DNA of 64,000 bases from a virus: positions 1-64,000 of the IMG/VR virus record IMGVR_UViG_3300043410_001300. One strand, given 5' to 3'. The position numbers and the translations under genes are program-made. The notes under the pieces are model-generated. The model ran no database searches. It saw only the letters and a list, made by a program, of their open reading frames with translations, and was not told the DNA's origin. Positions within the stretch are counted from its first letter, which is position 1, and each line of letters opens with the position of its first letter. Shown here piece by piece: positions 1 through 64,000 of the stretch.

Positions 1-217
1 TGTTAAGTAAGTTGAAACTCTCTGGCGGCACAACATCGCCCTTTGCGTGACGAATCTGTGCCTCTGTTAAGTTTGCTTTTCTAAAGCTATTAGTGCCGCC
101 CACATAAGCGCCGGAACCGCTGATGTTTCTGATAAACGTCTCGCCGTAGTGAGCAGTTAGAAACTTAGCAACTTCACGCTCATAGGAGCTACCTTTAACC
201 TTAGATTTACTTGTCAT
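1..217 (-). CDS. PD-(D/E)XK-type nuclease, partial (resolvase-like)
   Basis: Minus-strand gene whose start (ATG at 217-215) lies in the window and whose 3' end runs off the left edge; 72 residues are visible. The N-terminus has a KGSSYEREVAKFL stretch followed by an SGSGAYVGG turn and KGDVVPPE. An E in the first helix, a Ser/Gly-rich loop and a G-D-V/I strand is the pattern of Holliday-junction-resolvase/RecB-type endonucleases. The catalytic (D/E)XK end is not in view, so this is a family-level call. It would be translated just upstream of gp46 in the same direction, which fits a role in DNA processing. It could instead be an uncharacterised restriction-like nuclease. Confidence 0.55.
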   Translation of the reverse strand, partial: MTSKSKVKGSSYEREVAKFLTAHYGETFIRNISGSGAYVGGTNSFRKANLTEAQIRHAKGDVVPPESFNLLN

Positions 218-257
218 ATAGTGTTTTAGTTATCTCTGTGTAGTGTGCGTAAAAAAT

Positions 258-2348
258 TTATTCTTCTTCAGTGGCGCTGTCGCGGAGACTAGTAAATCCA
301 TTTTCTTTGACAACCGTCAAGATTTTGTCGATTCTGCTTACTAGCTCCTCTTTGTGTGACACTAACCATACGCTCTTGTTGCGTCTGCGAACAAAGTCTT
401 TAAGAACAGCTACAGCATTATCAACGCCAACAGCATCCATACCGTTATCTACGAGTTCGTCAATCATCAATAAGTTGATGGGCGAGTATAGGTTCTCAAA
501 AACATCACGGAATGCGAACGACAGACCCAAAATCAAGCGGTTACGCTCACCTCTGCTCAAGTTATCAAAGTCTAAGTCTCTACCTAGTTCAGTAATCTCA
601 ACACTCAAGTCATTCTGAAACACAACTTGATGCGGCAAGCCCATTTTGTCGAGATATTGAGCAAGACGAGCGTTGAGATAGCCTAAGTTCTGCTCGATAA
701 TACGCTTGCGAACAAATGACTTCTTATTTGTTAGGAGGTCTAAGAGATATTCCTGATGCTTCAACACCCTGTTGAGTTCGTCAATAGCGCTATAATCAAC
801 TGCCTGAATAGCATTCTTTTCCATATCTGCGATTTGTTCGCTATACGGGTCAGTTTCCTCGTGTTTAGCAACAATCTGTTCTTCTAAGTTTGCTACCTGC
901 GTTTTATGCTCTATGGCTTCCTGTTCAGTCTTATAGATAGTAGTAGGTTTCTGCCCTAATTCGATCTCTACAAGTTCCTTTAGTTGATCTTCGAACGGAT
1001 TAACTTCTTGCTTCTTTGCTTCAATCTGACGAACAATATTTTCTACTTCACTGCTGTGTCTGACTGCTTCTGCTTCTGTTCGGTAATGAGTCACCGGTTT
1101 ATCGCCTAGGGGTTCAAGCGCACTAAGAGCATCGGTATGCTCCATCCATTGAGTATTTGTAGCAAGTGCCTGTAGGGCGGCTTCTTGTAGAGCCCGCTCT
1201 TTAGCCGCTAATACAGACTCATGATTACTATCGTGAAAATCTTGACCGCAAGCATAACACTTGTGATTTTTTAGTTCTTGGACCTCGGCCTTCAACTTGT
1301 CGATGACTTTTTGCTCACGCTTCTCGGTCGCAACACAATCATCAATATACTTTTGTAATTGCTTCATGTTAGCTGATTTCACAACCCAGGCAGATAAATC
1401 CCGGTGTGCTTGTAGTTCCGCATCAATATCGATATGTGATCGCTCGTCTAAGTTCCGTTCCAGTTCTCTTAAATCAGTGTAAAATTTATTTAACCACTGA
1501 GTTGAGCGTGTAGAAATGGATCGGTAAGTGTCGCTTTGTTTCTTTTGTTCGTTCCAGATTGCTAAATCTTTGTGAGCGAGTAATTCAGCTTCAATATTAA
1601 CAGCGCTTAGGCGCTCGTGGTTAGTAGCCAAATAAGCGATATCGCTATCGTATTTCTTCTGCCATAATACTTGTCTGCGTTTTAGCGACTCAATCTGCTC
1701 TTGTATTCGCTTGTTGGTTTCGTCAATTCCACGAACACGATATTCTTCTGCTGTGATCGAATCTTTTGTTTGCTTGATTAGTTCTTTGACTGCTGTTGCT
1801 TTCTCGCTCAACAGGGTAATGCCTAGCAACTGCTCAATGACTTCACGCTGTTCTGCTACCTTGAGAGATAAGAAGGGCGTTGTATAGCTATTCAACCCTA
1901 CGATATGATTGAACATAGTGCTAGACATACATAGGACACGCTCGATAGCATCTTGTGTCTCACGGCTATCGCCCTGTGAGTCATCCTCACTGCTTTGCTC
2001 TTTGTTATTGACGAAGAATTTTAAGGAGTTGGGTTTACGGGTTCGCTGAATTTTATAGTCGATACCTCTGACATTGAACTCGATAGTCACCGACATATTC
2101 TTCTCGTTAGTTCTGTTGATCAGATTGTCTTTTTTGATCGAGTTGATGGCAGTGCCGAACAGAGCATAGGAGATACCCTGAAAAATAGTGCTCTTGCCCA
2201 CGCCGTTTTTTGAGCCAGCATCACTACCGCCGAGATCGATATTCTCGCCAAGGATTAGGGTTAGATCCTGATTATTGAGTTCTACGCTCTGCTCAACATT
2301 GCCAAAAGACATGAAGTTTTTTAATTTTAGATTTTTTACTGTGATCAT
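258..2348 (-). CDS. 46: gp46-like recombination endonuclease ATPase subunit (SbcC/Rad50 family)
   Basis: A 696-residue SMC-like ATPase, partner of gp47 in the T4-type Mre11/Rad50 complex that resects DNA ends for recombination and replication. The N-terminus carries the Walker A loop (GSKNGVGKST, about residues 45-54). Two long coiled-coil arms flank a zinc-hook CxxC (CYAC, around residue 365). The C-terminal half has the ABC signature LSRGERNR (around 595) and Walker B LLMIDE (around 625). I start it at the ATG at 2348, seven bases after the gp47 stop. The upstream in-frame ATG at 2441 would add 31 unrelated residues lying inside gp47. No clear Shine-Dalgarno is visible, so coupling to gp47 translation is likely. 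Confidence 0.93.
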   Translation of the reverse strand: MITVKNLKLKNFMSFGNVEQSVELNNQDLTLILGENIDLGGSDAGSKNGVGKSTIFQGISYALFGTAINSIKKDNLINRTNEKNMSVTIEFNVRGIDYKIQRTRKPNSLKFFVNNKEQSSEDDSQGDSRETQDAIERVLCMSSTMFNHIVGLNSYTTPFLSLKVAEQREVIEQLLGITLLSEKATAVKELIKQTKDSITAEEYRVRGIDETNKRIQEQIESLKRRQVLWQKKYDSDIAYLATNHERLSAVNIEAELLAHKDLAIWNEQKKQSDTYRSISTRSTQWLNKFYTDLRELERNLDERSHIDIDAELQAHRDLSAWVVKSANMKQLQKYIDDCVATEKREQKVIDKLKAEVQELKNHKCYACGQDFHDSNHESVLAAKERALQEAALQALATNTQWMEHTDALSALEPLGDKPVTHYRTEAEAVRHSSEVENIVRQIEAKKQEVNPFEDQLKELVEIELGQKPTTIYKTEQEAIEHKTQVANLEEQIVAKHEETDPYSEQIADMEKNAIQAVDYSAIDELNRVLKHQEYLLDLLTNKKSFVRKRIIEQNLGYLNARLAQYLDKMGLPHQVVFQNDLSVEITELGRDLDFDNLSRGERNRLILGLSFAFRDVFENLYSPINLLMIDELVDNGMDAVGVDNAVAVLKDFVRRRNKSVWLVSHKEELVSRIDKILTVVKENGFTSLRDSATEEE

Positions 2349-2355
2349 TGTGGGT

Positions 2356-3372
2356 TTAAATTGAACGGTAGATATCAAGTAGTAGTTTTTTATCGAATGC
2401 ACCTTCTTGAAGTTCATCGATTTGCTTTTGAATGATAGCATCTACTGACTCGAACTCGGTATTTGCGTAATCTGTGTTATCAGTCTCTAAGTCCGTCTTT
2501 TGCGGAATTAAGGTCATTTCACGAAGTCCGTATTGGGGAACTAGGGTTTCTCGCAGAAATGCACTCTCTTCATAACTAATTTCAACATCAAGATTAACTT
2601 TAACATAACTATCAGGAACTAGCAACCGTTCTGGTTCTTCTAGTATTTGTGACAGGTTGTAGATACGATATTTTGGTGCTTGAGGCCAGATATGATACAC
2701 GGGCTCTTCACCCCACTCAAGTATCATCATACCGCGATTATCGTCTCCCGCATCTGAAAAGTTGTGAGGGAAAGCATTGCCAATATACGAGACATTTCCC
2801 TTGTGCTGACGCTTATGAAAGTGACCCGAGAATACTCGGTCGAATTTCTTCAAGTGCGAGGTTTGTAGTTCGCCGTGATCGGGCATTTCGATCATTGCGT
2901 TTAAAATAAAGTGCGGTAGTTCAAAGTGACCGAATAAGTATTTGCCAGACTTCCTCTCTAATTTCTTCCAATCTTCGCCCACTAACCACGGGGCAATAAC
3001 AACATCGCCTTGTTCGAACCAATCGTCAATGATTTTTACCCTGGGTAGATGCTTAGCCCATTCGACACTATGAACATCACGCTTGTCCCGGAAGAACAGG
3101 TCATGATTTCCAGCAATGAAATAAACCTGCTCGAAGTTATCGTTGAGTTTTTCTAGTGCCTGGAGACCATAGTGTAGGGTCTGAATATTGATGGCAGCAC
3201 GATTGTGGTTATAGTCGCCCAAGAAAAAGCAGGTTTCACAACCTTCCCTCCGTGCCGTTTCGATGAACCAGTCAACAAAGTTAGCACAATCTGTGTTGTG
3301 CTGAACTGAGTTGCTCTTCAGGCCAAAGTGTATGTCGGTGAATGCGGCGGCCTTTTTAAATAAGTTTGTCAT
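2356..3372 (-). CDS. 47: gp47-like recombination endonuclease nuclease subunit (Mre11/SbcD family)
   Basis: A 338-residue calcineurin-like metallophosphoesterase, the nuclease subunit that pairs with gp46. All metal-binding motifs are visible: TDIHFG (D13, H15), LGDYNHN (D53), AGNHD (N89, H90), GHFEL, and SGHFHKR in the second half. Length matches T4 gp47 (about 340). It lies immediately upstream of gp46 and is transcribed with it. A sigma70-like promoter (3401-3430) sits about 28 bases upstream and overlaps a terminator-like hairpin at the end of gp55. The start is ATG at 3372. Confidence 0.94.
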   Translation of the reverse strand: MTNLFKKAAAFTDIHFGLKSNSVQHNTDCANFVDWFIETARREGCETCFFLGDYNHNRAAINIQTLHYGLQALEKLNDNFEQVYFIAGNHDLFFRDKRDVHSVEWAKHLPRVKIIDDWFEQGDVVIAPWLVGEDWKKLERKSGKYLFGHFELPHFILNAMIEMPDHGELQTSHLKKFDRVFSGHFHKRQHKGNVSYIGNAFPHNFSDAGDDNRGMMILEWGEEPVYHIWPQAPKYRIYNLSQILEEPERLLVPDSYVKVNLDVEISYEESAFLRETLVPQYGLREMTLIPQKTDLETDNTDYANTEFESVDAIIQKQIDELQEGAFDKKLLLDIYRSI

Positions 3373-3400
3373 GTATGTAGAAATAGTTATAACTCACCAC

Positions 3401-3430
3401 AGTATAGCAAAAAGGAGTCAACGATGTCAA
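3401..3430 (-). promoter_or_regulatory. sigma70-like promoter for gp47-gp46
   Basis: On the minus strand TTGACA (3430-3425) and TATACT (3406-3401) are separated by 18 bases, and the -10 box is preceded by TGC (extended -10). The expected start lies about 20 bases before the gp47 ATG. This looks like a host-polymerase (early or middle) promoter, unlike the TAAATA motifs before structural genes. Confidence 0.65.
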
Positions 3431-3437
3431 CTCCTTT
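3411..3437 (-). terminator. Terminator-like hairpin after gp55, overlapping the gp47 promoter
   Basis: Arms AAAGGAGT and ACTCCTTT (8 bp, 11-base loop) are followed on the minus strand by a short T tract (five T in all, three of them in the stem). It lies downstream of the gp55 stop at 3461. The T tract is short, so termination may be partial. The loop contains the -35 box of the next promoter. Confidence 0.45.
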
Positions 3438-3460
3438 GGAAATGAATTTGTCCGAACCAT

Positions 3461-4369
3461 TTATTCTACTGGCGGCTTATACTCATTAGCAAACTGACGG
3501 GTGAATGATGGAGCCAAACCATTATATTCCATCAGGTCATCTCTGATGCTTTGACTTTTCTTCTCAGTATTGAGTACTCGACAGAATGAGTTATTGAGTA
3601 CGGCAGTAAAGTAGGCGAACGGATTATTAGACTTTGCTTCATTAAAACGCAAGCCAACATAGGTAAGCTGGAGCACAGCACTTCCGCGCATTTCATCGTT
3701 GTATGAATAGCCACGCCAGTTCCATTTTGTGCCATACTTCTCACATAGCTTCAAATACATACGAGCAAGAGTATTGGTAATCTGGCCACCATCACGCTCG
3801 AACTCACCAGTTTTCACATCACCCTTCCAATGAGACTTACCAACGCACACGAGACTTCCCATCTTGTTGAGTTTAAAGTGCTGAAACGGAGGAAAGTTCA
3901 CTCGGATATGAACAAGATCGTCCATCTTGACCGGAGCGGCCGCTTCCAAATCCTCGAACAAGTTTTCTTCTTCCTCGAACTCGAACATATCTTTTGCTGT
4001 TTTCTTCTTGGTGACTTTCTTGGGCGCTTTTGGAGCTAATGGAATGTGATCCCAGGTCATCACACGGAAGATCAAGTCGGTATCAGGGATGGTAGCAGGG
4101 TCGGTGGTGCCCTTGGTCAATCCCAGTTCAAGATCAGTGCGTAGCGCCCGCGCGACCTTAGCTGCCTGAATAGTCTCAGCCCTACTAGCATACTCCAAGT
4201 TGACCTCTAAGTCACTGTTGTCTAAGTAGTCAACGATGAAGTCATACTGATGATACTCAGGCTTTGTGAATGAGCAATAGCTATTTTTGCTCTGATGGAT
4301 CTCTTTCAAGATGTCCTTATTATTTAAGTAATTTTTTTTCGGTGAGGTAGTGGTGATTGTTGTAGTCAT
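3461..4369 (-). CDS. 55: gp55-like late-transcription sigma factor
   Basis: A 302-residue protein whose C-terminal third matches the T4-like gp55 sigma family. It has a helix-rich WNWRGYSYNDEMRGSA segment, then SNNPFAYFTAVLNNSF and an EKK...IRDDL tail; these form the region-2-like core that recognises the late -10 box. The protein is longer than T4 gp55 (about 185). The extra length is an N-terminal extension with a Lys-rich then Glu-rich linker around residues 115-150 (KKVTKKKTAK, then FEFEEEEN). It sits alone on the minus strand, divergent from the structural genes it should switch on. The TAAATA motifs in this window are its natural targets. Confidence 0.8.
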   Translation of the reverse strand: MTTTITTTSPKKNYLNNKDILKEIHQSKNSYCSFTKPEYHQYDFIVDYLDNSDLEVNLEYASRAETIQAAKVARALRTDLELGLTKGTTDPATIPDTDLIFRVMTWDHIPLAPKAPKKVTKKKTAKDMFEFEEEENLFEDLEAAAPVKMDDLVHIRVNFPPFQHFKLNKMGSLVCVGKSHWKGDVKTGEFERDGGQITNTLARMYLKLCEKYGTKWNWRGYSYNDEMRGSAVLQLTYVGLRFNEAKSNNPFAYFTAVLNNSFCRVLNTEKKSQSIRDDLMEYNGLAPSFTRQFANEYKPPVE

Positions 4370-4383
4370 AGTTAGTAATAATT

Positions 4384-4400
4384 CATTGTATCACACAATG
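4384..4400. promoter_or_regulatory. Operator-like palindrome upstream of gp55
   Basis: CATTGT and ACAATG are 6-bp inverted arms around a 5-base centre, 15 bases upstream of the gp55 start. A -10-like TACAAT overlaps it on the minus strand, but no good -35 is seen. The palindrome position would suit a repressor site; this is suggestive only. Confidence 0.3.
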
Positions 4401-4426
4401 GGAGAAAATCTACTAAAATGGATGAA

Positions 4427-4450
4427 TTTGTAGTTGACTTAAACTACAAA
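4427..4450. repeat. Inverted repeat in the divergent gp55/structural intergenic region
   Basis: TTTGTAGTT and AACTACAAA form a perfect 9-bp stem with a 6-base loop. It lies between the gp55 palindrome and the late-promoter motif at 4470. There is no T tract on either strand beyond a few bases, so it is not an obvious terminator. It may be an operator or an RNA element. Confidence 0.45.
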
Positions 4451-4469
4451 AACAGCACTTTATTTATCT

Positions 4470-4478
4470 GCTAAATAC
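4470..4478 (+). promoter_or_regulatory. Late-promoter motif GCTAAATAC
   Basis: TAAATA motif 20 bases upstream of the first structural gene (ATG 4499). It matches the T4-type late promoter core (TATAAATA) recognised by gp55-type sigma factors. Confidence 0.55.
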
Positions 4479-4498
4479 TAAAAAGGACAATAGTAACT

Positions 4499-5668
4499 AT
4501 GGCATCGTATGTAGGAACAGCATCAGATCAGGACTCAGACGCTTCTCAGAGGGCTGCCTATGAAGCGGCAGTATCGAACGCAAAGCAAGAACTCGGCGAT
4601 AATATCACTGTAGGGTTCACTCAATATCGAACTAAAATTGAAGGTGAAGCTAAGCCATATCTGTATGTATCTACTTGTACAATTGTAGCGGAACCGGCCG
4701 CCGCCCCGGAAGAACCTACGCCAGTATCTCAGCCCACTGGTGAAGATAAACCCGAGGGTTCGACGCCAGTATCAACAGAAACTACGACACCCGCTACGAC
4801 AGAGACACCAGCGGCAACAACAACATTCGATGAGATAGTGACCACCGCGGCACGGCCAACACCAAGTTATCCAACTGCCCCAGACTGGCGTTTTCGTGTA
4901 TCACTTGCTCCTAAGGCAGATTATTTTTACAATGCTGCCGACCCAGGCATATTGGCACCACTGAAAGCAACGAAGGGTGTTATCTTTCCCTACACGCCCT
5001 CTATCTCAGTGTCATATGTAGCAAAGTACGATACTCAGACACCGACTCATAGTAACTTCTCAATAAACAACTATCAACATAGTTCAGTTGAACAAGTAAC
5101 TGTTGAAGCAGACTTCACCGCTCAAGATATCATGGAAGCAAACTACCTACTTGCGGTGATTCACTTCTTTAAGAGTGCGACTAAGATGTTCTACGGCAAA
5201 GACCTGAATCCGGCTCGTGGTGTGCCGCCACCGCTATTGTATTTGACAGGATTCGGTCAATATCAATTCGATAATCATCCTGTTGTTCTTACAAATTTTA
5301 CATACAAATTACCAGTTGATGTTGATTACATCAACGCTTACCCTAATGGGGTAGAAGTTGGGGTCAACGGAGCACAATTAGCAGCATTCAATCAGGAAAA
5401 GAAAACTGGCGACATAAGAGCATTCATTGAAAAATTACGAGCTACTATCATGAAGGGTAATAAAAAAGCTAGCAGCAGTGAAGCGGCGGCAGCACCGAAA
5501 CTATCACAAGCTCTCACGCGAGTGCCAACTAAGATGAGTATTTCTCTAACATTTCAACCTATTGTTACTCGTAATGCGATAAGTAACGAGTTCAGTCTTA
5601 AAGACTACGCTAGTGGTAAATTACTACGTGGTAGTCAAAATCCTAAAACAGGCGGAGGTATCTGGTAA
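4499..5668 (+). CDS. Virion structural protein, probable baseplate/tail-tube junction
   Basis: A 389-residue protein opening the structural block. Residues 1-60 form a small domain. Residues about 62-120 are a Pro/Thr/Glu-rich linker. The rest is a conserved domain with FPYTPSISVSY, DFTAQDIMEANYLLAVIHFF, PPPLLYLTGFGQYQF and LPVDVDYINAY segments, which I associate with structural proteins of aquatic T4-like phages encoded just before gp53. By position and family memory it could play the role of gp48 or gp54 (baseplate tail-tube proteins), but I cannot assign which. Its stop overlaps the next start (TAATG), so the two are coupled. Confidence 0.6.
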   Translation: MASYVGTASDQDSDASQRAAYEAAVSNAKQELGDNITVGFTQYRTKIEGEAKPYLYVSTCTIVAEPAAAPEEPTPVSQPTGEDKPEGSTPVSTETTTPATTETPAATTTFDEIVTTAARPTPSYPTAPDWRFRVSLAPKADYFYNAADPGILAPLKATKGVIFPYTPSISVSYVAKYDTQTPTHSNFSINNYQHSSVEQVTVEADFTAQDIMEANYLLAVIHFFKSATKMFYGKDLNPARGVPPPLLYLTGFGQYQFDNHPVVLTNFTYKLPVDVDYINAYPNGVEVGVNGAQLAAFNQEKKTGDIRAFIEKLRATIMKGNKKASSSEAAAAPKLSQALTRVPTKMSISLTFQPIVTRNAISNEFSLKDYASGKLLRGSQNPKTGGGIW

Positions 5669-5967
5669 TGGGGTATTCAGCATCAAGTCCGTATCATACA
5701 AGTAAAGTCGTAAACGGTAAATTTTTAGATGTGATGATCAATCGCCCTATTCCAGGTGACGCTAGTGATTATTACTGGACAATAGAACCAACATATCATC
5801 TGCGGCCCGATCTACTAGCAAGTCATCTATACGATGATAGTAAATTATGGTGGGTATTCGCACAGCGCAACCCAAACACACTTAAAGATCCGCTTGGGGA
5901 TTTCACAGTAGGTACGCAAATTTATGTACCAAAGAGCGATACATTAAGAGCAACACTAGGATTGTAA
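5668..5967 (+). CDS. 53: gp53-like baseplate wedge protein
   Basis: A 99-residue protein with the short gp53-type pattern of aquatic T4-like phages: YYWTIEPTYHLRPDLLASHL, LWWVFAQRNPNTLKDP, and a C-terminal GTQIYVP. The last element looks like a LysM-type strand. gp53 helps join baseplate wedges around the hub. A strong GGAGG lies nine bases before the ATG inside the preceding gene, and start and stop overlap as TAATG. It is much shorter than T4 gp53 (about 196), which is usual for this branch. Confidence 0.75.
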   Translation: MGYSASSPYHTSKVVNGKFLDVMINRPIPGDASDYYWTIEPTYHLRPDLLASHLYDDSKLWWVFAQRNPNTLKDPLGDFTVGTQIYVPKSDTLRATLGL

Positions 5968-5968
5968 G

Positions 5969-8458
5969 ATGGCAGTTTCTGAAAACAAAGTTGACGATAA
6001 CGCAGTTACTGGCACCGATGATACATCAACTGCCAGTGAAGCAAGTGGCACAACACCGCCTTCGTCCTCTACTGGTAGCAAATCAGCTCGTTCTACAACT
6101 GCTAGCGCTGATTACAATGGACCAAAAATACCAGGCGTGAGGATGATTAACCCTCTCAGTCAATTCAGTAGTTACACATATTCACTAGTTCTGTACATGA
6201 TGACACCCGAAGCATTTACTAACTTCACACTTGCTGGCGGCTCGATGTCTGGTATCAAAGGCAAGGGTAAGGGTGTGTACATCGTGGCACAAAGTGGCGG
6301 TATCAATGGTGATATTGAAGACAGAGCGATTACATTCTCAGGCAAACTAGGCTCAGGGCAACGAGGACTAGACTACTTTATTGATGATTTATCTGTTACT
6401 ACTTACATGCCTGCCGGCGGCGGCGAGGGAGCAACTGTTGGTACTGAATTCAAGTTCAAAATTATTCAGCCAACCGGATTTAGTTTCATCCAAGACATTG
6501 GTAAAACTAGTCGAGCGATTAATCTTGAAAGTAAAATTACAACGAATACCACTATAAACCCACTAGAGCAATTCTATGTCCTTGGTATCAAGTTCTATGG
6601 CTATGATGTTAACGGCTCAGTCATGACAGCATCGAGTCCTGAAGTGCAAGGCTACGACAACGGCGGCAGTGACGGAGATAAGAATGCTGTCATCCAACGA
6701 TACTTTGGTATTAGTATTAATGAGATGAAGTTCAAATTAGACAATAAAGTAACATTTTATGATATTAAAGCATCGCCCGCTGCAGATCTTTTTGCTTATG
6801 GTACAATCAATAGTACCATCAAAAAAGACTTTACATTAGTAGCAGGAACAGTAGCAGAAGCGTTAGGAGCTGTGGATGGAGAGGGTATTAGAGGTTTATC
6901 AGAAGTACTCAACAACGAAGGTCAAGATCAAAAAGATCGTGGCGTTATTGATACGTCAATAAAATACACATTTGAATTTTATGACGAAAACGGCAATAAA
7001 GTAGAACCTAAAGAAAGCGTGATTGGTAAGAGTGGTCTCGTGGATAAAACAATCGCAACAGCGGAAAATGCTCCTATTTCTGATGCTACTGACTTGAGTA
7101 AAGTAACTGTTGCTGATAGTTACAAAGCCGGTAGTATTCCTAAAGGCAGAAAAACAATTTCTGTTCCTGCCGGCACCAGTCTCGTAAGCGTAGTCGATAA
7201 CATCATTGTTAAAAGCAACTTCATTAGTGACGCACTAACGAAAACAATCAGTCAGGATGCAGAGGCACAATCTGTCAAAAAATCACCGACGGCAACCCTA
7301 CAATGGTATTCGATGTCGCCGTATGCTGTTCCTCGTGCTAGAGAGAATGGTAACTGGGTTTGTGACATCACGTATCAAATCAGACCATTTAGTGTACCAT
7401 ACATACGAAGTGATATCGTAGGAGTCACGAGTAAGTATGATGGACCTTACAAGTTCTATCATTACTACTTTACTGGACAAAATAGTGAAGTGCTAGAATA
7501 CTCGCAGCAATTTGATAATTTGTATTTCATGTTGGCGGATATGCCAACTAACTCAGATGCTGATCCTGTCGATAAGCCTAAAGATGATACTCCACGTGCG
7601 GTATCTAATGCTGTGGAAGGCACTAACAAAGCAGGCAATACAAACAAAGCAGGACAACTAAACGACATGGTCAAAGCTCAGTTGTATAGTCCCGCTGATA
7701 CAAACAAAGCAAAGTTAAAAATATTAGGTGACCCAGATTATCTAGCAACAAACATTGGTGTTACCTATCAACCAGGAACTAAGTATTTTAACAAAGACCA
7801 TAGTATTAACATCAACAGCGGTCAAGTATTCATTCAATTAAATTTTAATACTGCGGATGATTACAGTATCACCGAAAGAGGAAATCCATCTGGAACAGGA
7901 TTACTTAATGTTAGTGATAAAGTTCAGTTCTATGAGTCAACTGCTGCCAAAGATGTAGGTATCGATGGTATGGTGTTCAATGTAATTAAAGTAACAAGTA
8001 CTCTTTCTAAAGGAGTATTCTTACAAATTCTTGACTGTAAGGTGCCGCTATTAGATGACTTAGTTGGTCAAGATAATGCTGCTGGCTCATCAGTTGATGA
8101 AAGTGGCAGAATGACAAATGAGGGTGATGCTAGAACTACTGATTCTGCTTCAAAATCTACGCCGGTCAACAATAAAGCATCAGCGACCAGTGCTAACGGA
8201 CCAGCGTCCGGAGGGAACGCCAGTGAAGTCACGGCGGCAGTTGATACTAGAACTACCAACACTCCAGCAACAACGCCCAGTAATACTGATACTACCACTA
8301 ACGCAAGAGATTCTGGAACTACAGAAAATACAAGCTCATCAGCACAAGCAATATCTGACCCTGTAAATAATACATTACAGGGTTCTACAGTACTTGATGA
8401 TACCGTTACATCTAGAGCAGAACAAACAAGTGATGAAGATAATCAACGAGAAGCATAA
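5969..8458 (+). CDS. Large baseplate/hub-like structural protein
   Basis: 829 residues. The N-terminus (1-50) and C-terminus (about 690-829) are Ser/Thr/Asp/Ala-rich and low in complexity. The centre contains predicted beta-rich domains with SQFSSYTYSLVLYMMTPEAF, NPLEQFYVLGIKFYGYD and, near residue 660, a segment ending FLQILDCKVPLLDD. The place immediately before the gp5-like spike suggests a hub role comparable to gp27, which binds gp5. I do not recognise gp27 sequence motifs, so the assignment is positional. It begins one base after the gp53 stop. Confidence 0.5.
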   Translation: MAVSENKVDDNAVTGTDDTSTASEASGTTPPSSSTGSKSARSTTASADYNGPKIPGVRMINPLSQFSSYTYSLVLYMMTPEAFTNFTLAGGSMSGIKGKGKGVYIVAQSGGINGDIEDRAITFSGKLGSGQRGLDYFIDDLSVTTYMPAGGGEGATVGTEFKFKIIQPTGFSFIQDIGKTSRAINLESKITTNTTINPLEQFYVLGIKFYGYDVNGSVMTASSPEVQGYDNGGSDGDKNAVIQRYFGISINEMKFKLDNKVTFYDIKASPAADLFAYGTINSTIKKDFTLVAGTVAEALGAVDGEGIRGLSEVLNNEGQDQKDRGVIDTSIKYTFEFYDENGNKVEPKESVIGKSGLVDKTIATAENAPISDATDLSKVTVADSYKAGSIPKGRKTISVPAGTSLVSVVDNIIVKSNFISDALTKTISQDAEAQSVKKSPTATLQWYSMSPYAVPRARENGNWVCDITYQIRPFSVPYIRSDIVGVTSKYDGPYKFYHYYFTGQNSEVLEYSQQFDNLYFMLADMPTNSDADPVDKPKDDTPRAVSNAVEGTNKAGNTNKAGQLNDMVKAQLYSPADTNKAKLKILGDPDYLATNIGVTYQPGTKYFNKDHSININSGQVFIQLNFNTADDYSITERGNPSGTGLLNVSDKVQFYESTAAKDVGIDGMVFNVIKVTSTLSKGVFLQILDCKVPLLDDLVGQDNAAGSSVDESGRMTNEGDARTTDSASKSTPVNNKASATSANGPASGGNASEVTAAVDTRTTNTPATTPSNTDTTTNARDSGTTENTSSSAQAISDPVNNTLQGSTVLDDTVTSRAEQTSDEDNQREA

Positions 8459-8460
8459 CT

Positions 8461-9912
8461 ATGGCAACCAACGTACAACATAAAGGCCAAAAACCAACAA
8501 AAGCATATGCGGAATCTGGCGCAGGAAATACATCAGGGCCATTTATCGGCGTTGTAAAAAACAATGTAGATAAGACACACAGCGGTAAGATAGAGGTCTA
8601 CATAGCTGCATTTGGCGGAAGCGATCCCGATTCGTCTAGAAACTGGACACCGGTAAGTTACATGAGTCCATTCATTGGAATCTCAAGCTCTGGTAAGAAT
8701 CCTAAATCTGGGCCAGACAAATCAGGCGACGGCGGCTACCTAGGTAATCCGAACAGCTACGGCTTCTGGGCATCATCTCCTGATATTGGCACAGAAGTAG
8801 TGTGTATCTTTATTAACGGTAACAAAAGTCAAGGCTATTACATCGGCTGTGTGCCAAAAGTAGGATTGGTACAGATGGTGCCAGCGATTGGGGCATCTTC
8901 AAAAGTAAAACCAAATGATGCCGAAGCTAGCTCATATGCGGGAGCAAATAGACTACCAACAAACGAAATAAACACTGCTAATCCTAATGTACGAGACAGC
9001 AGTCAACCATACAATGAAACTAAACCAGTTCATAGTTATCAATCGAGCATCTATGCCCAACAGGGGTTGATCAGAGATGATATTCGTGGGGTAATCGGTA
9101 GTAGCGCTCAGCGAGAATCGCCAAGTCGAGTATTCGGCATCTCTACGCCAGGTGGAGCAATTTATGAAGGCGGCTACAACGCGGCAACACTCGGTACCGC
9201 AGTAAAGAACGGCGTTGATCCTAGTAAACTAAAACAACTTGGTAGAACCGGCGGACACACATTCGTCATGGATGACGGCTCATTACAGGGAAAAGATCAG
9301 CACATTAGATTACGAACATCAGCTGGACATCAAATTACAATGAGTGATAGTGGTCAAACATTATTCATCACTCACGCTAACGGTCAAAGTTGGGTAGAAT
9401 TAGGAAAAGAAGGTACAATCGACATCTACTCTACAAATTCATTCAATGTTCGAACACATGGAGACATCAATTTCCACGCTGATAGAGACATTAATTTACA
9501 TGCAGGTAGAAATCTGAATGTAAATGCGGAATCAATTAGTCACGAAAGTACAAAAGATTACTCAGTTAGAGCTGGCGGTTCATTCAAGGGATATACGGTG
9601 AACTCGTTCACATTCAAAGCAGATGCTAGTATTGCCATGTCAACTAGCGGCAGCTTTGGTCTAAAATCAGATGGCGTAATGAGTATCAAAGGTTCAAAAG
9701 TGAATTTGAATACAGACAGTCCTAATGATGCTCCAGATGTGCCAGCAATGTCGAAAACAAAACACACTGATACTCTATTCAGTCAATCAAAGGGCTGGCT
9801 ATCAGCATCTCCTAATTTGGAGAGTATTGCTACTCGTGTGCCTACGCATCAACCATTCATTGGTGCTGGCAAGGGTCTCGATATTCCGTTCAATGGTGTA
9901 GCAGGAAGCTAA
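8461..9912 (+). CDS. 5: gp5-like baseplate central spike protein
   Basis: 483 residues. An N-terminal OB-fold (about 25-145) has the VKNNVDKTHSGKIEVYI and WASSPDIGTEVVCIFINGN segments typical of gp5/VgrG spikes. After a linker, HTFVMDDG...HIRLRTSAGHQITMSD (about 266-300) leads into a needle-like beta-helix with short repeats such as NFHADRDINLHAGRNLNVNA (about 335-355). T4 gp5 carries a lysozyme domain between these parts. I see none here, so this spike punctures but probably does not cut peptidoglycan. The protein would trimerise at the tip of the tail tube. Confidence 0.82.
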   Translation: MATNVQHKGQKPTKAYAESGAGNTSGPFIGVVKNNVDKTHSGKIEVYIAAFGGSDPDSSRNWTPVSYMSPFIGISSSGKNPKSGPDKSGDGGYLGNPNSYGFWASSPDIGTEVVCIFINGNKSQGYYIGCVPKVGLVQMVPAIGASSKVKPNDAEASSYAGANRLPTNEINTANPNVRDSSQPYNETKPVHSYQSSIYAQQGLIRDDIRGVIGSSAQRESPSRVFGISTPGGAIYEGGYNAATLGTAVKNGVDPSKLKQLGRTGGHTFVMDDGSLQGKDQHIRLRTSAGHQITMSDSGQTLFITHANGQSWVELGKEGTIDIYSTNSFNVRTHGDINFHADRDINLHAGRNLNVNAESISHESTKDYSVRAGGSFKGYTVNSFTFKADASIAMSTSGSFGLKSDGVMSIKGSKVNLNTDSPNDAPDVPAMSKTKHTDTLFSQSKGWLSASPNLESIATRVPTHQPFIGAGKGLDIPFNGVAGS

Positions 9913-9914
9913 AC

Positions 9915-11678
9915 ATGCCAACAACTCTAGTCAATGCGCTCAATACATCTACTGCCTCAGCCCCAGAAACTCCAGTAACAGTTGCTCAGATAAATGCTGC
10001 TCCCATATCAACAACAACTGCCGGCCCATTGCCGCCATCAGCAATACAAGCCCTTACTGCTCAGATAGCATCTAACGCCCAACAATTATCTGAGGGTGAA
10101 CAACAGGCAGCAGGAGTAGTTAACTCTACTACTGGCATAACCACTCGTCAACTCGAAGTGGCCGGCGCAATCGCACCCGGTTCCGGTGCTCTAACTGCAG
10201 CTCTAATCAGTAAAGGTATGCCAGCATCTCAGGCGCTTGAAGGAATGATGACCGGCCCCACAACTGCCACCACGATGGTCAATAGTGTAGTGCCTCAAAC
10301 ACGAGCATTGGAAAGTGTGTTGTCGAAGTCAGCAACATCCCTACAGAGTAGTGGTGTTCTCACAGGAAAAGAAAGTGCAGCCCAAGCCGGCGGACCAATT
10401 ATGGCCGCCGCCGTAATGGGGGTTGGCGCAGTAACTAGTTTACTCGGAAGCAGTAATCCTGCTTCTGGCCTTGGCCTGAAAATACCAGGCTCGATTGGTA
10501 GCTTAGGAGATAATTTATCTAGTGGCAAATTAGCTGGAGGATTATCTGACAAACTAACATCCGGTGGGATTGCTACCAGCTTAGGCGGCATGTTAGACTC
10601 AGCGAAGAACTCAGTCACGGGCGCTCTAGATGGACTAAAAAGTACAGCAGAAAACGCATTCGCTTCTGTCGAAGGCTCATTCGTGTCACTAAAGGGAGGA
10701 GTTACTAACATATTAGGTAAAGCATCAGGCTCAGCAAATGAAGTTAAATTAAGTGATGCATCTTTGGCAAATAAAAAAGTTGGATCTGCAAAAGCAGAAG
10801 TAGCGGCCCTAGAAGAAGTTGTACTTGACGCTAAAAAAACTTACAGAGAAGATGACTCCCAAGAAAATGCCACGGCACTAGCCACCGCAGAAAAAAATCT
10901 AGCGGCAGCAAAACAAAAAGCAGCAAAGGCCAGTACTAGCTTTCTCTCAGCATCTACTGCTAGCATTCCTGGTGTATCATCAATTAGTAATACATTAAAC
11001 TCAGGTCTAAATGCGTTGCCTGGAGGTATAGGAGCATTCGCAACACAAGTGTCGTCAAAGACTGGTAGTAATCCACTAACATCGATTATCGCATCAGCTA
11101 AATCAGTTAGTGGTTCATCATCGTTTGACTTGTCTAAAAATGCCGGTGATGTAATGTCAAGTGTAAGTTCATCTCTAAATGGCGCAATGAAAACTGCTAT
11201 GGGCACTGCTACGGGTGCCCTTGATAAAGCAAAATCTGCCGCCTCTGGGATGCTAGGTCAACTAGAAACTAGCCTAGCATCGATAGGAAATATGCCAGGG
11301 CAAATCAAAATGCCAGTAATGTCAGCGGATGCAGTGTTACCATCAGCAAAAGCGGCGATTGCTGCCGCTCAAGGTAAATTACTAGGTGACCCACGAATTC
11401 CACGACCAGGAGCAGTCACGGAAGAAACAGAATCTACGGAAGATCCGGATGAAATAGTCAATAAACAAGCAACTGCTCTTGCCGCGATTGAAGATAAACA
11501 GTCAGCAGTAGATATCATTGACCAAAAAATTGCCGCAATATTTGAAAAAATAGCAGCTAATACAATTAGTACTGATGAGGGTTACTCTAAAATTCACGCA
11601 CTACAAGTAGAGCTAGATGCTGCAAATGAAGAATTATCTACTGCTCAAGCGAATTACGAAGCGACCGTAAGGGCATAA
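9915..11678 (+). CDS. Ala/Ser-rich structural protein of unknown function
   Basis: 587 residues, strongly biased to Ala, Ser, Gly and Thr. A Gly-rich hydrophobic segment (GGPIMAAAVMGVGAVTSLLG, about 155-180) is followed by many GxLxSA-type helical stretches. Heptad-like helices appear near residues 285-335 and at the C-terminus (about 520-585). There are no catalytic motifs. Its place between the spike (gp5) and gp25 makes it a virion or assembly protein. The hydrophobic patch and helical content could suit a protein ejected with, or wrapped around, the tail tip. I do not recognise a named T4 counterpart. Confidence 0.5.
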   Translation: MPTTLVNALNTSTASAPETPVTVAQINAAPISTTTAGPLPPSAIQALTAQIASNAQQLSEGEQQAAGVVNSTTGITTRQLEVAGAIAPGSGALTAALISKGMPASQALEGMMTGPTTATTMVNSVVPQTRALESVLSKSATSLQSSGVLTGKESAAQAGGPIMAAAVMGVGAVTSLLGSSNPASGLGLKIPGSIGSLGDNLSSGKLAGGLSDKLTSGGIATSLGGMLDSAKNSVTGALDGLKSTAENAFASVEGSFVSLKGGVTNILGKASGSANEVKLSDASLANKKVGSAKAEVAALEEVVLDAKKTYREDDSQENATALATAEKNLAAAKQKAAKASTSFLSASTASIPGVSSISNTLNSGLNALPGGIGAFATQVSSKTGSNPLTSIIASAKSVSGSSSFDLSKNAGDVMSSVSSSLNGAMKTAMGTATGALDKAKSAASGMLGQLETSLASIGNMPGQIKMPVMSADAVLPSAKAAIAAAQGKLLGDPRIPRPGAVTEETESTEDPDEIVNKQATALAAIEDKQSAVDIIDQKIAAIFEKIAANTISTDEGYSKIHALQVELDAANEELSTAQANYEATVRA

Positions 11679-11682
11679 ATAC
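11674..11682 (+). promoter_or_regulatory. Late-promoter motif CATAAATAC touching the gp25 start
   Basis: The motif overlaps the stop of the preceding gene and ends three bases before the gp25 ATG (11686). A T4-type late start site would fall at or next to the ATG. Confidence 0.45.
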
Positions 11683-11685
11683 ACT

Positions 11686-12117
11686 ATGGCACTATTCACC
11701 GGCTTTTCCACAATCGATATTAATCAACCAACATCAAGAATCGTTGATGGGCTTGTTATTGAGAATAAAATACTGGGTAAAAAATTCAAACTAACCGATA
11801 AAGAATTGATAGTAAGAGACCTAATGAATTCATTATCGATAAAGCAAGGTGAAAAAGTAGGTAATCCCGAATATGGCACATCGATATGGAGCTATGTGTT
11901 TGACCCAAGCACATCAGTTCTACACGAAGAGATGAAAATTGAAGTTCGTCGTGTTGTTGCCTTGGACCCAAGAGTAACTTTACATTCGTGCGTAGTCACT
12001 CCTAGTGAGAATGAAGTAGCTATTGAGATGGAAGTTGAATACAATCCACTAGGCGAAATCGACACGATTGGCTTAAGTCTCAGTAAAAGTACCGGCACAG
12101 TATCAAAAACTTCATAA
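11686..12117 (+). CDS. 25: gp25-like baseplate wedge protein
   Basis: A 143-residue protein of the gp25 family (T4 gp25 is 132). The family hallmark is visible: LSIKQGEKVGNPEYGTSIWS followed by YVFDPST. gp25 nucleates sheath polymerisation on the baseplate and is related to TssE of type VI secretion. It is followed by gp6, the usual order in T4-like phages. No Shine-Dalgarno is seen; the CATAAATAC motif lies three bases before the ATG. Confidence 0.88.
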   Translation: MALFTGFSTIDINQPTSRIVDGLVIENKILGKKFKLTDKELIVRDLMNSLSIKQGEKVGNPEYGTSIWSYVFDPSTSVLHEEMKIEVRRVVALDPRVTLHSCVVTPSENEVAIEMEVEYNPLGEIDTIGLSLSKSTGTVSKTS

Positions 12118-12137
12118 AAGCCACTGATTTCTGCTCT

Positions 12138-12146
12138 GATAAATAC
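12138..12146 (+). promoter_or_regulatory. Late-promoter motif GATAAATAC before gp6
   Basis: Exact nonamer also found before the giant gene (15830). It lies 20 bases upstream of the gp6 ATG (12167), room for a short leader. Confidence 0.65.
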
Positions 12147-12166
12147 TAAATCACGGGAAATCTAAC

Positions 12167-15100
12167 ATGGCATCAACATCAAGACAATCAAGTTTATTCG
12201 GCGCACAAGACTGGCAGAAACTGTATCAGGCATACAGTAGTGCCGATTTACAGTCATACGACTACGAGTCGTTGCGTAAAAACTTCATTGACTATCTGAC
12301 AGCTAACTATCCCGAGACATTTAATGACTACGTTGAGTCAAGTGAATTCGTAGCCCTACTTGATGTCATGGCATACATGGGTCAAGCCCTAGCATTCCGT
12401 GGTGATCTAAACGCTCGTGAAAACTTTCTTGATACCGCTCAACGCCGTGATTCAGTTATCAAATTAGCAAACTTGATTAGTTACAATCCTAAACGAAATA
12501 ATGCGGCTCAAGGATTAGTAAAAGTTACAGCGTTATCTACTACAGAAAATATCACTGATATCAACGGTAATAACTTGGGTGGTAGAACAATCTCCTGGAA
12601 TGATCCATCAAATGCTACTTGGCAAGAGCAATTTAACACAATCATTAACGCAACGCTACTGAATAATCAGAGAATAGGCAAACCAGGCAACAGTCAGGAT
12701 CTCCTCGGTATTAAAACCGATGAGTATACTATCAATATTCCAGCATCACAATTACCAATAGTGACATATCAGTCACAAGTAGGTGGCACCACAATGAACT
12801 TTGAACTAACATCAGTGTCTAGTTTAAATCAATCATACTTGTATGAGCTGCCACCTGCTCCTAATAGTCAATTTAATATCTTGTACAGAAATGACAAGTT
12901 GGGTTATGGTAGCATCAATACAGGATTCTTCTTCTATTTCAAGCAAGGTAGTTTACAAACTGTAGATTTCAGTTTTACAGAAGCAATCCAAAACAATATG
13001 CAGTTGATAAAAGTGCAGGGAGTGAATAATGACGACACCTGGTTGTACAAACTAGATACTGCTGGTACACCTACTGAACTGTGGACACAAGTACAAAATG
13101 TTTACACATCAGCAACCGATAGTAATGGTGCCGTAGTAAAGAGCTTGTACAGCGTGACTAGTAGAGCTAATGACGAAGTTACTTATGTTTTTGGCGACGG
13201 GGTGTTCTCTACTGTTCCAACAGGAAGTTATCGTGCGTATGTTCGCAGTAGTAATGCTCTACAATACACAATCAATCCGGCAGAAATGTCTGGTGTAAAT
13301 GTAGATATCAACTACATTAGTCGCAGTGGCCGCCAAGAAACACTAACGGTCACATTCTCCCTACAGACACCAAACAGCACTGCTCAAAATCGCGAGTCAT
13401 TATCAGCAATCAAAGAACGAGCACCTGCTAGATTCTACACTCAAAATCGTATGGTCAATGGCGAAGACTACACAAGTTTCCCGTTCACCCTCTACAACTC
13501 CATCATCAAATCAAAAGCACTCAATCGTAGTTCAATTGGTGTATCGCGTAACCTAGATTTGTTAGATCCAACAGGTAAGTATTCTTCAACCAATGTGTTC
13601 GCTGACGATGGCGCACTTACATTTGATAACTCGCCATACACTACTACATTCTCTACATCAAGTACATACTATGCGACTGAGTTCTTGAGTTCGACATTGC
13701 CAAATTTATTAGCTAAATCAGGCACTCTACATTACTACCACACATATTACAAAAAGTTTCCAGAAACTCAAGAGTCACTAGCAACTCGTTGGTGGTTAAC
13801 ATCAATCAACGGCACACAAGTAACTGGTTATTTCTACACTCAAGGCACAGACACTGGAGACAAAGCGCCTATTGCTGTAGGTTCATTTAGTAGTACAAGC
13901 GCAAAATACATCACTAAGGGCGCCCTAATTCAATTTGTGCCGGTTAATTCAAACCAGTATTTTGATGAAAATAATAGACTGACCTCAGTAAATACAGGCA
14001 AGCAGAGTATCTGGGTAGCAGTCGAAGGCGTTGTCGGTGACGGTTACAACTACGGTATAGGTAATTTAAGTTCTGGTCTTGGACCAATTACACTAAGTGG
14101 CTATGTCCCAAAGAATGTAAAAATTACAGACATTAAGGGTATTGTACCAGAGTTCAGTACAACATTGAGTACCGCTATTAGTTCCGCTTCTCTTGCTAAA
14201 ATTAGATTGAAACAAAACTTTGCTCTACAATTTAGTAACGGCAAGATTGCTACGGATGAGCGCTGGTCAATAATTGACATCCCAGCATACACCGAGACAC
14301 CAGCATACAATGACTACATTGTTAAATTCGAATACAACGCAACCGACAGTATCTACACTGTATCTATTAGAACAGTTTCTTATTCATTCTCTAGCGTATC
14401 CGATGTAAGATTTACCTATGATAGTTCTCAGAGAGTTTATGATCCAAAAACAGGCCAAGTTCTTTCTGATTATGTGAATGTACTAGTTGCTTCGGCTACC
14501 AACGGCACCACAAACAACTATCTTAATGTCATCGGTCAACCAGTACAGAGTGACGGTTATTCAGATGACTTTCAAGTAACAGTGTCACCAATCAATCAGA
14601 CTACAGGTTACTCTAGTAATCCAAACTTTTTTAGCGAATTAACCGGCAGTGCCCAATCTCCAATAATTAGCGTAAGCGCCGCCGTCTTCTTCTCAGTTGC
14701 CACTGGTCAAGCAGATGGGTTGACTACGACACAATTACTATCAAATGGTACGGTTGTGTACAGTAACTCATTGACATCGTTGGCGCAAGTTAGTGACTCG
14801 GTTTATGAATATGAGACAGGTCAAGTATTCTATTGTCCCGATGCGCTAAGTGTAAACCTCACTGCGGAAATCAGCGTTGGTACTAACTACTATCTAGTAA
14901 CTGCTACATGTAATATTGAGCATAAGTTAACTAGCGGCAAGAAAGTAACAATTAAGGGAGCTGGCGAAACGGATACTACCCGCCCGTACAACGGCACATT
15001 CGTCATCACTAAGATAGACGAAAAAACATTTACTTATCGGACTGAGACTACAGTTCAGCTCGATACTCCGATAACCAATCACGCAATCGTAGCTAATCGT

Positions 15101-15808
15101 TTCTATTCTTCATCTGAAATCCCAGCAACATACCCAATTGTCCTTGAGTTATCAGATGTAACTGACGATTACAAAGCCGCAGTTGGCAAAGGCGGCCTAA
15201 ACTTTCAATATCGTCACAATAGCGGTCAAACTAGTAGAATTGATCCAGCGACATCAAATATCATTGATTTGTATCTAGTCACGCAAAGCTATTACACTAA
15301 TTACATGAACTGGATTAGTGACACGACCGGAACACTAAGTGAGCCAGATAAACCCACACTAAGTGAATTACAACAGAGCTATGGCGACCTAGAAAGCTAC
15401 AAGATGGTCAGTGATAGCGTTGTTTTGAACAGCGTAACATTCAAGCCGTTGTTCGGCAGCAAAGCCGCCCCAGCTCTTCGAGCAACCATCAAAGTTGTGA
15501 AAAATACTAAGTCCACCGCTAGCGAAACTCAAATACGCAGTAGTGTACTCTCAGCAATGAATACATACTTCTCTATTGATAACTGGAACTTTGGCGACAA
15601 ATTCTATTTCTCGGAATTAAGTGCTTATCTACATAGTGAGCTAGGTTCAATGATTTCATCTGTAATCTTGGTATCTAGTGATCCAACAGCAAAGTTCGGT
15701 GATATGTACGAAGTTCGCAGTGCTCCTCACGAAATATTCGTCAACGGCGCCACTATTAGCGACATCGTTGTACTCAGTAGTTTGACTGCCAGTAATATGA
15801 ACCGATAA
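12167..15808 (+). CDS. 6: gp6-like baseplate wedge protein
   Basis: 1213 residues, roughly twice T4 gp6 (660). The N-terminus shows the conserved gp6 region: DYVESSEFVALLDVMAYMGQ, then ALAFRGDLNARENFLDTAQRR and SVIKLANLISYNPKR (about residues 55-115). Around residue 425 is the conserved TQNRMVNGEDYTSFP motif of gp6/baseplate-J-like proteins. The C-terminal part (about 1030-1200) resembles the closing domain of this family (SVLSAMNTYFSIDNWNFGDKF). gp6 forms the inner ring that links wedges. The extra central beta-rich domains (about 500-950) are insertions relative to T4. Confidence 0.87.
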   Translation: MASTSRQSSLFGAQDWQKLYQAYSSADLQSYDYESLRKNFIDYLTANYPETFNDYVESSEFVALLDVMAYMGQALAFRGDLNARENFLDTAQRRDSVIKLANLISYNPKRNNAAQGLVKVTALSTTENITDINGNNLGGRTISWNDPSNATWQEQFNTIINATLLNNQRIGKPGNSQDLLGIKTDEYTINIPASQLPIVTYQSQVGGTTMNFELTSVSSLNQSYLYELPPAPNSQFNILYRNDKLGYGSINTGFFFYFKQGSLQTVDFSFTEAIQNNMQLIKVQGVNNDDTWLYKLDTAGTPTELWTQVQNVYTSATDSNGAVVKSLYSVTSRANDEVTYVFGDGVFSTVPTGSYRAYVRSSNALQYTINPAEMSGVNVDINYISRSGRQETLTVTFSLQTPNSTAQNRESLSAIKERAPARFYTQNRMVNGEDYTSFPFTLYNSIIKSKALNRSSIGVSRNLDLLDPTGKYSSTNVFADDGALTFDNSPYTTTFSTSSTYYATEFLSSTLPNLLAKSGTLHYYHTYYKKFPETQESLATRWWLTSINGTQVTGYFYTQGTDTGDKAPIAVGSFSSTSAKYITKGALIQFVPVNSNQYFDENNRLTSVNTGKQSIWVAVEGVVGDGYNYGIGNLSSGLGPITLSGYVPKNVKITDIKGIVPEFSTTLSTAISSASLAKIRLKQNFALQFSNGKIATDERWSIIDIPAYTETPAYNDYIVKFEYNATDSIYTVSIRTVSYSFSSVSDVRFTYDSSQRVYDPKTGQVLSDYVNVLVASATNGTTNNYLNVIGQPVQSDGYSDDFQVTVSPINQTTGYSSNPNFFSELTGSAQSPIISVSAAVFFSVATGQADGLTTTQLLSNGTVVYSNSLTSLAQVSDSVYEYETGQVFYCPDALSVNLTAEISVGTNYYLVTATCNIEHKLTSGKKVTIKGAGETDTTRPYNGTFVITKIDEKTFTYRTETTVQLDTPITNHAIVANRFYSSSEIPATYPIVLELSDVTDDYKAAVGKGGLNFQYRHNSGQTSRIDPATSNIIDLYLVTQSYYTNYMNWISDTTGTLSEPDKPTLSELQQSYGDLESYKMVSDSVVLNSVTFKPLFGSKAAPALRATIKVVKNTKSTASETQIRSSVLSAMNTYFSIDNWNFGDKFYFSELSAYLHSELGSMISSVILVSSDPTAKFGDMYEVRSAPHEIFVNGATISDIVVLSSLTASNMNR

Positions 15809-15829
15809 GAAAACAGTGGTTTTTGCCGA

Positions 15830-15838
15830 GATAAATAC
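15830..15838 (+). promoter_or_regulatory. Late-promoter motif GATAAATAC before the giant gene
   Basis: Same nonamer as at 12138; it ends 27 bases before the ATG at 15866. Confidence 0.65.
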
Positions 15839-15865
15839 TTAATCTACAATAGGTAAAGTATTAAC

Positions 15866-18800
15866 ATGGTCAACCAAGTCAGAACACTCGATTTTCTCCC
15901 AGAAATATTCAAAACAGAAACTAACGACCAGTTTCTGTCATCGACTCTGGATGTTCTAACCAAGCAGCCGAACATGACCCGTGTTCAGGGCTACATTGGT
16001 AATAAGTACGGCTACGCAATCAATGCTGGTGACAATTACATCACTGAGCCTACCGCTACCAGAAGTAATTATCAACTAGACCCCGCCGTAGTATTTCTAA
16101 AAGAAGATACACAGAGCGCTACTGACTTTATTGACTACCCAAGCATCATTGCCGCATTATCAAATGCCGGCGCAGTCACTGACAATCACAACAAACTTTT
16201 CAGTAACAAGTTCTACAGTTGGGACAGTTTTGCTGACATCGACAAACTAGTAAACTACGCTCAATATTACTGGCTACCTTTAGGTCCCGACGCAATTCAG
16301 ATCAGTCAAGAAATCACAATCGATGACATCCTAGATAAGACTAGTTACACAGCACCTAACGGTTTAGAGTTCGTAAACGGACTCAAAGTTAACTTTGGTG
16401 GTATTGTGCATCCAGAAAACTACAAAGGCGTGGATTACTATGTTGAGGGAGTAGGTACATCAATTACGCTAGTACCAGCAAATGAACTTCTATGTACAGA
16501 AGTTACCGGCGGTGGTATCTACACCCCATGGGATAATGACCCGTTCGATACGGTCGACTGGAGTATCTCCTTGTATGTACCTATTCAACCAGACTACATT
16601 GTAATGAGTCGCAGTAGTAGAGAACGCAACGCATGGTCTCGAGGCAACCGCTGGTTCCATCAGGGAGTACTTGATGCCCACATTAAGTACAATGGTGTAG
16701 TAACAAACAATCAGTACAACACACAAACTCGTGCCCAGCGCCCAATTGTTGAATTTCAGGGCAATATGTCTCTGTACAATAGTGGTACGTCATTTGCAGC
16801 AATCGTAGACTTTATTGATACTCGTACTAAAGACGCATTATCATTAGTAGCGGGACAAGAACACTTTATCGTTAGTACAGATGTTAACAGAACAAGTAAT
16901 CGCGTATCAACAGACGGTATTGTGGTAAATGATACTACAAATTTAGTCGAGGGAATGAAAGTTACATTCTCGGCAATCACCGGAACATTACCATCACCAC
17001 TATCATCTGCCACCACATACGAAATTCGTTCGATTGATAATGTACTATCGGCAATCACTATTAGTTCACCAAGTACAACAGTTAATGGTTCAGTAATTAC
17101 TCCTAATGTTATTGTAGTCACACCTGGTGCCTATGATATGAAAGTATCAGGCATATCAGAAATTGGTCTACTGAACGACACTACTGTTGTATTCGCTAAC
17201 GACGATGATGTTAATGTTCGTAAGACAGTGTACAAGGTAACATCAGTTGAAGCTGGCGCTGGTCAAAAGAAAATCATCGCACTTACACCACTGCCTAATG
17301 TTACTGTGGAAACAGAAGGTCAACTGTACATTGCTGCTGGACCAGGCGACTACTTAGGACAAGCATGGCGCTTCTCTACTGAAGTTGACGGTATCATTCG
17401 TCCCGCGGGCGAACAAGGCTGGATTCAAAGTCAAAAGAAAATCGCAATCAATCAAAGCCCAATGTTCGATATGTTCGACAGTAACGATGTCAGTTTCTCT
17501 GACAAGTCGTTCTACATGAACTCAACATTTAAAGGCACAAAATTATTCGGCTACACTATCGGCACAGGCACAAACGACTCAATCTTGGGATTTGCTACTA
17601 CTTACAGTAGCCCAGCGAACACTGGCGACTTCTTATTCACCGTTCATATGAACAGTGACCAGTTTACATACACTAACGCTTCAACTGGCGCTACAATCAC
17701 TAAGATGATTAGTGATGGTTACGCACATCATCGCCTAACAACTACATCGACCGTAAAGCGTACTGGTTGGGTAGAAGCAGTTGCACCTAGCGTACAGTAT
17801 CAAGTGTTTATCTTTGATGTGACTGATCTTAATAAAGATGGTCTACTATGCGATGTAGCAATGAGCTCAGAAGCACAAACTGTATGGTCACCAGTAAAAA
17901 TTTACAAGAACGGCGAGTTTGTTGACAGCTCATACTACACAACAACAGTAGATACAGTAGCTGGCACTACATTAATTAAATTCAAAACTACACTAACTGT
18001 CGGCGATAATGTATCAGTTCAACTAATCAGTGAACAAGTAAGTAAAACGGCGTATTATCAAATCCCAAGCAACTTACAGAGTAACCCGTTCAACACTCAA
18101 ATCAGTAGTATTGCTGCTGGTGATTTGAAGAACTACTACGCTAGTATCTTTGGTAACGCACCTCGTGCTGCCGGTCTAGTATTCGGTCAGAATAATTTAG
18201 GCAACTTAGGTGATCTAGCAAAATACGGCAACACAATCATTCAGAACAGTGCTAGTTTATTACTGCCTGGCGTATTCTTGCGCAAATCTGACTACGATCT
18301 ACAAACTGCTCTACAGTTCAATGCTGATGAGTACATGGACTACAAGCATACCGTCATTCAACTAGCTTCGTCGGGTGACTACTCTGTGTATCAAACACCG
18401 GCGTCAATTTTAGATGACATCATCTACCAAATTTCTAGTTCAAAGAGCGAATCGGACTCATTCTACTGGAGTGATATGATTCCTTCTGGTAGTCCATTCA
18501 AAGTAAACACATACAACTTTGGCGCTACTGTATCATTTGCTACATTCTCAACTAGCAGAGTGTATGATTTTGCTAGCGCTAATTACCATAGTTTAGTAGT
18601 GTATCAGACTGAAACTGTTGATAATAAAACCATCACAACTCAACTTGTTCGTGACATTGATTACTTTGTCAGCACTACTGAACCTAGTGTTACTATCAAA
18701 CGAACATTAACTACTGGTAGTACTATCACGGTAAAAGAGTACAATCAAACTTGGGGTAGTTACATTCCTAACACTCCGACAAAATTGGGCTTGTTTGCGG

Positions 18801-21800
18801 CAACAGTACCAACGGTTGTGCTTGATACGACATACACTCAACCAACATACTTTATCGTAGGACACGATGGCAGTTACACCCGTCTCTATGGTACATATGA
18901 GAATAATCAACTACAAGATTTCAGAGACATCGTACTTTTAGAATTCGAAACAAGAATTTACAATAACTTAAAAATTACTGATGCTTCACCAGTCAGCTAC
19001 ACTGATTTGATGCCCGGGCAATGGCGCAAAACAGGCTACACTTGGGAAGACATTCTGCCAGCATACACTAAAAACTTTCTAGGTTGGGTTGGCAAGAACA
19101 AATTAGGCGACTACCGCAAGCAAGTGTTCTCGTCAAACAACAAATTTACATTCAACTACAATAAGACTACTAACAAGTTGTCAAGCACACAGAAAAATCC
19201 TGTTCTATTGAAACAGGGTAACTGGCGTGGTATCTACCGATGGTTCTATGATACTTGTAATCCTGCGGCTGCGCCATGGGAGATGCTAGGAATCACTAGT
19301 AAGCCTCAATGGTGGGATTCTCGTTACGGTGCGGCTCCGTACACAAGTGGCAACGCTCTAATGTGGCAAGACATTGCTGATGGTAGAGTATGGAACAATG
19401 GCTCACCATACATCGACAATGCTCGTATTCGCCCGGAACTTCTATCGGTTCTACCAGTTGATATCAACGGTGACTTAGTTGACCCGCTAGAACGAATAGT
19501 TGATAACTATGACAGTTTAACATTTGAGAGAGGCTGGGTAGCAGGAGACAGTGGCCCAACGGAAACAGCATACTTGCGTAGTAGCACTTGGCCATTCGAT
19601 CTGATGAAATTATTAAGCGCATTCAAGCCGGCCTCATTTTACAATCTATTAGTTGATAGAGACTTGTACAAGTACAGTACTGAATTAGGTCAACACTTAT
19701 TCAATGGTCGCTATCACTTAGACCCGACACAACTGACAATTTATGGCAGTGGCACTGCTAAGCACTCTTACATCAACTGGGTAGTAGATTACATCAATCA
19801 AACTGGCACTGATGGCCAAGCTTCAGTAGCAACTACGCTAAAGAATATTGATGTTCGTTTAACATACAGACTTGCTGGTTTCAGTGACAAGCAATACTTA
19901 CGCTTCTTAACAGAAAACACTGCTCCTAGTGCTACTTCAAATAGTCTACTAATCCCAGACGACAGTTATTCTGTTTTACTCTACGATAATGTGCCTAGTG
20001 ATCAAGTAACATACAGTAGCGTAATCATTCAAAAAACAGAACGCGGTTACACAGTATGGGGTAATAGTCTAACTAAACCGTACTTTAGTACAGTCGCGCC
20101 AAAAACTGGCCCATATCAAAAACTTACATTCGGTACTACAACAGTTCAACTATCAACAGTGTATGAAGCTGGCTCTAATGTATCAATCGCGTACGGTACA
20201 GAATTCTACACAGTTCAAGGCACTAGTGAGTTCTTACGCAACTATGGTCGTTGGTTAACCGAGCGCGGCATCATGTTTGAAAACATGATTGACGATTCTC
20301 AAGTTAACTGGGACTCAATGATTGGCGAGTTCATTAGCTGGGCACAGCAGAGTTGGGAAGTAGGCAGCATCATCAGTCTAAACCCCAATGCGAAAGAGTT
20401 CAAAGTTTACAAAGCTGGCCTAATAGTACAGCCATTAACACTACACAAAGAAAACTTCATTCTCAATCAAAACTTGATTACACTCAAGAGTCAGAATATG
20501 GCAGTGTTGAGAAAAAATGAAGAGTTTACTGTTCGTGTTCTAAGTGACGGTGATACCGTTGCTTACACAAACTTGAACTTGAGTACAGTCGAACATGCTA
20601 TCGTGTTTGATAACAAGACTGTATTTGGTGATACAATTTACAACACCGACAGCGGACTAAGACAAACTCGTCTTATCATGCAAGGCAAGAAGACTGCTGA
20701 CTGGAGCGGTTATGTAAACGCCGACGGATTTATTCTTAATCAAGCAGATATCAAAGAGTGGAACAACTCAACCAAGTATCCTAAGGGACAAATTGTCTTG
20801 TACAAGAACAAGTACTGGTTTGCTAAAGAACTTATTCAGCCTACTGATACATTCGATTACACACTATGGACAGAAAGTAGTTACGACAACATCAAGCAAG
20901 GTCTACTGCCTAACCCTAGTACGATTGCTTATGAAAGCAGTCAACTCTACGATATTCAGCAAGCAAACTTAGAGCAAGACGAAGACTTGCTAGCATTCGG
21001 CTTGATCGGCTTCCGTCCTCGTGAGTACATGTCTCTTGCTGCCTTAACAGATGTAACACAAGTAAACATCTACAAGAACATGATTAGTAGTAAGGGTACT
21101 AACAAGTCAGCACTAGCGTTCAAGGGCGCTACGCCACTACAGGGTGACTTAGACTATGATGTCCGTGAAAACTGGGCTATCAAAAACAGCACATTTGGTA
21201 GTGTACTCAACAGTAACTTCGTTGAAGTACAACTGTATCAGAATCTATTGACTGGCAACCCAGCAATCATCGGCTTCGGTGATGCTATGTCTAGTACTAC
21301 TGACTTCTCTACGGTTGCGTTCAATTCTGGCGTACAGCAGAAAGTATCTATCGGTGATGCTCTATTAAAAGGCAAGAAAAAAGTAAAAGGCGACAAAGAC
21401 TACATCTATCAAAACGATCTAATCAACTACGGTCGTAATCCAGCAAATGCGAACTTCTTACCAACATACAGCTTAACTTATGTTGAAGAGCGTGGTCTAC
21501 CAAGCGCCGGTTATGTAAACATCGACGATGTTGATTACTATGCTTACAATCTAACCGATCTCAATACTACTGCTACAAATATCTCTGAACTGTATCGTGG
21601 TGATGTAGTATGGGTAGCAAACTACAACTCTAAGTGGGATGTGTTTACTCCAGTAAGTATCGGCACAACTCTAAGCACTGTTCGCAATAACTTAGACAAC
21701 ACGGTCACTCTAATATTCGCTCAACCACACGGTCTACTCGAAGATGATCCGTTTGTAATAGTTGACTTTGATGACCGCGTGAATGGTTACTACACAGTGA

Positions 21801-24800
21801 AGTCAGTATCAAATCTTACATCTCTGGTCATTGATCTATCACTAGCTAAGACAGTAGTAAAACTAACAGGCACTGGTATCACATTCAAGTTGTACAGCGT
21901 CAGAGTATCACAAGCAAGTGATCTAAGCGCATACTCGGAAGCAGTACCGTTCTCAGAATTCTCCACTCGTTTGAGTTGGATAGATGAAGACACCAATGGA
22001 AACTGGTCAGTACTAGGCGCAGCGCCAGTGTATGAGAAGCAAAAAGGCACATTCGATGTAGATGAGAATGGCACTGATGTAAATCCCGGCATCGCCGGTT
22101 ACGGCAAGTCAGTAGCATACACTAGTGCTATTGGTGAACTAGTAGTTGCTAATGCTGGATTGTACAGAAATGGCGCTCTATTGGAGCCTATCTCTGGCTT
22201 AACTGCGGTCGTAGCATCTGGGACAACCGCCATTTGCAGTACTCCGTCTACACTCTATGTATTAGACTTCTCAACTACAATACACACAAAAATACCAATC
22301 GATGGAATTAATACTAACACTGGCGTAATGACGCTTAGTAAAGACACTAACTGGTTGTATGTTGCTACCGGCACTGTACTAACTACATACTTCAAAGTAG
22401 GAACTACCTACACGAAAGTAGCATCTACAACAGTAGACAGTGAAATCACAAGTCTAGCAACTGCCAAAGATGGCAGTAAAGTAATCGTAGGCGCCGGTAA
22501 TCAATCACTAGATGTGAACGGCGAGACATACTCGGAAGCCGGTGTAGTGTATGTGTATGACAGAGCAAGTCGTTCTTACTTACAAAATGTAACAGACTTA
22601 ACTAAGAAAGAATTTCCAGTACCCGCATCACGTGATCTAGTAAAAGCACAAGTCTATGTTAATGCCTCATTGAAGGAAGAGGGTGCTGGCGACACAATGT
22701 ACAAGATTGCCGGCAAGAAAATTATTTTCAATACGGCGCCACCTGTTGGTACAACAGTGTACATTAACTATGGCGAACTAACATTACAGCAGACAATCAC
22801 TAGTGAAAAGAAACATATCGGTGCTAACTTCGGTCGCTCTGTTGCAACAAACAGATACGGCGCAGAAGTAATCATTGGCGCACCGTATGAACTAGCGACA
22901 GTCAACGAAGTAAAGAACGTTGAAGGTGCGGTCTACCGCTTCACTAACTCAGGTCAGCGCTACGGTACAGTTACTGCGACTGTAACTGATGCAGCGGTAG
23001 GTATTCTGTACATTGACGGCTTTGAAGTTCCATACAATACAGAAGATACAACTAATGACGCGGCAATTGTTGCTCTAAGATACACTGTATCTAAACGCAA
23101 TCGTGTAGCATATCAGATTAACTTGATTGAACCAACAAACGTAATTGCTACATATGGCGACACGCCCGTAATCAGCTTATATAATAAGACTGGCACGGCA
23201 GCGGTGCCTAACGATCAGATCGATATTGTTGGCGGTGACTGTATCGTGGGTAGCACTACTCAATCAGGAGCAAAATCACTTGAGAATATCGGCATCATGC
23301 CATACACTAGAACTCAAGTACTCAACGACAAGAACTTAGACACAAATAGTCAGTTCGGCTGGACAGTAGCAGTTAATCAAGATGACAGTGATAGAGACAG
23401 TATCATCGTCAGCGCTCGTTCAGTAGATACATTCAGTGAAACCACATTCGATTTCACTAACGATTTAAACGCGATGAATGATTGTATCTTCGATAACGGG
23501 GCTACAACATTCATAGACAAGTTCCCATTCACGGGCGGCGTGTATCAATATGATTATCTGCCATCGACGACTGAATCAATCGATGCACCAGGTAAATACA
23601 CATTTGGTCAGTACTGTATCATTCCGACAACCGATGCGGAGCGTAATAAACAAGCAGCCGCACCGCACTATGGCGCAGCCTTATCATTTACTGACGGCGT
23701 AATCACTATTGGTAGCCCAGACTGGTACAAAAACGGAACTGGTCGTGTCACCACCTTCAAAATCAACAGCAAGTCAACTAAGACAAGTAGTTGGTACATT
23801 GATAAGCAACCTCTAACACAAGTTGATGTTGCTCGTCTAAGCACAATTTCTATCTACGACACTGAAACTAATAAGACATTAGACAGATTAGATTACATTG
23901 ACCCTGCGCAGGGCAAGATGCTATCAGCAGTAGAAACAAACATCGACGTTATTAGTCTCGTTGACCCAGCCGTTTACACATCAGGTCAAATATGGGGCGC
24001 AAATAAAGTAGGCACAACATGGTTAGATACATCAAACATTCGCTTGATGAACTACAATCAACCAGATGTAGTGTACAACTCACGCTACTTTGGTAGAGCA
24101 TTCCCTGGCAGTACTGCCGATATCTACACATGGATTAGCAGTTCTGTTCTACCCGTTGATTACAGTGGCAGTGGTTACACTACAAACTTTAACGACTACA
24201 CTAGTGCGACTATCATCGATAAGTCAAGTAACACACTAGCAACAGAATATTATTTCTGGGTCAAAGGCTACGAAGAAGTGCCACAAGGCAAAACTCTAAG
24301 TCCAACAGTACTAAGTCAGTACATCTTAAACCCAGCTAACAGTGGCGTGCCATTCTTGGCGGCAATCACTACAAATGTGGTGGCACTGTACAACGCACAA
24401 GACAGTATTCAAAGTCACGCAAGTGCGCTACATTTAGGCTACAGTGTTGGTAATAATAGTGATCGTGGACATCAAGACTGGTCATTGATTCAAGACGGCA
24501 ACGATGAGTCATTCTTGTCTGGTATGCCACTAACTATCGATGGTGCACCATCTGGTATGTACTTGAAATATGTAACTAGCTTCATGGGTATGGAACTCAA
24601 TGGACTAGCAGTGCCTGATATGGAACTACCAAAACTAGTTCGCTACGGTACATCATTCCGTCCTCGTCAAAGTATGTTCGTTGACCGTGAACTAGCATTG
24701 AAGAACTATGTTCAGTATGCTAATAGCATCATGTCCAAATACACTATTACTGAAACTCGCGGTCTGTACTTGTTGAATCAAAGTTCATACATCACGGGTT

Positions 24801-27800
24801 CAGTAGTTGCCGAGTCAAGCACTAATATCTACATTACTACAGAAGCAGGTAAGACTGTTACTGGGTTGTACATCGGTCAACCAGTAGTGTTCAAGGGCAA
24901 CGCATACGGCGGTCTAGAAGCAAACAAGACCTACTACATTGTATCAACAGATACAGACAAGTATGGTCAGTACATTCGTGTAAGTGTTACACTAGGTGGC
25001 GCAGTAATATCTCTAACAGAATACACGGGCTCGATGAGTGTAAAACTATTTGATACTACTGATTACTGGAGTTATGCTGACTGGTGGGCCACTGGCTACA
25101 GCGCAAGTACAAAAGTCACGCTAGAAGTACAAACATACACTGACTTACTAACTATTGGTCAAGGTGAGCTAGTAGCCGGTGACTTCGGTAATGTAACACT
25201 CAGTGATGGGCTAGTTGCTCGTGTAGTCAAAAACGGTCAGGGCGTAAATGAATACTATGTTTATTCATCGACCACATCTAGTTGGACAAGAATTGGGCTA
25301 CAGAAAGGCACTATCTCAATCGATACTGCCGTTTACACAACTGTTGCTCCTATTCCATCTATGGAAATTTACTACATCATTCGTTGGATCGCAGAACAAC
25401 TGTATGTAAATGAACTATTAATTGAGAACAACCAAAGTCTAATAATGATGTTCAACTTGATTCAAAGTGAAGGACAACAGCAACAGAACTATCTACCATG
25501 GTTGAATAAAACTAGTTTGATCGATGTCAAGCATACTATTCGTCAACTATTACCATACAAACAGTACAAGCGAGATACTCGCGAGCTAGTTGAAGGCTAC
25601 TTGAAAGAAGTAAAACCTTATCATGTCTACATCAAAGACTTCTCATTCACATATGATGGCACAGAATACTACAACGGTAGCTTTACTGACTTCGATTTAC
25701 CAGCTCAGTATGACACTACTACAGGTAAGTTCCTGAGTCCGCAATTAGCATACACTAGCACTGCTAGTGCCGATCAGTACTCTCCTACTAATACTATCTG
25801 GACAGACGCTGCCTATAGCAGCTGGTTTAAAAACTATGGTCTAACAATCAGTAACTCACAGGTAAGTGCTATCTTAGTTACTGGTCTAACAGACGACCTA
25901 AGTAATACTGGTACATCAATCGTTGTTAACGAGTCATCTGTTCTACCAGTAAATGGCATCATCAAAATAGGCAATGAAACAATCAAGTACACTATCTTAG
26001 ATCGTTCAACAAACACTATCAGTGGTCTTACTCGTGGCCTAAACTTCCAACAACCAACCGATTATGCGGCCGGTACTAGTGTGTATCTACTTCCAGAAGC
26101 AGTGATGGTAATGGACAGTGGACGTGGCTACACCAGTTTACCAGCAATTACTGCTCACTATGATACTACCGAGTATCCTTACGCACCTCGAGAACAAGCA
26201 ACTTTTGTTGCGGGACTAACTGAAACCAAACTATCATCAGTTACTTTAACTAATTCTGGCAGCGGCTATCCAGTGCTACCAGAAATCAGAGTTGCTAGTA
26301 GTAGCATCACTGGTACTATTACATCTAGTCAAGTAGATATTGTACTACATCAAATTTATCTAGCAGGGCATCAGTTTGTTACAGGAGACTGCGTAATAGT
26401 ATCTAACATAGAAGATGATTCTAAAACAGTTGGTCTAAAGAACAATCGTTACTACTATGTGAACTCCGTAGACGAAGATCACATTGCTCTTTACAATTCA
26501 TACCGAGACGCTCTAGTTGGTTACACCACAGTAGAAAAATCTCTTGCTTATGAAAGTATTAGTGTAACAAAAACTATTACGATATCTCAATCATTTGAGG
26601 TCGATGCTCTACCATTCAGAACTGGTGATCGCATCAAATTGATCCTAGCAAGCGCTCCATCTACGCCACTCTACTATTATGTAGAGAACTTAGGAGTAAC
26701 ACCAGCAAGTGTGGTATCAGGTAAGCCATTAATCGCTCTCTACTCGACCTACTCTAAAGCTATGACTGGATTAACGAGTGACAGAGTATCCGTATCAGGC
26801 GTAGGTAGCATATCGAATTTACCGGACGTTGACGCTGACAGAGTAGCATTCACTTCAACTGATAAAGTTGATGGTGTGGTTGCTGTTACTGCTCGTGTCA
26901 AACTATTTACAGACAATCTACCAACTCGTGAAATGCGAATCGGTATGAAGTTTGATCGTGTGTCATACTTGAGTTACGCTAAAGATTGGAATCAAGAAAC
27001 ATCACTATTCGGCGACAGTGGTTGGGATACCGCTGCCTGGGGTAAAGGTATCTATTACTCTAAGAATCAACTAGCAGTGTACAATGGCACACTCTACCGC
27101 GCGAATAGAAATTTAAATACTACGGCTCTAGCAGACACATTCAATCTAGCATACTGGGATGAAGTAGATAGTAGTGACTTATCACTAACTGCAGCAGACA
27201 GAATTGCTGGCTTCTACAAGCCCAACGCAAATATGCCAGGATTCACTATGGACGATATGAGTCAGTTGATGACTGGTGTTACTAGTCCATGGCCTACAGT
27301 GAAAGACCCAGCATTTGCTGATACTAAGACATATGCTTTTGTGTCTGGTCAAGTAGATTTATCTAATCACACTGTACAACTTCGTGACACTAAACCAGAA
27401 GTAGTTACATATGTAGAACTAATTGATAGTACTAGTAATAATATTATCAACCTTACTGCTCTACCAGCCGTAACTGACACATCTAATGTTGGCATGACAT
27501 TGAAATCAGTAGATAATGTTCGTATCGGCGACAGAATAAAGTTTGACGGCTCATTGATTGGTAACATTCTAAACAGTGACGGCACTGATTCTAAAGCCAC
27601 AGTGAAAGACAAGAGTTATGTTATCAAGTCAATAAATGCCGCTAGAGACATTATCAGTATCAGTAATACTATGATTAATGGCACTATCGGTAACGCAGTA
27701 ACATTTACTGATGCCTCCGGATACATGACAGTTCTGCCTGTAGAATATTCTACTAGTAATCTCTATGCTAACGGCAACATTACTCTTAACACAACATCAT

Positions 27801-30800
27801 TTGTTGAGAATAACTCCACTGTTCGCTTTAGTAATACAAGTGTCACGATTAATGCTACCAGAACATATTCTTCTACAAACTCAGCCACGCCTAATCAAAT
27901 CTTAGTTGACACTACTAAGAATATTGCTACAGGCATGACAATCACATTCAGTGGAACATCATTTGGTAATATCAGTAACAGTACCACATACTTTGTAAAA
28001 CAGGTTATCGATACTAATCATATCACTGTGTCGGAAACTCTACTAGGAGAAGCTCACACACTAACTGCGAATACAGGAGCACTGACTGCTAAAGTAATAG
28101 GAACTTTTGGTAAGTACAATGTACAAGTAGCTTCGAATACCTACTCATCAAATAACTTCATTAGTGTTGGTTCAACTGATGGACTGTATGCTGGTATGCC
28201 AGTATCATTCACTGGTACAATGAACGGCGGATTGAGCAATATTAGTACCGTTGGAAATAATTACTATTCTGTAAACTCTGTAAGTACCTCTACATTATTT
28301 GATATCAAATACACAAGTAATAACGCAGTAGTCACATTAGCAAATGGCAATAAAAAGATGCTTGCTACATTTATCGCAGATGGTATCATTAACGACAGTG
28401 ATTACTATGTAACATCAGTAAATGCTAATAACAATGTAACATTGAGTTCTACTGTTGGCGGCGGCACAGTAAAATTACTAAGCGCTACTGGCGTCATGAG
28501 TGCTGATATTAGTTCGTTCTATCTAACTAGCATTACTGATACAAAAGAACTTATCGTAAACTCATCAGATGCCGTTAACTCGTTAGCTATCGGCGACTCA
28601 ATTTACTTTACCGGTACATCGGTCGGCAATGTAGCAGTTGGTAACTCAACCACAAATCTTTACACAGTCAAATCATTGAATCCTGCTACCAACAAGATCA
28701 CCGTCGCAGAGATTGATAATTTATCACAGGCAAATGGTGGACACATGACAATGTGGAGAGTGGCAACACCAGTGAAGACGGCATTTGCTACTAGCGACAT
28801 GGTGAAGGTAGTCTACACTTATCCTACCAATAGAACTACTGATTACTACTTTGTTCATAGCGTAGCTAATACACAGATAACTCTACATGATGATGCAACG
28901 GCGGCCGTTGACGGTAGTAACCCAGTGTATGTACCAGATGGAGCAATCGGTACTGTAATCAAGCCACAAACAATCGTGGCACTAACTGATCCTATTGGTT
29001 ACGACAGTGAGCTAAATCCTCGCGGGTTCAAGCCAGGCACTGCGCTAGAAATGACTTTTGAACAGTCAAGTAATCCTACTAACTTCGGTCTAGTGAATTA
29101 CAAGACTTACTGGGTCGGTATCATTGACAGTGTACATGCTGCAGTTTACGAAAGCAAAGATGATGCCGAGAACGACACTAACAGAATTCCTCTACTAAAT
29201 CAAGTAGGTGGCCAATTCTTGTATGGTATTACTTATGATAGTATTATCAAGAGTCCACGTGATAATAGTGATACTCAAGTTGATATTGTTGGTGCATCAT
29301 TCACAAGTGGCTACTCACCAGAAGAAATGGTAGCGGGTATCGTTACAGACGGCATCAACTTCACCGTTACAACTCGTCCAGGCTCAACTTGGGAAGCTAC
29401 TGGCGCCGTAACAGTAGTGAACTCTAGTAATCTTACTGCCAATAAAAAGTACAAGATTGTATCTTTAGGCACAACTGACTGGAACACAGTGACTGGAATT
29501 CCAGGCGTAAGTTACAAAGCAGGAGACGAGATCATTGCCAGAACTAGCGATAGTGGTACAGGCACTGTGACCGCCGTTGAATACGGACACACTGGCTTTA
29601 ACATGGTCAGAATTAGTGCTGTTAATCCAAAAACTGTGTACTATCCAGACGGAACAAAGATTTACACTGATAGTACTAAGTCTACTCTAGTAAATGGCAT
29701 TCAATTTAAAGACACCGTAGTGAATCCAGTGACAATTATCGTTTACGGTAATGACAACTATGGCCAAACTAGACTAACACCTACTACAAAGTATTTGACG
29801 GGTGACTACACAGTAGACTGGATTAATCAAGTAGTTACCTTTACTGCGGCTGGTTTAGCAAAAGGATATGTATCATATGATATCGTAGTGTACGAATTTG
29901 GTAACGGTAGCCACCTAGTTCGTAGTAGTAGCAAATACTATCCATTGAAGAAAGTTCAGGATAACAAAGACAGTGCTACAAAGACATACCACAGTGAAAT
30001 TCATTTAGATGTACCGTACAGTCAAGTAGAGTTACCAACAAGCGATAACTTTGGTCTATCAACCATGGTATTTGCTGGAAGCACTACTTCAGATACTACT
30101 CCATTAACTTATCTAACTGATATCACTAATCCTGAATATGGTTCAACTGACCCATTAAATTTTGATTATGAAGATCACTACACTATCGAACCTCAGCGTC
30201 CGTATGACCCAGTGAATGATCCGTACAACCCAGCTAAGATCGTATTCTCTAAGTTGTACAGTAATGAAACTGACTATGTATCATTTGTATTAACCACTAA
30301 TGTAATTGGTATGTTCGTGGTGTCTACTACTGATATGAACTCAACATACATCATTGATGGTGTAGAATGCGTAAAGTATGTAGCACCTCTAAATGTAACA
30401 ACCTTTAATTCTCTTAAATTACTAGTATCACTAAACGATAGTCAATTAACTCCTAAGTCAATAGAGTACACCAATAACTTTGTAACTATCATGATCGATG
30501 CTAGTAAGATAAGCGTCAATAATAATATCAAAGTAAGTTACGATAGTAACGGCGCTGGCGCACCTATGACGCAATGGATTAACGCCGCTCAAGCAACAGC
30601 GATCACCTTTATTGAGCCAGTTAACACTGTACTTAAATCTGTCAGTGTTACAGGTACAGGAGGCGAACTATCATTTCAATCAACGACTGTAAACTACGGC
30701 ACTGCTTGGGACAACACTAAGGAATACAAAGAAGGCGCAATCGTTCGTTACAGTGGAGCTAGATACTCTGCGGTGTCTAGTTCTATTGGTGATCCAAACT

Positions 30801-33800
30801 GGCATACCACAGTTGGCACTTGGGTACCTTCTGAATGGACACTAGCCGATATTAAAGTCGTCATTAGTGGTACATTGAATACTGTTGCCTCGTTCCCAGT
30901 GTGGGACGACTCGTCTGCTTACGCTATTGGAACCGTTGTTAACTATGGTGGTGCTCTGTATTCAGCTAATGTTGATATCACTGCGCCAGCCGATCCATTA
31001 ATTCCTAATACATGGAATGCTGCGGATTGGACACTAGTTCAAATGGCAACCATCACTGGTTACACCGGAACATCGACTACCTATGATCTAACTGCTTCTA
31101 ATAACAGTACTACTATTACCTTGTCTGGGGTGACTACTACGTCTGGTAGAACAGATGGCCTGACATTCACTGTTGTTGCTTCTACGGCGGTCACTCGTAT
31201 TCCGTACACTTTGACAGGATTCCTCGGCGATGATAACTACAGTTCTATCGTAGTGAATAAGATTAGAGCGGATGGCTTCTTTGAGGGACACTCTACCATT
31301 GAGATGAAGGTCAATGATGTGGTGACTATCACAGGACTTTACACTCCAGATCCACAGAATCCACCGATCGCGGGTTACCATTCACCTAAGAAATATTACA
31401 TTGCTGAAACTGATGGGTACTCAATCTTTAAGTTGACTAGTTACTTCGGCGGCGTGCCCGATGTAGCTGTAACTGCTGGTCCAACTACTGGGTTAACGTT
31501 CAGTTTACAAAATAACTTAGTTGTGGAAATTGATGGTCTACGTGTCGATGGTCCTTCAGCTACCCAGACTTATCGTAAAATTATTCAAGTTGGTAAAGAC
31601 GAATTGAAGTTATCATATCCAACACCGGTTTATGGTATCAACGAGTTCGATATCAATTACTTCACTGTATTGGTAAATGGTTCAACTATCCCCCAAGTTA
31701 ATCCTTCTAATACAGCACAAGTTAACTGGTCATTAAATTATGACTTTGCTAAGGGACAGTTCTATCAGTTTGATGCTGACTTCATCAACGCTGTATTCAA
31801 TCCAGTGATACCAGCCACTGATGCTCAAATTGCTAGCGGAGCATGGGGTTTCTTCGATGATGGCACACCATTTGATAACCAATCATCATTCAATGTGGTA
31901 TTTAATCCTACTTATCTATCATTGAAGACAGGAGATATTGTTACCTTATCATATCAAGTTCCTGGTCAGATTCCACCTGATACGTTTACTATCACAGTTA
32001 ATGATAATAAACTAGGCGGAACTATCAATATTATCACTAGTGCTATACCATCAGTTAATTCTAAGGTAGCAATTACATCGTTTGGTAGAACAACTAATCA
32101 AAGTTTAAGAACTCAGCGAGTTACAGACGCTACAATCAATGTTATTCCTAGAATTTCTACATTAGTAAATACAACTACTGGTTCTCCATTCAAAGGTCTA
32201 GTTATTGATGGTACTAATCCACCATTATTAACACTAGATGCCGCTCATAGTTTGACTACCAAGAGCCCACTACAGCAAGTAATCATTCACGGTACCGCCA
32301 TACGTTCAATGGACGGCCGCAGATTCTACACAAGTGATACTAACTACAAGACAGGAGCAACAGTACAAGATAAATCACGACAAGTTTATTTGTACAACAT
32401 TGATAATCCAACGTCTTCTACCGGATGGGATACTACTGCTATTGCGGGGCCTTTCTCATTAACTGGAAGTAGTTATCTTCAATTATTGAACATTGCTAAT
32501 ACCGCTGAATCAACTATCGCTATTAACCCACTAGTAATTAATCAACCTGCTGGATTTAAGATGACTAACGTTGATAGATTGTATGTTAGTATTATCTATG
32601 GTCCAAATTCCGGTTCAATGATCGGTCATCGTGAGTATGTACCTACTTCTAAATTGAGCTATGTCCAGTATGAAGATGTGAGTACGCTTCTAATCAGACA
32701 AGCGGTAGCCCCAGGCGATGAAGTACTAATAACAAGCATGGTGCCTACAGCTAGTCCTAATGAAGGTAAATTCAGAATTAATAATACATGGAACATTGTG
32801 TCTGGTGAACCTAATTCTACCACACTACACAGAGAAAATCAAGTATCAAGAACATATGTAACTAATGTGTATTCTGATACTGATGGAACTATTACTTCAT
32901 TCAGAGTTAACAACCCACATGCTCTAGTTAAGAAAGCAGTATTCTCTGGTACAGATTCCGTATTAGGATCTAGAACCCTAGATATTGATTCCGTTACTGG
33001 ACTGTATTACTGTACAGTTGACAATGTGAACAACAAACAAGTTGCTAATATTGTAGTTACTGCTCCAGGTACCACTACTCCTATTACCAGTGAGTTTAGT
33101 TTCGTTGGTGTATCTAATGCGACCACTGTAAAAATTCTATTCAATACTAGACCAGTGGATGCTTCTGGTATCTATCTAACAAAGGTTGATGTTACTATCT
33201 CTGCTGGTAATACGGTAATGATTAACGGTGAGCAACTACGTTACACTAATATCAACTTAGATTACAGTAGTCCTAGTTACGGTATCATAACTGGATTATT
33301 CAGAGGTCTAAACACTACTGGTGATAAAGAAATCAAGGTCTATGATATTGTACAAAGTATCTTGGATGAGAATATCAGTGATACTGGCAATCTCAATAAG
33401 ACATGGTACAGTAACATAATTGAGACTACATTGCCTAGTGCCAATAGTGTTGCGGGTGTTCATACATTCCCGTATGTAGCTACTATTAGTAGTGACGGCA
33501 CTTCTACTCTACCAGAAATTGGTATGGTGAAATCTGGTGACACAATCGCATTTAAGACACAAACAGTAAAAGTAACTACTGGTGGTAACATCACAGTAAC
33601 TGATTACATATCTTCTAATGTAACTGCTAATGTGATTTACACAAATGCTAGTAGTGAAGAGTATGTGTATGCTACTTATTATGGAAATTACTCATCGACG
33701 TATCAAACAATGGAACTGGTATCTACTGCCGGTATCACAATCGGTATGTACATTACCGGCAACGGTGTGGCCGCTGATACGACAGTTACTCAAATCTTTG

Positions 33801-34504
33801 GTTCTGTTATTACATTGAGTAAGCCATTAGTAAGCGGCACAGTTCTATCCTCGGGTGACATCTACACATTCTACAATCTACCTACAACCACTCAGTTCCA
33901 GTTTATTACCACTGGAAATGATAATATCAAGAAGGTAAAAGTAGGCAGTAAGGTACTATTCAAGCATGGTACAGATACGGTTACCACCGCCACTGGAAGT
34001 ACCGGTAAGTACATAACAGTAGCATCTTCCGCTAATATTACTGCCGGACAGTACGTAAGTGGAGCAAATATTGATACATTGAGAGTGATGTCTGTAAATG
34101 GTAGTACCATTGAATTAAATGCTAACTCCGCCGGAACGATATCTGGTAGTTACTCATTCTTCAATGCGGTGTCGATTGTTGAATTAAATAGTAATAATGA
34201 ACCGCAGGAAGTGGTTGAGTTCACTGTAACTAATAGCCACAAGAGCACAGATGCTACTTGGACAATCGAAATCGATAAGGAACCAGCAGTGCGAGTAGGT
34301 GATGTCGCAGTCATGAAATATCACGACTTTGATATCATAACCAGTCAACAAGTTGGCAATACATGGGTGATTACTACCACTGAAAATCCAAATATTGCTA
34401 CTGGCACTAACGCTTTGGCGTACATGACTTATGCTAAGACGCTGCCAATGCAGTTCGACGAGGACAGTATGGTTGCTACTTTCTTGAATAAGCAGATTAG
34501 ATAA
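15866..34504 (+). CDS. Giant virion protein (6212 aa), baseplate wedge/adhesin-like
   Basis: One uninterrupted frame of 18.6 kb. The N-terminus (LDFLPEIFKTETNDQFLSST, YSWDSFADIDKLVNYAQYYW) and a conserved block near residues 3180-3280 (YLPWLNKTSLIDVKHTIRQL, EVKPYHVYIKDF) are hallmarks of large structural proteins encoded after gp6 in aquatic T4-like phages, where gp7 lies. Modules I can see: FG-GAP-like propeller repeats (around residues 2317, 2496 and 2602); four CBM5/12-like carbohydrate-binding motifs with the W..Y..G..V.Y.G..Y pattern (about 1630, 3718, 4945 and 5011); at least six repeats of a beta module with a GMxVxFxGT-type strand (about 350, 2986, 3491, 4011, 4098 and 4228); and one YKIVSLGTTDWNTVTG module (about 4523). 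Separate gp7, gp8 and gp10 genes are not recognisable nearby, so several wedge functions may be fused here (inference). Confidence 0.75.
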   Translation: MVNQVRTLDFLPEIFKTETNDQFLSSTLDVLTKQPNMTRVQGYIGNKYGYAINAGDNYITEPTATRSNYQLDPAVVFLKEDTQSATDFIDYPSIIAALSNAGAVTDNHNKLFSNKFYSWDSFADIDKLVNYAQYYWLPLGPDAIQISQEITIDDILDKTSYTAPNGLEFVNGLKVNFGGIVHPENYKGVDYYVEGVGTSITLVPANELLCTEVTGGGIYTPWDNDPFDTVDWSISLYVPIQPDYIVMSRSSRERNAWSRGNRWFHQGVLDAHIKYNGVVTNNQYNTQTRAQRPIVEFQGNMSLYNSGTSFAAIVDFIDTRTKDALSLVAGQEHFIVSTDVNRTSNRVSTDGIVVNDTTNLVEGMKVTFSAITGTLPSPLSSATTYEIRSIDNVLSAITISSPSTTVNGSVITPNVIVVTPGAYDMKVSGISEIGLLNDTTVVFANDDDVNVRKTVYKVTSVEAGAGQKKIIALTPLPNVTVETEGQLYIAAGPGDYLGQAWRFSTEVDGIIRPAGEQGWIQSQKKIAINQSPMFDMFDSNDVSFSDKSFYMNSTFKGTKLFGYTIGTGTNDSILGFATTYSSPANTGDFLFTVHMNSDQFTYTNASTGATITKMISDGYAHHRLTTTSTVKRTGWVEAVAPSVQYQVFIFDVTDLNKDGLLCDVAMSSEAQTVWSPVKIYKNGEFVDSSYYTTTVDTVAGTTLIKFKTTLTVGDNVSVQLISEQVSKTAYYQIPSNLQSNPFNTQISSIAAGDLKNYYASIFGNAPRAAGLVFGQNNLGNLGDLAKYGNTIIQNSASLLLPGVFLRKSDYDLQTALQFNADEYMDYKHTVIQLASSGDYSVYQTPASILDDIIYQISSSKSESDSFYWSDMIPSGSPFKVNTYNFGATVSFATFSTSRVYDFASANYHSLVVYQTETVDNKTITTQLVRDIDYFVSTTEPSVTIKRTLTTGSTITVKEYNQTWGSYIPNTPTKLGLFAATVPTVVLDTTYTQPTYFIVGHDGSYTRLYGTYENNQLQDFRDIVLLEFETRIYNNLKITDASPVSYTDLMPGQWRKTGYTWEDILPAYTKNFLGWVGKNKLGDYRKQVFSSNNKFTFNYNKTTNKLSSTQKNPVLLKQGNWRGIYRWFYDTCNPAAAPWEMLGITSKPQWWDSRYGAAPYTSGNALMWQDIADGRVWNNGSPYIDNARIRPELLSVLPVDINGDLVDPLERIVDNYDSLTFERGWVAGDSGPTETAYLRSSTWPFDLMKLLSAFKPASFYNLLVDRDLYKYSTELGQHLFNGRYHLDPTQLTIYGSGTAKHSYINWVVDYINQTGTDGQASVATTLKNIDVRLTYRLAGFSDKQYLRFLTENTAPSATSNSLLIPDDSYSVLLYDNVPSDQVTYSSVIIQKTERGYTVWGNSLTKPYFSTVAPKTGPYQKLTFGTTTVQLSTVYEAGSNVSIAYGTEFYTVQGTSEFLRNYGRWLTERGIMFENMIDDSQVNWDSMIGEFISWAQQSWEVGSIISLNPNAKEFKVYKAGLIVQPLTLHKENFILNQNLITLKSQNMAVLRKNEEFTVRVLSDGDTVAYTNLNLSTVEHAIVFDNKTVFGDTIYNTDSGLRQTRLIMQGKKTADWSGYVNADGFILNQADIKEWNNSTKYPKGQIVLYKNKYWFAKELIQPTDTFDYTLWTESSYDNIKQGLLPNPSTIAYESSQLYDIQQANLEQDEDLLAFGLIGFRPREYMSLAALTDVTQVNIYKNMISSKGTNKSALAFKGATPLQGDLDYDVRENWAIKNSTFGSVLNSNFVEVQLYQNLLTGNPAIIGFGDAMSSTTDFSTVAFNSGVQQKVSIGDALLKGKKKVKGDKDYIYQNDLINYGRNPANANFLPTYSLTYVEERGLPSAGYVNIDDVDYYAYNLTDLNTTATNISELYRGDVVWVANYNSKWDVFTPVSIGTTLSTVRNNLDNTVTLIFAQPHGLLEDDPFVIVDFDDRVNGYYTVKSVSNLTSLVIDLSLAKTVVKLTGTGITFKLYSVRVSQASDLSAYSEAVPFSEFSTRLSWIDEDTNGNWSVLGAAPVYEKQKGTFDVDENGTDVNPGIAGYGKSVAYTSAIGELVVANAGLYRNGALLEPISGLTAVVASGTTAICSTPSTLYVLDFSTTIHTKIPIDGINTNTGVMTLSKDTNWLYVATGTVLTTYFKVGTTYTKVASTTVDSEITSLATAKDGSKVIVGAGNQSLDVNGETYSEAGVVYVYDRASRSYLQNVTDLTKKEFPVPASRDLVKAQVYVNASLKEEGAGDTMYKIAGKKIIFNTAPPVGTTVYINYGELTLQQTITSEKKHIGANFGRSVATNRYGAEVIIGAPYELATVNEVKNVEGAVYRFTNSGQRYGTVTATVTDAAVGILYIDGFEVPYNTEDTTNDAAIVALRYTVSKRNRVAYQINLIEPTNVIATYGDTPVISLYNKTGTAAVPNDQIDIVGGDCIVGSTTQSGAKSLENIGIMPYTRTQVLNDKNLDTNSQFGWTVAVNQDDSDRDSIIVSARSVDTFSETTFDFTNDLNAMNDCIFDNGATTFIDKFPFTGGVYQYDYLPSTTESIDAPGKYTFGQYCIIPTTDAERNKQAAAPHYGAALSFTDGVITIGSPDWYKNGTGRVTTFKINSKSTKTSSWYIDKQPLTQVDVARLSTISIYDTETNKTLDRLDYIDPAQGKMLSAVETNIDVISLVDPAVYTSGQIWGANKVGTTWLDTSNIRLMNYNQPDVVYNSRYFGRAFPGSTADIYTWISSSVLPVDYSGSGYTTNFNDYTSATIIDKSSNTLATEYYFWVKGYEEVPQGKTLSPTVLSQYILNPANSGVPFLAAITTNVVALYNAQDSIQSHASALHLGYSVGNNSDRGHQDWSLIQDGNDESFLSGMPLTIDGAPSGMYLKYVTSFMGMELNGLAVPDMELPKLVRYGTSFRPRQSMFVDRELALKNYVQYANSIMSKYTITETRGLYLLNQSSYITGSVVAESSTNIYITTEAGKTVTGLYIGQPVVFKGNAYGGLEANKTYYIVSTDTDKYGQYIRVSVTLGGAVISLTEYTGSMSVKLFDTTDYWSYADWWATGYSASTKVTLEVQTYTDLLTIGQGELVAGDFGNVTLSDGLVARVVKNGQGVNEYYVYSSTTSSWTRIGLQKGTISIDTAVYTTVAPIPSMEIYYIIRWIAEQLYVNELLIENNQSLIMMFNLIQSEGQQQQNYLPWLNKTSLIDVKHTIRQLLPYKQYKRDTRELVEGYLKEVKPYHVYIKDFSFTYDGTEYYNGSFTDFDLPAQYDTTTGKFLSPQLAYTSTASADQYSPTNTIWTDAAYSSWFKNYGLTISNSQVSAILVTGLTDDLSNTGTSIVVNESSVLPVNGIIKIGNETIKYTILDRSTNTISGLTRGLNFQQPTDYAAGTSVYLLPEAVMVMDSGRGYTSLPAITAHYDTTEYPYAPREQATFVAGLTETKLSSVTLTNSGSGYPVLPEIRVASSSITGTITSSQVDIVLHQIYLAGHQFVTGDCVIVSNIEDDSKTVGLKNNRYYYVNSVDEDHIALYNSYRDALVGYTTVEKSLAYESISVTKTITISQSFEVDALPFRTGDRIKLILASAPSTPLYYYVENLGVTPASVVSGKPLIALYSTYSKAMTGLTSDRVSVSGVGSISNLPDVDADRVAFTSTDKVDGVVAVTARVKLFTDNLPTREMRIGMKFDRVSYLSYAKDWNQETSLFGDSGWDTAAWGKGIYYSKNQLAVYNGTLYRANRNLNTTALADTFNLAYWDEVDSSDLSLTAADRIAGFYKPNANMPGFTMDDMSQLMTGVTSPWPTVKDPAFADTKTYAFVSGQVDLSNHTVQLRDTKPEVVTYVELIDSTSNNIINLTALPAVTDTSNVGMTLKSVDNVRIGDRIKFDGSLIGNILNSDGTDSKATVKDKSYVIKSINAARDIISISNTMINGTIGNAVTFTDASGYMTVLPVEYSTSNLYANGNITLNTTSFVENNSTVRFSNTSVTINATRTYSSTNSATPNQILVDTTKNIATGMTITFSGTSFGNISNSTTYFVKQVIDTNHITVSETLLGEAHTLTANTGALTAKVIGTFGKYNVQVASNTYSSNNFISVGSTDGLYAGMPVSFTGTMNGGLSNISTVGNNYYSVNSVSTSTLFDIKYTSNNAVVTLANGNKKMLATFIADGIINDSDYYVTSVNANNNVTLSSTVGGGTVKLLSATGVMSADISSFYLTSITDTKELIVNSSDAVNSLAIGDSIYFTGTSVGNVAVGNSTTNLYTVKSLNPATNKITVAEIDNLSQANGGHMTMWRVATPVKTAFATSDMVKVVYTYPTNRTTDYYFVHSVANTQITLHDDATAAVDGSNPVYVPDGAIGTVIKPQTIVALTDPIGYDSELNPRGFKPGTALEMTFEQSSNPTNFGLVNYKTYWVGIIDSVHAAVYESKDDAENDTNRIPLLNQVGGQFLYGITYDSIIKSPRDNSDTQVDIVGASFTSGYSPEEMVAGIVTDGINFTVTTRPGSTWEATGAVTVVNSSNLTANKKYKIVSLGTTDWNTVTGIPGVSYKAGDEIIARTSDSGTGTVTAVEYGHTGFNMVRISAVNPKTVYYPDGTKIYTDSTKSTLVNGIQFKDTVVNPVTIIVYGNDNYGQTRLTPTTKYLTGDYTVDWINQVVTFTAAGLAKGYVSYDIVVYEFGNGSHLVRSSSKYYPLKKVQDNKDSATKTYHSEIHLDVPYSQVELPTSDNFGLSTMVFAGSTTSDTTPLTYLTDITNPEYGSTDPLNFDYEDHYTIEPQRPYDPVNDPYNPAKIVFSKLYSNETDYVSFVLTTNVIGMFVVSTTDMNSTYIIDGVECVKYVAPLNVTTFNSLKLLVSLNDSQLTPKSIEYTNNFVTIMIDASKISVNNNIKVSYDSNGAGAPMTQWINAAQATAITFIEPVNTVLKSVSVTGTGGELSFQSTTVNYGTAWDNTKEYKEGAIVRYSGARYSAVSSSIGDPNWHTTVGTWVPSEWTLADIKVVISGTLNTVASFPVWDDSSAYAIGTVVNYGGALYSANVDITAPADPLIPNTWNAADWTLVQMATITGYTGTSTTYDLTASNNSTTITLSGVTTTSGRTDGLTFTVVASTAVTRIPYTLTGFLGDDNYSSIVVNKIRADGFFEGHSTIEMKVNDVVTITGLYTPDPQNPPIAGYHSPKKYYIAETDGYSIFKLTSYFGGVPDVAVTAGPTTGLTFSLQNNLVVEIDGLRVDGPSATQTYRKIIQVGKDELKLSYPTPVYGINEFDINYFTVLVNGSTIPQVNPSNTAQVNWSLNYDFAKGQFYQFDADFINAVFNPVIPATDAQIASGAWGFFDDGTPFDNQSSFNVVFNPTYLSLKTGDIVTLSYQVPGQIPPDTFTITVNDNKLGGTINIITSAIPSVNSKVAITSFGRTTNQSLRTQRVTDATINVIPRISTLVNTTTGSPFKGLVIDGTNPPLLTLDAAHSLTTKSPLQQVIIHGTAIRSMDGRRFYTSDTNYKTGATVQDKSRQVYLYNIDNPTSSTGWDTTAIAGPFSLTGSSYLQLLNIANTAESTIAINPLVINQPAGFKMTNVDRLYVSIIYGPNSGSMIGHREYVPTSKLSYVQYEDVSTLLIRQAVAPGDEVLITSMVPTASPNEGKFRINNTWNIVSGEPNSTTLHRENQVSRTYVTNVYSDTDGTITSFRVNNPHALVKKAVFSGTDSVLGSRTLDIDSVTGLYYCTVDNVNNKQVANIVVTAPGTTTPITSEFSFVGVSNATTVKILFNTRPVDASGIYLTKVDVTISAGNTVMINGEQLRYTNINLDYSSPSYGIITGLFRGLNTTGDKEIKVYDIVQSILDENISDTGNLNKTWYSNIIETTLPSANSVAGVHTFPYVATISSDGTSTLPEIGMVKSGDTIAFKTQTVKVTTGGNITVTDYISSNVTANVIYTNASSEEYVYATYYGNYSSTYQTMELVSTAGITIGMYITGNGVAADTTVTQIFGSVITLSKPLVSGTVLSSGDIYTFYNLPTTTQFQFITTGNDNIKKVKVGSKVLFKHGTDTVTTATGSTGKYITVASSANITAGQYVSGANIDTLRVMSVNGSTIELNANSAGTISGSYSFFNAVSIVELNSNNEPQEVVEFTVTNSHKSTDATWTIEIDKEPAVRVGDVAVMKYHDFDIITSQQVGNTWVITTTENPNIATGTNALAYMTYAKTLPMQFDEDSMVATFLNKQIR

Positions 34505-34506
34505 GG

Positions 34507-34515
34507 CATAAATAC
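34507..34515 (+). promoter_or_regulatory. Late-promoter motif CATAAATAC
   Basis: It lies just after the stop of the giant gene and ends three bases before the ATG of the 50-residue gene (34519). This is the same arrangement as at gp25. Confidence 0.5.
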
Positions 34516-34518
34516 AGT

Positions 34519-34671
34519 ATGGAAAAACAGAATAAATCAGAAATCGTGTCTTCTCAGGGCGAAATCCCTGAGAAGCAGCCGAATGAAAACGCCGGTTTCT
34601 ATTTTTCTAGTTTCTTAAAGATTACAGACCCCGAGACAGGGCAAGTCCTAGTTCAGGCAAGGGCAGATTAA
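34519..34671 (+). CDS. Small conserved-type virion-region protein (50 aa)
   Basis: MEKQNKSEIVSSQ... ending in FYFSSFLKITDPETGQVLVQ. The C-terminal half resembles the N-terminus of the next protein (VKGHIKIFDPNDGEVFVDKD): both read KI-x-DP-x-x-G-x-V-x-V. Small genes of this kind occur beside tail-fibre genes in aquatic T4-like phages. There is no Shine-Dalgarno, and a late-promoter motif sits three bases upstream. A perfect 10-bp hairpin falls inside its coding sequence. Function unknown; the shared motif suggests it binds the same partner as the 205-residue protein. Confidence 0.6.
   Translation: MEKQNKSEIVSSQGEIPEKQPNENAGFYFSSFLKITDPETGQVLVQARAD
34550..34575 (+). repeat. Perfect 10-bp hairpin inside the 50-aa gene
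   Basis: Arms CTTCTCAGGG and CCCTGAGAAG with a 6-base loop CGAAAT. No T tract follows, so it is not a classical terminator. It may act as an mRNA stability or processing element between the giant gene and the fibre genes. Confidence 0.6.
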
Positions 34672-34684
34672 TAAAGGATTACAC

Positions 34685-35302
34685 GTGGAACAACAAATAG
34701 GCATCTCAGTTAAAGGACACATTAAGATTTTCGATCCAAATGATGGTGAAGTTTTTGTGGACAAAGACAATGCTATTAACTACGAGAACATTTCTCTAGC
34801 TATTGGCAACTCCTTAAGTGACCGCGGCGTAGGTGCCATCTATCAAATGGCATTTGGTAACGGTGGAGCTAGCGTAGATAGCACCGGTCTAATCACCTAT
34901 TTGCCACCAAACGTAACAGGCGTGAACGCATCCTTGTACAATCAGACATATGCAAAGATTGTTGATGATAACCTAATCAGTAATCAAGACCCAACCCGTA
35001 ACAAGATGTCAGTTAGTCACACCAGTGGTAAAACTTACAGTGATATCTTAATCAGTTGCTTACTAGATTACGGCGAGCCTAGCGGACAATATGCTTTCGA
35101 TAATGCCACTGATAGTGACAGTGAATTCGTATTCGATGAACTGGGACTATTATGTAACTATGGCAGTGATGGCACTAGTAACCTAATCACTCGTCTAATC
35201 AGTCATGTTATCTTTCACCCTGTTCAAAAATCATTAAACAGACAAATTCAGATCGACTACACCATTCGTGTACAGGCGATCACTAACTTAGTAACGGTGT
35301 AA
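34685..35302 (+). CDS. Conserved tail-fibre-region structural protein
   Basis: 205 residues starting at GTG (34685), preceded by AAAGGA about seven bases upstream. The N-terminus ISVKGHIKIFDPNDGEVFVD leads to NAINYENISLAIGNSLSD. The end, VIFHPVQKSLNRQIQIDYTI, is also characteristic of a protein family conserved next to fibre genes in aquatic T4-like phages. Probably a baseplate-to-fibre connector or fibre-network component; no catalytic motif. It shares the KIxDPxxGxVxV motif with the 50-residue protein just upstream. Confidence 0.55.
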   Translation: MEQQIGISVKGHIKIFDPNDGEVFVDKDNAINYENISLAIGNSLSDRGVGAIYQMAFGNGGASVDSTGLITYLPPNVTGVNASLYNQTYAKIVDDNLISNQDPTRNKMSVSHTSGKTYSDILISCLLDYGEPSGQYAFDNATDSDSEFVFDELGLLCNYGSDGTSNLITRLISHVIFHPVQKSLNRQIQIDYTIRVQAITNLVTV

Positions 35303-35311
35303 GGAGCATAA

Positions 35312-37273
35312 ATGGCGGATTCATACAAAATTAATTACTACGGTAGCAATGGCAATGCTAATATGCAACTTACCGTCGGCCAAGCACTAGTACCTGGAAC
35401 TTCTACAACTACACCAACTGCCCAGACAACAGAAGCACAATTATCAAAGTCTATCATATTGGGCGGTCGTAACTACACTGATACTACTAGCGCAGTTAAT
35501 GGATATGGTAAAGCTCTTAATCAAAACTTTATGAGACTGACCGAGAGCTTTGCTGACACCTACACTTCTCATAGTAATACTACTAACTATCCAGCATATG
35601 TAGCAGGTCAATTAGTATTTGAGACCACGCCTCCCAATGTAAGTATTCCAGCAAATACCCTGTACATGTTTACTAGTTCTGGTAATTATGCCACTGCTAA
35701 CAAAGTTCAAATTCTAAGTAACGTTAATCCGCCTCACAAGATTGCCTGGGGTAGTAATAGTCCTAACGTTGAGAGTAATGTGGCTATTGTAAGTCAAGAT
35801 GGCAACGTAGTTATTGCGGTAAACGGTACACCTAACGTAGTCACTATTCAAAGTAGCGGCAATTCTAATAGCGGTAATATCACGTTCAATATCGGTACAC
35901 AATTTCAGTACACTTACACTAATGGTGGCATCGGCAACTTAACTGTTGACAGGTACTATGCTCCACAATCAGGCAACGGTACATCTCAGTTCTATGGTAA
36001 TGCTCATGGTTTAGAACACATCTGGGGTCCTAACGTAGATGACTTCGTACCGCTAGCAAATCTTGCGCTAGAAGTATCTAACGCTGCTCAACCTAACATT
36101 ACCAGCGTAGGCACCTTAACAGGCCTAACTGTATCTGGTAATACAACTTCTGGTAATCTTTCAGTCACGAAACAATTCACGGGCAATACTGCTAATCTAG
36201 ACAAACTCACCATGTCTAACGTAATCACTAGTACGTTGACTGGTAGTGCCCCATTCATTGTTGCTTCTAACTCTATTGTTAGTAACTTAAATTCTGAACT
36301 ATTAAACGGTTATGCTCCTTCTAAGTTAGTAGTAGCAGACACAGTGGTAGTTAGAGATACTAACGGCGGATTGACTGCTAATGGTATTACTGCTAACACT
36401 GTTGCTGGCACATTGACTACGGCGGCGCAACCTAACATTACATCGGTGGGCACACTAGATGGCTTAACAGTTGGCGGCGCCGGCATCGACGGTACAATCA
36501 TTGCAGGCAATCAACCGTACATCACCGATCTAGGCAATGTAACATTCAGCGGCAACATTACTATCGATGGTGTTATTAAAGGCACTGTTGAGGGTAACGC
36601 TACTAGTACAGTGACTGGGGGCAATGCCACATTCAGTTCACAAGTAGAGGCGCCAACAGGTAACTTCACTACAACGGTACAATCACCATCTGCTAACATC
36701 ACTAACGTGTTCGTTACCACAGGCAACATTACTACCGTAAACTCAACTACAGGCAACATTACTACCGTAAACTCAACTACAGTAAATGCCACTACAGTAC
36801 AAGCAACTACTATGACTACTGGCGGCTCAGGTACAGCCGGTACAATAACCGGTACATGGACACTGTCCTCTGGTAGTAAATTACAGTCAACTTACGCTGA
36901 CTTGGCAGAATACTACACTAGTGAACTAGATGTTCTACCTGGAACAGTGGTAGAATTCGGCGGCACCGAAGAAGTCCAGATGTGTGATACACGTAATAGT
37001 ACTCGTGTTGCTGGCATAGTATCTACTGATCCTGCTTATGTTATGAACGAGAAGACAGGTCAAACTAAGCCACGTATCTTGGTAGCACTAATAGGTCGAG
37101 TACCATGTAAGGTTTATGGTACTTGCTCTAAAGGAGATATGATGGTGGCAGCAGGTGGCGGATACGCTATGGCTAACAATAATCCAGCGATCGGGTCAGT
37201 GATCGGTAAAGCACTAGAAGATAAAACAACAACCGGTATCGGCACCATTGAGGTGGTAGTTGGACGACTTTAA
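35312..37273 (+). CDS. Long tail-fibre protein with G2-like C-terminal domain
   Basis: 653 residues. The N-terminal attachment domain reads ILGGRNYTD...GYGKALNQNFMRLTESFA...GQLVFE, as in the next fibre. The shaft is rich in Thr, Asn, Gly and Ser, with repeats such as AAQPNITSVGTLTGLTVSGN and TGNITTVNST. The C-terminus (about 535-653) runs from STYADLAEYYTSE through RVAGIVSTDPAYVMN to ALIGRVPCKVYG. This layout is known from fibre tips resembling Peptidase_G2/intramolecular chaperone domains, which cut themselves after trimer folding. I cannot confirm the catalytic residues. An AGGAG lies ahead of the ATG. The Thr/Ser-rich shaft would offer many O-glycosylation sites. Confidence 0.75.
   Translation: MADSYKINYYGSNGNANMQLTVGQALVPGTSTTTPTAQTTEAQLSKSIILGGRNYTDTTSAVNGYGKALNQNFMRLTESFADTYTSHSNTTNYPAYVAGQLVFETTPPNVSIPANTLYMFTSSGNYATANKVQILSNVNPPHKIAWGSNSPNVESNVAIVSQDGNVVIAVNGTPNVVTIQSSGNSNSGNITFNIGTQFQYTYTNGGIGNLTVDRYYAPQSGNGTSQFYGNAHGLEHIWGPNVDDFVPLANLALEVSNAAQPNITSVGTLTGLTVSGNTTSGNLSVTKQFTGNTANLDKLTMSNVITSTLTGSAPFIVASNSIVSNLNSELLNGYAPSKLVVADTVVVRDTNGGLTANGITANTVAGTLTTAAQPNITSVGTLDGLTVGGAGIDGTIIAGNQPYITDLGNVTFSGNITIDGVIKGTVEGNATSTVTGGNATFSSQVEAPTGNFTTTVQSPSANITNVFVTTGNITTVNSTTGNITTVNSTTVNATTVQATTMTTGGSGTAGTITGTWTLSSGSKLQSTYADLAEYYTSELDVLPGTVVEFGGTEEVQMCDTRNSTRVAGIVSTDPAYVMNEKTGQTKPRILVALIGRVPCKVYGTCSKGDMMVAAGGGYAMANNNPAIGSVIGKALEDKTTTGIGTIEVVVGRL
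36721..36780 (+). repeat. Perfect 30-bp tandem repeat in the fibre shaft
   Basis: Two identical copies (36721-36750, 36751-36780), each encoding ten residues with the core GNITTVNST. Being in frame and identical at nucleotide level, the pair can gain or lose units without breaking the gene. Confidence 0.9.
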
Positions 37274-37278
37274 GCACG

Positions 37279-37287
37279 ATAAATAAA
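37279..37287 (+). promoter_or_regulatory. Late-promoter motif GATAAATAA before the second fibre gene
   Basis: It lies 19 bases before the ATG at 37307, between the two long fibre genes. A second short AAATAA follows it. Confidence 0.5.
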
Positions 37288-37306
37288 CAAATAAGGATAA
37301 AAAGAG

Positions 37307-39256
37307 ATGTCATACACATTAAATTACGGACCAGGTGGCAACAGCACGATATCAGTACCAGATGGTCAGTCAGGAACAGTTGCTAACTTAACATTCCCTG
37401 GTAGAAACTTTAGTGGCTATGGCAGCCCAGTTGACCAGAACTTCTTGTCGCTAGCCGAGAATTTCGCCAGTGCTAACCTACAAGGTCCTCAGTATCCGAT
37501 AACTGGTCAGTTATGGTATGATATTGCTAATACAAGCTACACTGATTATCAGGGACTAAAAGTAAACGTCAGTACTGGTAACACTGCGGACTGGCGTAAT
37601 CTAGTAACTTTCGATAAGTCGCCTAACATTGCCGCTAACGGCATGGCAACTGGTAGTAATCCTAAAGATATTAGCGGAGTTGGTAAATTAACCGCGACTA
37701 CTGCTAATATCACTACGGTGAATGCTACCACTGCTACTATTACCACGATGAATGCGACTACCGCTAATGTCAGAGCTATTGACTTGAATGGCGGTAACAT
37801 TAGTAATGCTAATGTTGTTACTGCTAATAGAGCTAATATCTCGGCAATGAGTGTCGGTAGCTTAACCAGTAATTCATTGACCTTATCTGATCCAACATCA
37901 AATTGGTTTACCGCTACTAGTACAGGGGTTACGATTAACGTGCCTGTTTGGATTAAAAAACTAGACTTCGAGACTGGCGGAGCTACTACTCCTACTCCAA
38001 TTGTATCACCTAGTCCAATTATTTCTGCTGGCGCTGTTAGTGTAGGGAACGCTCACAATAAGACAGATACGAGAGCATTTGGTTTAGATTTTGCTTATTA
38101 TTCTAATTCAGGTGGCACCACCGATGGAGATCGCAAGGATGCCTTCATGGGGTGGATGGCACCTAATGCCAGTCCTTATGCTAACGAGTTCGTATTTGCT
38201 AGTTCAGTCAACACGGCTAGTATCAGTAGTAACACTTCTTTAGTGACAGATATTGTTCTAGGCAATCTTAACGCAGGTACATACAAAGGTACTGCGGTCA
38301 TTGCTACCACACTTCAAGGCGATTTAGCTAATGGGTTGAGTAAAGTATCTATTCCAGCATCTGGCGGCAACATCAACATACTTCCAGGTAACGTAGCTGT
38401 ACTAACGGCAAACTCAACATCAGTCACCATTACTGGTGGCAATGTAGGGAATGCGACTAACTTAGCCAATGCCCAAGCCTCCAATACAGCACTTATTGTT
38501 AGTGGCGGCACATACGTCAACGGTAACTTAAAAGTAGCGGGAGTAATTTATGGCAACGTAGTTTCTCCAGCTGGATCGACGGCAAGTATGGCAAATGCCA
38601 ATATCTCCGGAACAGCTACTATTACTACCGTTAGCTCGACCACAGTTAACTCAACCGACGTTAACGTTACTGGAACCACAACAACCCCTACTCTAAAAGT
38701 AAGCACTGCTGCAACAGTACAGAGCTTAACATGTAACACATCTATTGGTACCACATCATTATCTGCTACTGCAGGTATCACTGCCACCGGTAACTCAGCA
38801 ATCACTAGTACTAACTTCACTGCTGGTAGTAATACAACAGCTGGCTATTTAACAGGTGCATTTACCTTAACAGCTGGTTCTACCTTAGAAGCAACCTACT
38901 CCGCCGACTTAGCAGAGCGTCATCACGCCGACGCTACGTACCCAACAGGCACAGTCATGACTGTGGGCGGGGTAAACGAAATCACCTCAGCCAATGAAAC
39001 TGATAAAGTACTAGGTGTTGTTAGTGACGGTTGGGCATACTTAATGAACGGCGGGGCTGGTCCACAAGAAACACATCCTGGCGTAGCATATGTGGGAAGA
39101 GTTCCTGTCCGTGTAGTGGGCCCAATAAATAAACACGACGAAGTAAGTCCATTCGCTAACGGAGTTGCTACTAGCAGTAAGTCAAATAGCTTCGGCTGGG
39201 CATTAGAAACTAATAATGAGCCAGGCGAAAAATTAGTACTGTGTATCGTCAAATAA
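37307..39256 (+). CDS. Second long tail-fibre protein, paralogous ends
   Basis: 649 residues. The N-terminal domain has the common fibre pattern LTFPGRNFSGYGSPVDQNFL...GQLWYD. The shaft contains degenerate ten-residue repeats (TANITTVNATTATITTMNAT) matching those of the preceding fibre. The C-terminus ATYSADLAERHHAD...KVLGVVSDGWAYLMN...VAYVGRVPVRVVG is a diverged copy of the same G2-like terminal domain. The two fibres thus share base and tip plans with different shafts, as expected for heteromeric or alternative receptor-binding fibres. Confidence 0.73.
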   Translation: MSYTLNYGPGGNSTISVPDGQSGTVANLTFPGRNFSGYGSPVDQNFLSLAENFASANLQGPQYPITGQLWYDIANTSYTDYQGLKVNVSTGNTADWRNLVTFDKSPNIAANGMATGSNPKDISGVGKLTATTANITTVNATTATITTMNATTANVRAIDLNGGNISNANVVTANRANISAMSVGSLTSNSLTLSDPTSNWFTATSTGVTINVPVWIKKLDFETGGATTPTPIVSPSPIISAGAVSVGNAHNKTDTRAFGLDFAYYSNSGGTTDGDRKDAFMGWMAPNASPYANEFVFASSVNTASISSNTSLVTDIVLGNLNAGTYKGTAVIATTLQGDLANGLSKVSIPASGGNINILPGNVAVLTANSTSVTITGGNVGNATNLANAQASNTALIVSGGTYVNGNLKVAGVIYGNVVSPAGSTASMANANISGTATITTVSSTTVNSTDVNVTGTTTTPTLKVSTAATVQSLTCNTSIGTTSLSATAGITATGNSAITSTNFTAGSNTTAGYLTGAFTLTAGSTLEATYSADLAERHHADATYPTGTVMTVGGVNEITSANETDKVLGVVSDGWAYLMNGGAGPQETHPGVAYVGRVPVRVVGPINKHDEVSPFANGVATSSKSNSFGWALETNNEPGEKLVLCIVK

Positions 39257-39265
39257 GGATCGACA

Positions 39266-40213
39266 ATGACATATTCAGTAGGCGGATTAATCCAGGCAGC
39301 AGACATTAACGGATTCTTCGTTAACAACACAAATCATCTTAATGATATGTGGGGGACTGGCAGTGGTGACAAGGGCTACGGCCAAACTACAACATCTAAT
39401 AAATCAGTAGGTGATACTATTGATCATACTGAGTGGGCATCACTGGTTAATAAAATTATTGCTGCGGCCTCACATCAAGGCACATCTGTTACTTCTAGAA
39501 CTGCTCCAGTAACTAATGATTTGGTAGCTTGGTTGACAGCCGTAGATACTGATCTAGGTACAATAACAACTAATAGATTAAATGCGGCGGCGGCTGGTTC
39601 GACTGGAGCAGCAACAACCAACATTAATAGTGGCGGCACATGGAGTAATAGTTTATCTATGGTTACTTCAATAACTTTTGCCGATCACAATAGCGCCCGC
39701 TACTTTTTTAATTGTGGCGGCCAGATTGGTATCACTGCTAGTCACGCTAGTGGAACTAACATCAACGGCCTGATTAGTAATCTATGTACTGATCTCGGAA
39801 CCATATGGTTAAGTGCTGGCACATGTACTATAGGTGGCGTAAATTATACCGGCACCACAAAGATAGGTGGTGGCAACTCAGCCGGAGCAACTATATCTAC
39901 TGGAACAGGATTCTATCAATTAAGTTCAAGTCCCACTCAATTAATTCAACAAACAGGCGATTATGTATATAATGGTGGCGGATGGCCAGTCACAACAGTA
40001 AACTATACGACAGGAACATTCCTTAGAATTAGTGCTTCTTATAACGGTAGCGGCACTATCACGATTACTGTACTATTCGATGAAGTCCCTAATGGAGCTA
40101 CTGTGGCCGCAGGTACCGTCACTAGCGTTGTTTTACGAACTCCTGAAACCACTAACATAACTAACAGTTGGGGAACTCCTTCTGTTTCTGCTGGCGCAAT
40201 CACAAGAGCATAA
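39266..40213 (+). CDS. Short fibre/virion structural protein, paralogue 1
   Basis: 315 residues. It opens with MTYSVGGLIQAADINGFF and has MWGTGSGDKGYGQTT followed by WASLVNKIIAAASHQG, a pattern common among short fibre proteins of aquatic T4-like phages. The middle has FADHNSARYFFNCGGQI and the end FDEVPNGATVAAGTV, both repeated in the next gene. Sequence beyond the N-terminal helix is beta-rich. It lies nine bases after the second long fibre with an AGGA ahead of the ATG. Likely a receptor-contacting or decorating fibre component. Confidence 0.65.
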   Translation: MTYSVGGLIQAADINGFFVNNTNHLNDMWGTGSGDKGYGQTTTSNKSVGDTIDHTEWASLVNKIIAAASHQGTSVTSRTAPVTNDLVAWLTAVDTDLGTITTNRLNAAAAGSTGAATTNINSGGTWSNSLSMVTSITFADHNSARYFFNCGGQIGITASHASGTNINGLISNLCTDLGTIWLSAGTCTIGGVNYTGTTKIGGGNSAGATISTGTGFYQLSSSPTQLIQQTGDYVYNGGGWPVTTVNYTTGTFLRISASYNGSGTITITVLFDEVPNGATVAAGTVTSVVLRTPETTNITNSWGTPSVSAGAITRA

Positions 40214-40225
40214 TAGGAATAATTC

Positions 40226-41275
40226 ATGACATATTCAGTCAGCGGTAAAATTCAAGCAAGCGATATCAATGGCTTCTTAAACGACAATACCCCAAACTTA
40301 AACAAGATTTGGAGCACTGGCTCTGGCGATTATGGTTATGGTCAGACTGCGGTTGCTGGCGTGGCAGTTAAAGATAAGGTAAGAACTCAGACCTGGACAG
40401 AACTACTATCTGCCATCACTAAGATTGCAAATCATCAAGGCACAACAATAGGTGCGATGACTAACACTGGTGGTCTTAATCCGGGTACTACTAGTCCTAC
40501 TATCCCTGGCGGACAAGCACCAACAACCGGCATCCCCATCAGTTACTTAAACAATTTAAATCTACCAGCTCTTACCAATAATCTAGCATTAATTACCAAT
40601 AATAGAATGAATACTGTTAGACAGGGTAATGATAGTAGTACTACAGTAACTACTACCACTACTTGGTCTAATGTATGTACTGCCACATTTACTATCTCAT
40701 TCGCTAGTCATGCCGCTGCCCGATACTTCTTTAATGCTGGCGGTCAGATTGCCACCCAAGCTAGTCACCCAAACACCACTAACATCAATCGATTAATCAG
40801 TGAAATCTGTAGCGACATGGGTACCTTATGGATGAGTAGTCCATCGTCTGGTACAGTATCCCTAGCCGGCACTAACTTTAGTGGAGTACAAAAAGCTGGC
40901 GGCGCTACTGGAAACGGTAGCACGATCAATACTAACTACGGCTTCTATGCGTGGACATCTACCTCTACTCAAGTACAGCGTCAACTAGGCTCATTCTCCT
41001 ACACTGGTCACTTTAATGGCACTCAATACAACACTTCAACCTTCGGACAAGTCAATGTCGCCTACAATGGCAGTGGTGTAGTAACTGTTACTGTTGTATT
41101 AGATGAAGTTCCTAATGGAGCGGTGGTTAGTGCTGGTACATCAGTGACCTTAAAAATTCGCCCACCTTCTACTACCTACTTCTCTGAGGGAGCATGGGGT
41201 AAAACAATTGTGAGTGGTACCGGACAAACCGCCGGACAAATTGCGGTAAGTGGCACAATCACCCCATCTAACTAA
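40226..41275 (+). CDS. Short fibre/virion structural protein, paralogue 2
   Basis: 349 residues, a tandem paralogue of the preceding protein: MTYSVSGKIQASDINGFLND, GSGDYGYGQT, SHAAARYFFNAGGQI and LDEVPNGAVVSAGT line up with it. A Gly/Pro/Thr-rich insertion (about residues 75-110, GGLNPGTTSPTIPGGQAPTT) separates the N-terminal helix from the beta domain here only. The duplication with diverged surface segments suggests host-range diversification. It ends the structural block. Confidence 0.65.
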   Translation: MTYSVSGKIQASDINGFLNDNTPNLNKIWSTGSGDYGYGQTAVAGVAVKDKVRTQTWTELLSAITKIANHQGTTIGAMTNTGGLNPGTTSPTIPGGQAPTTGIPISYLNNLNLPALTNNLALITNNRMNTVRQGNDSSTTVTTTTTWSNVCTATFTISFASHAAARYFFNAGGQIATQASHPNTTNINRLISEICSDMGTLWMSSPSSGTVSLAGTNFSGVQKAGGATGNGSTINTNYGFYAWTSTSTQVQRQLGSFSYTGHFNGTQYNTSTFGQVNVAYNGSGVVTVTVVLDEVPNGAVVSAGTSVTLKIRPPSTTYFSEGAWGKTIVSGTGQTAGQIAVSGTITPSN

Positions 41276-41299
41276 AAATCTTCTCTCACATATCTGCTT

Positions 41300-41308
41300 C
41301 TAAATATC
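41300..41308 (+). promoter_or_regulatory. Late-promoter motif CTAAATATC before the glycan block
   Basis: TAAATA motif 14 bases before the ATG at 41323. It is the only such motif seen ahead of the overlapping genes to 51185, so it could drive that whole operon late in infection. Confidence 0.5.
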
Positions 41309-41322
41309 ACTAGGAGCATCTC

Positions 41323-41634
41323 ATGTCAACAAAAATTCTAGTAGAGAATGTCAGACACCGATTCAACCACAACGAATCCAAACTCTACCTCAAAGAAAAA
41401 TACACAAACAAACTATCAGTAGTCCACGGTGGTGGATTATGGGCAATCACGCCACAACTAATAGCCTTCCTCCGTGAGCCCACTAATGATACCCAATTTG
41501 AAATCCTGATAGATAGTTATGGTCATCCTATCAAGATCAACAGACAAGAGTTACTTACCCTAGCCGTCAATACATACACTACCGTAATGAATGAGTGGTA
41601 CACAGAACATCAAGCCTTAGGTGCTCAGAGATAA
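41323..41634 (+). CDS. Small conserved phage protein of unknown function
   Basis: 103 residues: KILVENVRHRFNHNESKLYL, then KYTNKLSVVHGGGLWAITPQ and a helical C-terminus ending in NEWYTEHQALGAQR. The sequence style matches small proteins that follow fibre genes in aquatic T4-like phages. A fibre-assembly chaperone is possible from position, but nothing in the sequence proves it. AGGAG precedes the ATG; its stop overlaps the next start (TAATG). Confidence 0.5.
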   Translation: MSTKILVENVRHRFNHNESKLYLKEKYTNKLSVVHGGGLWAITPQLIAFLREPTNDTQFEILIDSYGHPIKINRQELLTLAVNTYTTVMNEWYTEHQALGAQR

Positions 41635-42425
41635 TGTCTAGAGGAATAGTAGTATTCGCCCATAATAATCGCCATGATTATTACAGAATGGCTGTCACTG
41701 TAGCCAAACGAGCGGAGCGTTATCTAGGACTACCCACAACAATCATTACTGATCAAAATACACTAGATACAACAGGCTCCGAATCTTACAACTTTGACCA
41801 TACTATCGTGATTGAACCAGATAGAAATAACTTCCTTAAGAAAGCTACCTGGATTAATAAGGGCAGATATCAGGTCTATGACTTAACACCATACGATGAC
41901 ACCTTAATCCTGGATACAGATTACATGATTAATAGTAGTGCTCTACTAAAAACATTCGATTTACCAACTGACTTCTGTTGTTACGCAGATTCCAAGTATC
42001 TGTTTGAAGATACACCCAATGAACTGTTATCTCCTAACTCTCTTAGTACCTACTGGGCAACAGTGATGAGATTTACAAAGACCACTCGTACCCGCGAACT
42101 GTTCGATATGATCCACACTATTCAGGATAATTATGAGCACTATGCGGAGTTACACGGCTTCCTACCATATACCTACAGAAACGATTATGCCCTAACTATT
42201 GCTCTCCGCACCATCAATGGACACATAGAGCAGGCGTCAGATCGCATTCCAGGCCAACTTACCCATATCTCGAATGTATGCGAAGTTATTCGCCTAGATG
42301 ATAATACATATGAGGCTCACTATGAACACTACATTAGAGGCAGAAAGAAAAAGAGTAGAGTAGTACTCCATGACTTTGACTTCCATATGCTTAATAAGGA
42401 AAACTACATAGGACTAACATTATGA
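41634..42425 (+). CDS. GT-A-like glycosyltransferase, tail-region paralogue 1
   Basis: 263 residues from the ATG at 41634, which overlaps the previous stop; a further upstream in-frame start (41595) would lie inside the preceding gene. It begins RGIVVFAHNNRHDYYRMAV, a nucleotide-sugar-binding style strand. YDLTPYDDTLILDTDYMIN contains a DxD motif (D94, D96) as in GT-A glycosyltransferases. The end FRNDYAL-type segment (YRNDYALTIALRTINGH) is shared with homologues I know from cyanophages. Likely transfers a sugar; acceptor unknown. Its position directly after fibre genes favours fibre or virion glycosylation. Confidence 0.6.
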   Translation: MSRGIVVFAHNNRHDYYRMAVTVAKRAERYLGLPTTIITDQNTLDTTGSESYNFDHTIVIEPDRNNFLKKATWINKGRYQVYDLTPYDDTLILDTDYMINSSALLKTFDLPTDFCCYADSKYLFEDTPNELLSPNSLSTYWATVMRFTKTTRTRELFDMIHTIQDNYEHYAELHGFLPYTYRNDYALTIALRTINGHIEQASDRIPGQLTHISNVCEVIRLDDNTYEAHYEHYIRGRKKKSRVVLHDFDFHMLNKENYIGLTL

Positions 42426-43210
42426 CACGCGGATTCGTTATTATGGCAGTTAATACCGCCACCACTGATTATGTCCTATTAGCCACTGTACTCCGTGATA
42501 GTATCTATCGTGTAATGCCCACCGCTAGGGTATCTATCATCACTGACCAGACTGTCACGGATCCGCTATGGGATAATATTATCCACATCACTAGTACAGA
42601 CAGTAGTGACTGGAAACTGGCCAATGATTGGCAGGTTTACGACCTATCTCCATATGATAGAACCATTAAGCTAGAAGCTGATATGTACATCCCACGCTCC
42701 ATAGAATACTGGTGGGATATCTTAGAGGATCGTGACTTAAACATAGCTACCACTATTAGAAACTTCCGTGGCGAGGTCTCCGAAGAACTATTCTATCGTC
42801 GTACATTTACGGAGTCCAATCTACCACAAACCTACAATGCTATTACTTACTTTAAGAAATCACCGCTAGCCAAAGAGTTCTACGAGTATGTCAGAGATAT
42901 CTTCGAGAACTGGATAGAGTACTCACATCTACTGAAATATTCGACAGAAGATCGTGCTACTACTGATGTAGTGTATGCTATAGCAGCCACCGCCATTGGA
43001 GTAGAACATTGTACACTACCCACATTCCAAGAATTCTCCATGGTCCACATGAAGCGTATGATAAATGGTATCTCATCCGAAGTGTGGCACGATGAGCTAG
43101 TGTATGAGTTGCATCCACACACCATGAGGATTAACACCTATCCCCAATTGTACCCCCTACACTATCATAACAAATCGTTCGCATACATCATTCAGGAGGA
43201 GATCCAATGA
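42422..43210 (+). CDS. GT-A-like glycosyltransferase, tail-region paralogue 2
   Basis: 262 residues, paralogous to the preceding gene: RGFVIMAVNTATTDYVLLA, then ITDQ, then QVYDLSPYDRTIKLEADMYI. The DxD position is ExD (E85, D87), which may still bind metal or may mark altered activity. The rest aligns in outline, with a TFTESNLPQTYNAITYFKKS segment and a long helical end. Overlaps its neighbour by four bases (ATGA), so the pair is translationally coupled. Confidence 0.58.
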   Translation: MTRGFVIMAVNTATTDYVLLATVLRDSIYRVMPTARVSIITDQTVTDPLWDNIIHITSTDSSDWKLANDWQVYDLSPYDRTIKLEADMYIPRSIEYWWDILEDRDLNIATTIRNFRGEVSEELFYRRTFTESNLPQTYNAITYFKKSPLAKEFYEYVRDIFENWIEYSHLLKYSTEDRATTDVVYAIAATAIGVEHCTLPTFQEFSMVHMKRMINGISSEVWHDELVYELHPHTMRINTYPQLYPLHYHNKSFAYIIQEEIQ

Positions 43211-43602
43211 ATCAGGACTTAACCTCATTAACACCCCTACAACAGCAAGAGTTTATAAACTTAATGCTAGCCAACATACCACCGCCACCACCACCACTAG
43301 AGTACAGAGTGTACTATGATGAACACGGAAAGATACTTACATACACTACAGAAGACCTACCGGGTGACTACTTAGTAATTACCAGAGATGAGTACAATAT
43401 CGCCAGACATGATGCCATTGTGCTAGATGGGGTCCTAATCTACACTCACCTTAAACGCCATGTATTTAAATTAGAACCAGACAGAAATAATACCTCCTCA
43501 CGGCGTACTAGTAAATATGACATTAGTATTCTAGCTGATCCCGATGACAGCGAAGATGAATGCCGTTATTACAGAGTACAAGCCAATGAAATCACAAGAT
43601 GA
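43207..43602 (+). CDS. Proline-rich phage protein of unknown function
   Basis: 131 residues. After an N-terminal helix comes a run of six prolines (IPPPPPPLEYRVYYDEHGK), then LTYTTEDLPGDYLVITRDEY and RHDAIVLDGVLIY, a small beta domain. The C-terminus is basic then acidic (SSRRTSKYD...DPDDSEDE). Similar proteins occur among the fibre/glycosyltransferase genes of cyanophages without known role. A strong AGGAGGAG precedes the ATG. The gene overlaps both neighbours. Confidence 0.5.
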   Translation: MNQDLTSLTPLQQQEFINLMLANIPPPPPPLEYRVYYDEHGKILTYTTEDLPGDYLVITRDEYNIARHDAIVLDGVLIYTHLKRHVFKLEPDRNNTSSRRTSKYDISILADPDDSEDECRYYRVQANEITR

Positions 43603-44497
43603 AGTCTTAGAAGTCTTAGATATTGATCAGTTAGACCTGATCTATCTATCCTACGATGAGCCACAGAAGGAAGACTTCTGGTTAGCAATCCAAAACATGG
43701 TACCATGGGCCAAGCGGGTAGATGGTGTTCGAGGTAGTGACGCTGCTCATAAAGCGGCTGCCGCAGCTAGTGATACTGAGAGATTTATTCTAGTAGATGG
43801 TGATAATATGCTAGATGAAACATTCTTAGACCAATCATTAACTATTACCCACGAGAATAAAGATGCTCAATTCCGTTGGCGAGCCAGAAATTACATCAAC
43901 GGATTGTATTATGGCAATGGTGGATTATCTAGTTGGACCAAGACCTTTGTCAATAACATGCGTACTCATGAAGCTAGCGATGGTAACCATAAAACCAACA
44001 TCGAGTTTTGTTTTGACCCACTGTACTGGCCTATGCACAATTGCTACTCTACTACCTACCCTAACTACACGCCCAAGCAAGCATGGCGAGCAGGGTTCCG
44101 TGAAGGAGTTAAGATGTGTAATCGTGATGGCCTAATGCCCACCAACCTACAATCGTTCACTCACCACGTATGGCCTAATAACCTACGCAATCTACACATA
44201 TGGCAAACAGTAGGCCGCGATGTAGAGAATGGCTTCTGGGCAATTCTTGGCGCTCGCTTAGGCACACACTATCTAATGTTACGAGACTGGGATTATACCT
44301 CAGTCCAAGACTTCGATGAACTAGATAGGCTATGGGCACTGCATCAACACGATGACGAACTAGTAGCCCGACAAGTAGCTGCCGACCTTAACCGAGCACT
44401 TAATCTCAATATTGTGGAGCTAGACAGTATAGGCAGCAGGTTCTACAAAGACTATGGAACAAAGTGGACAAACACTGATATTATGGACAGAGAATGA
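43586..44497 (+). CDS. GT-A-like glycosyltransferase with DGDN motif
   Basis: 303 residues from the ATG at 43586, 17 bases inside the previous gene. It reads LDLIYLSYDEPQKEDFW...VPWAKRVDGVRGSDAAHKAA...RFILVDGDNMLD, with D71 and D73 forming the metal-binding DxD. This is the family I know from T4-like phages, with the phrase 'SYDEP' and the DGDN. The same family recurs at 56046 and 60575. A W-rich middle (FDPLYWPMHNCYSTTYPNYT) probably forms the acceptor site. The stop overlaps the radical SAM start. Confidence 0.6.
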   Translation: MKSQDEVLEVLDIDQLDLIYLSYDEPQKEDFWLAIQNMVPWAKRVDGVRGSDAAHKAAAAASDTERFILVDGDNMLDETFLDQSLTITHENKDAQFRWRARNYINGLYYGNGGLSSWTKTFVNNMRTHEASDGNHKTNIEFCFDPLYWPMHNCYSTTYPNYTPKQAWRAGFREGVKMCNRDGLMPTNLQSFTHHVWPNNLRNLHIWQTVGRDVENGFWAILGARLGTHYLMLRDWDYTSVQDFDELDRLWALHQHDDELVARQVAADLNRALNLNIVELDSIGSRFYKDYGTKWTNTDIMDRE

Positions 44498-45858
44498 AAT
44501 CATTAGATCAAGTCGCCCAACAAGTTAACCAGGTTAGCCCATCATTCTGCGCTGCTAAATGGAAGCAAGTAACTATTCATCTCCAGAATGGTCATACTCA
44601 TTCGTGCCATCACCCTGATACCCACTTAGTGCCACTCTCTGAGATTAAGATGAACCCAGGAGCTCTGCATAATACTCAGCACAAAAAAGAACTCCGTAAG
44701 CAGATGTTAGAGGGTGTTCGTCCATCTGAATGTGATTACTGCTGGCGCGTAGAAGACAGTGGCACTAATCAGCACTCCGACCGTATTCGTAAGAGTGCTA
44801 CTCAATGGGCACTACCATATATCCAAGATATCGTCTCCAAGCCATGGGACGATAATGTAGACCCATCGTATGTAGAAGTATCCTTCTCAAGTGTATGTAA
44901 CTTTAAATGCAGCTACTGTGCTCCACACATCTCATCTAAGTGGATGGAGGAGATTGAGCAATATGGTGAGTATCCAACGTCATCTAAGTTCAATGGGCTC
45001 CAATGGATTAAAGAAGTTGGCAAGATGCCTCGACCTAATCGTGAAGATAATCCGTATGTAGAGGCATTCTGGAAGTGGTGGCCAACAATGTATACCAGTT
45101 TACAACAGTTCAGAATTACTGGTGGTGAGCCACTCTTAGCTAAAGATACATTTAAGGTACTAGACTATATTATCGCTAATCCTAACCCTAATCTAGAAGT
45201 CAGTATCAATAGTAATCTATGCGTTCCGCCTGAACTATTTGATCGCTTTGTGGATAAATTAAAGAATATTACTGAGAATAGATTACTTAAAAAGATACAG
45301 GTCTTCACGTCCTGTGAAGCATGGGGTTCAGGAGCAGAATACATCAGACATGGCATGGATTACCAACAATGGTTAGCTAATGTCAATCGTCTATTCCTTG
45401 AGGTGCCCAACATCTATGTAACTGTTATGAGTACTTACAATCTGCTCAGTCTACCTAGTTACACCAGATTCCTAGAAGATATCTTAGCTATCAAGCAAGC
45501 TAACAATAGAACCCATCGTAGTGGTAATATGTGGTTAGATATCCCATACTTACGATACCCTACCCATCAAGCAGTGTTTATTGCGGATCCGACAATGTTA
45601 CATTACATAGAAGAGAGTATCCAATTCATGGAGAATAACTCTAATCATCATGGCGAACGAGGCTTCCACCCTGCCGAGATAGATGGCCTAAAGCGCACCA
45701 GAGATGTACTCCTACAATGTAGGGAGGATGAGTACACCACTGTTAATCGACGTGACTTTATCATCTTTGTGGATGAGCATGACCGCCGCCGCGGTACTAG
45801 CTTCTTAGCTACATTCCCCGAGTTCGAGCATACATACCGGCTATGGTCCCAGCTATAA
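44494..45858 (+). CDS. Radical SAM protein (twitch/SPASM-like), copy 1
   Basis: 454 residues. The radical SAM cluster motif is CNFKCSYC (C135, C139, C142), followed by RITGGEPLLA (GGEP at 210-213) for SAM binding. Ahead of it, MLEGVRPSECDYCWRVED (C80, C83) is a conserved Cys pair shared with the second copy (57665-58984). It may ligate an auxiliary cluster. The type fits the twitch-domain radical SAM proteins found in aquatic phages; the substrate is unknown. It sits after a sugar transferase and before a phosphodiesterase. Confidence 0.78.
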   Translation: MKSLDQVAQQVNQVSPSFCAAKWKQVTIHLQNGHTHSCHHPDTHLVPLSEIKMNPGALHNTQHKKELRKQMLEGVRPSECDYCWRVEDSGTNQHSDRIRKSATQWALPYIQDIVSKPWDDNVDPSYVEVSFSSVCNFKCSYCAPHISSKWMEEIEQYGEYPTSSKFNGLQWIKEVGKMPRPNREDNPYVEAFWKWWPTMYTSLQQFRITGGEPLLAKDTFKVLDYIIANPNPNLEVSINSNLCVPPELFDRFVDKLKNITENRLLKKIQVFTSCEAWGSGAEYIRHGMDYQQWLANVNRLFLEVPNIYVTVMSTYNLLSLPSYTRFLEDILAIKQANNRTHRSGNMWLDIPYLRYPTHQAVFIADPTMLHYIEESIQFMENNSNHHGERGFHPAEIDGLKRTRDVLLQCREDEYTTVNRRDFIIFVDEHDRRRGTSFLATFPEFEHTYRLWSQL

Positions 45859-45946
45859 TAGTCAAGGTCCTCCTCTCCACTATTATTATATCTCCATAGC
45901 CCGCCAGGGCTCCTCCTCCACCGTACTCTAACACTACTAACCTAAT
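45859..45946. other. Pyrimidine-rich 88-base gap in the glycan block
   Basis: The only sizeable gap between 41323 and 51185. It is rich in CCTCCT tracts, the complement of a Shine-Dalgarno, and includes a small hairpin AGCCC-GCCA-GGGCT. No T tract and no TAAATA motif. Confidence 0.3.
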
Positions 45947-46420
45947 ATGAAACTAATATCCCATCGTGGCAACTTAACAGGCCCCCAACCACATCTAGAA
46001 AATACCCAAGAACAAATTCTCTACGCTATCTCACAAGGATTCGATGTAGAGATAGACGTATGGTATATCGATGGTAGCTTATTCTTAGGCCATGATGGCC
46101 CCGAACACCCTATCGCACCAGAATTCCTCGAACGAGATGAACTATGGTGTCATGCTAAAAATTTAGGAGCACTCCAATACCTCTTAAATAATAACATACA
46201 TTGTTTCTGGCATGAAGGTGACCAGCGTACACTTACTAGCCGTGGCTATATATGGACCTATCCTGGTAAAGACACTGTGGCTGAAAGTGTCATAGTAGAA
46301 TTAACTTCTACACTACCAACTATCACAGAACAAATAACAGGAGTATGTGGAGATTATGTCGCAAACTGGCGAAAAGAAGATAGCGTTATGCTTCTCGGGG
46401 CAACCAAGAACATGGCGTAA
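45947..46420 (+). CDS. GDPD-like phosphodiesterase, short form
   Basis: 157 residues. The glycerophosphodiester phosphodiesterase/PI-PLC-like active-site pattern is visible: SHRGN (H6, R7), ENT (E18, N19), VEID (E35, D37) and LGHD (H49). Full GDPDs are about 240 residues; this short version matches a phage/bacterial subfamily near sugar genes. It would hydrolyse a phosphodiester in a glycan or lipid. The last 65 bases overlap the next gene in another frame; both frames look coding there. Confidence 0.6.
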   Translation: MKLISHRGNLTGPQPHLENTQEQILYAISQGFDVEIDVWYIDGSLFLGHDGPEHPIAPEFLERDELWCHAKNLGALQYLLNNNIHCFWHEGDQRTLTSRGYIWTYPGKDTVAESVIVELTSTLPTITEQITGVCGDYVANWRKEDSVMLLGATKNMA

Positions 46421-47111
46421 GTGTGCTCAATCATGGCGTGATAACTTACTTCGTGCTAATACAGATGTATTCTGTCACCTATGGACGGCTAATACTCTAC
46501 CCAACGCTATTGCTGGTGGTCAACCTAATATTGAGCCTATACTCCAGTGGGAGATAGATGAGTTATTTGACCTCCTGCGTCCAGTGGATTATATCATTGA
46601 AGAGCCACGTGAATTCACCCCAATGAACCCTGGTCAAGCCTTAACTAATAGTAACTACTTATCCCAGTTCTATGGCGTCCATCGTGCCGCTACCCTTAAA
46701 AAGGAGTGGGAGATTAAGCATGAGTTCAGATACGGTGGTGCTGTTAGAATGCGCTATGATACCTTCCTTGGCGCGGAGACGCATTCTAAGTTTAAAGTAG
46801 ACTACGACAGTATGATGAATGGTATACATATGGGCTGGGATCACGAGACGAAACAGGCCAGAATAGGCGACATTATGTGGCACAGTGATAGTCGTACATA
46901 CGATATCATAGCAGACTTCTGGTTAAACAGTGGTACTATTAGTGGTAGTAGATTTGGTGGTGATGTGCCGCCTGAGCGTATATTCTTCCACTACTTAAAG
47001 AAGAATGGTGTTAAGATTACGCCGCATCACTGGAAGGCGCAACTAATGAGATATGATAGTGAGCGTAGCTTTAGCAAAGTGGAGGATCCCCATGGATTTG
47101 AAACGTGGTAA
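46356..47111 (+). CDS. Glycosyltransferase-like protein, SGQPRTW family copy 1
   Basis: 251 residues from the ATG at 46356, with GGAG just upstream (GTG at 46347 is the alternative). It begins KIALCFSGQPRTWRKCAQSW and continues NTDVFCHLWTAN, then VRMRYDTFLG. This pattern is found in putative glycosyltransferases of capsule and phage clusters: an N-terminal nucleotide-binding strand, then an R-x-D motif. The same architecture follows in the next gene (KVAICLSGLVRTG, DLFYHTWTTD, IKARFDLVY). Sugar and acceptor unknown. Confidence 0.5.
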   Translation: MSQTGEKKIALCFSGQPRTWRKCAQSWRDNLLRANTDVFCHLWTANTLPNAIAGGQPNIEPILQWEIDELFDLLRPVDYIIEEPREFTPMNPGQALTNSNYLSQFYGVHRAATLKKEWEIKHEFRYGGAVRMRYDTFLGAETHSKFKVDYDSMMNGIHMGWDHETKQARIGDIMWHSDSRTYDIIADFWLNSGTISGSRFGGDVPPERIFFHYLKKNGVKITPHHWKAQLMRYDSERSFSKVEDPHGFETW

Positions 47112-47838
47112 GGTAGCTATTTGTTTAAGTGGATTAGTACGTACTGGCGTAAGAACTAAGGCACAGTTTGATAGAGTATTTGGTCATCTAGGAGCCGACT
47201 TATTCTATCATACATGGACAACAGATCATACTCCTGAGGTTACTAACTTATATCAGCCAACTGATTACCTGGTCCAGGAGCCACTCCAAGGTGATCAAGG
47301 TTCATTTGGTAACATGTTATACAGCATCATGATGGCAAATCGTCTTAAGCGCCAGCACGAGGAGCGCCATAACTTTCGATATGACCTAGTGATTAAAGCT
47401 AGATTTGATCTAGTATATAACCCTGGTGCTAGATTTGTGGAGCGGATTGAGCCTAGAACAGTGTATTCTACGGGCGGCAACTGTGGTCTTAACCCTACCG
47501 ACTATGAGACACATGGGATTAGTGATGTCCTATTCTGGGGTGATTCCGAATCAATGGACATCGTATGTGATACTTATATGTACTACCGGCACTGGGCTCT
47601 AGAACTAGATCGATTACTGCGGGATGGTATGGTGTTTGATCACCATGATATCTATCTTAGCCCAGGCACACTAATGATGAATTTAGGTGCGCGGCATAAT
47701 ATACACTTTGTAAAACATGCTAGTAGTATCAGAGAGATACCCTGGCGGTTGAATGCCACGCATCTAGACCCCGATACCCAATACCAACAAATTAAGGAGA
47801 TATACAATAATGGCCACAAGACTAGTAGTAGCAGGTGA
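47092..47838 (+). CDS. Glycosyltransferase-like protein, SGQPRTW family copy 2
   Basis: 248 residues from the ATG at 47092, six bases after GGAGG. An upstream start at 47053 is inside the preceding gene and gives unrelated residues. It opens KVAICLSGLVRTGVRTKAQF, with DLFYHTWTTDHTP and LVIKARFDLVYNPG, a diverged copy of the preceding protein. A DHHDIYLSPGTLMM segment near the end may help bind the acceptor. It overlaps both neighbours by about 20-30 bases. Confidence 0.5.
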   Translation: MDLKRGKVAICLSGLVRTGVRTKAQFDRVFGHLGADLFYHTWTTDHTPEVTNLYQPTDYLVQEPLQGDQGSFGNMLYSIMMANRLKRQHEERHNFRYDLVIKARFDLVYNPGARFVERIEPRTVYSTGGNCGLNPTDYETHGISDVLFWGDSESMDIVCDTYMYYRHWALELDRLLRDGMVFDHHDIYLSPGTLMMNLGARHNIHFVKHASSIREIPWRLNATHLDPDTQYQQIKEIYNNGHKTSSSR

Positions 47839-48616
47839 TTCCTGGACATACGGTAGTGAGATCAGAGACCCTAAGCTCACCGAAGACGTTAAAGACTGGG
47901 ATCAACCCAATGATGCCTACAGGCTACCTAGAATTTGGCCTACCAAACTAGGCGCTCTCATGGGTTCTGATACCGAAGTAATTAATCTGAGCTACCCTGC
48001 GGCATCTAATGACCGCATAGTCAGACACTTAACAGGATGGCTAACACAGGAGTACTTATATCCCGGTCGAGATACTAGTGACTTATTCGTAGTAGTAGGT
48101 CTAACTTCACCTGAACGTAAGGACTTCTACTACAAAGACGAGAGCTTACAGAACTGGATCACTATCTGGCCAATGTGGGATCATAGTTATGCACAACCAC
48201 CACTCCGTGAGTTTGGTAAACTATATGCTACCCATATGTGGAACGAGGAGGAGTATGTGCACCGTTATATTCAGCAGGTGTTCTACCTACAAACCCTATT
48301 TAAACAGTATGGTATCAAGCACCTGTTCTTTCAAGCGTTCTATCAGCATCAAACTATGCATATTAAAGACTGGCGAGATGACCCGTATAACAGACATTAT
48401 AATGGCCAACCCGATCGTCCACTATGGGATATGATTGACCCGGTTAGATTTATGAACAAAAATGACTCCAATCATAGCTTCCACCACTATATCACTAGCA
48501 GAGACACTAGCCCACATAAGCAAGTTAGTATAGTGGGCATGCATCCGTCAGAGACTGGCCATACCTGGTGGGCCGAACGTCTTCACCAATATTGTGGAGA
48601 TAATAATCTATGGTAA
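47810..48616 (+). CDS. SGNH-hydrolase-like protein 1
   Basis: 268 residues. The GDSWTYG box (D10, S11) supplies the candidate catalytic Ser. AASNDRI supplies the usual Gly/Asn oxyanion segment, and MHPSETGH near the C-terminus (H245) the His, as in SGNH/GDSL esterases. Members act on acetyl or acyl esters of glycans. AAGGAG lies ahead of the ATG, inside the previous gene. This is the first of three in tandem. Confidence 0.62.
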   Translation: MATRLVVAGDSWTYGSEIRDPKLTEDVKDWDQPNDAYRLPRIWPTKLGALMGSDTEVINLSYPAASNDRIVRHLTGWLTQEYLYPGRDTSDLFVVVGLTSPERKDFYYKDESLQNWITIWPMWDHSYAQPPLREFGKLYATHMWNEEEYVHRYIQQVFYLQTLFKQYGIKHLFFQAFYQHQTMHIKDWRDDPYNRHYNGQPDRPLWDMIDPVRFMNKNDSNHSFHHYITSRDTSPHKQVSIVGMHPSETGHTWWAERLHQYCGDNNLW

Positions 48617-49401
48617 GTCAACCAGTAACCCATCTAGCAGTATGCGGCGACAGCTTTGGCGTAGGCGCAGGTCTACCGTATGACAGATGCTATGAAGACA
48701 ACTTTACGGGCCGAGTAGCCGAACACTTCAATCTACCTCAGAAGGTATATGCCCGTAGTGGTTGCTGTAACTTTACTATCTTACTACAGGTGCGTAAGAT
48801 TATCGAGCAGGTCAAACAAGATCCCACATATCGCCCATTGGTTGTAATTACTACTACATTTCACGAGCGCCTGATATTTCCAGTCGATGGTAGTACTGAC
48901 TATCGAATGCCAGACTTATCACAAGTAGAGTACATGAACTACCCACCATACAGTGATATTAGTCCTAGCGAATCTAGGCCACTCGAATTCAGTATCGAGC
49001 ATGAACCCACACTACTCACTGAGACTGTTAGTAACATAGATCAGTATCTTCGTGGTAATATCAAGTGGGCAGATGGCTTATTCCATCGCGTAACACCCAA
49101 TAAGTTCGAGGCTATTAAGTCCTACATTACTGAACTATTCGATACCGGCGTCAAGCAACAGTGGGATAACTCCCTGTTCATTACTATGCACTACCTATTA
49201 GCTAAGCATGATATACCCCACGTTATCATGGGACACTACTTACATGATCTCCAAGGCCAACCAGAATACATGCAACATGATTGGGGCCACTGGTGTAAAC
49301 ATTACCCAGACAACATGGGCAGTGGACACTGTAATGAGGAAGGTAATAGACTAGTGGGAGAGGCACTCGTCAAACACATCGAGGACAACAGTATATTATG
49401 A
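48610..49401 (+). CDS. SGNH-hydrolase-like protein 2
   Basis: 263 residues. It has VCGDSFGVGAGLP (D14, S15) and a cysteine pair SGCCNF at the place of the Asn block. The C-terminus MGSGHCNEEGNRLVGEAL carries the His-containing end. It is more diverged than its two neighbours, which share GDSW and SNDR, so function may differ. It overlaps the previous gene by seven bases. Confidence 0.58.
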   Translation: MVSQPVTHLAVCGDSFGVGAGLPYDRCYEDNFTGRVAEHFNLPQKVYARSGCCNFTILLQVRKIIEQVKQDPTYRPLVVITTTFHERLIFPVDGSTDYRMPDLSQVEYMNYPPYSDISPSESRPLEFSIEHEPTLLTETVSNIDQYLRGNIKWADGLFHRVTPNKFEAIKSYITELFDTGVKQQWDNSLFITMHYLLAKHDIPHVIMGHYLHDLQGQPEYMQHDWGHWCKHYPDNMGSGHCNEEGNRLVGEALVKHIEDNSIL

Positions 49402-50093
49402 GGGTATTATACGCTAACGGAGATAGTTGGACCTTCGGCCAAGAGATACCGTCCACGCACCCTACCTCCCAATGTCACACCGATCAATACTACGGAAGCT
49501 GGCCGTTCAAATTAGCCTCCCTACTGGGCGCGGCGTGTGTCAATGAGGGCGCTGGCGCTGGCAGTAATGATAGAATATTCAGGAAGACTACTGAGTATAT
49601 CAATGAATGGGTGGCAACCTGCCGCAACCCCCAGGACCTCACCATTGTAGTAGGCTGGACCACACCTGAACGAGCAGAACTAGAGGCCAATGGCGTATAT
49701 ACTAGAATAAACATTAATAATATCATTACTAAGTATGGCGAGGATGCCGACTACGAGCGCCAGCAATTAGAAGAGTATAGAGACAGTTACTACCGGGTCT
49801 TAGACCTCGAGATGGCAGCGGTCAGACAGATTAGATATATGATGACACTTCGTACACTAACCGCCGCCCTAGGTATTCGTTACTGGGACTTTCAAGCAAT
49901 CGGTGCCCACCCACACCAGCTCCAAGCACTAGCTAACCGACACTATGGTCATACAATGGACAATTACTATGGGACTACATGGCACAATTACTGTCAACTC
50001 CACGGCCAACCACTACACACTCATGGCCATCCCACCACCGAAGCCCACCATCATTGGGCGTCCTTACTCCACGACTGGATCAGCCATGAATAA
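49398..50093 (+). CDS. SGNH-hydrolase-like protein 3
   Basis: 231 residues: NGDSWTFGQEIP (D9, S10), GAGSNDRIFRKT, VVGWTTPERAELE, and a His-rich end HTHGHPTTEAHHHW. It closely follows the plan of the first copy (GDSWTYG, SNDRIVR, VVGLTSPERKDF), so copies 1 and 3 are the nearer pair. Start overlaps the previous stop as ATGA. An acyl-esterase or acyltransferase role on sugars is likely for the family but unproven here. Confidence 0.6.
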   Translation: MRVLYANGDSWTFGQEIPSTHPTSQCHTDQYYGSWPFKLASLLGAACVNEGAGAGSNDRIFRKTTEYINEWVATCRNPQDLTIVVGWTTPERAELEANGVYTRININNIITKYGEDADYERQQLEEYRDSYYRVLDLEMAAVRQIRYMMTLRTLTAALGIRYWDFQAIGAHPHQLQALANRHYGHTMDNYYGTTWHNYCQLHGQPLHTHGHPTTEAHHHWASLLHDWISHE

Positions 50094-50856
50094 AACCGTC
50101 AATATCATCATGGCTCTGGGTGGTGAGGGATCCAGATTTGCCTCCCAGGGCTACGAACTACCTAAGTATCTACTAGCATATGGCGGCTCTACTATGTTAT
50201 ATCATTCCTTAGCATCCCTACGCATATCAGGTAATGTATACTTTATCGCTAGACAGGAGCACTTAGACCGTTACCCACAACTCCAACCACTGTTAGATGC
50301 CCTAGGTACCACCATCGTTGCACCACATCTGACCAGAGGAGCAGCAGAAACCCTACTCCTAGCCGAACCACATATACAGGACCTATCCTTACCCATGATT
50401 AGTATCAATTGTGACCAGATGATCAAGTGGAATCCGCAACCATTCTTAGATAAACTGGCCACTAATCCACACACCTCGTACATTGTTACCTATAGGGACA
50501 CTTCACCTAAGTGTTCGTATGTCCTATGTGAAACTCCTGCATGCAATAGTTTAGATAGTACCAAGGTCATTGAGGTGCGTGAGAAACAAGTAATCTCCAC
50601 GCATGCCACCGTTGGAATCTATCATTGGAGTAGTACTCAACTGTTCTTTAGGTGTGCCCAGGAGTATATTAGCACCACACCGCTCCAACAATGCGATGGT
50701 GGAGAGTATTATGTAGCACCGGTTTACAATGTGGCCATTGGCCAGGGGCAATCTGTAGAGCGATATAGCATAGAAGACAACGGTGGACAATTCTGGCCAG
50801 TAGGCACACCCCAAGATTTGAACAGTTATATACTAGAGACAGGAGATTTTATATGA
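50086..50856 (+). CDS. Sugar-1-phosphate nucleotidyltransferase-like protein
   Basis: 256 residues from the ATG at 50086, overlapping the previous stop (ATGAATAA). The start of the fold reads NIIMALGGEGSRFASQGYEL followed by PKYLL, the G-x-G-x-R...PK nucleotide-binding signature. SINCDQMIKW carries the catalytic Asp strand and GGEYYVAPVYN the sugar-binding end. It would make an NDP-sugar for the transferases upstream. The following cupin overlaps by four bases, and cupin plus nucleotidyltransferase is a common pairing in sugar pathways. Confidence 0.68.
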   Translation: MNKTVNIIMALGGEGSRFASQGYELPKYLLAYGGSTMLYHSLASLRISGNVYFIARQEHLDRYPQLQPLLDALGTTIVAPHLTRGAAETLLLAEPHIQDLSLPMISINCDQMIKWNPQPFLDKLATNPHTSYIVTYRDTSPKCSYVLCETPACNSLDSTKVIEVREKQVISTHATVGIYHWSSTQLFFRCAQEYISTTPLQQCDGGEYYVAPVYNVAIGQGQSVERYSIEDNGGQFWPVGTPQDLNSYILETGDFI

Positions 50857-51185
50857 AACACCACCGCTTAGAAGATTTCTACCGTGGTTGGATAGTGGGT
50901 AAGTTCGAGCCATCATTGCTCCAAGCTGATTTCGAAGTAGGCATTGCCCATCACCACGCCGGCGAACCACACGGAGACCACTTTCATAAACTGTCCACCG
51001 AGATTAACGTGGTGATTAGTGGTACCGTCAAGATTAACGATAGGGTGTTTAACAGTGGCGACATATTCGTCCTAGAGCCCTGGGAAGTGTCACAAGCCGA
51101 GTTTATCACTGATTGCGTGATTGTGATAGTGCGTGATCGGAGTATTCCAGGTGATAAATTCGAATTCAGCATTCGTGGCGAATAA
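50853..51185 (+). CDS. Cupin-fold protein
   Basis: 110 residues. The metal-binding cupin motif 1 is visible as HHHAGEPHGDHFHK...E...G (H and E ligands) and motif 2 as GDIFVLEPWEVSQAEF. Small cupins of this sort are sugar isomerases, epimerase-like enzymes or regulators. It ends the overlapping gene block. The nearest following gene, 234 bases on, is the RuBisCO-like protein, so a functional link to either side is possible. Confidence 0.68.
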   Translation: MKHHRLEDFYRGWIVGKFEPSLLQADFEVGIAHHHAGEPHGDHFHKLSTEINVVISGTVKINDRVFNSGDIFVLEPWEVSQAEFITDCVIVIVRDRSIPGDKFEFSIRGE

Positions 51186-51295
51186 TTGGGCCTTTGTAGG
51201 CCTATCGTGGTATATCAGTGCCTGGTGAGCCTCTGGAGACATTATTTTTCTCCCTACTCCCTTCAAGTGCGTTAGAAATACTTTTTGCTCCCACC

Positions 51296-51330
51296 ACCGT
51301 TAATTCGCTAATATTCGGCTATTTAACGGT
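51296..51330 (+). terminator. Terminator-like inverted repeat after the cupin gene
   Basis: Arms ACCGTTAA and TTAACGGT with a 19-base loop, followed by ATTTTAT. The long loop and short T tract make it a weak candidate. Confidence 0.35.
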
Positions 51331-51341
51331 ATTTTATCCTG

Positions 51342-51350
51342 AATAAATAT
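51342..51350 (+). promoter_or_regulatory. Late-promoter-like motif AATAAATAT
   Basis: TAAATA-type motif 69 bases before the RuBisCO-like gene and just after the terminator-like repeat. It could start the 51420-54827 operon. Confidence 0.4.
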
Positions 51351-51419
51351 GGAGTGGTTCGTCTGCGGTTGAGGTGGTGAATAATATCTTCTAGGTGGCA
51401 CCACATAGTAAATAACCAC

Positions 51420-52544
51420 ATGAATATTTACCTACCTACCGTACCAGCCGGTCATATTGCTGTTAAATTTGGGATTACTTCCTCTACTACCTTAGATGAG
51501 GCTGCTCGTGGCATTGCTATTGGGCAGTCTATTGGTAATCCTGGTGCTCGTGTGGAGCGTTGGGAGACTAGTCATCTAATTGATACCCATTGTGCTAAGA
51601 TTATTGGCAGTCGAGAGGACTTATTATCTAGACACGAGGGTGATGTTGTTATTGCTTTCCCCCTTATTAATATTAACTGGAGGGAGGATGGCCTATCTCA
51701 GTTATTATGTACTATAATGGGTGGTCAGTGTGATATTGATATTATAGAACGGTGCTGGGTAGTAGATATTGATCTCGATTTAGTACCTAGATTAACTCCA
51801 CGCTATGGTTTGAGTGGCTTGCGTGAGTTAACTGGTCGTTATGATCGTCCATTATTGGGTTGTATTATTAAGCCTAAGATTGGTTTATCGGCCGGTGATT
51901 ATGGTACCATTGTGGAGGAAATGGTTAGAGGTGGTGCTGATATTATTAAAGAGGATGAAATACTAGCTAATCCGGTATTTTGTAGTATGGAGGAGCGCTT
52001 ATCTATTGTTAGAGAGATTATTGGTACTAGAAAGATTGTTTACTTGGCTACTATTAATGCGGATGCAGATAGATTATTAGACAAGGCTAGAATGGTAGCT
52101 AGGAGTGGAATTCGTGGAGTACATTTAAATGTATGGAGCGGATTAGGTAGTTATGGGGCTGTTCGTAGATTAGGTCTAGATATTGCGCTGCATTATCAAA
52201 AGTCTGGTGATCGGGCGTGGAGTGATAGGAATAATAAGTATAGAATTACCTGGTGGGTACTATGTAAATTAGCTGCCTGGAGCGGCGTAGATACTATTCA
52301 TGCTGGTATGTGGGGTGGTTACTTATCAGATGACCCTGTGGAATTGGCGGAGATTATGCGGATGTTGACCGGTTATAATGTAGTGCCGGCATTGTCGTGT
52401 GGTATGAATGCCGAATTAATTCCCAAGGTGACAGATAGATTTGGTGTAGATTATATGGCCAATGTAGGAGCTGCTTGTCATTCGCATCCTCTTGGCGTGG
52501 AGGCAGGAGTTAGAGAATTACGCAGGGCTATCGATGGTAGTTAA
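51420..52544 (+). CDS. RuBisCO-like protein (form IV type)
   Basis: 374 residues with the RuBisCO large-subunit plan: a small N-terminal alpha/beta domain (1-145, ending YDRPLLG) and a TIM barrel. Aligned by eye, K175 and K177 of spinach correspond to K151 and K153 (IIKPKIG). The carbamylated K201 with D203 and E204 corresponds to K177, D179 and E180 (GGADIIKEDE). H294 is H258, H327 is H294 and S379 is S326. R295 is Tyr (Y259) and the loop-6 K334 is Tyr (Y301), so CO2 fixation is unlikely. Enolase or isomerase chemistry on a sugar phosphate, as in RuBisCO-like proteins, is the better guess. It is followed by a kinase with an 11-base overlap. Codons are visibly more T-rich than upstream. Confidence 0.82.
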   Translation: MNIYLPTVPAGHIAVKFGITSSTTLDEAARGIAIGQSIGNPGARVERWETSHLIDTHCAKIIGSREDLLSRHEGDVVIAFPLININWREDGLSQLLCTIMGGQCDIDIIERCWVVDIDLDLVPRLTPRYGLSGLRELTGRYDRPLLGCIIKPKIGLSAGDYGTIVEEMVRGGADIIKEDEILANPVFCSMEERLSIVREIIGTRKIVYLATINADADRLLDKARMVARSGIRGVHLNVWSGLGSYGAVRRLGLDIALHYQKSGDRAWSDRNNKYRITWWVLCKLAAWSGVDTIHAGMWGGYLSDDPVELAEIMRMLTGYNVVPALSCGMNAELIPKVTDRFGVDYMANVGAACHSHPLGVEAGVRELRRAIDGS

Positions 52545-53262
52545 ATTATGCGGACATAGTGGCGCTGAAGTAGAATTAATAGATGGTAGGGTCCATAAAA
52601 GCGGTCGCGGAGTTATTCGTAATTACGCCAGAATGACTTCCCTAGGTAATTTAATACCACAACCCCGCATTATTGATTATAGCGACAGCCTTGTCCTAGA
52701 ATATATCGCGGGCGATAATATTGCTGATTGGCTAGGTAATAATCAACCACATCAATTAATTAAATTTATTCAGAGTAATATTGATATTCTGGGTGAAGTA
52801 ATTATCGATCCATATAAGGATTATTTGCCGGTGTATGAGGCTAGATTGAATTCTGCCTTATATTTACCTACCACTATTGGAAATATTATTGATGATCTAC
52901 CTAGATATCTACCACAAACCCAATATCATGGTGATTTTACATTTGATAATATTATTGCTGGTAGTAGTGGATTTGTCTTAATCGACGCAGTAGACACTGA
53001 CCTAGATAATATCTGGTTTGATTTAGCTAAATTGCGACAGGATGTAGATTGTGGATGGTTTGTGCGTAATCGTGGTGGAGTCACTGATGATCTTGCCATT
53101 AAATTAAGATTGATTAGCGGTGAATTATCTAGGAAATATCGACATTATTCTAATAGGAGCATGGCAATATTAGCGCTAGGCAGAGTATGGAACTATTCTA
53201 CACCCGAGGAGCAAGAGTGGATAAGTACTAAGATGGATATGTTATGGAGGACACCATGTTGA
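52534..53262 (+). CDS. Small-molecule kinase (APH/choline-kinase-like fold)
   Basis: 242 residues from the ATG at 52534, which overlaps the end of the RuBisCO-like gene. The kinase catalytic loop is YHGDFTFDNI (H132, D134, N139), followed by LIDAVDTD (D151) for metal binding. The N-terminal lobe is short, with LVLEYIAG as the hinge. Relatives phosphorylate sugars, choline, aminoglycosides or methylthioribose (MTR). At 242 residues it is smaller than MTR kinase (about 400). Coupling suggests it makes, or uses, the substrate of the RuBisCO-like protein. Confidence 0.7.
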   Translation: MVVKLCGHSGAEVELIDGRVHKSGRGVIRNYARMTSLGNLIPQPRIIDYSDSLVLEYIAGDNIADWLGNNQPHQLIKFIQSNIDILGEVIIDPYKDYLPVYEARLNSALYLPTTIGNIIDDLPRYLPQTQYHGDFTFDNIIAGSSGFVLIDAVDTDLDNIWFDLAKLRQDVDCGWFVRNRGGVTDDLAIKLRLISGELSRKYRHYSNRSMAILALGRVWNYSTPEEQEWISTKMDMLWRTPC

Positions 53263-53360
53263 AAAAGATTTATTATGCCTTATTTGGCAAGATTATTCGT
53301 GAGATTAAATATCGCCGTCGGTTAAAAGAATTGCGTAAGCGAGACCCATTTATCTATTAA
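53256..53360 (+). CDS. Small basic protein preceding the carbamoyltransferase (34 aa)
   Basis: MLKKIYYALFGKIIREIKYR followed by RRLKELRKRDPFIY. A short hydrophobic-basic helix with a RKRDPFIY end, of the type I associate with carbamoyltransferase genes in aquatic phages. Its ATG overlaps the kinase stop. Probably a membrane- or partner-binding helper; function unknown. Confidence 0.6.
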   Translation: MLKKIYYALFGKIIREIKYRRRLKELRKRDPFIY

Positions 53361-53363
53361 AAT

Positions 53364-54827
53364 ATGAATTATGTAGGAATTAGCTGTGGCTATCATGACG
53401 CGGCACTAACTGTTATAGGCAGTACTGGTAATATATTATTCGCTGGACACGCAGAGCGATACGGTGATAATAAACATACGCCTAATTTAAATATGGGTAT
53501 TATTGATGATGCCCGTAAGTATATTACTGATGAGATAGAAGTACATTATTACGAGCGTCCGCTGGTTAAATATATGCGTAGATTATGGGCAGGTGAGCGT
53601 CCAGTATTATCTAGTATGAGTGCTAAAAATATTATAGGTGATATATTAATAGCAGAATTAGGCGTTGACCGAGGGTGTAAAATACATACTCATAATCATC
53701 ATCTCGCTCATGCGGCGGCGGGGTTTCAGACCTCGCCATATGATAACGCCACTGTTGTTGTTATTGATGCTATCGGTGAGTTTGAGACTATTACTATATG
53801 GAAGGCCAAATATGTCGAAGGTAAAGCAAAATATAAAAAACTTTATACACAAAATTACCCAAATTCCATCGGACTCTTTTATACTGGAATTACTCAGCGC
53901 GTTGGCCTACGTCCATTAGATGAAGAGTATATTTTAATGGGCATGGCAGCGTATGGCAAACCAATATATGTAGAGGAGATGAGAGCTAAATTGGATGAGA
54001 ATTTACATATTGGTGTAGGTGATGATTTCTTACCAGATGCCGATCATTATGATTTAGCCGCTAGTGCTCAGGTATTAGTGGAAGAGTTAATCATGGATAT
54101 TATTCGTAAGGCCAAGCAATTAGGCACTAGTAGTAATCTGGTATATGGCGGCGGCGTAGCTCTTAATTGTTTAGCAAATAGACGGTTAGGTGAATATTAC
54201 AAAAATGTATGGATACTACCTAACCCTGGTGATGCGGGTAGTAGTTTAGGTGCGGCCGCATTAGGCTATGGCGGTCCGATTAAATTCGATAATGCTTATC
54301 TTGGTCATAATATCCCAGGCGAATATCCAGTCAGTCGATTAATCGATGAGTTAATTACTAATAAGATTGTTGGTGTGGCTAGCGGCAGAGCAGAGTTTGG
54401 ACCACGAGCACTGGGTAATAGATCATTATTAGCTGACCCTAGAGGTCCTGAGATTAAAGAACTAGTGAATAATATTAAACGACGACAGCAATTCAGGCCA
54501 TTTGCGCCAGTTATTCTAGAAGAATTAGCTGATAGTTATTTTGATATGTCGGGCGATGGCGTTGATAGTAGATATATGCAGCGAGTGGTTCGTTGTATAC
54601 ATCCCGAATTATTCCCTGCCATTATTCATAGAGACGGCACCAGCAGAGTACAAACAGTACCTAATGATGGTAGTGGAATAAGGCGATTACTTGAAGCATG
54701 GTACAAGGAGACAGGCTGTCCTATGTTATTAAATACATCGCTGAATATCAGGGGTGAGCCCATGGTTAATAATCGTCAGGACGCTGATAGATTTGAGGAG
54801 CTATATGACATAAAGGTGTGTAGTTAA
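53364..54827 (+). CDS. NodU/CmcH-type carbamoyltransferase
   Basis: 487 residues, full length. The N-terminal Kae1-like domain has GISCGYHDAALTV, HNHHLAHAAAGF (metal-binding His), VVVIDAIGE and GGGVALNCLAN. The C-terminal YrdC-like domain has GRAEFGPRALGNRSLLADPR, FRPFAPVILEE and LNTSLNIRGEP. Enzymes of this type make carbamoyl adenylate from carbamoyl phosphate and ATP and transfer carbamoyl to a hydroxyl on a sugar or other small molecule. Its stop shares a palindromic TTAA with the convergent gene. The acceptor is probably made by neighbouring genes. Confidence 0.9.
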   Translation: MNYVGISCGYHDAALTVIGSTGNILFAGHAERYGDNKHTPNLNMGIIDDARKYITDEIEVHYYERPLVKYMRRLWAGERPVLSSMSAKNIIGDILIAELGVDRGCKIHTHNHHLAHAAAGFQTSPYDNATVVVIDAIGEFETITIWKAKYVEGKAKYKKLYTQNYPNSIGLFYTGITQRVGLRPLDEEYILMGMAAYGKPIYVEEMRAKLDENLHIGVGDDFLPDADHYDLAASAQVLVEELIMDIIRKAKQLGTSSNLVYGGGVALNCLANRRLGEYYKNVWILPNPGDAGSSLGAAALGYGGPIKFDNAYLGHNIPGEYPVSRLIDELITNKIVGVASGRAEFGPRALGNRSLLADPRGPEIKELVNNIKRRQQFRPFAPVILEELADSYFDMSGDGVDSRYMQRVVRCIHPELFPAIIHRDGTSRVQTVPNDGSGIRRLLEAWYKETGCPMLLNTSLNIRGEPMVNNRQDADRFEELYDIKVCS

Positions 54828-55381
54828 ACACCACACACTACGAGGTGAATACGCTCCTGTTCGCCTCCATTGTATACCCAGTGATACTTCGTAGTATCGA
54901 CTTCGTACCAGTTACCATCCATCGGGATATGATAGTTTAGGCCATATACGGGCACATCACTGGATCCCGCATACTCCTGACTAACTTCACCAAATAATGC
55001 TTTGTTATTTGTTTTTAACACTAGATGATATCTAACTTCATGATCTCTGTGGATACTAAGACCGTGATGCGGCATCAATCTCATAATTCTTATTCTGCCA
55101 AACTCAACGCCGAGATGTTCCTTGAGTTGTTCTAATTGTCCTCTGATATAAGATTGTATATCAATATTCCATATCGTGAAGTCTGTTTCCTTGCCACCAT
55201 AAGCTGGGCTATTAGCATTCGACAGTCCACCAACAGCATCATACCATCTATTAGTAGCACCATTACGGCAGTTTAACCCTATTTGATTTTTATCTCCCCA
55301 AGGGGCAATATGAAGTAACTCATCGAGCTCCTCATTACAGCGAGCCACATCACTACTCATAGTTAACCGTTTAATGAACAT
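54824..55381 (-). CDS. 2OG-Fe(II) oxygenase, aspartyl/asparaginyl hydroxylase-like
   Basis: 185 residues from the ATG at 55381, five bases after GGAGA; a start at 55393 is possible but adds four residues inside the upstream gene. Iron ligands: H111 and D113 in LSIHRDHEVRYHLVL, and H167 in YHWVYNGG. R177 (ERIHLVV) is placed to bind 2-oxoglutarate. The beta-hydroxylase branch often modifies protein or small-molecule side chains. Start overlaps the methyltransferase stop (TAATG), so the two form a small operon. Confidence 0.75.
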   Translation of the reverse strand: MFIKRLTMSSDVARCNEELDELLHIAPWGDKNQIGLNCRNGATNRWYDAVGGLSNANSPAYGGKETDFTIWNIDIQSYIRGQLEQLKEHLGVEFGRIRIMRLMPHHGLSIHRDHEVRYHLVLKTNNKALFGEVSQEYAGSSDVPVYGLNYHIPMDGNWYEVDTTKYHWVYNGGEQERIHLVVCGV

Positions 55382-56022
55382 TACTTTCTCCAAATTGCCA
55401 TATAACGAGTGTATACATTAGTCTCCAATTCGCCACTATAATATTCACCTTCAACTCTATTCTGACGTTTAAAGTCTGCTAAGTCAACACTACATCGAAT
55501 GTGCTCATCGCAACTGAAATAATTATTGCCCTGCGCTACGATTAGAGTGCCTCTTGGAATACCATCATACCAACTGTCATATACTTCCTGAGTCACATGC
55601 TCAGTCGATGTATTGATTACTACATCGGGACGAATATCGCTTTGATACTCGTATGATCCCATATCAGCAGTCACTGCCTTGAAGCGCCAGTCATCCATTT
55701 CGAAGTTCTTATTCACTTGATCTGCGATTGCTTCGCACCATGGGTCTAGGTCGATTGAACGGCACTTGTTTACGTTGATATTGCTTTGAATTATCATACT
55801 TCCCAGGATACCAATCCAACCACCAAAAATGTAGATATTAGTAGGAGCGCCCGCCATTATGCATTTGCTCAATTCATTGACTAACCACCCTTTACTTGCT
55901 AATTGTCCATACCATAACGCATCTAATGCCCGTGTCCGTTGCTCGTGATTGTCTATATTACGAATAGCGTTCATCCATTGCGCTAATTCGAGGTTGCTAA
56001 TTTTAAACTCTGCTTTATTCAT
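55381..56022 (-). CDS. SAM-dependent methyltransferase, class I
   Basis: 213 residues from the ATG at 56022; longer start options run into the next gene's leader. The SAM-binding strand is IYIFGGWIGILGSMIIQ (G-x-x-G), the acidic ribose-binding residue lies in RSIDLDPWCEAIA, and the motif near the catalytic site is RPDVVINTSTEHV. Of the type common in cyanophages; the substrate is unknown. A CATAAATAC motif lies four bases upstream on this strand. Confidence 0.72.
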   Translation of the reverse strand: MNKAEFKISNLELAQWMNAIRNIDNHEQRTRALDALWYGQLASKGWLVNELSKCIMAGAPTNIYIFGGWIGILGSMIIQSNINVNKCRSIDLDPWCEAIADQVNKNFEMDDWRFKAVTADMGSYEYQSDIRPDVVINTSTEHVTQEVYDSWYDGIPRGTLIVAQGNNYFSCDEHIRCSVDLADFKRQNRVEGEYYSGELETNVYTRYMAIWRK

Positions 56023-56026
56023 GGGC

Positions 56027-56035
56027 GTATTTATG
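56027..56035 (-). promoter_or_regulatory. Late-promoter motif CATAAATAC touching the methyltransferase start
   Basis: Minus-strand motif four bases before the ATG at 56022. It fits in the 23-base divergent gap to the gene at 56046. Confidence 0.45.
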
Positions 56036-56045
56036 AGGTGTAAAT

Positions 56046-57143
56046 ATGGGTATGATAGAAGATGATGAAGAAGAAGATTACTGGGAAGTGCCAGATAACA
56101 TAGATACAACTGACTTTGATTTTACATGGCGACCTGATGTATACGAAGAAGAATACATTCATCAGTTCGGCACACAGTGGCAAAAAACTGGTGGTCCACG
56201 ATTAGTAGTAGCTGGCGCTACGAAGATTAAGTATCAGGACTTTCAACGAGCACGAGCGCTACCCGATATGTCTAAGTGGAAGTTGCCTAGAATGACTGGT
56301 ATTGATCGTATTGATTTTGATTACAGTTGGCATCCAGATGATACAGATGAGATGTTCAATTATGTGTTTGGCGACCAACAGGGAACTGCCGAAGAGAGTA
56401 AGATCATTCAGTACACTAGGCAACATGGAGCAGAGATTAAGTTTGTTGATAAGCCAGTAGCAAATGTGGTATACACGCCACTAGATATTATCTTTCTAAG
56501 CAACGGTGAGACTGACGAACAACTACGATATGATAGATTGTGTAAGGTAGCCAGCAGGCCAGTAAAGTGGATAAAAGGCATCAATGGTAGAGAAAATGCT
56601 CTAAGAGAGGCAGCAAGGCAATCATCAACTAAGTGGTTCTTTCTATTTCCTGGTAAATTATGGGCTGATGAGAACTTCGACTTTGACTTTCAACCAATAC
56701 GATATCACGATATCAAACACTATATCTTCTATGCTAAGAACCCACTCAATGGTTTAGAGTACGGACATCAAGCAGCGGTGTGCTATAATCAGCGATTAGT
56801 GCTAGAGACACTGGATTATGGACTAGACTTTACTATGAGTAAAGCACATGACATTATACCAGTACTCAGTGGTATTGCCCAATACAATAGCGACATTACT
56901 ATGACTTGGCGAACTGCATTTAGAGAAGTGATCAAACTCAAAGCAGAAGATAGCGACGAGAGTAGAAAGCGACTACAAATATGGCTGACTGAGGCACGAG
57001 GTCAGCATTGTGAATGGAGTATTATCGGCGCACAGGATGGTATTGCTTACTACAATTCTGTCAACGGTGAACATAGTGAATTAATGAAGTCTTTCTCATG
57101 GCAGTGGTTAGACGAATACTTTACAAGCCGATACTCTGTCTAA
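56046..57143 (+). CDS. GT-A-like phage protein with degenerate metal site
   Basis: 365 residues. The N-terminus is very acidic (EDDEEEDYWE), followed by two copies of a D-F-x-W-x-P-D motif (DFDFTWRPDVYEEEYIHQFG, FDYSWHPDDTDEMFNYVFG). The second half is homologous to the proteins at 43586 and 60575: LDIIFLSNGETDEQLRYDRL and SSTKWFFLFPGK. Where they have DGDN, this has PGKL (202-205), so it has lost the metal-binding DxD and is probably not an active transferase of the same kind. It may act as a binding partner. Its 3' end overlaps the convergent gene by 23 bases. Confidence 0.55.
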   Translation: MGMIEDDEEEDYWEVPDNIDTTDFDFTWRPDVYEEEYIHQFGTQWQKTGGPRLVVAGATKIKYQDFQRARALPDMSKWKLPRMTGIDRIDFDYSWHPDDTDEMFNYVFGDQQGTAEESKIIQYTRQHGAEIKFVDKPVANVVYTPLDIIFLSNGETDEQLRYDRLCKVASRPVKWIKGINGRENALREAARQSSTKWFFLFPGKLWADENFDFDFQPIRYHDIKHYIFYAKNPLNGLEYGHQAAVCYNQRLVLETLDYGLDFTMSKAHDIIPVLSGIAQYNSDITMTWRTAFREVIKLKAEDSDESRKRLQIWLTEARGQHCEWSIIGAQDGIAYYNSVNGEHSELMKSFSWQWLDEYFTSRYSV

Positions 57144-57699
57144 TTGGGCGGAATGCTTGTAATGCTCTATTGTACTCATTGATGTTTAAATTCCAGATAG
57201 TTTGTGGAGTGTAGTAATACTCTTCCTCTCGCACAAACTCAACAATACCTTGCTTCGATAATAACTCCAGGGCTCGGTGAGTTCGAGACATCTTACCACT
57301 AGCATCATGACTACCGTGTGACGTGGTGATGTATAACTCATCATAACCATTCGCAACACCCCATCCAATTTGCATAGGCAACAGAATACTAAACGGCACA
57401 CTGTTCATATGTGTCTTACTCATACCAGGAATCAATCTCTGATATCTAGGTAATGTGGCACTACGAAACAAACATCGTAGTATTCTGTGTTCGTCGTCAT
57501 AGCTATGACATCCACTGATACTAGCAATCTCATCATTGACTATTAGCGCCCAGTACTGAGGGTCACTAGGTAGGTCATGACCATCAATTAGCTTCAATGC
57601 TTCCATAGTGCCATTATTAGTGTATCCCACACCAGCACACTCTCTATTGAAAGCATCGAGTAGTTTATTGTGATTTTGGGATATTTTTACAATATTCAT
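57121..57699 (-). CDS. GNAT-like acyltransferase (tentative)
   Basis: 192 residues. A helix-strand start (HNKLLDAFNRECA), a strand pair around YWALIVNDEIASISGC, and YDELYITTS, which could be the beta-4/beta-5 splay of a GNAT fold. No exact R/Q-x-x-G-x-G/A acetyl-CoA loop is seen, so this is a fold guess. The start overlaps the radical SAM stop by 35 bases; convergent with the gene ending at 57143. If real it would act with the adenylating enzyme upstream. Confidence 0.4.
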   Translation of the reverse strand: MNIVKISQNHNKLLDAFNRECAGVGYTNNGTMEALKLIDGHDLPSDPQYWALIVNDEIASISGCHSYDDEHRILRCLFRSATLPRYQRLIPGMSKTHMNSVPFSILLPMQIGWGVANGYDELYITTSHGSHDASGKMSRTHRALELLSKQGIVEFVREEEYYYTPQTIWNLNINEYNRALQAFRPIRQSIGL

Positions 57700-58984
57700 A
57701 AAAATCCTTTAGTTCAGGGAACGTCTCTACTAGATTTAATCCTCTTAGTGAATCAAAGTTACTGAACCAATCATAGAATTCTCTTTGTAAATTAATGTCT
57801 GGAATATTGTCTTCTAGCTGTCTACGTATGCTTTTTAAGAACTTTATGTATACAGGATGTTGCACTGGGCTATTCTCTAACACGATAATAGCATCGTTTA
57901 CGTATCTACTGAATTCTGAAGGTAATACGAACACACTATGACAAGCAGGACTCTTAATCATATGAGGATTCATCGAGACTTTTACTGAATATCTTTCTTC
58001 GAGTTCGACTATCCAGTTGGAGAACTTACTTAGTTTTGGAATACTTAGTACATTAATAGTTGGATTAAATGATAATGTCATATTATCATTGATAGATGCT
58101 ATCTTAAATAACTCCTCTACATTATTATTGAATCTATCCCAATCTAATCCATTTCTTATGTATTCTGCTTGTATATCAGTAGATTCCATACTTATAGTAA
58201 TACAAAACTTAAATCTATCAGTTAGCCTAGGCAATAATTCAATTAATTTATTGAAGTATTTTTCCCTTGCGTTTAAGTTAGTAACGACTGCCACACCGAG
58301 TTTACTATCACATTCTCTTACTTCTGATAATTTTTCTAACATGTCATAAAACTCTGGTATAATCAATGGCTCACCACCAGAAATTCTGATATCAGTGAGA
58401 CTTCTCCCTTCATCCGAACTGATCCACTCCCACAACAGAGATGTGAACTCGTTGGTTGGTAAAGCAGTTACTTCTCGATATTCTTCTATTGATATGGTTT
58501 TATTTTTTAACGCCTCACTGGCCCATTGAGTGCTGTATCTAGGAGAGCAATACATACATTTTAAATCACACGTAGCATCTAATGTCACTTCTAGTACCAC
58601 TGATGATTTGCTTACTAGTAAATCGCTATTAATGTCAATATCTTCGCTCCAGTTATCGAGTAGGTATTTTTTAGTTTTAGCATATCTATCATTTATTTTT
58701 GAGTGAGATTGGCGAGGACTCTCAATATTTTTATCTTCTAAATCCCAACAGAATTTACAATCACTATGGCGAATGCCTTTGAGCATCTCCAATCGTCTTT
58801 CTTTATAATAATCATTATTTGTTAAACAGCTGGACCCATATTTTTCTATATCTTCCGGTGTAAATTTGTAAAAAGAAGTGAGACAACACATCTTTCCTTC
58901 TCCTCTACTCATATTGATATATGGGAAATCCCATCTTTGGGGACAAATAGCGTTTTCTACCTCAATCGGTATTACTTTTTTCAT
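57665..58984 (-). CDS. Radical SAM protein (twitch/SPASM-like), copy 2
   Basis: 439 residues from the ATG at 58984, which overlaps the adenylating-enzyme stop by one base (TAATG). The cluster motif is CDLKCMYC (C139, C143, C146) and the SAM motif ISGGEPLII (203-206). The N-terminus repeats the copy-1 signature MLKGIRHSDCKFCWDLED (C76, C79) and has a further CC at 33-34. The two copies share this plan though separated by 13 kb. Partner genes differ: here it follows an AMP-forming ligase. Substrate unknown; peptide or small molecule. Confidence 0.78.
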   Translation of the reverse strand: MKKVIPIEVENAICPQRWDFPYINMSRGEGKMCCLTSFYKFTPEDIEKYGSSCLTNNDYYKERRLEMLKGIRHSDCKFCWDLEDKNIESPRQSHSKINDRYAKTKKYLLDNWSEDIDINSDLLVSKSSVVLEVTLDATCDLKCMYCSPRYSTQWASEALKNKTISIEEYREVTALPTNEFTSLLWEWISSDEGRSLTDIRISGGEPLIIPEFYDMLEKLSEVRECDSKLGVAVVTNLNAREKYFNKLIELLPRLTDRFKFCITISMESTDIQAEYIRNGLDWDRFNNNVEELFKIASINDNMTLSFNPTINVLSIPKLSKFSNWIVELEERYSVKVSMNPHMIKSPACHSVFVLPSEFSRYVNDAIIVLENSPVQHPVYIKFLKSIRRQLEDNIPDINLQREFYDWFSNFDSLRGLNLVETFPELKDFYEYCKNIPKSQ

Positions 58985-59886
58985 TAGTATGCTTTCGGGA
59001 TAATTTGACAACCAGCGCTGACGCGACCTCTGTATATATACCACTCATTTCTCATGTACACACAATCGCCAGTTAGTAGAGAACCATCTTGTACACAGTC
59101 ACCTAGTAATGCCAATTGTGAGCCAATCAAAGCAGTACGACACCATGCTTTAGTGCCAAGTGGTACACCATACTTAAAGATAGACAAGTCATCGCCTAGT
59201 TTGAAGCGATGATTAATGATAATCGGCCCTGCCTCAGTAAGTCCGTAGTTGAGAATGAAATCACAGTCAAGATGGGTAAAATATCTAACATCGTCGGCAC
59301 TAATACAATCACTGCCACACATTACGGTTTTTAGAGTAGGAGCACCCTTACGCTCAACCTTCCTTAACACCTCAATCATACGAGGCACCACGTGAGTTAT
59401 AGTGGCGCCAATCTCATTGATACGATTGAAGAATGTAAACGCATTAAATGGTTCAACGACCACATGGGCACCTGCTAATAAGGCAGGTAGTGACTGAGCA
59501 TTGATGCCACCAGTATGACGCATGGAGCATACAGTATACACTACATCTTTCGCAGTGATGCCATTACATTCGATAGCATTGTCAGCATTTGATAGCAACA
59601 TGACTTCTGTCAGAACAATTGGTTTACGAGTGCCGCTGCTGCCACTTGACCACAGTACTAGAGAGAATTCATCTACAGAATTGTCAAACGGTACGATATC
59701 ATTCACATTTAACGGCGGAACGACCACGGTAGTCTTCATGCGACTAGCTCGTAATATATCAATTAACACACTATCGCCGCCACTATCCGATTCCACAAGC
59801 GCCAGCAACTCTCCATACGACAGATTGTTGAGTGCGGAACGATGAGCATATTTTTCAGCCACATCTTTGAACCTATTAAATAACAT
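58984..59886 (-). CDS. Acyl-adenylate-forming enzyme, short form lacking the C-terminal lid
   Basis: 300 residues. Motifs of the AMP-binding/acyl-CoA ligase superfamily: LVLWSSGSSGTRKP (P-loop A3, about 77-89), ILNYGLTEAGP (A5, 211-221), LLTGDCV (A7, 271-277) and WYIYRGR (A8, 282-288). Family members are about 500 residues; the mobile C-terminal domain is missing or cut short, so thioester transfer may not occur and adenylation may be the sole job. It shares a 41-base divergent gap with the QueC-like gene. A GTAAATATC motif lies three bases before the ATG. Confidence 0.78.
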   Translation of the reverse strand: MLFNRFKDVAEKYAHRSALNNLSYGELLALVESDSGGDSVLIDILRASRMKTTVVVPPLNVNDIVPFDNSVDEFSLVLWSSGSSGTRKPIVLTEVMLLSNADNAIECNGITAKDVVYTVCSMRHTGGINAQSLPALLAGAHVVVEPFNAFTFFNRINEIGATITHVVPRMIEVLRKVERKGAPTLKTVMCGSDCISADDVRYFTHLDCDFILNYGLTEAGPIIINHRFKLGDDLSIFKYGVPLGTKAWCRTALIGSQLALLGDCVQDGSLLTGDCVYMRNEWYIYRGRVSAGCQIIPKAY

Positions 59887-59889
59887 ACT

Positions 59890-59898
59890 GATATTTAC
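59890..59898 (-). promoter_or_regulatory. Late-promoter-like motif GTAAATATC touching the start
   Basis: Minus-strand motif with AGT between it and the ATG at 59886. This is the same spacing as at 34507 and 11674 on the plus strand. Confidence 0.4.
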
Positions 59899-59927
59899 TA
59901 TCAGTCCTCATATCATACAAATAAACA

Positions 59928-60578
59928 ATGAAGACGATAACTGTAGCAGGAATTAATATAGATATTCACGATGGGCCAATTGCTATTAGCGCAAGTGGTG
60001 GAGCAGATAGTTCGGTATTACTATACTTACTTTTGAAATATGCCACTGATACCGTGCATGTACTTTCATGCGCGGACGATCAATTACCGAATAGAGTCGC
60101 TCCAAAAATATGCACAGATGTGATACAGACATGTATTGCTCTTACGGGTAATCGAAATGTCAAACAACACACATTCTTTATTGAACAAAAAACTTATGAG
60201 ACTTGGTTATCTCCAGTAAGAAAACTTACTAATGAAGTAGGGGCGAATATACTGTATACCGGTATAACTTTATTCCCGGATGATGAAGTTTTAGAAACAT
60301 TCTCACAGTACGGTGATGATTATCCTCGTCTCAAAGAAGCACAGAGTTATAGAGATCCTAAGAAAGCACATCAATTTTATTTCAACAATAATAAATTTTA
60401 TACACCATTAAGTAATGCTAATAAAAAGAAAATATCTGAAATGTATGAGGAACTTGACATACTTGATACTCTTTATCCAGTGACTAGAAGTTGCGAAAGT
60501 TCTACATTAACGGAAGGACATTGCGGTAAATGCTGGTGGTGTGACGAGAGAATGTGGGCATTTGGAAGATTGGAATGA
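59928..60578 (+). CDS. QueC-like PP-loop ATPase, copy 1
   Basis: 216 residues. The PP-loop is SASGGADSSVLLYLL (SGGADSS, 23-29). The C-terminus has four Cys in the QueC zinc pattern: C189, C199, C202 and C205 (SCES...GHCGKCWWC), then DERMWAF. QueC turns a carboxylate into a nitrile through an adenylate. QueD, QueE and FolE are not seen in this window, so preQ0 synthesis is not supported. The start lies 41 bases from the divergent adenylating enzyme. The stop overlaps the next start (ATGA). Confidence 0.72.
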   Translation: MKTITVAGINIDIHDGPIAISASGGADSSVLLYLLLKYATDTVHVLSCADDQLPNRVAPKICTDVIQTCIALTGNRNVKQHTFFIEQKTYETWLSPVRKLTNEVGANILYTGITLFPDDEVLETFSQYGDDYPRLKEAQSYRDPKKAHQFYFNNNKFYTPLSNANKKKISEMYEELDILDTLYPVTRSCESSTLTEGHCGKCWWCDERMWAFGRLE

Positions 60579-61252
60579 TGGATATTTTCTTTATAAGCTA
60601 TCGAGAAGCAAATGCGGAAACTAACTGGCAACGATTATTAGCCAAGCATTCACATGCCAAGCGCATTCACGGTATCACTGGTATCGACCGTATACACTTA
60701 GCATGTAACTCACTAGCGACTACCCCTTTCTTTTGGACAGTGGATGGTGACAACTTGATAGTAGAAGACCTGGAGTACAATGAACCAATCACTACTGATC
60801 TAGTGATGTTTAAAGCATATGATCCACTTATTACAGGTGATACTAGTAGTCTTGGCGCAGTTAAACTATGGCGTAAAGATAGCTTTATCAATACAGATAT
60901 GAGTAAGGGAGACTTTACACTTAATGCCACCCGATCAAAAACCATGAGTGATAGATGTTATTCAGTATCGGCATACAATGCTAGCGAGTTCGATACCTGG
61001 CGCGCCGCATTCCGTCATTGTGTTAAGTTACTTAGTATGATACTCAGAGATAGAAGCAAAGACAACCGAGAGGTGTATCTCGACAGATGGCGTAAGACTG
61101 AGACTAGTACTGGTAAGTATGCTAAATGGGCCTATCAGGGCTACTTAGATGCGATAGAGTTCGTTCACTTATATGATAATAACATGACCGAGCTTAATAA
61201 AATCAATGACTATGATTGGTTAGATAACTACTTCACGGAGCTGCATGGATGA
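60575..61252 (+). CDS. GT-A-like protein with DGDN motif, copy 3
   Basis: 225 residues from the ATG at 60575. It reads MDIFFISYREANAETNWQRL, AKRIHGITGIDRIHLA and FFWTVDGDNLIVEDL (D57, D59), close in plan to the protein at 43586. The DxD is intact, so it should bind a nucleotide sugar. It lies between the two QueC-like genes and is coupled to both by ATGA overlaps. Such an arrangement suggests joint action on one acceptor. Confidence 0.6.
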   Translation: MMDIFFISYREANAETNWQRLLAKHSHAKRIHGITGIDRIHLACNSLATTPFFWTVDGDNLIVEDLEYNEPITTDLVMFKAYDPLITGDTSSLGAVKLWRKDSFINTDMSKGDFTLNATRSKTMSDRCYSVSAYNASEFDTWRAAFRHCVKLLSMILRDRSKDNREVYLDRWRKTETSTGKYAKWAYQGYLDAIEFVHLYDNNMTELNKINDYDWLDNYFTELHG

Positions 61253-61854
61253 TTTACACTAGTGAACTGGATGGCAAGCAAATAGAGATTACTATTGACA
61301 AAAATATCAAGTATGGTATCATGCTTAGTGGTGGTCTAGATAGCGCGGTGTTATTGTATCTACTATACATCAACGGTGCCACGAACATACAACCGTATAC
61401 GATTGATAAAGCAGATGGGTCATCCATGTATGCGAGCCGAGTCGTTGAGCACCTTAACAGAAAGTTTGGTATTAGGTTGCCACTACCTATTCTAGTGGGA
61501 GATCCATCAGTTCATCATAGTCTTCAAAGTAGAACAGCTCTTACTGACATCTTCACCAATTATTCAGTTGATCTATTATTCAACGCTCTTAACAAGAACC
61601 CTGATGAGATGAATGAACTACCAGGCGCACCTAAAAGAGCGACATCAGCGCCTCCCAAGGTAGTATTACCATTCGTTGACTTGTACAAAACACACATCAT
61701 TGAATTGATGTATGAACTAGGACAAGAAGACTTACTGAATGTAACGCACTCTTGTACGGAGCAATCAATAGGCAGATGCGGCGAATGCTGGCAGTGTCAA
61801 GAAAGAGCATGGGCATTCAAGCAATTAAGTAAACAGGACACAGGCACACAATGA
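61249..61854 (+). CDS. QueC-like PP-loop ATPase, copy 2
   Basis: 201 residues. The PP-loop is IMLSGGLDSAVLLYLLY (SGGLDSA, 27-33). The Cys pattern is again conserved: C169, C177, C180 and C183 (SCTEQSIGRCGECWQCQERA), then WAF. It shares the plan of copy 1, but the middle differs (NALNKNPDEMNELPGAPKRA). Two diverged copies in one operon may use different substrates or form a heterodimer. Start overlaps the previous stop by four bases. Confidence 0.72.
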   Translation: MIYTSELDGKQIEITIDKNIKYGIMLSGGLDSAVLLYLLYINGATNIQPYTIDKADGSSMYASRVVEHLNRKFGIRLPLPILVGDPSVHHSLQSRTALTDIFTNYSVDLLFNALNKNPDEMNELPGAPKRATSAPPKVVLPFVDLYKTHIIELMYELGQEDLLNVTHSCTEQSIGRCGECWQCQERAWAFKQLSKQDTGTQ

Positions 61855-62552
61855 CAACAAGAATACCGCCAGGTGTGAGTGGAAGACCAGCACACTACGA
61901 CCCATCTAATGTAACACTAGAAACAGTATCAAATGAATTGGTCCTTAGTAATCTTGGCGACTTCGAGCCACTCAACATTAAGATCGATACTTCACAGACA
62001 ATGAGAGAGCTAGCACAATTCGACGGTGATTGGGTAGACTACTTACCGCGGACTGATAGACCTAATAATCGCAGAGCACTTACTCTAACACAACTAGAGG
62101 GTAAGACGCATACATCACCACCTAGCTTAGCAGAAGCAAGTCATCTTGCTGGTAGAAGATTGAGTGAGTTAGAATTTAGCCATCGTACAGAGGTCTACAA
62201 TAAGTGTGGTAGTTTACACCACTTCTTAAATCAGTGGCAGCCACTTGGTCGCACATTCATTGTACAGAGTAACATCGGTGGTTACTTTGTGCCACATAGA
62301 GATCACCCGTCGATGCCTCGTGATGTGTTTAGATTGATTGTGTTCTTAAACAATGTCGGACCATATGATTACGATTGGCTGATGGGTGATCGAAAGATTA
62401 ACATCGAGCTAGGTAGAGTTTACTACGTGAACACTAGGCGAGAGCATAGAACGATTAGTTGGGTTAACAACAGTCTTCACTTGATACTCAACATCCCATT
62501 CAATACACAGAATGTAGCACGGGTAGTTGCTAATCTACAACACACTCATTGA
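61851..62552 (+). CDS. 2OG-Fe(II) oxygenase-like protein (beta-hydroxylase type)
   Basis: 233 residues. The iron ligands H149 and D151 sit in GGYFVPHRDHPSMPRD, and H199 in RREHRTISW. VFRLIVFLNNVG and NSLHLILNIPF form the core strands. It closes the plus-strand operon begun at 59928 and overlaps the previous stop (ATGA). Its end overlaps the convergent gene by 18 bases. Likely hydroxylates the product of the PP-loop/transferase genes or a protein; substrate unknown. Confidence 0.68.
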   Translation: MTTRIPPGVSGRPAHYDPSNVTLETVSNELVLSNLGDFEPLNIKIDTSQTMRELAQFDGDWVDYLPRTDRPNNRRALTLTQLEGKTHTSPPSLAEASHLAGRRLSELEFSHRTEVYNKCGSLHHFLNQWQPLGRTFIVQSNIGGYFVPHRDHPSMPRDVFRLIVFLNNVGPYDYDWLMGDRKINIELGRVYYVNTRREHRTISWVNNSLHLILNIPFNTQNVARVVANLQHTH

Positions 62553-63107
62553 TTCGAAGAATTCAACTGCTTCTTCGAAGCTACAATTAAATCCCCAACT
62601 AAGTGATACTCTAAACTTAGATTGATGATTGTCCACTCGATGAGGAATACTAGTATTGAACACAAGTGGCTGAGTCATATTAAAGCTGAACAATTCACCC
62701 ACTTCATCTATCTCATCAAATGTTCTCCTAGCATCAAATCTCTTATCACTATTGCTGTTACGATAAAATGATGTAACAGATGTGTTGGTATTCCTAATAG
62801 GTATGTTCAAAGCTGCTAATCGATTACTATCAATGTGGGTTGGTACAATCTCCCACGGATTGAAAATGTAAAGGTTGTAAATATCTCCCAAGATAGGAAT
62901 ACGCTTTTGAACATTGATCAGATAAGTATGATCGGTAACAGGTCGCTGATATCTTAGTAACCCATCTGCGCGAGATTTAAAAGTAGCATCTCTTAAATAC
63001 AACAAATCAACATCAGGATCGTACTCGTGTCCATCTAAGTGGAATGCTATTCGTTGTAATTCATTTAAATCTAAATCAATCCGAGGATAATAAATGTAGG
63101 GTATCAT
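62535..63107 (-). CDS. 2OG-Fe(II) oxygenase-like protein
   Basis: 190 residues. Candidate iron ligands are H91 and D93 in IVPTHIDSNRLAALNIP, and H156 in NTSIPHRVDN, with R166 in KFRVSLSWGF as the 2-oxoglutarate contact. The order H-x-D...H...R and the strand pattern fit the double-stranded beta-helix fold. Start overlaps the upstream stop (ATGA), so it is coupled to the next protein, a related fold. Confidence 0.65.
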   Translation of the reverse strand: MIPYIYYPRIDLDLNELQRIAFHLDGHEYDPDVDLLYLRDATFKSRADGLLRYQRPVTDHTYLINVQKRIPILGDIYNLYIFNPWEIVPTHIDSNRLAALNIPIRNTNTSVTSFYRNSNSDKRFDARRTFDEIDEVGELFSFNMTQPLVFNTSIPHRVDNHQSKFRVSLSWGFNCSFEEAVEFFESMSVL

Positions 63108-63799
63108 AGCTTCTCCGTGAAGATACTAAGACCAATTTTAGACTTGATACTATTCAATCTAAAATCACTAGCACAATGTAATCTAACGGTATCAAACACA
63201 GTGATACTGCCCAATGTTTGTTTAAACGCACTATTAAAACTTAATCCATCTAGCCAAGTAGGATTCATCTTAGGAAAGTATCTCTCTTTAATATCAATAG
63301 GGAATGGCTCGTTGGATAGATTCTTAACATCACTGTAATCGTATACTGATAGATTGTAGAATGATTTAATATTACTACTGCCGTTAAAGAATTTACTAGG
63401 ACCATCTAAGTAATATTGGTTAAAGAAGCACAACTCTGGCACATCATCACTGCCCTCAAACTGGAGAGGAATGTTGACACCCTTGTAACATACAGGCCAA
63501 CTAAACGAGTCGTCGTTGTGAATGATATGAGGTCTGTCAGTCTTAAAGAATAGCGCACTCCATACTCGAAATGGCCCAATTACATCTACTAATCTCTCTA
63601 AGATAGACTTGAAGGGGTCATAGGCCAACTCCTCTTGTGTGACATCAACTGTTATCGGCCCCGTATGTTTATGAATCTTACTACTAGCATTAAAGAACTC
63701 AATGAGTTCTACCCGTTCATCTTCTGTAATAAAGTCCTGAATTTGAAATGGATCATTAATGTAACTCTCGATGATATCTTTGTCTTCTTGGCTTCTCAT
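63104..63799 (-). CDS. 2OG-Fe(II) oxygenase-like protein, more diverged
   Basis: 231 residues. H94 and D96 (HIIHNDDSFSW) and a C-terminal H208 (RLHCASDF), with Lys or Arg shortly after (SIKSKIGLSIF), fit the oxygenase pattern with a larger insertion between. The N-terminal 50 residues are helical (IQDFITEDERVELIEFF), as in prolyl-hydroxylase-like proteins. It heads a two-gene minus-strand operon. A CTAAATATC motif ends three bases before its ATG. Confidence 0.58.
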   Translation of the reverse strand: MRSQEDKDIIESYINDPFQIQDFITEDERVELIEFFNASSKIHKHTGPITVDVTQEELAYDPFKSILERLVDVIGPFRVWSALFFKTDRPHIIHNDDSFSWPVCYKGVNIPLQFEGSDDVPELCFFNQYYLDGPSKFFNGSSNIKSFYNLSVYDYSDVKNLSNEPFPIDIKERYFPKMNPTWLDGLSFNSAFKQTLGSITVFDTVRLHCASDFRLNSIKSKIGLSIFTEKL

Positions 63800-63802
63800 G
63801 TG

Positions 63803-63811
63803 GATATTTAG
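63803..63811 (-). promoter_or_regulatory. Late-promoter-like motif CTAAATATC touching the start
   Basis: Minus-strand motif with CAC between it and the ATG at 63799. It lies back to back with the sigma70-like promoter at 63826. Confidence 0.4.
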
Positions 63812-63825
63812 TAATCCAAAAAGTA

Positions 63826-63853
63826 TTGACAGTAATATCTAATCTGCTATACT
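63826..63853 (+). promoter_or_regulatory. Sigma70-like promoter with extended -10
   Basis: TTGACA (63826-63831), 16-base spacer, TGC then TATACT (63848-63853). A near-consensus host promoter 40 bases ahead of the exported-protein ATG. Confidence 0.7.
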
Positions 63854-63892
63854 AGTTGTAATGTCATATGACAGATAACAAAAGGAAACACA

Positions 63893-64000
63893 ATGAAGAA
63901 AATTCTAGCAATCGCGGCCTTAGCCGTAACATCCCAAGCGTTTGCCGCAGACTATGTATCAGTATCAGTTGAGAACGTACAAGGTCGCAAGGGCGCTCAA
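63893..64000 (+). CDS. Sec-exported protein, partial (5' end)
   Basis: 36 residues are visible before the window ends. MKKILAIAALAVTSQAFAAD is a textbook signal peptide (Lys start, hydrophobic core, AFA-A cleavage). The mature part begins DYVSVSVENVQGRKGA, with alternating beta-like residues that could be a barrel strand. AAAGGAAA precedes the ATG. With its sigma70-like promoter it looks host-like and early-expressed. An outer-membrane or periplasmic role is a guess. Confidence 0.6.
   Translation, partial: MKKILAIAALAVTSQAFAADYVSVSVENVQGRKGAQ

Follow-up and report, generated by a model that had tools for sequence, protein, structure and literature searches.

A phage-encoded RuBisCO-like protein with a non-carboxylase active site, its conserved gene cassette and a possible role in NDP-sugar biosynthesis

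The window analyzed here is a stretch of 64,000 nucleotides (positions 1 to 64,000) of the IMG/VR virus record IMGVR_UViG_3300043410_001300 (64,001 bp). It carries T4-like gp25 and gp6-like baseplate genes as well as an SbcCD/gp46-47 pair, and the phage is T4-like. Its SbcC/gp46-like protein has its best relatives in large phages of Pseudomonas and Agrobacterium. A single ORF of 6,212 amino acids (15866-34504), probably encoding a giant tail or baseplate protein, lies downstream of the gp6-like baseplate gene. The gene in focus encodes a RuBisCO-like protein (RLP) of 374 amino acids, starting with ATG and having an intact reading frame, while the opposite strand is closed by many stops. The features of the locus are the following:

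45947-46420, plus strand: mini-GDPD-like protein, 157 amino acids, with the motif HRGN...EN...EIDVW...GHD; core partner, 5 kb upstream of the RLP gene
50086-50856, plus strand: nucleotidyltransferase (NTP_transferase; Pfam 2e-07; best PDB match of the family profile 4evw, E 3.5e-36); core partner
50853-51185, plus strand: small cupin, 110 amino acids (family alignment; AF2 pLDDT 94); core partner directly upstream of the RLP gene
51343-51349, plus strand: ATAAATA, late-promoter core of the T4-like type, located 71 bp ahead of the start codon of the RLP gene within the 234-bp gap after the cupin gene
51420-52544, plus strand: RLP, with K177, D179 and E180 as putative Mg/carbamate residues, Y301 at the position of RuBisCO K334, and Q260-K261-S262-G263-D264 at positions 294-298
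52492-53262, plus strand: APH-like small-molecule kinase (Pfam APH 4.4e-4, below cut-off), adjoining the RLP gene but not part of the conserved core
53364-54827, plus strand: carbamoyltransferase (Pfam Carbam_trans_C 3.6e-48), a neighboring biosynthetic gene, not core

The start of the nucleotidyltransferase gene was moved from 49945 to the ATG at 50086 on the basis of an alignment to homologs. Foldseek searches with the cupin model returned general cupins only, all of them moderate matches and phosphomannose isomerase cupins among them, so that no specific function is indicated. The mini-GDPD label is based on the motif and on a weak match of the family profile to the solved GDPD 7e0v (1.5e-4); Pfam gave no match for the window protein. 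At the presumed second-half Glu site of this family (45947-46420 in the window) there is a His (H69-x-K71), where a canonical GDPD would presumably have Glu. The family (approximately 145 amino acids) is widespread, being present in 59 of 80 nucleotidyltransferase-centered viral loci, mostly without an RLP. Further along the same island there are a radical SAM protein, an AMP-binding (ANL) ligase and two PP-loop/QueC-like proteins (57665-59886, 59928-60578, 61249-61854), possibly another biosynthetic cassette.

The ATAAATA motif occurs nine times in the window against 20 copies expected by chance, and seven of the nine lie within the 2,144 intergenic bases. The sites (among them 4467(-), 11675, 12139, 15831, 34508, 37279, 51343 and 56034(-)) fall almost exclusively in gaps directly ahead of genes, several or most of which are structural, and one of them precedes the RLP gene. 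The latter may therefore have its own late promoter, although this rests on the motif only and the AT-richness of intergenic regions was not accounted for. Rfam had no match in the window, and scans for sigma-70 promoters and terminators gave no more than chance.

At the sequence level the affiliation of the protein is clear. The sole Pfam match is RuBisCO_large (PF00016; E 1.6e-34, 120 bits vs. a cut-off of 30.1), and a sequence search of the PDB matched RuBisCOs and RLPs only (98 sequences, best 5e-29). NCBIfam RuBisCO and RLP models also match, every one of them below its own cut-off. Structure prediction, which had been suggested as a check, gave an AF2 model with pLDDT 93 and pTM 0.91 (32 homologs as input), for which Foldseek listed RuBisCO chains from rank 1, the top solved structure being 2d69 (TM 0.87). 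No RuBisCO was found among the BFVD viral structures (best TM 0.42). The fold, an N-terminal domain followed by an alpha/beta barrel, together with the significant homology places the protein in the RuBisCO superfamily, as the original prediction, made from the sequence alone, had proposed.

The residues of the RLP were mapped onto RuBisCO through a multiple alignment of Forms I, II and III, OiaX types, MtnW and others. K151, K153, K177, D179 and E180 correspond to K175, K177, K201, D203 and E204 of RuBisCO; H258, Q260, K261, D264, H294 and Y301 to H292, H294, R295, H298, H327 and K334; and S326, C327, G35, N40, P41 and G102 to S379, G380, E60, T65, W66 and N123. Retained RuBisCO residues are K175, K177, K201, D203, E204, H292, H327, S379, G381 and G403, and the substitutions are E60G, T65N, W66P, N123G, H294Q, R295K, H298D, K334Y and G380C. 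The original prediction had placed the K-E-D-E stretch at the K201 position, with the triad K177/D179/E180 kept, and had assigned Tyr to the position of K334, in agreement with the alignment. It had also assigned Tyr to R295, which was wrong: R295 corresponds to Lys261, and Y259 falls at position 293.

Throughout the 111 aligned members of the RLP clade K175, K177, K201, D203, E204, Q294, S296 and G297 are invariant. S379 is kept and E60, T65, W66, N123, H294 and K334 are replaced in essentially all of them, G60, N65, P66, Y334 and C380 being present in every member having that column filled. At position 295 there are 103 members with Lys, seven with Ser and one with Arg, and at position 327 there are 98 with His and 12 with Gln. 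The carboxylase residues E60, N123, H294, R295 and K334 are G, G, Q, K and Y in essentially all sequences, which does not meet the criterion for Forms I-III and bears out the non-carboxylase site that had been anticipated. The protein is a Form IV-type RuBisCO homolog lacking essential carboxylase residues, and its site, as far as the alignment can tell, is that of a non-carboxylase in which the Mg/carbamate centre is intact; both the absence of carboxylase activity and the actual use of metal and carbamate are inferred. In RuBisCO, R295, H327 and S379 form the P2 phosphate site, and T65, W66 and K334 provide the P1 side chains. The P2 site is largely kept in the RLP (R295K in 103/111, H327 in 98/111, and S379) and the P1 side chains are lost (T65N, W66P, K334Y), the reverse of the pattern in MtnW. 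This combination suggests that the substrate phosphate would be located at the far end of the sugar, an inference from the residue pattern only.

The RLP is not a lone oddity. A single-protein query of IMG/VR retrieved 26 relatives and a family-alignment query 348, and viral rbcL-like genes as such are already known (PMC12607003), so that the original remark that RuBisCO-family genes are rarely reported in phages has to be qualified. In the INPHARED phages there was no RLP relative by tblastn at E 0.01 and no DNA near-identical to the cassette. Cellular copies, all with 39-49% identity, were found in single-cell genomes of SAR11/Pelagibacteraceae as well as in MAGs of Crocinitomicaceae, Sphingobacteriales, Patescibacteria, nanoarchaea, Elusimicrobia and Verrucomicrobiia, where mis-binning of contigs is possible. 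SAR11 copies such as L040 and L041 lie among chromosomal genes (ThyX, LepA and HflK, as judged by eye). In the SAR11 loci L036-L041 the RLP gene is flanked by two divergent nucleotidyltransferases, one of them without the usual GSRF motif, and there is no cupin nearby.

Phylogenetic placement, also among the checks originally suggested, was carried out with two trees, one of them under a mixture model; IV-Photo, IV-AMC, IV-Aful and IV-GOS sequences were left out. In both, the viral and cellular RLPs form one clade (100/100) outside Forms I-III, OiaX and OiaX-like proteins, MtnW and the 3qfw type. Forms I-III group together at 99/98 and 99/97 without the RLP clade, whose sister relationship to the OiaX types has weak support (88/78). 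Since viral and cellular members are intermixed within the clade, transfer of the gene between cells and viruses is probable. The dN/dS ratios of approximately 0.05-0.10 in four close pairs of relatives indicate that the lineage is under purifying selection. With its own residue signature and genomic context the RLP represents a distinct Form IV clade, identity with IV-GOS not being excluded.

The RLP had been described as embedded in a coupled biosynthetic operon, and a conserved cassette was indeed found. Clustering of the neighbors in 45 loci revealed three constant companions of the RLP, namely the nucleotidyltransferase, the cupin (approximately 107-120 amino acids) and the mini-GDPD-like protein (approximately 142-165 amino acids). 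Among 79 RLP-centered viral loci the commonest order is nucleotidyltransferase, cupin, RLP and GDPD on a single strand (32 loci), and after removal of near-copies the nucleotidyltransferase is present in 56/56, the cupin in 46/56 and the mini-GDPD in 45/56 loci. The median gap between cupin and RLP is 19 bp, and the two are within 300 bp of each other in 58 of the 65 loci having a cupin. Linkage was also seen in 77 of 80 cupin loci, a figure biased upward because these were the best matches to the RLP-linked cupin. In one locus (L042) a full-length GDPD adjoins the RLP, and in L001, the nearest relative, a fructosamine-kinase-like gene occupies the position equivalent to that of the APH-like kinase. 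The wider neighborhood contains glycan-related transferases, NDP-sugar epimerases, methyltransferases and GDSL/SGNH-type proteins. Islands of a similar kind in pelagimyophages are regarded as a host recognition cluster tied to O-chain modification (PMC7029224). Single loci offer further observations: in the closest viral relative a 3-dehydroquinate-synthase-like sugar-phosphate cyclase, which may point to a cyclitol, lies two genes after the RLP (L001:8928-9989), and one phage has a fusion of the cupin with a C-methyltransferase-like protein (L021:2017-3480).

When the mini-GDPD and the cupin were used as tblastn queries, matches were obtained in cyanophages, in a collection without any RLP match. 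In Bellamy and SynMITS9220M01 the same nucleotidyltransferase family (profile 224-226 bits) is fused to an RpiB/LacAB domain (PF02502, 3.9e-32 and 4.1e-33), with the same cupin (121-123 bits) as the next gene; a HAD protein and a PfkB-like kinase precede the fusion. Two more loci, L198 and L268 from IMG/VR, likewise combine this fusion with the cupin. A dedicated scan identified 30 viral loci with the nucleotidyltransferase-RpiB fusion, and among these the cupin was directly downstream in 28, HAD was present in 29 and PfkB in all 30; no RLP was found in any of them, no RpiB in any of the 79 RLP loci, and neither HAD nor PfkB in RLP-centered loci. More generally, the fusions of the cassette nucleotidyltransferase vary by phage, the added domain being an N-terminal HAD_2, a C-terminal PNKP-like HAD or RpiB (L011, L146, L147, L143, L144, L198, L268 and other long nucleotidyltransferase ORFs). 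The logic of the ADP-heptose pathway is isomerase, kinase, HAD phosphatase and nucleotidyltransferase. The equivalent position of RpiB means that the RLP occupies the place of a sugar-phosphate isomerase. However, as the RLP cassettes are devoid of the kinase and the phosphatase, RLP and RpiB cannot be regarded as simple one-to-one replacements, and the pathways, which are not identical, may differ.

Taken together, the reading we favor, with moderate confidence, is that the RLP, a distinct Form IV-type lineage, acts in an NDP-sugar pathway serving glycan decoration, either as a sugar-phosphate isomerase or as a closely related enolizing enzyme, for instance an epimerase. The enolization or isomerization originally proposed is thus the best-supported option, given RpiB in the sister cassettes, the kept far-end and the altered near-end phosphate site. 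What has been established is the fold, the residues, the clade, the cassette and the equivalent place of RpiB; metal and carbamate use, isomerase chemistry, the position of the substrate phosphate and the glycan target are inferred, and there are no enzymatic activity data. In the proposed mechanism K177 would be carbamylated and bind Mg2+ together with D179 and E180, and the P2-like site (K261, H294 and S326) would hold the substrate, a sugar phosphate carrying its phosphate group at the far end (C5/C6). At the metal-bound centre a proton would be abstracted to give an enediolate, and K151 or a different active-site group would serve as the acid that returns a proton to another carbon. No CO2 would be added, since the RLP lacks the loop-6 lysine and the side chains of the near-end phosphate site. 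The product would pass to the cupin, which may be another isomerase or epimerase, the nucleotidyltransferase would make an NDP-activated unusual sugar, and the glycosyltransferases of the island would attach it to the host surface or the phage. A precedent is the RLP of R. rubrum, a 5-methylthioribulose-1-P isomerase working with a cupin (PMC4958253). Facts that do not fit easily are Gln instead of H327 in 12/111 members, Ser instead of R295 in 7/111, and the unexplained role of the mini-GDPD.

The main rival to isomerization is decarboxylation or another enolate reaction, in which case the RLP would act on C-C bonds, as a decarboxylase, a carboxylase or an aldol-type enzyme, and supply the glycan with a branched or shortened sugar. 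The Mg/carbamate centre and K175 are intact, OiaX demonstrates that the RLP scaffold is able to decarboxylate, and the OiaX types are the weakly supported sister group. However, K334, which positions CO2 in RuBisCO, is Tyr in every member with the column filled, and RpiB holds the equivalent place in the sister cassettes, so that we consider such an enzyme rather unlikely. A carboxylase AMG was ruled out, the carboxylase residues being missing. Within the isomerase reading itself there is a narrower version, possible but doubtful, in which a 1,3-type isomerase or epimerase yields a ketose-type phosphate that is activated directly at a non-anomeric position. It would account for the RLP cassettes doing without the kinase and HAD phosphatase that accompany nearly every nucleotidyltransferase-RpiB fusion, and the R. 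rubrum RLP is an isomerase of such a type (PMC4958253). Nevertheless, there is no direct evidence for the substrate of the nucleotidyltransferase, the solved relatives of which mostly use sugar-1-phosphates.

It is improbable that the RLP is of a known catabolic kind (MtnW enolase, 3qfw/deep-Ykr-type isomerase or OiaX-type decarboxylase) with which the phage scavenges methylthioribose or apiose-type sugars. The fold is shared, there is the weak tree affinity to OiaX types, and RLP plus cupin is the arrangement of the methylthioadenosine shunt of R. rubrum (PMC4958253), but the clade is separate at full support, the cassette lacks salvage genes and has glycan genes as neighbors, and MtnW keeps the near-end and loses the far-end phosphate site. 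The NCBIfam equivalog scores are also far under the cut-offs, 76.8 bits against 513.6 (TIGR03332) and 103.6 against 409 (PRK09549) for MtnW and 92.5 against 700 for OiaX; identity with either was ruled out by these scores and the different clade. A decayed, non-functional gene or an error of assembly can hardly be entertained as an explanation: no supporting evidence was found, and the low dN/dS of the relatives, by which a pseudogene was ruled out, the near-invariant active site in 111 sequences, the 348 viral relatives, the intact frame and the late-promoter-like site of its own all speak against it.

The known roles of RuBisCO relatives lie in carbon fixation, methionine salvage and sugar breakdown. 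Among open-licence papers none was found that links an RLP to NDP-sugar cassettes or reports this RLP lineage with its cassette. We propose, tentatively, a new function in the superfamily. The RLP would be a sugar-phosphate isomerase of the carbamate/Mg type devoted to the synthesis of NDP-sugars, and no RuBisCO relative would have been assigned to glycan building before it; it would be common to SAR11 and aquatic phages, with RpiB as its non-homologous stand-in. If this is true, an abundant viral and SAR11 lineage with a near-invariant site of its own puts the RuBisCO scaffold to use in making surface sugars. Competition between aquatic bacteria of very high abundance and their phages seems to turn on hypervariable surface-glycan islands, and for a part of these islands a testable function would then be available. 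Matches to rbcL in viral metagenomes should not be taken as carbon fixation.

Compared with the known systems, the RLP resembles the Form III-like RuBisCO of Pyrococcus horikoshii (2cwx/2d69) in fold (TM 0.87), in sequence (the best PDB match, 5e-29) and in K175, K177, K201, D203, E204, H327 and S379, and differs from it in E60, T65, W66, N123, H294, R295 and K334, which are replaced. With the Form IV MtnW (2,3-diketo-5-methylthiopentyl-1-P enolase; 2zvi, 2oek, 4nas) it shares a non-carboxylase site with carbamate-type Lys/Asp/Glu. The MtnW reference (L138), however, has Lys at position 123 and keeps W66 but not R295 and H327, whereas the RLP has Gly at 123 and the P2-type residues. The deep-Ykr type, to which we assume the solved structure 3qfw belongs, is similar to the proposed RLP role in isomerase chemistry and a cupin in the pathway, but its context is methionine salvage instead of glycan synthesis; in the 3qfw-type group E204 is replaced by His and K177 is absent, and the RLP is not in that group in the tree (each 100/100). 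The described example of the deep-Ykr type is the MTRu-1P isomerase Rru_A1998 of R. rubrum, with a cupin in the same pathway (PMC4958253). OiaX (3-oxo-isoapionate-4-P decarboxylase) and OiaX-like RLPs (3nwr), the possible sister group, keep H294, R295 and K334 and lose K177, unlike the RLP, which also falls outside the OiaX group in the trees. The rbcL-like genes reported in 2025 from landfill and IMG/VR viruses (PMC12607003) are likewise virus-encoded, and their overlap with the RLP clade is not established. New ocean RuBisCO groups were found in 2007 (PMC1821046), and an ocean clade is listed as IV-GOS (PMC10173188). The IV-GOS RLPs are, similarly to the RLP, marine and different from other forms, and could be the same lineage; since they were not in the trees, this cannot be excluded. 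The poorly conserved active-site residues given by Yooseph (2007) are N123, K177, D198, F199, H327 and G404, a list without K334, H294, E60 and T65, which are changed in the RLP. Finally, the RpiB/LacAB sugar-phosphate isomerases, which use no metal, are unrelated to the RLP in fold and chemistry, and yet in the cyanophage cassettes they stand in the same place beside the same nucleotidyltransferase and cupin.
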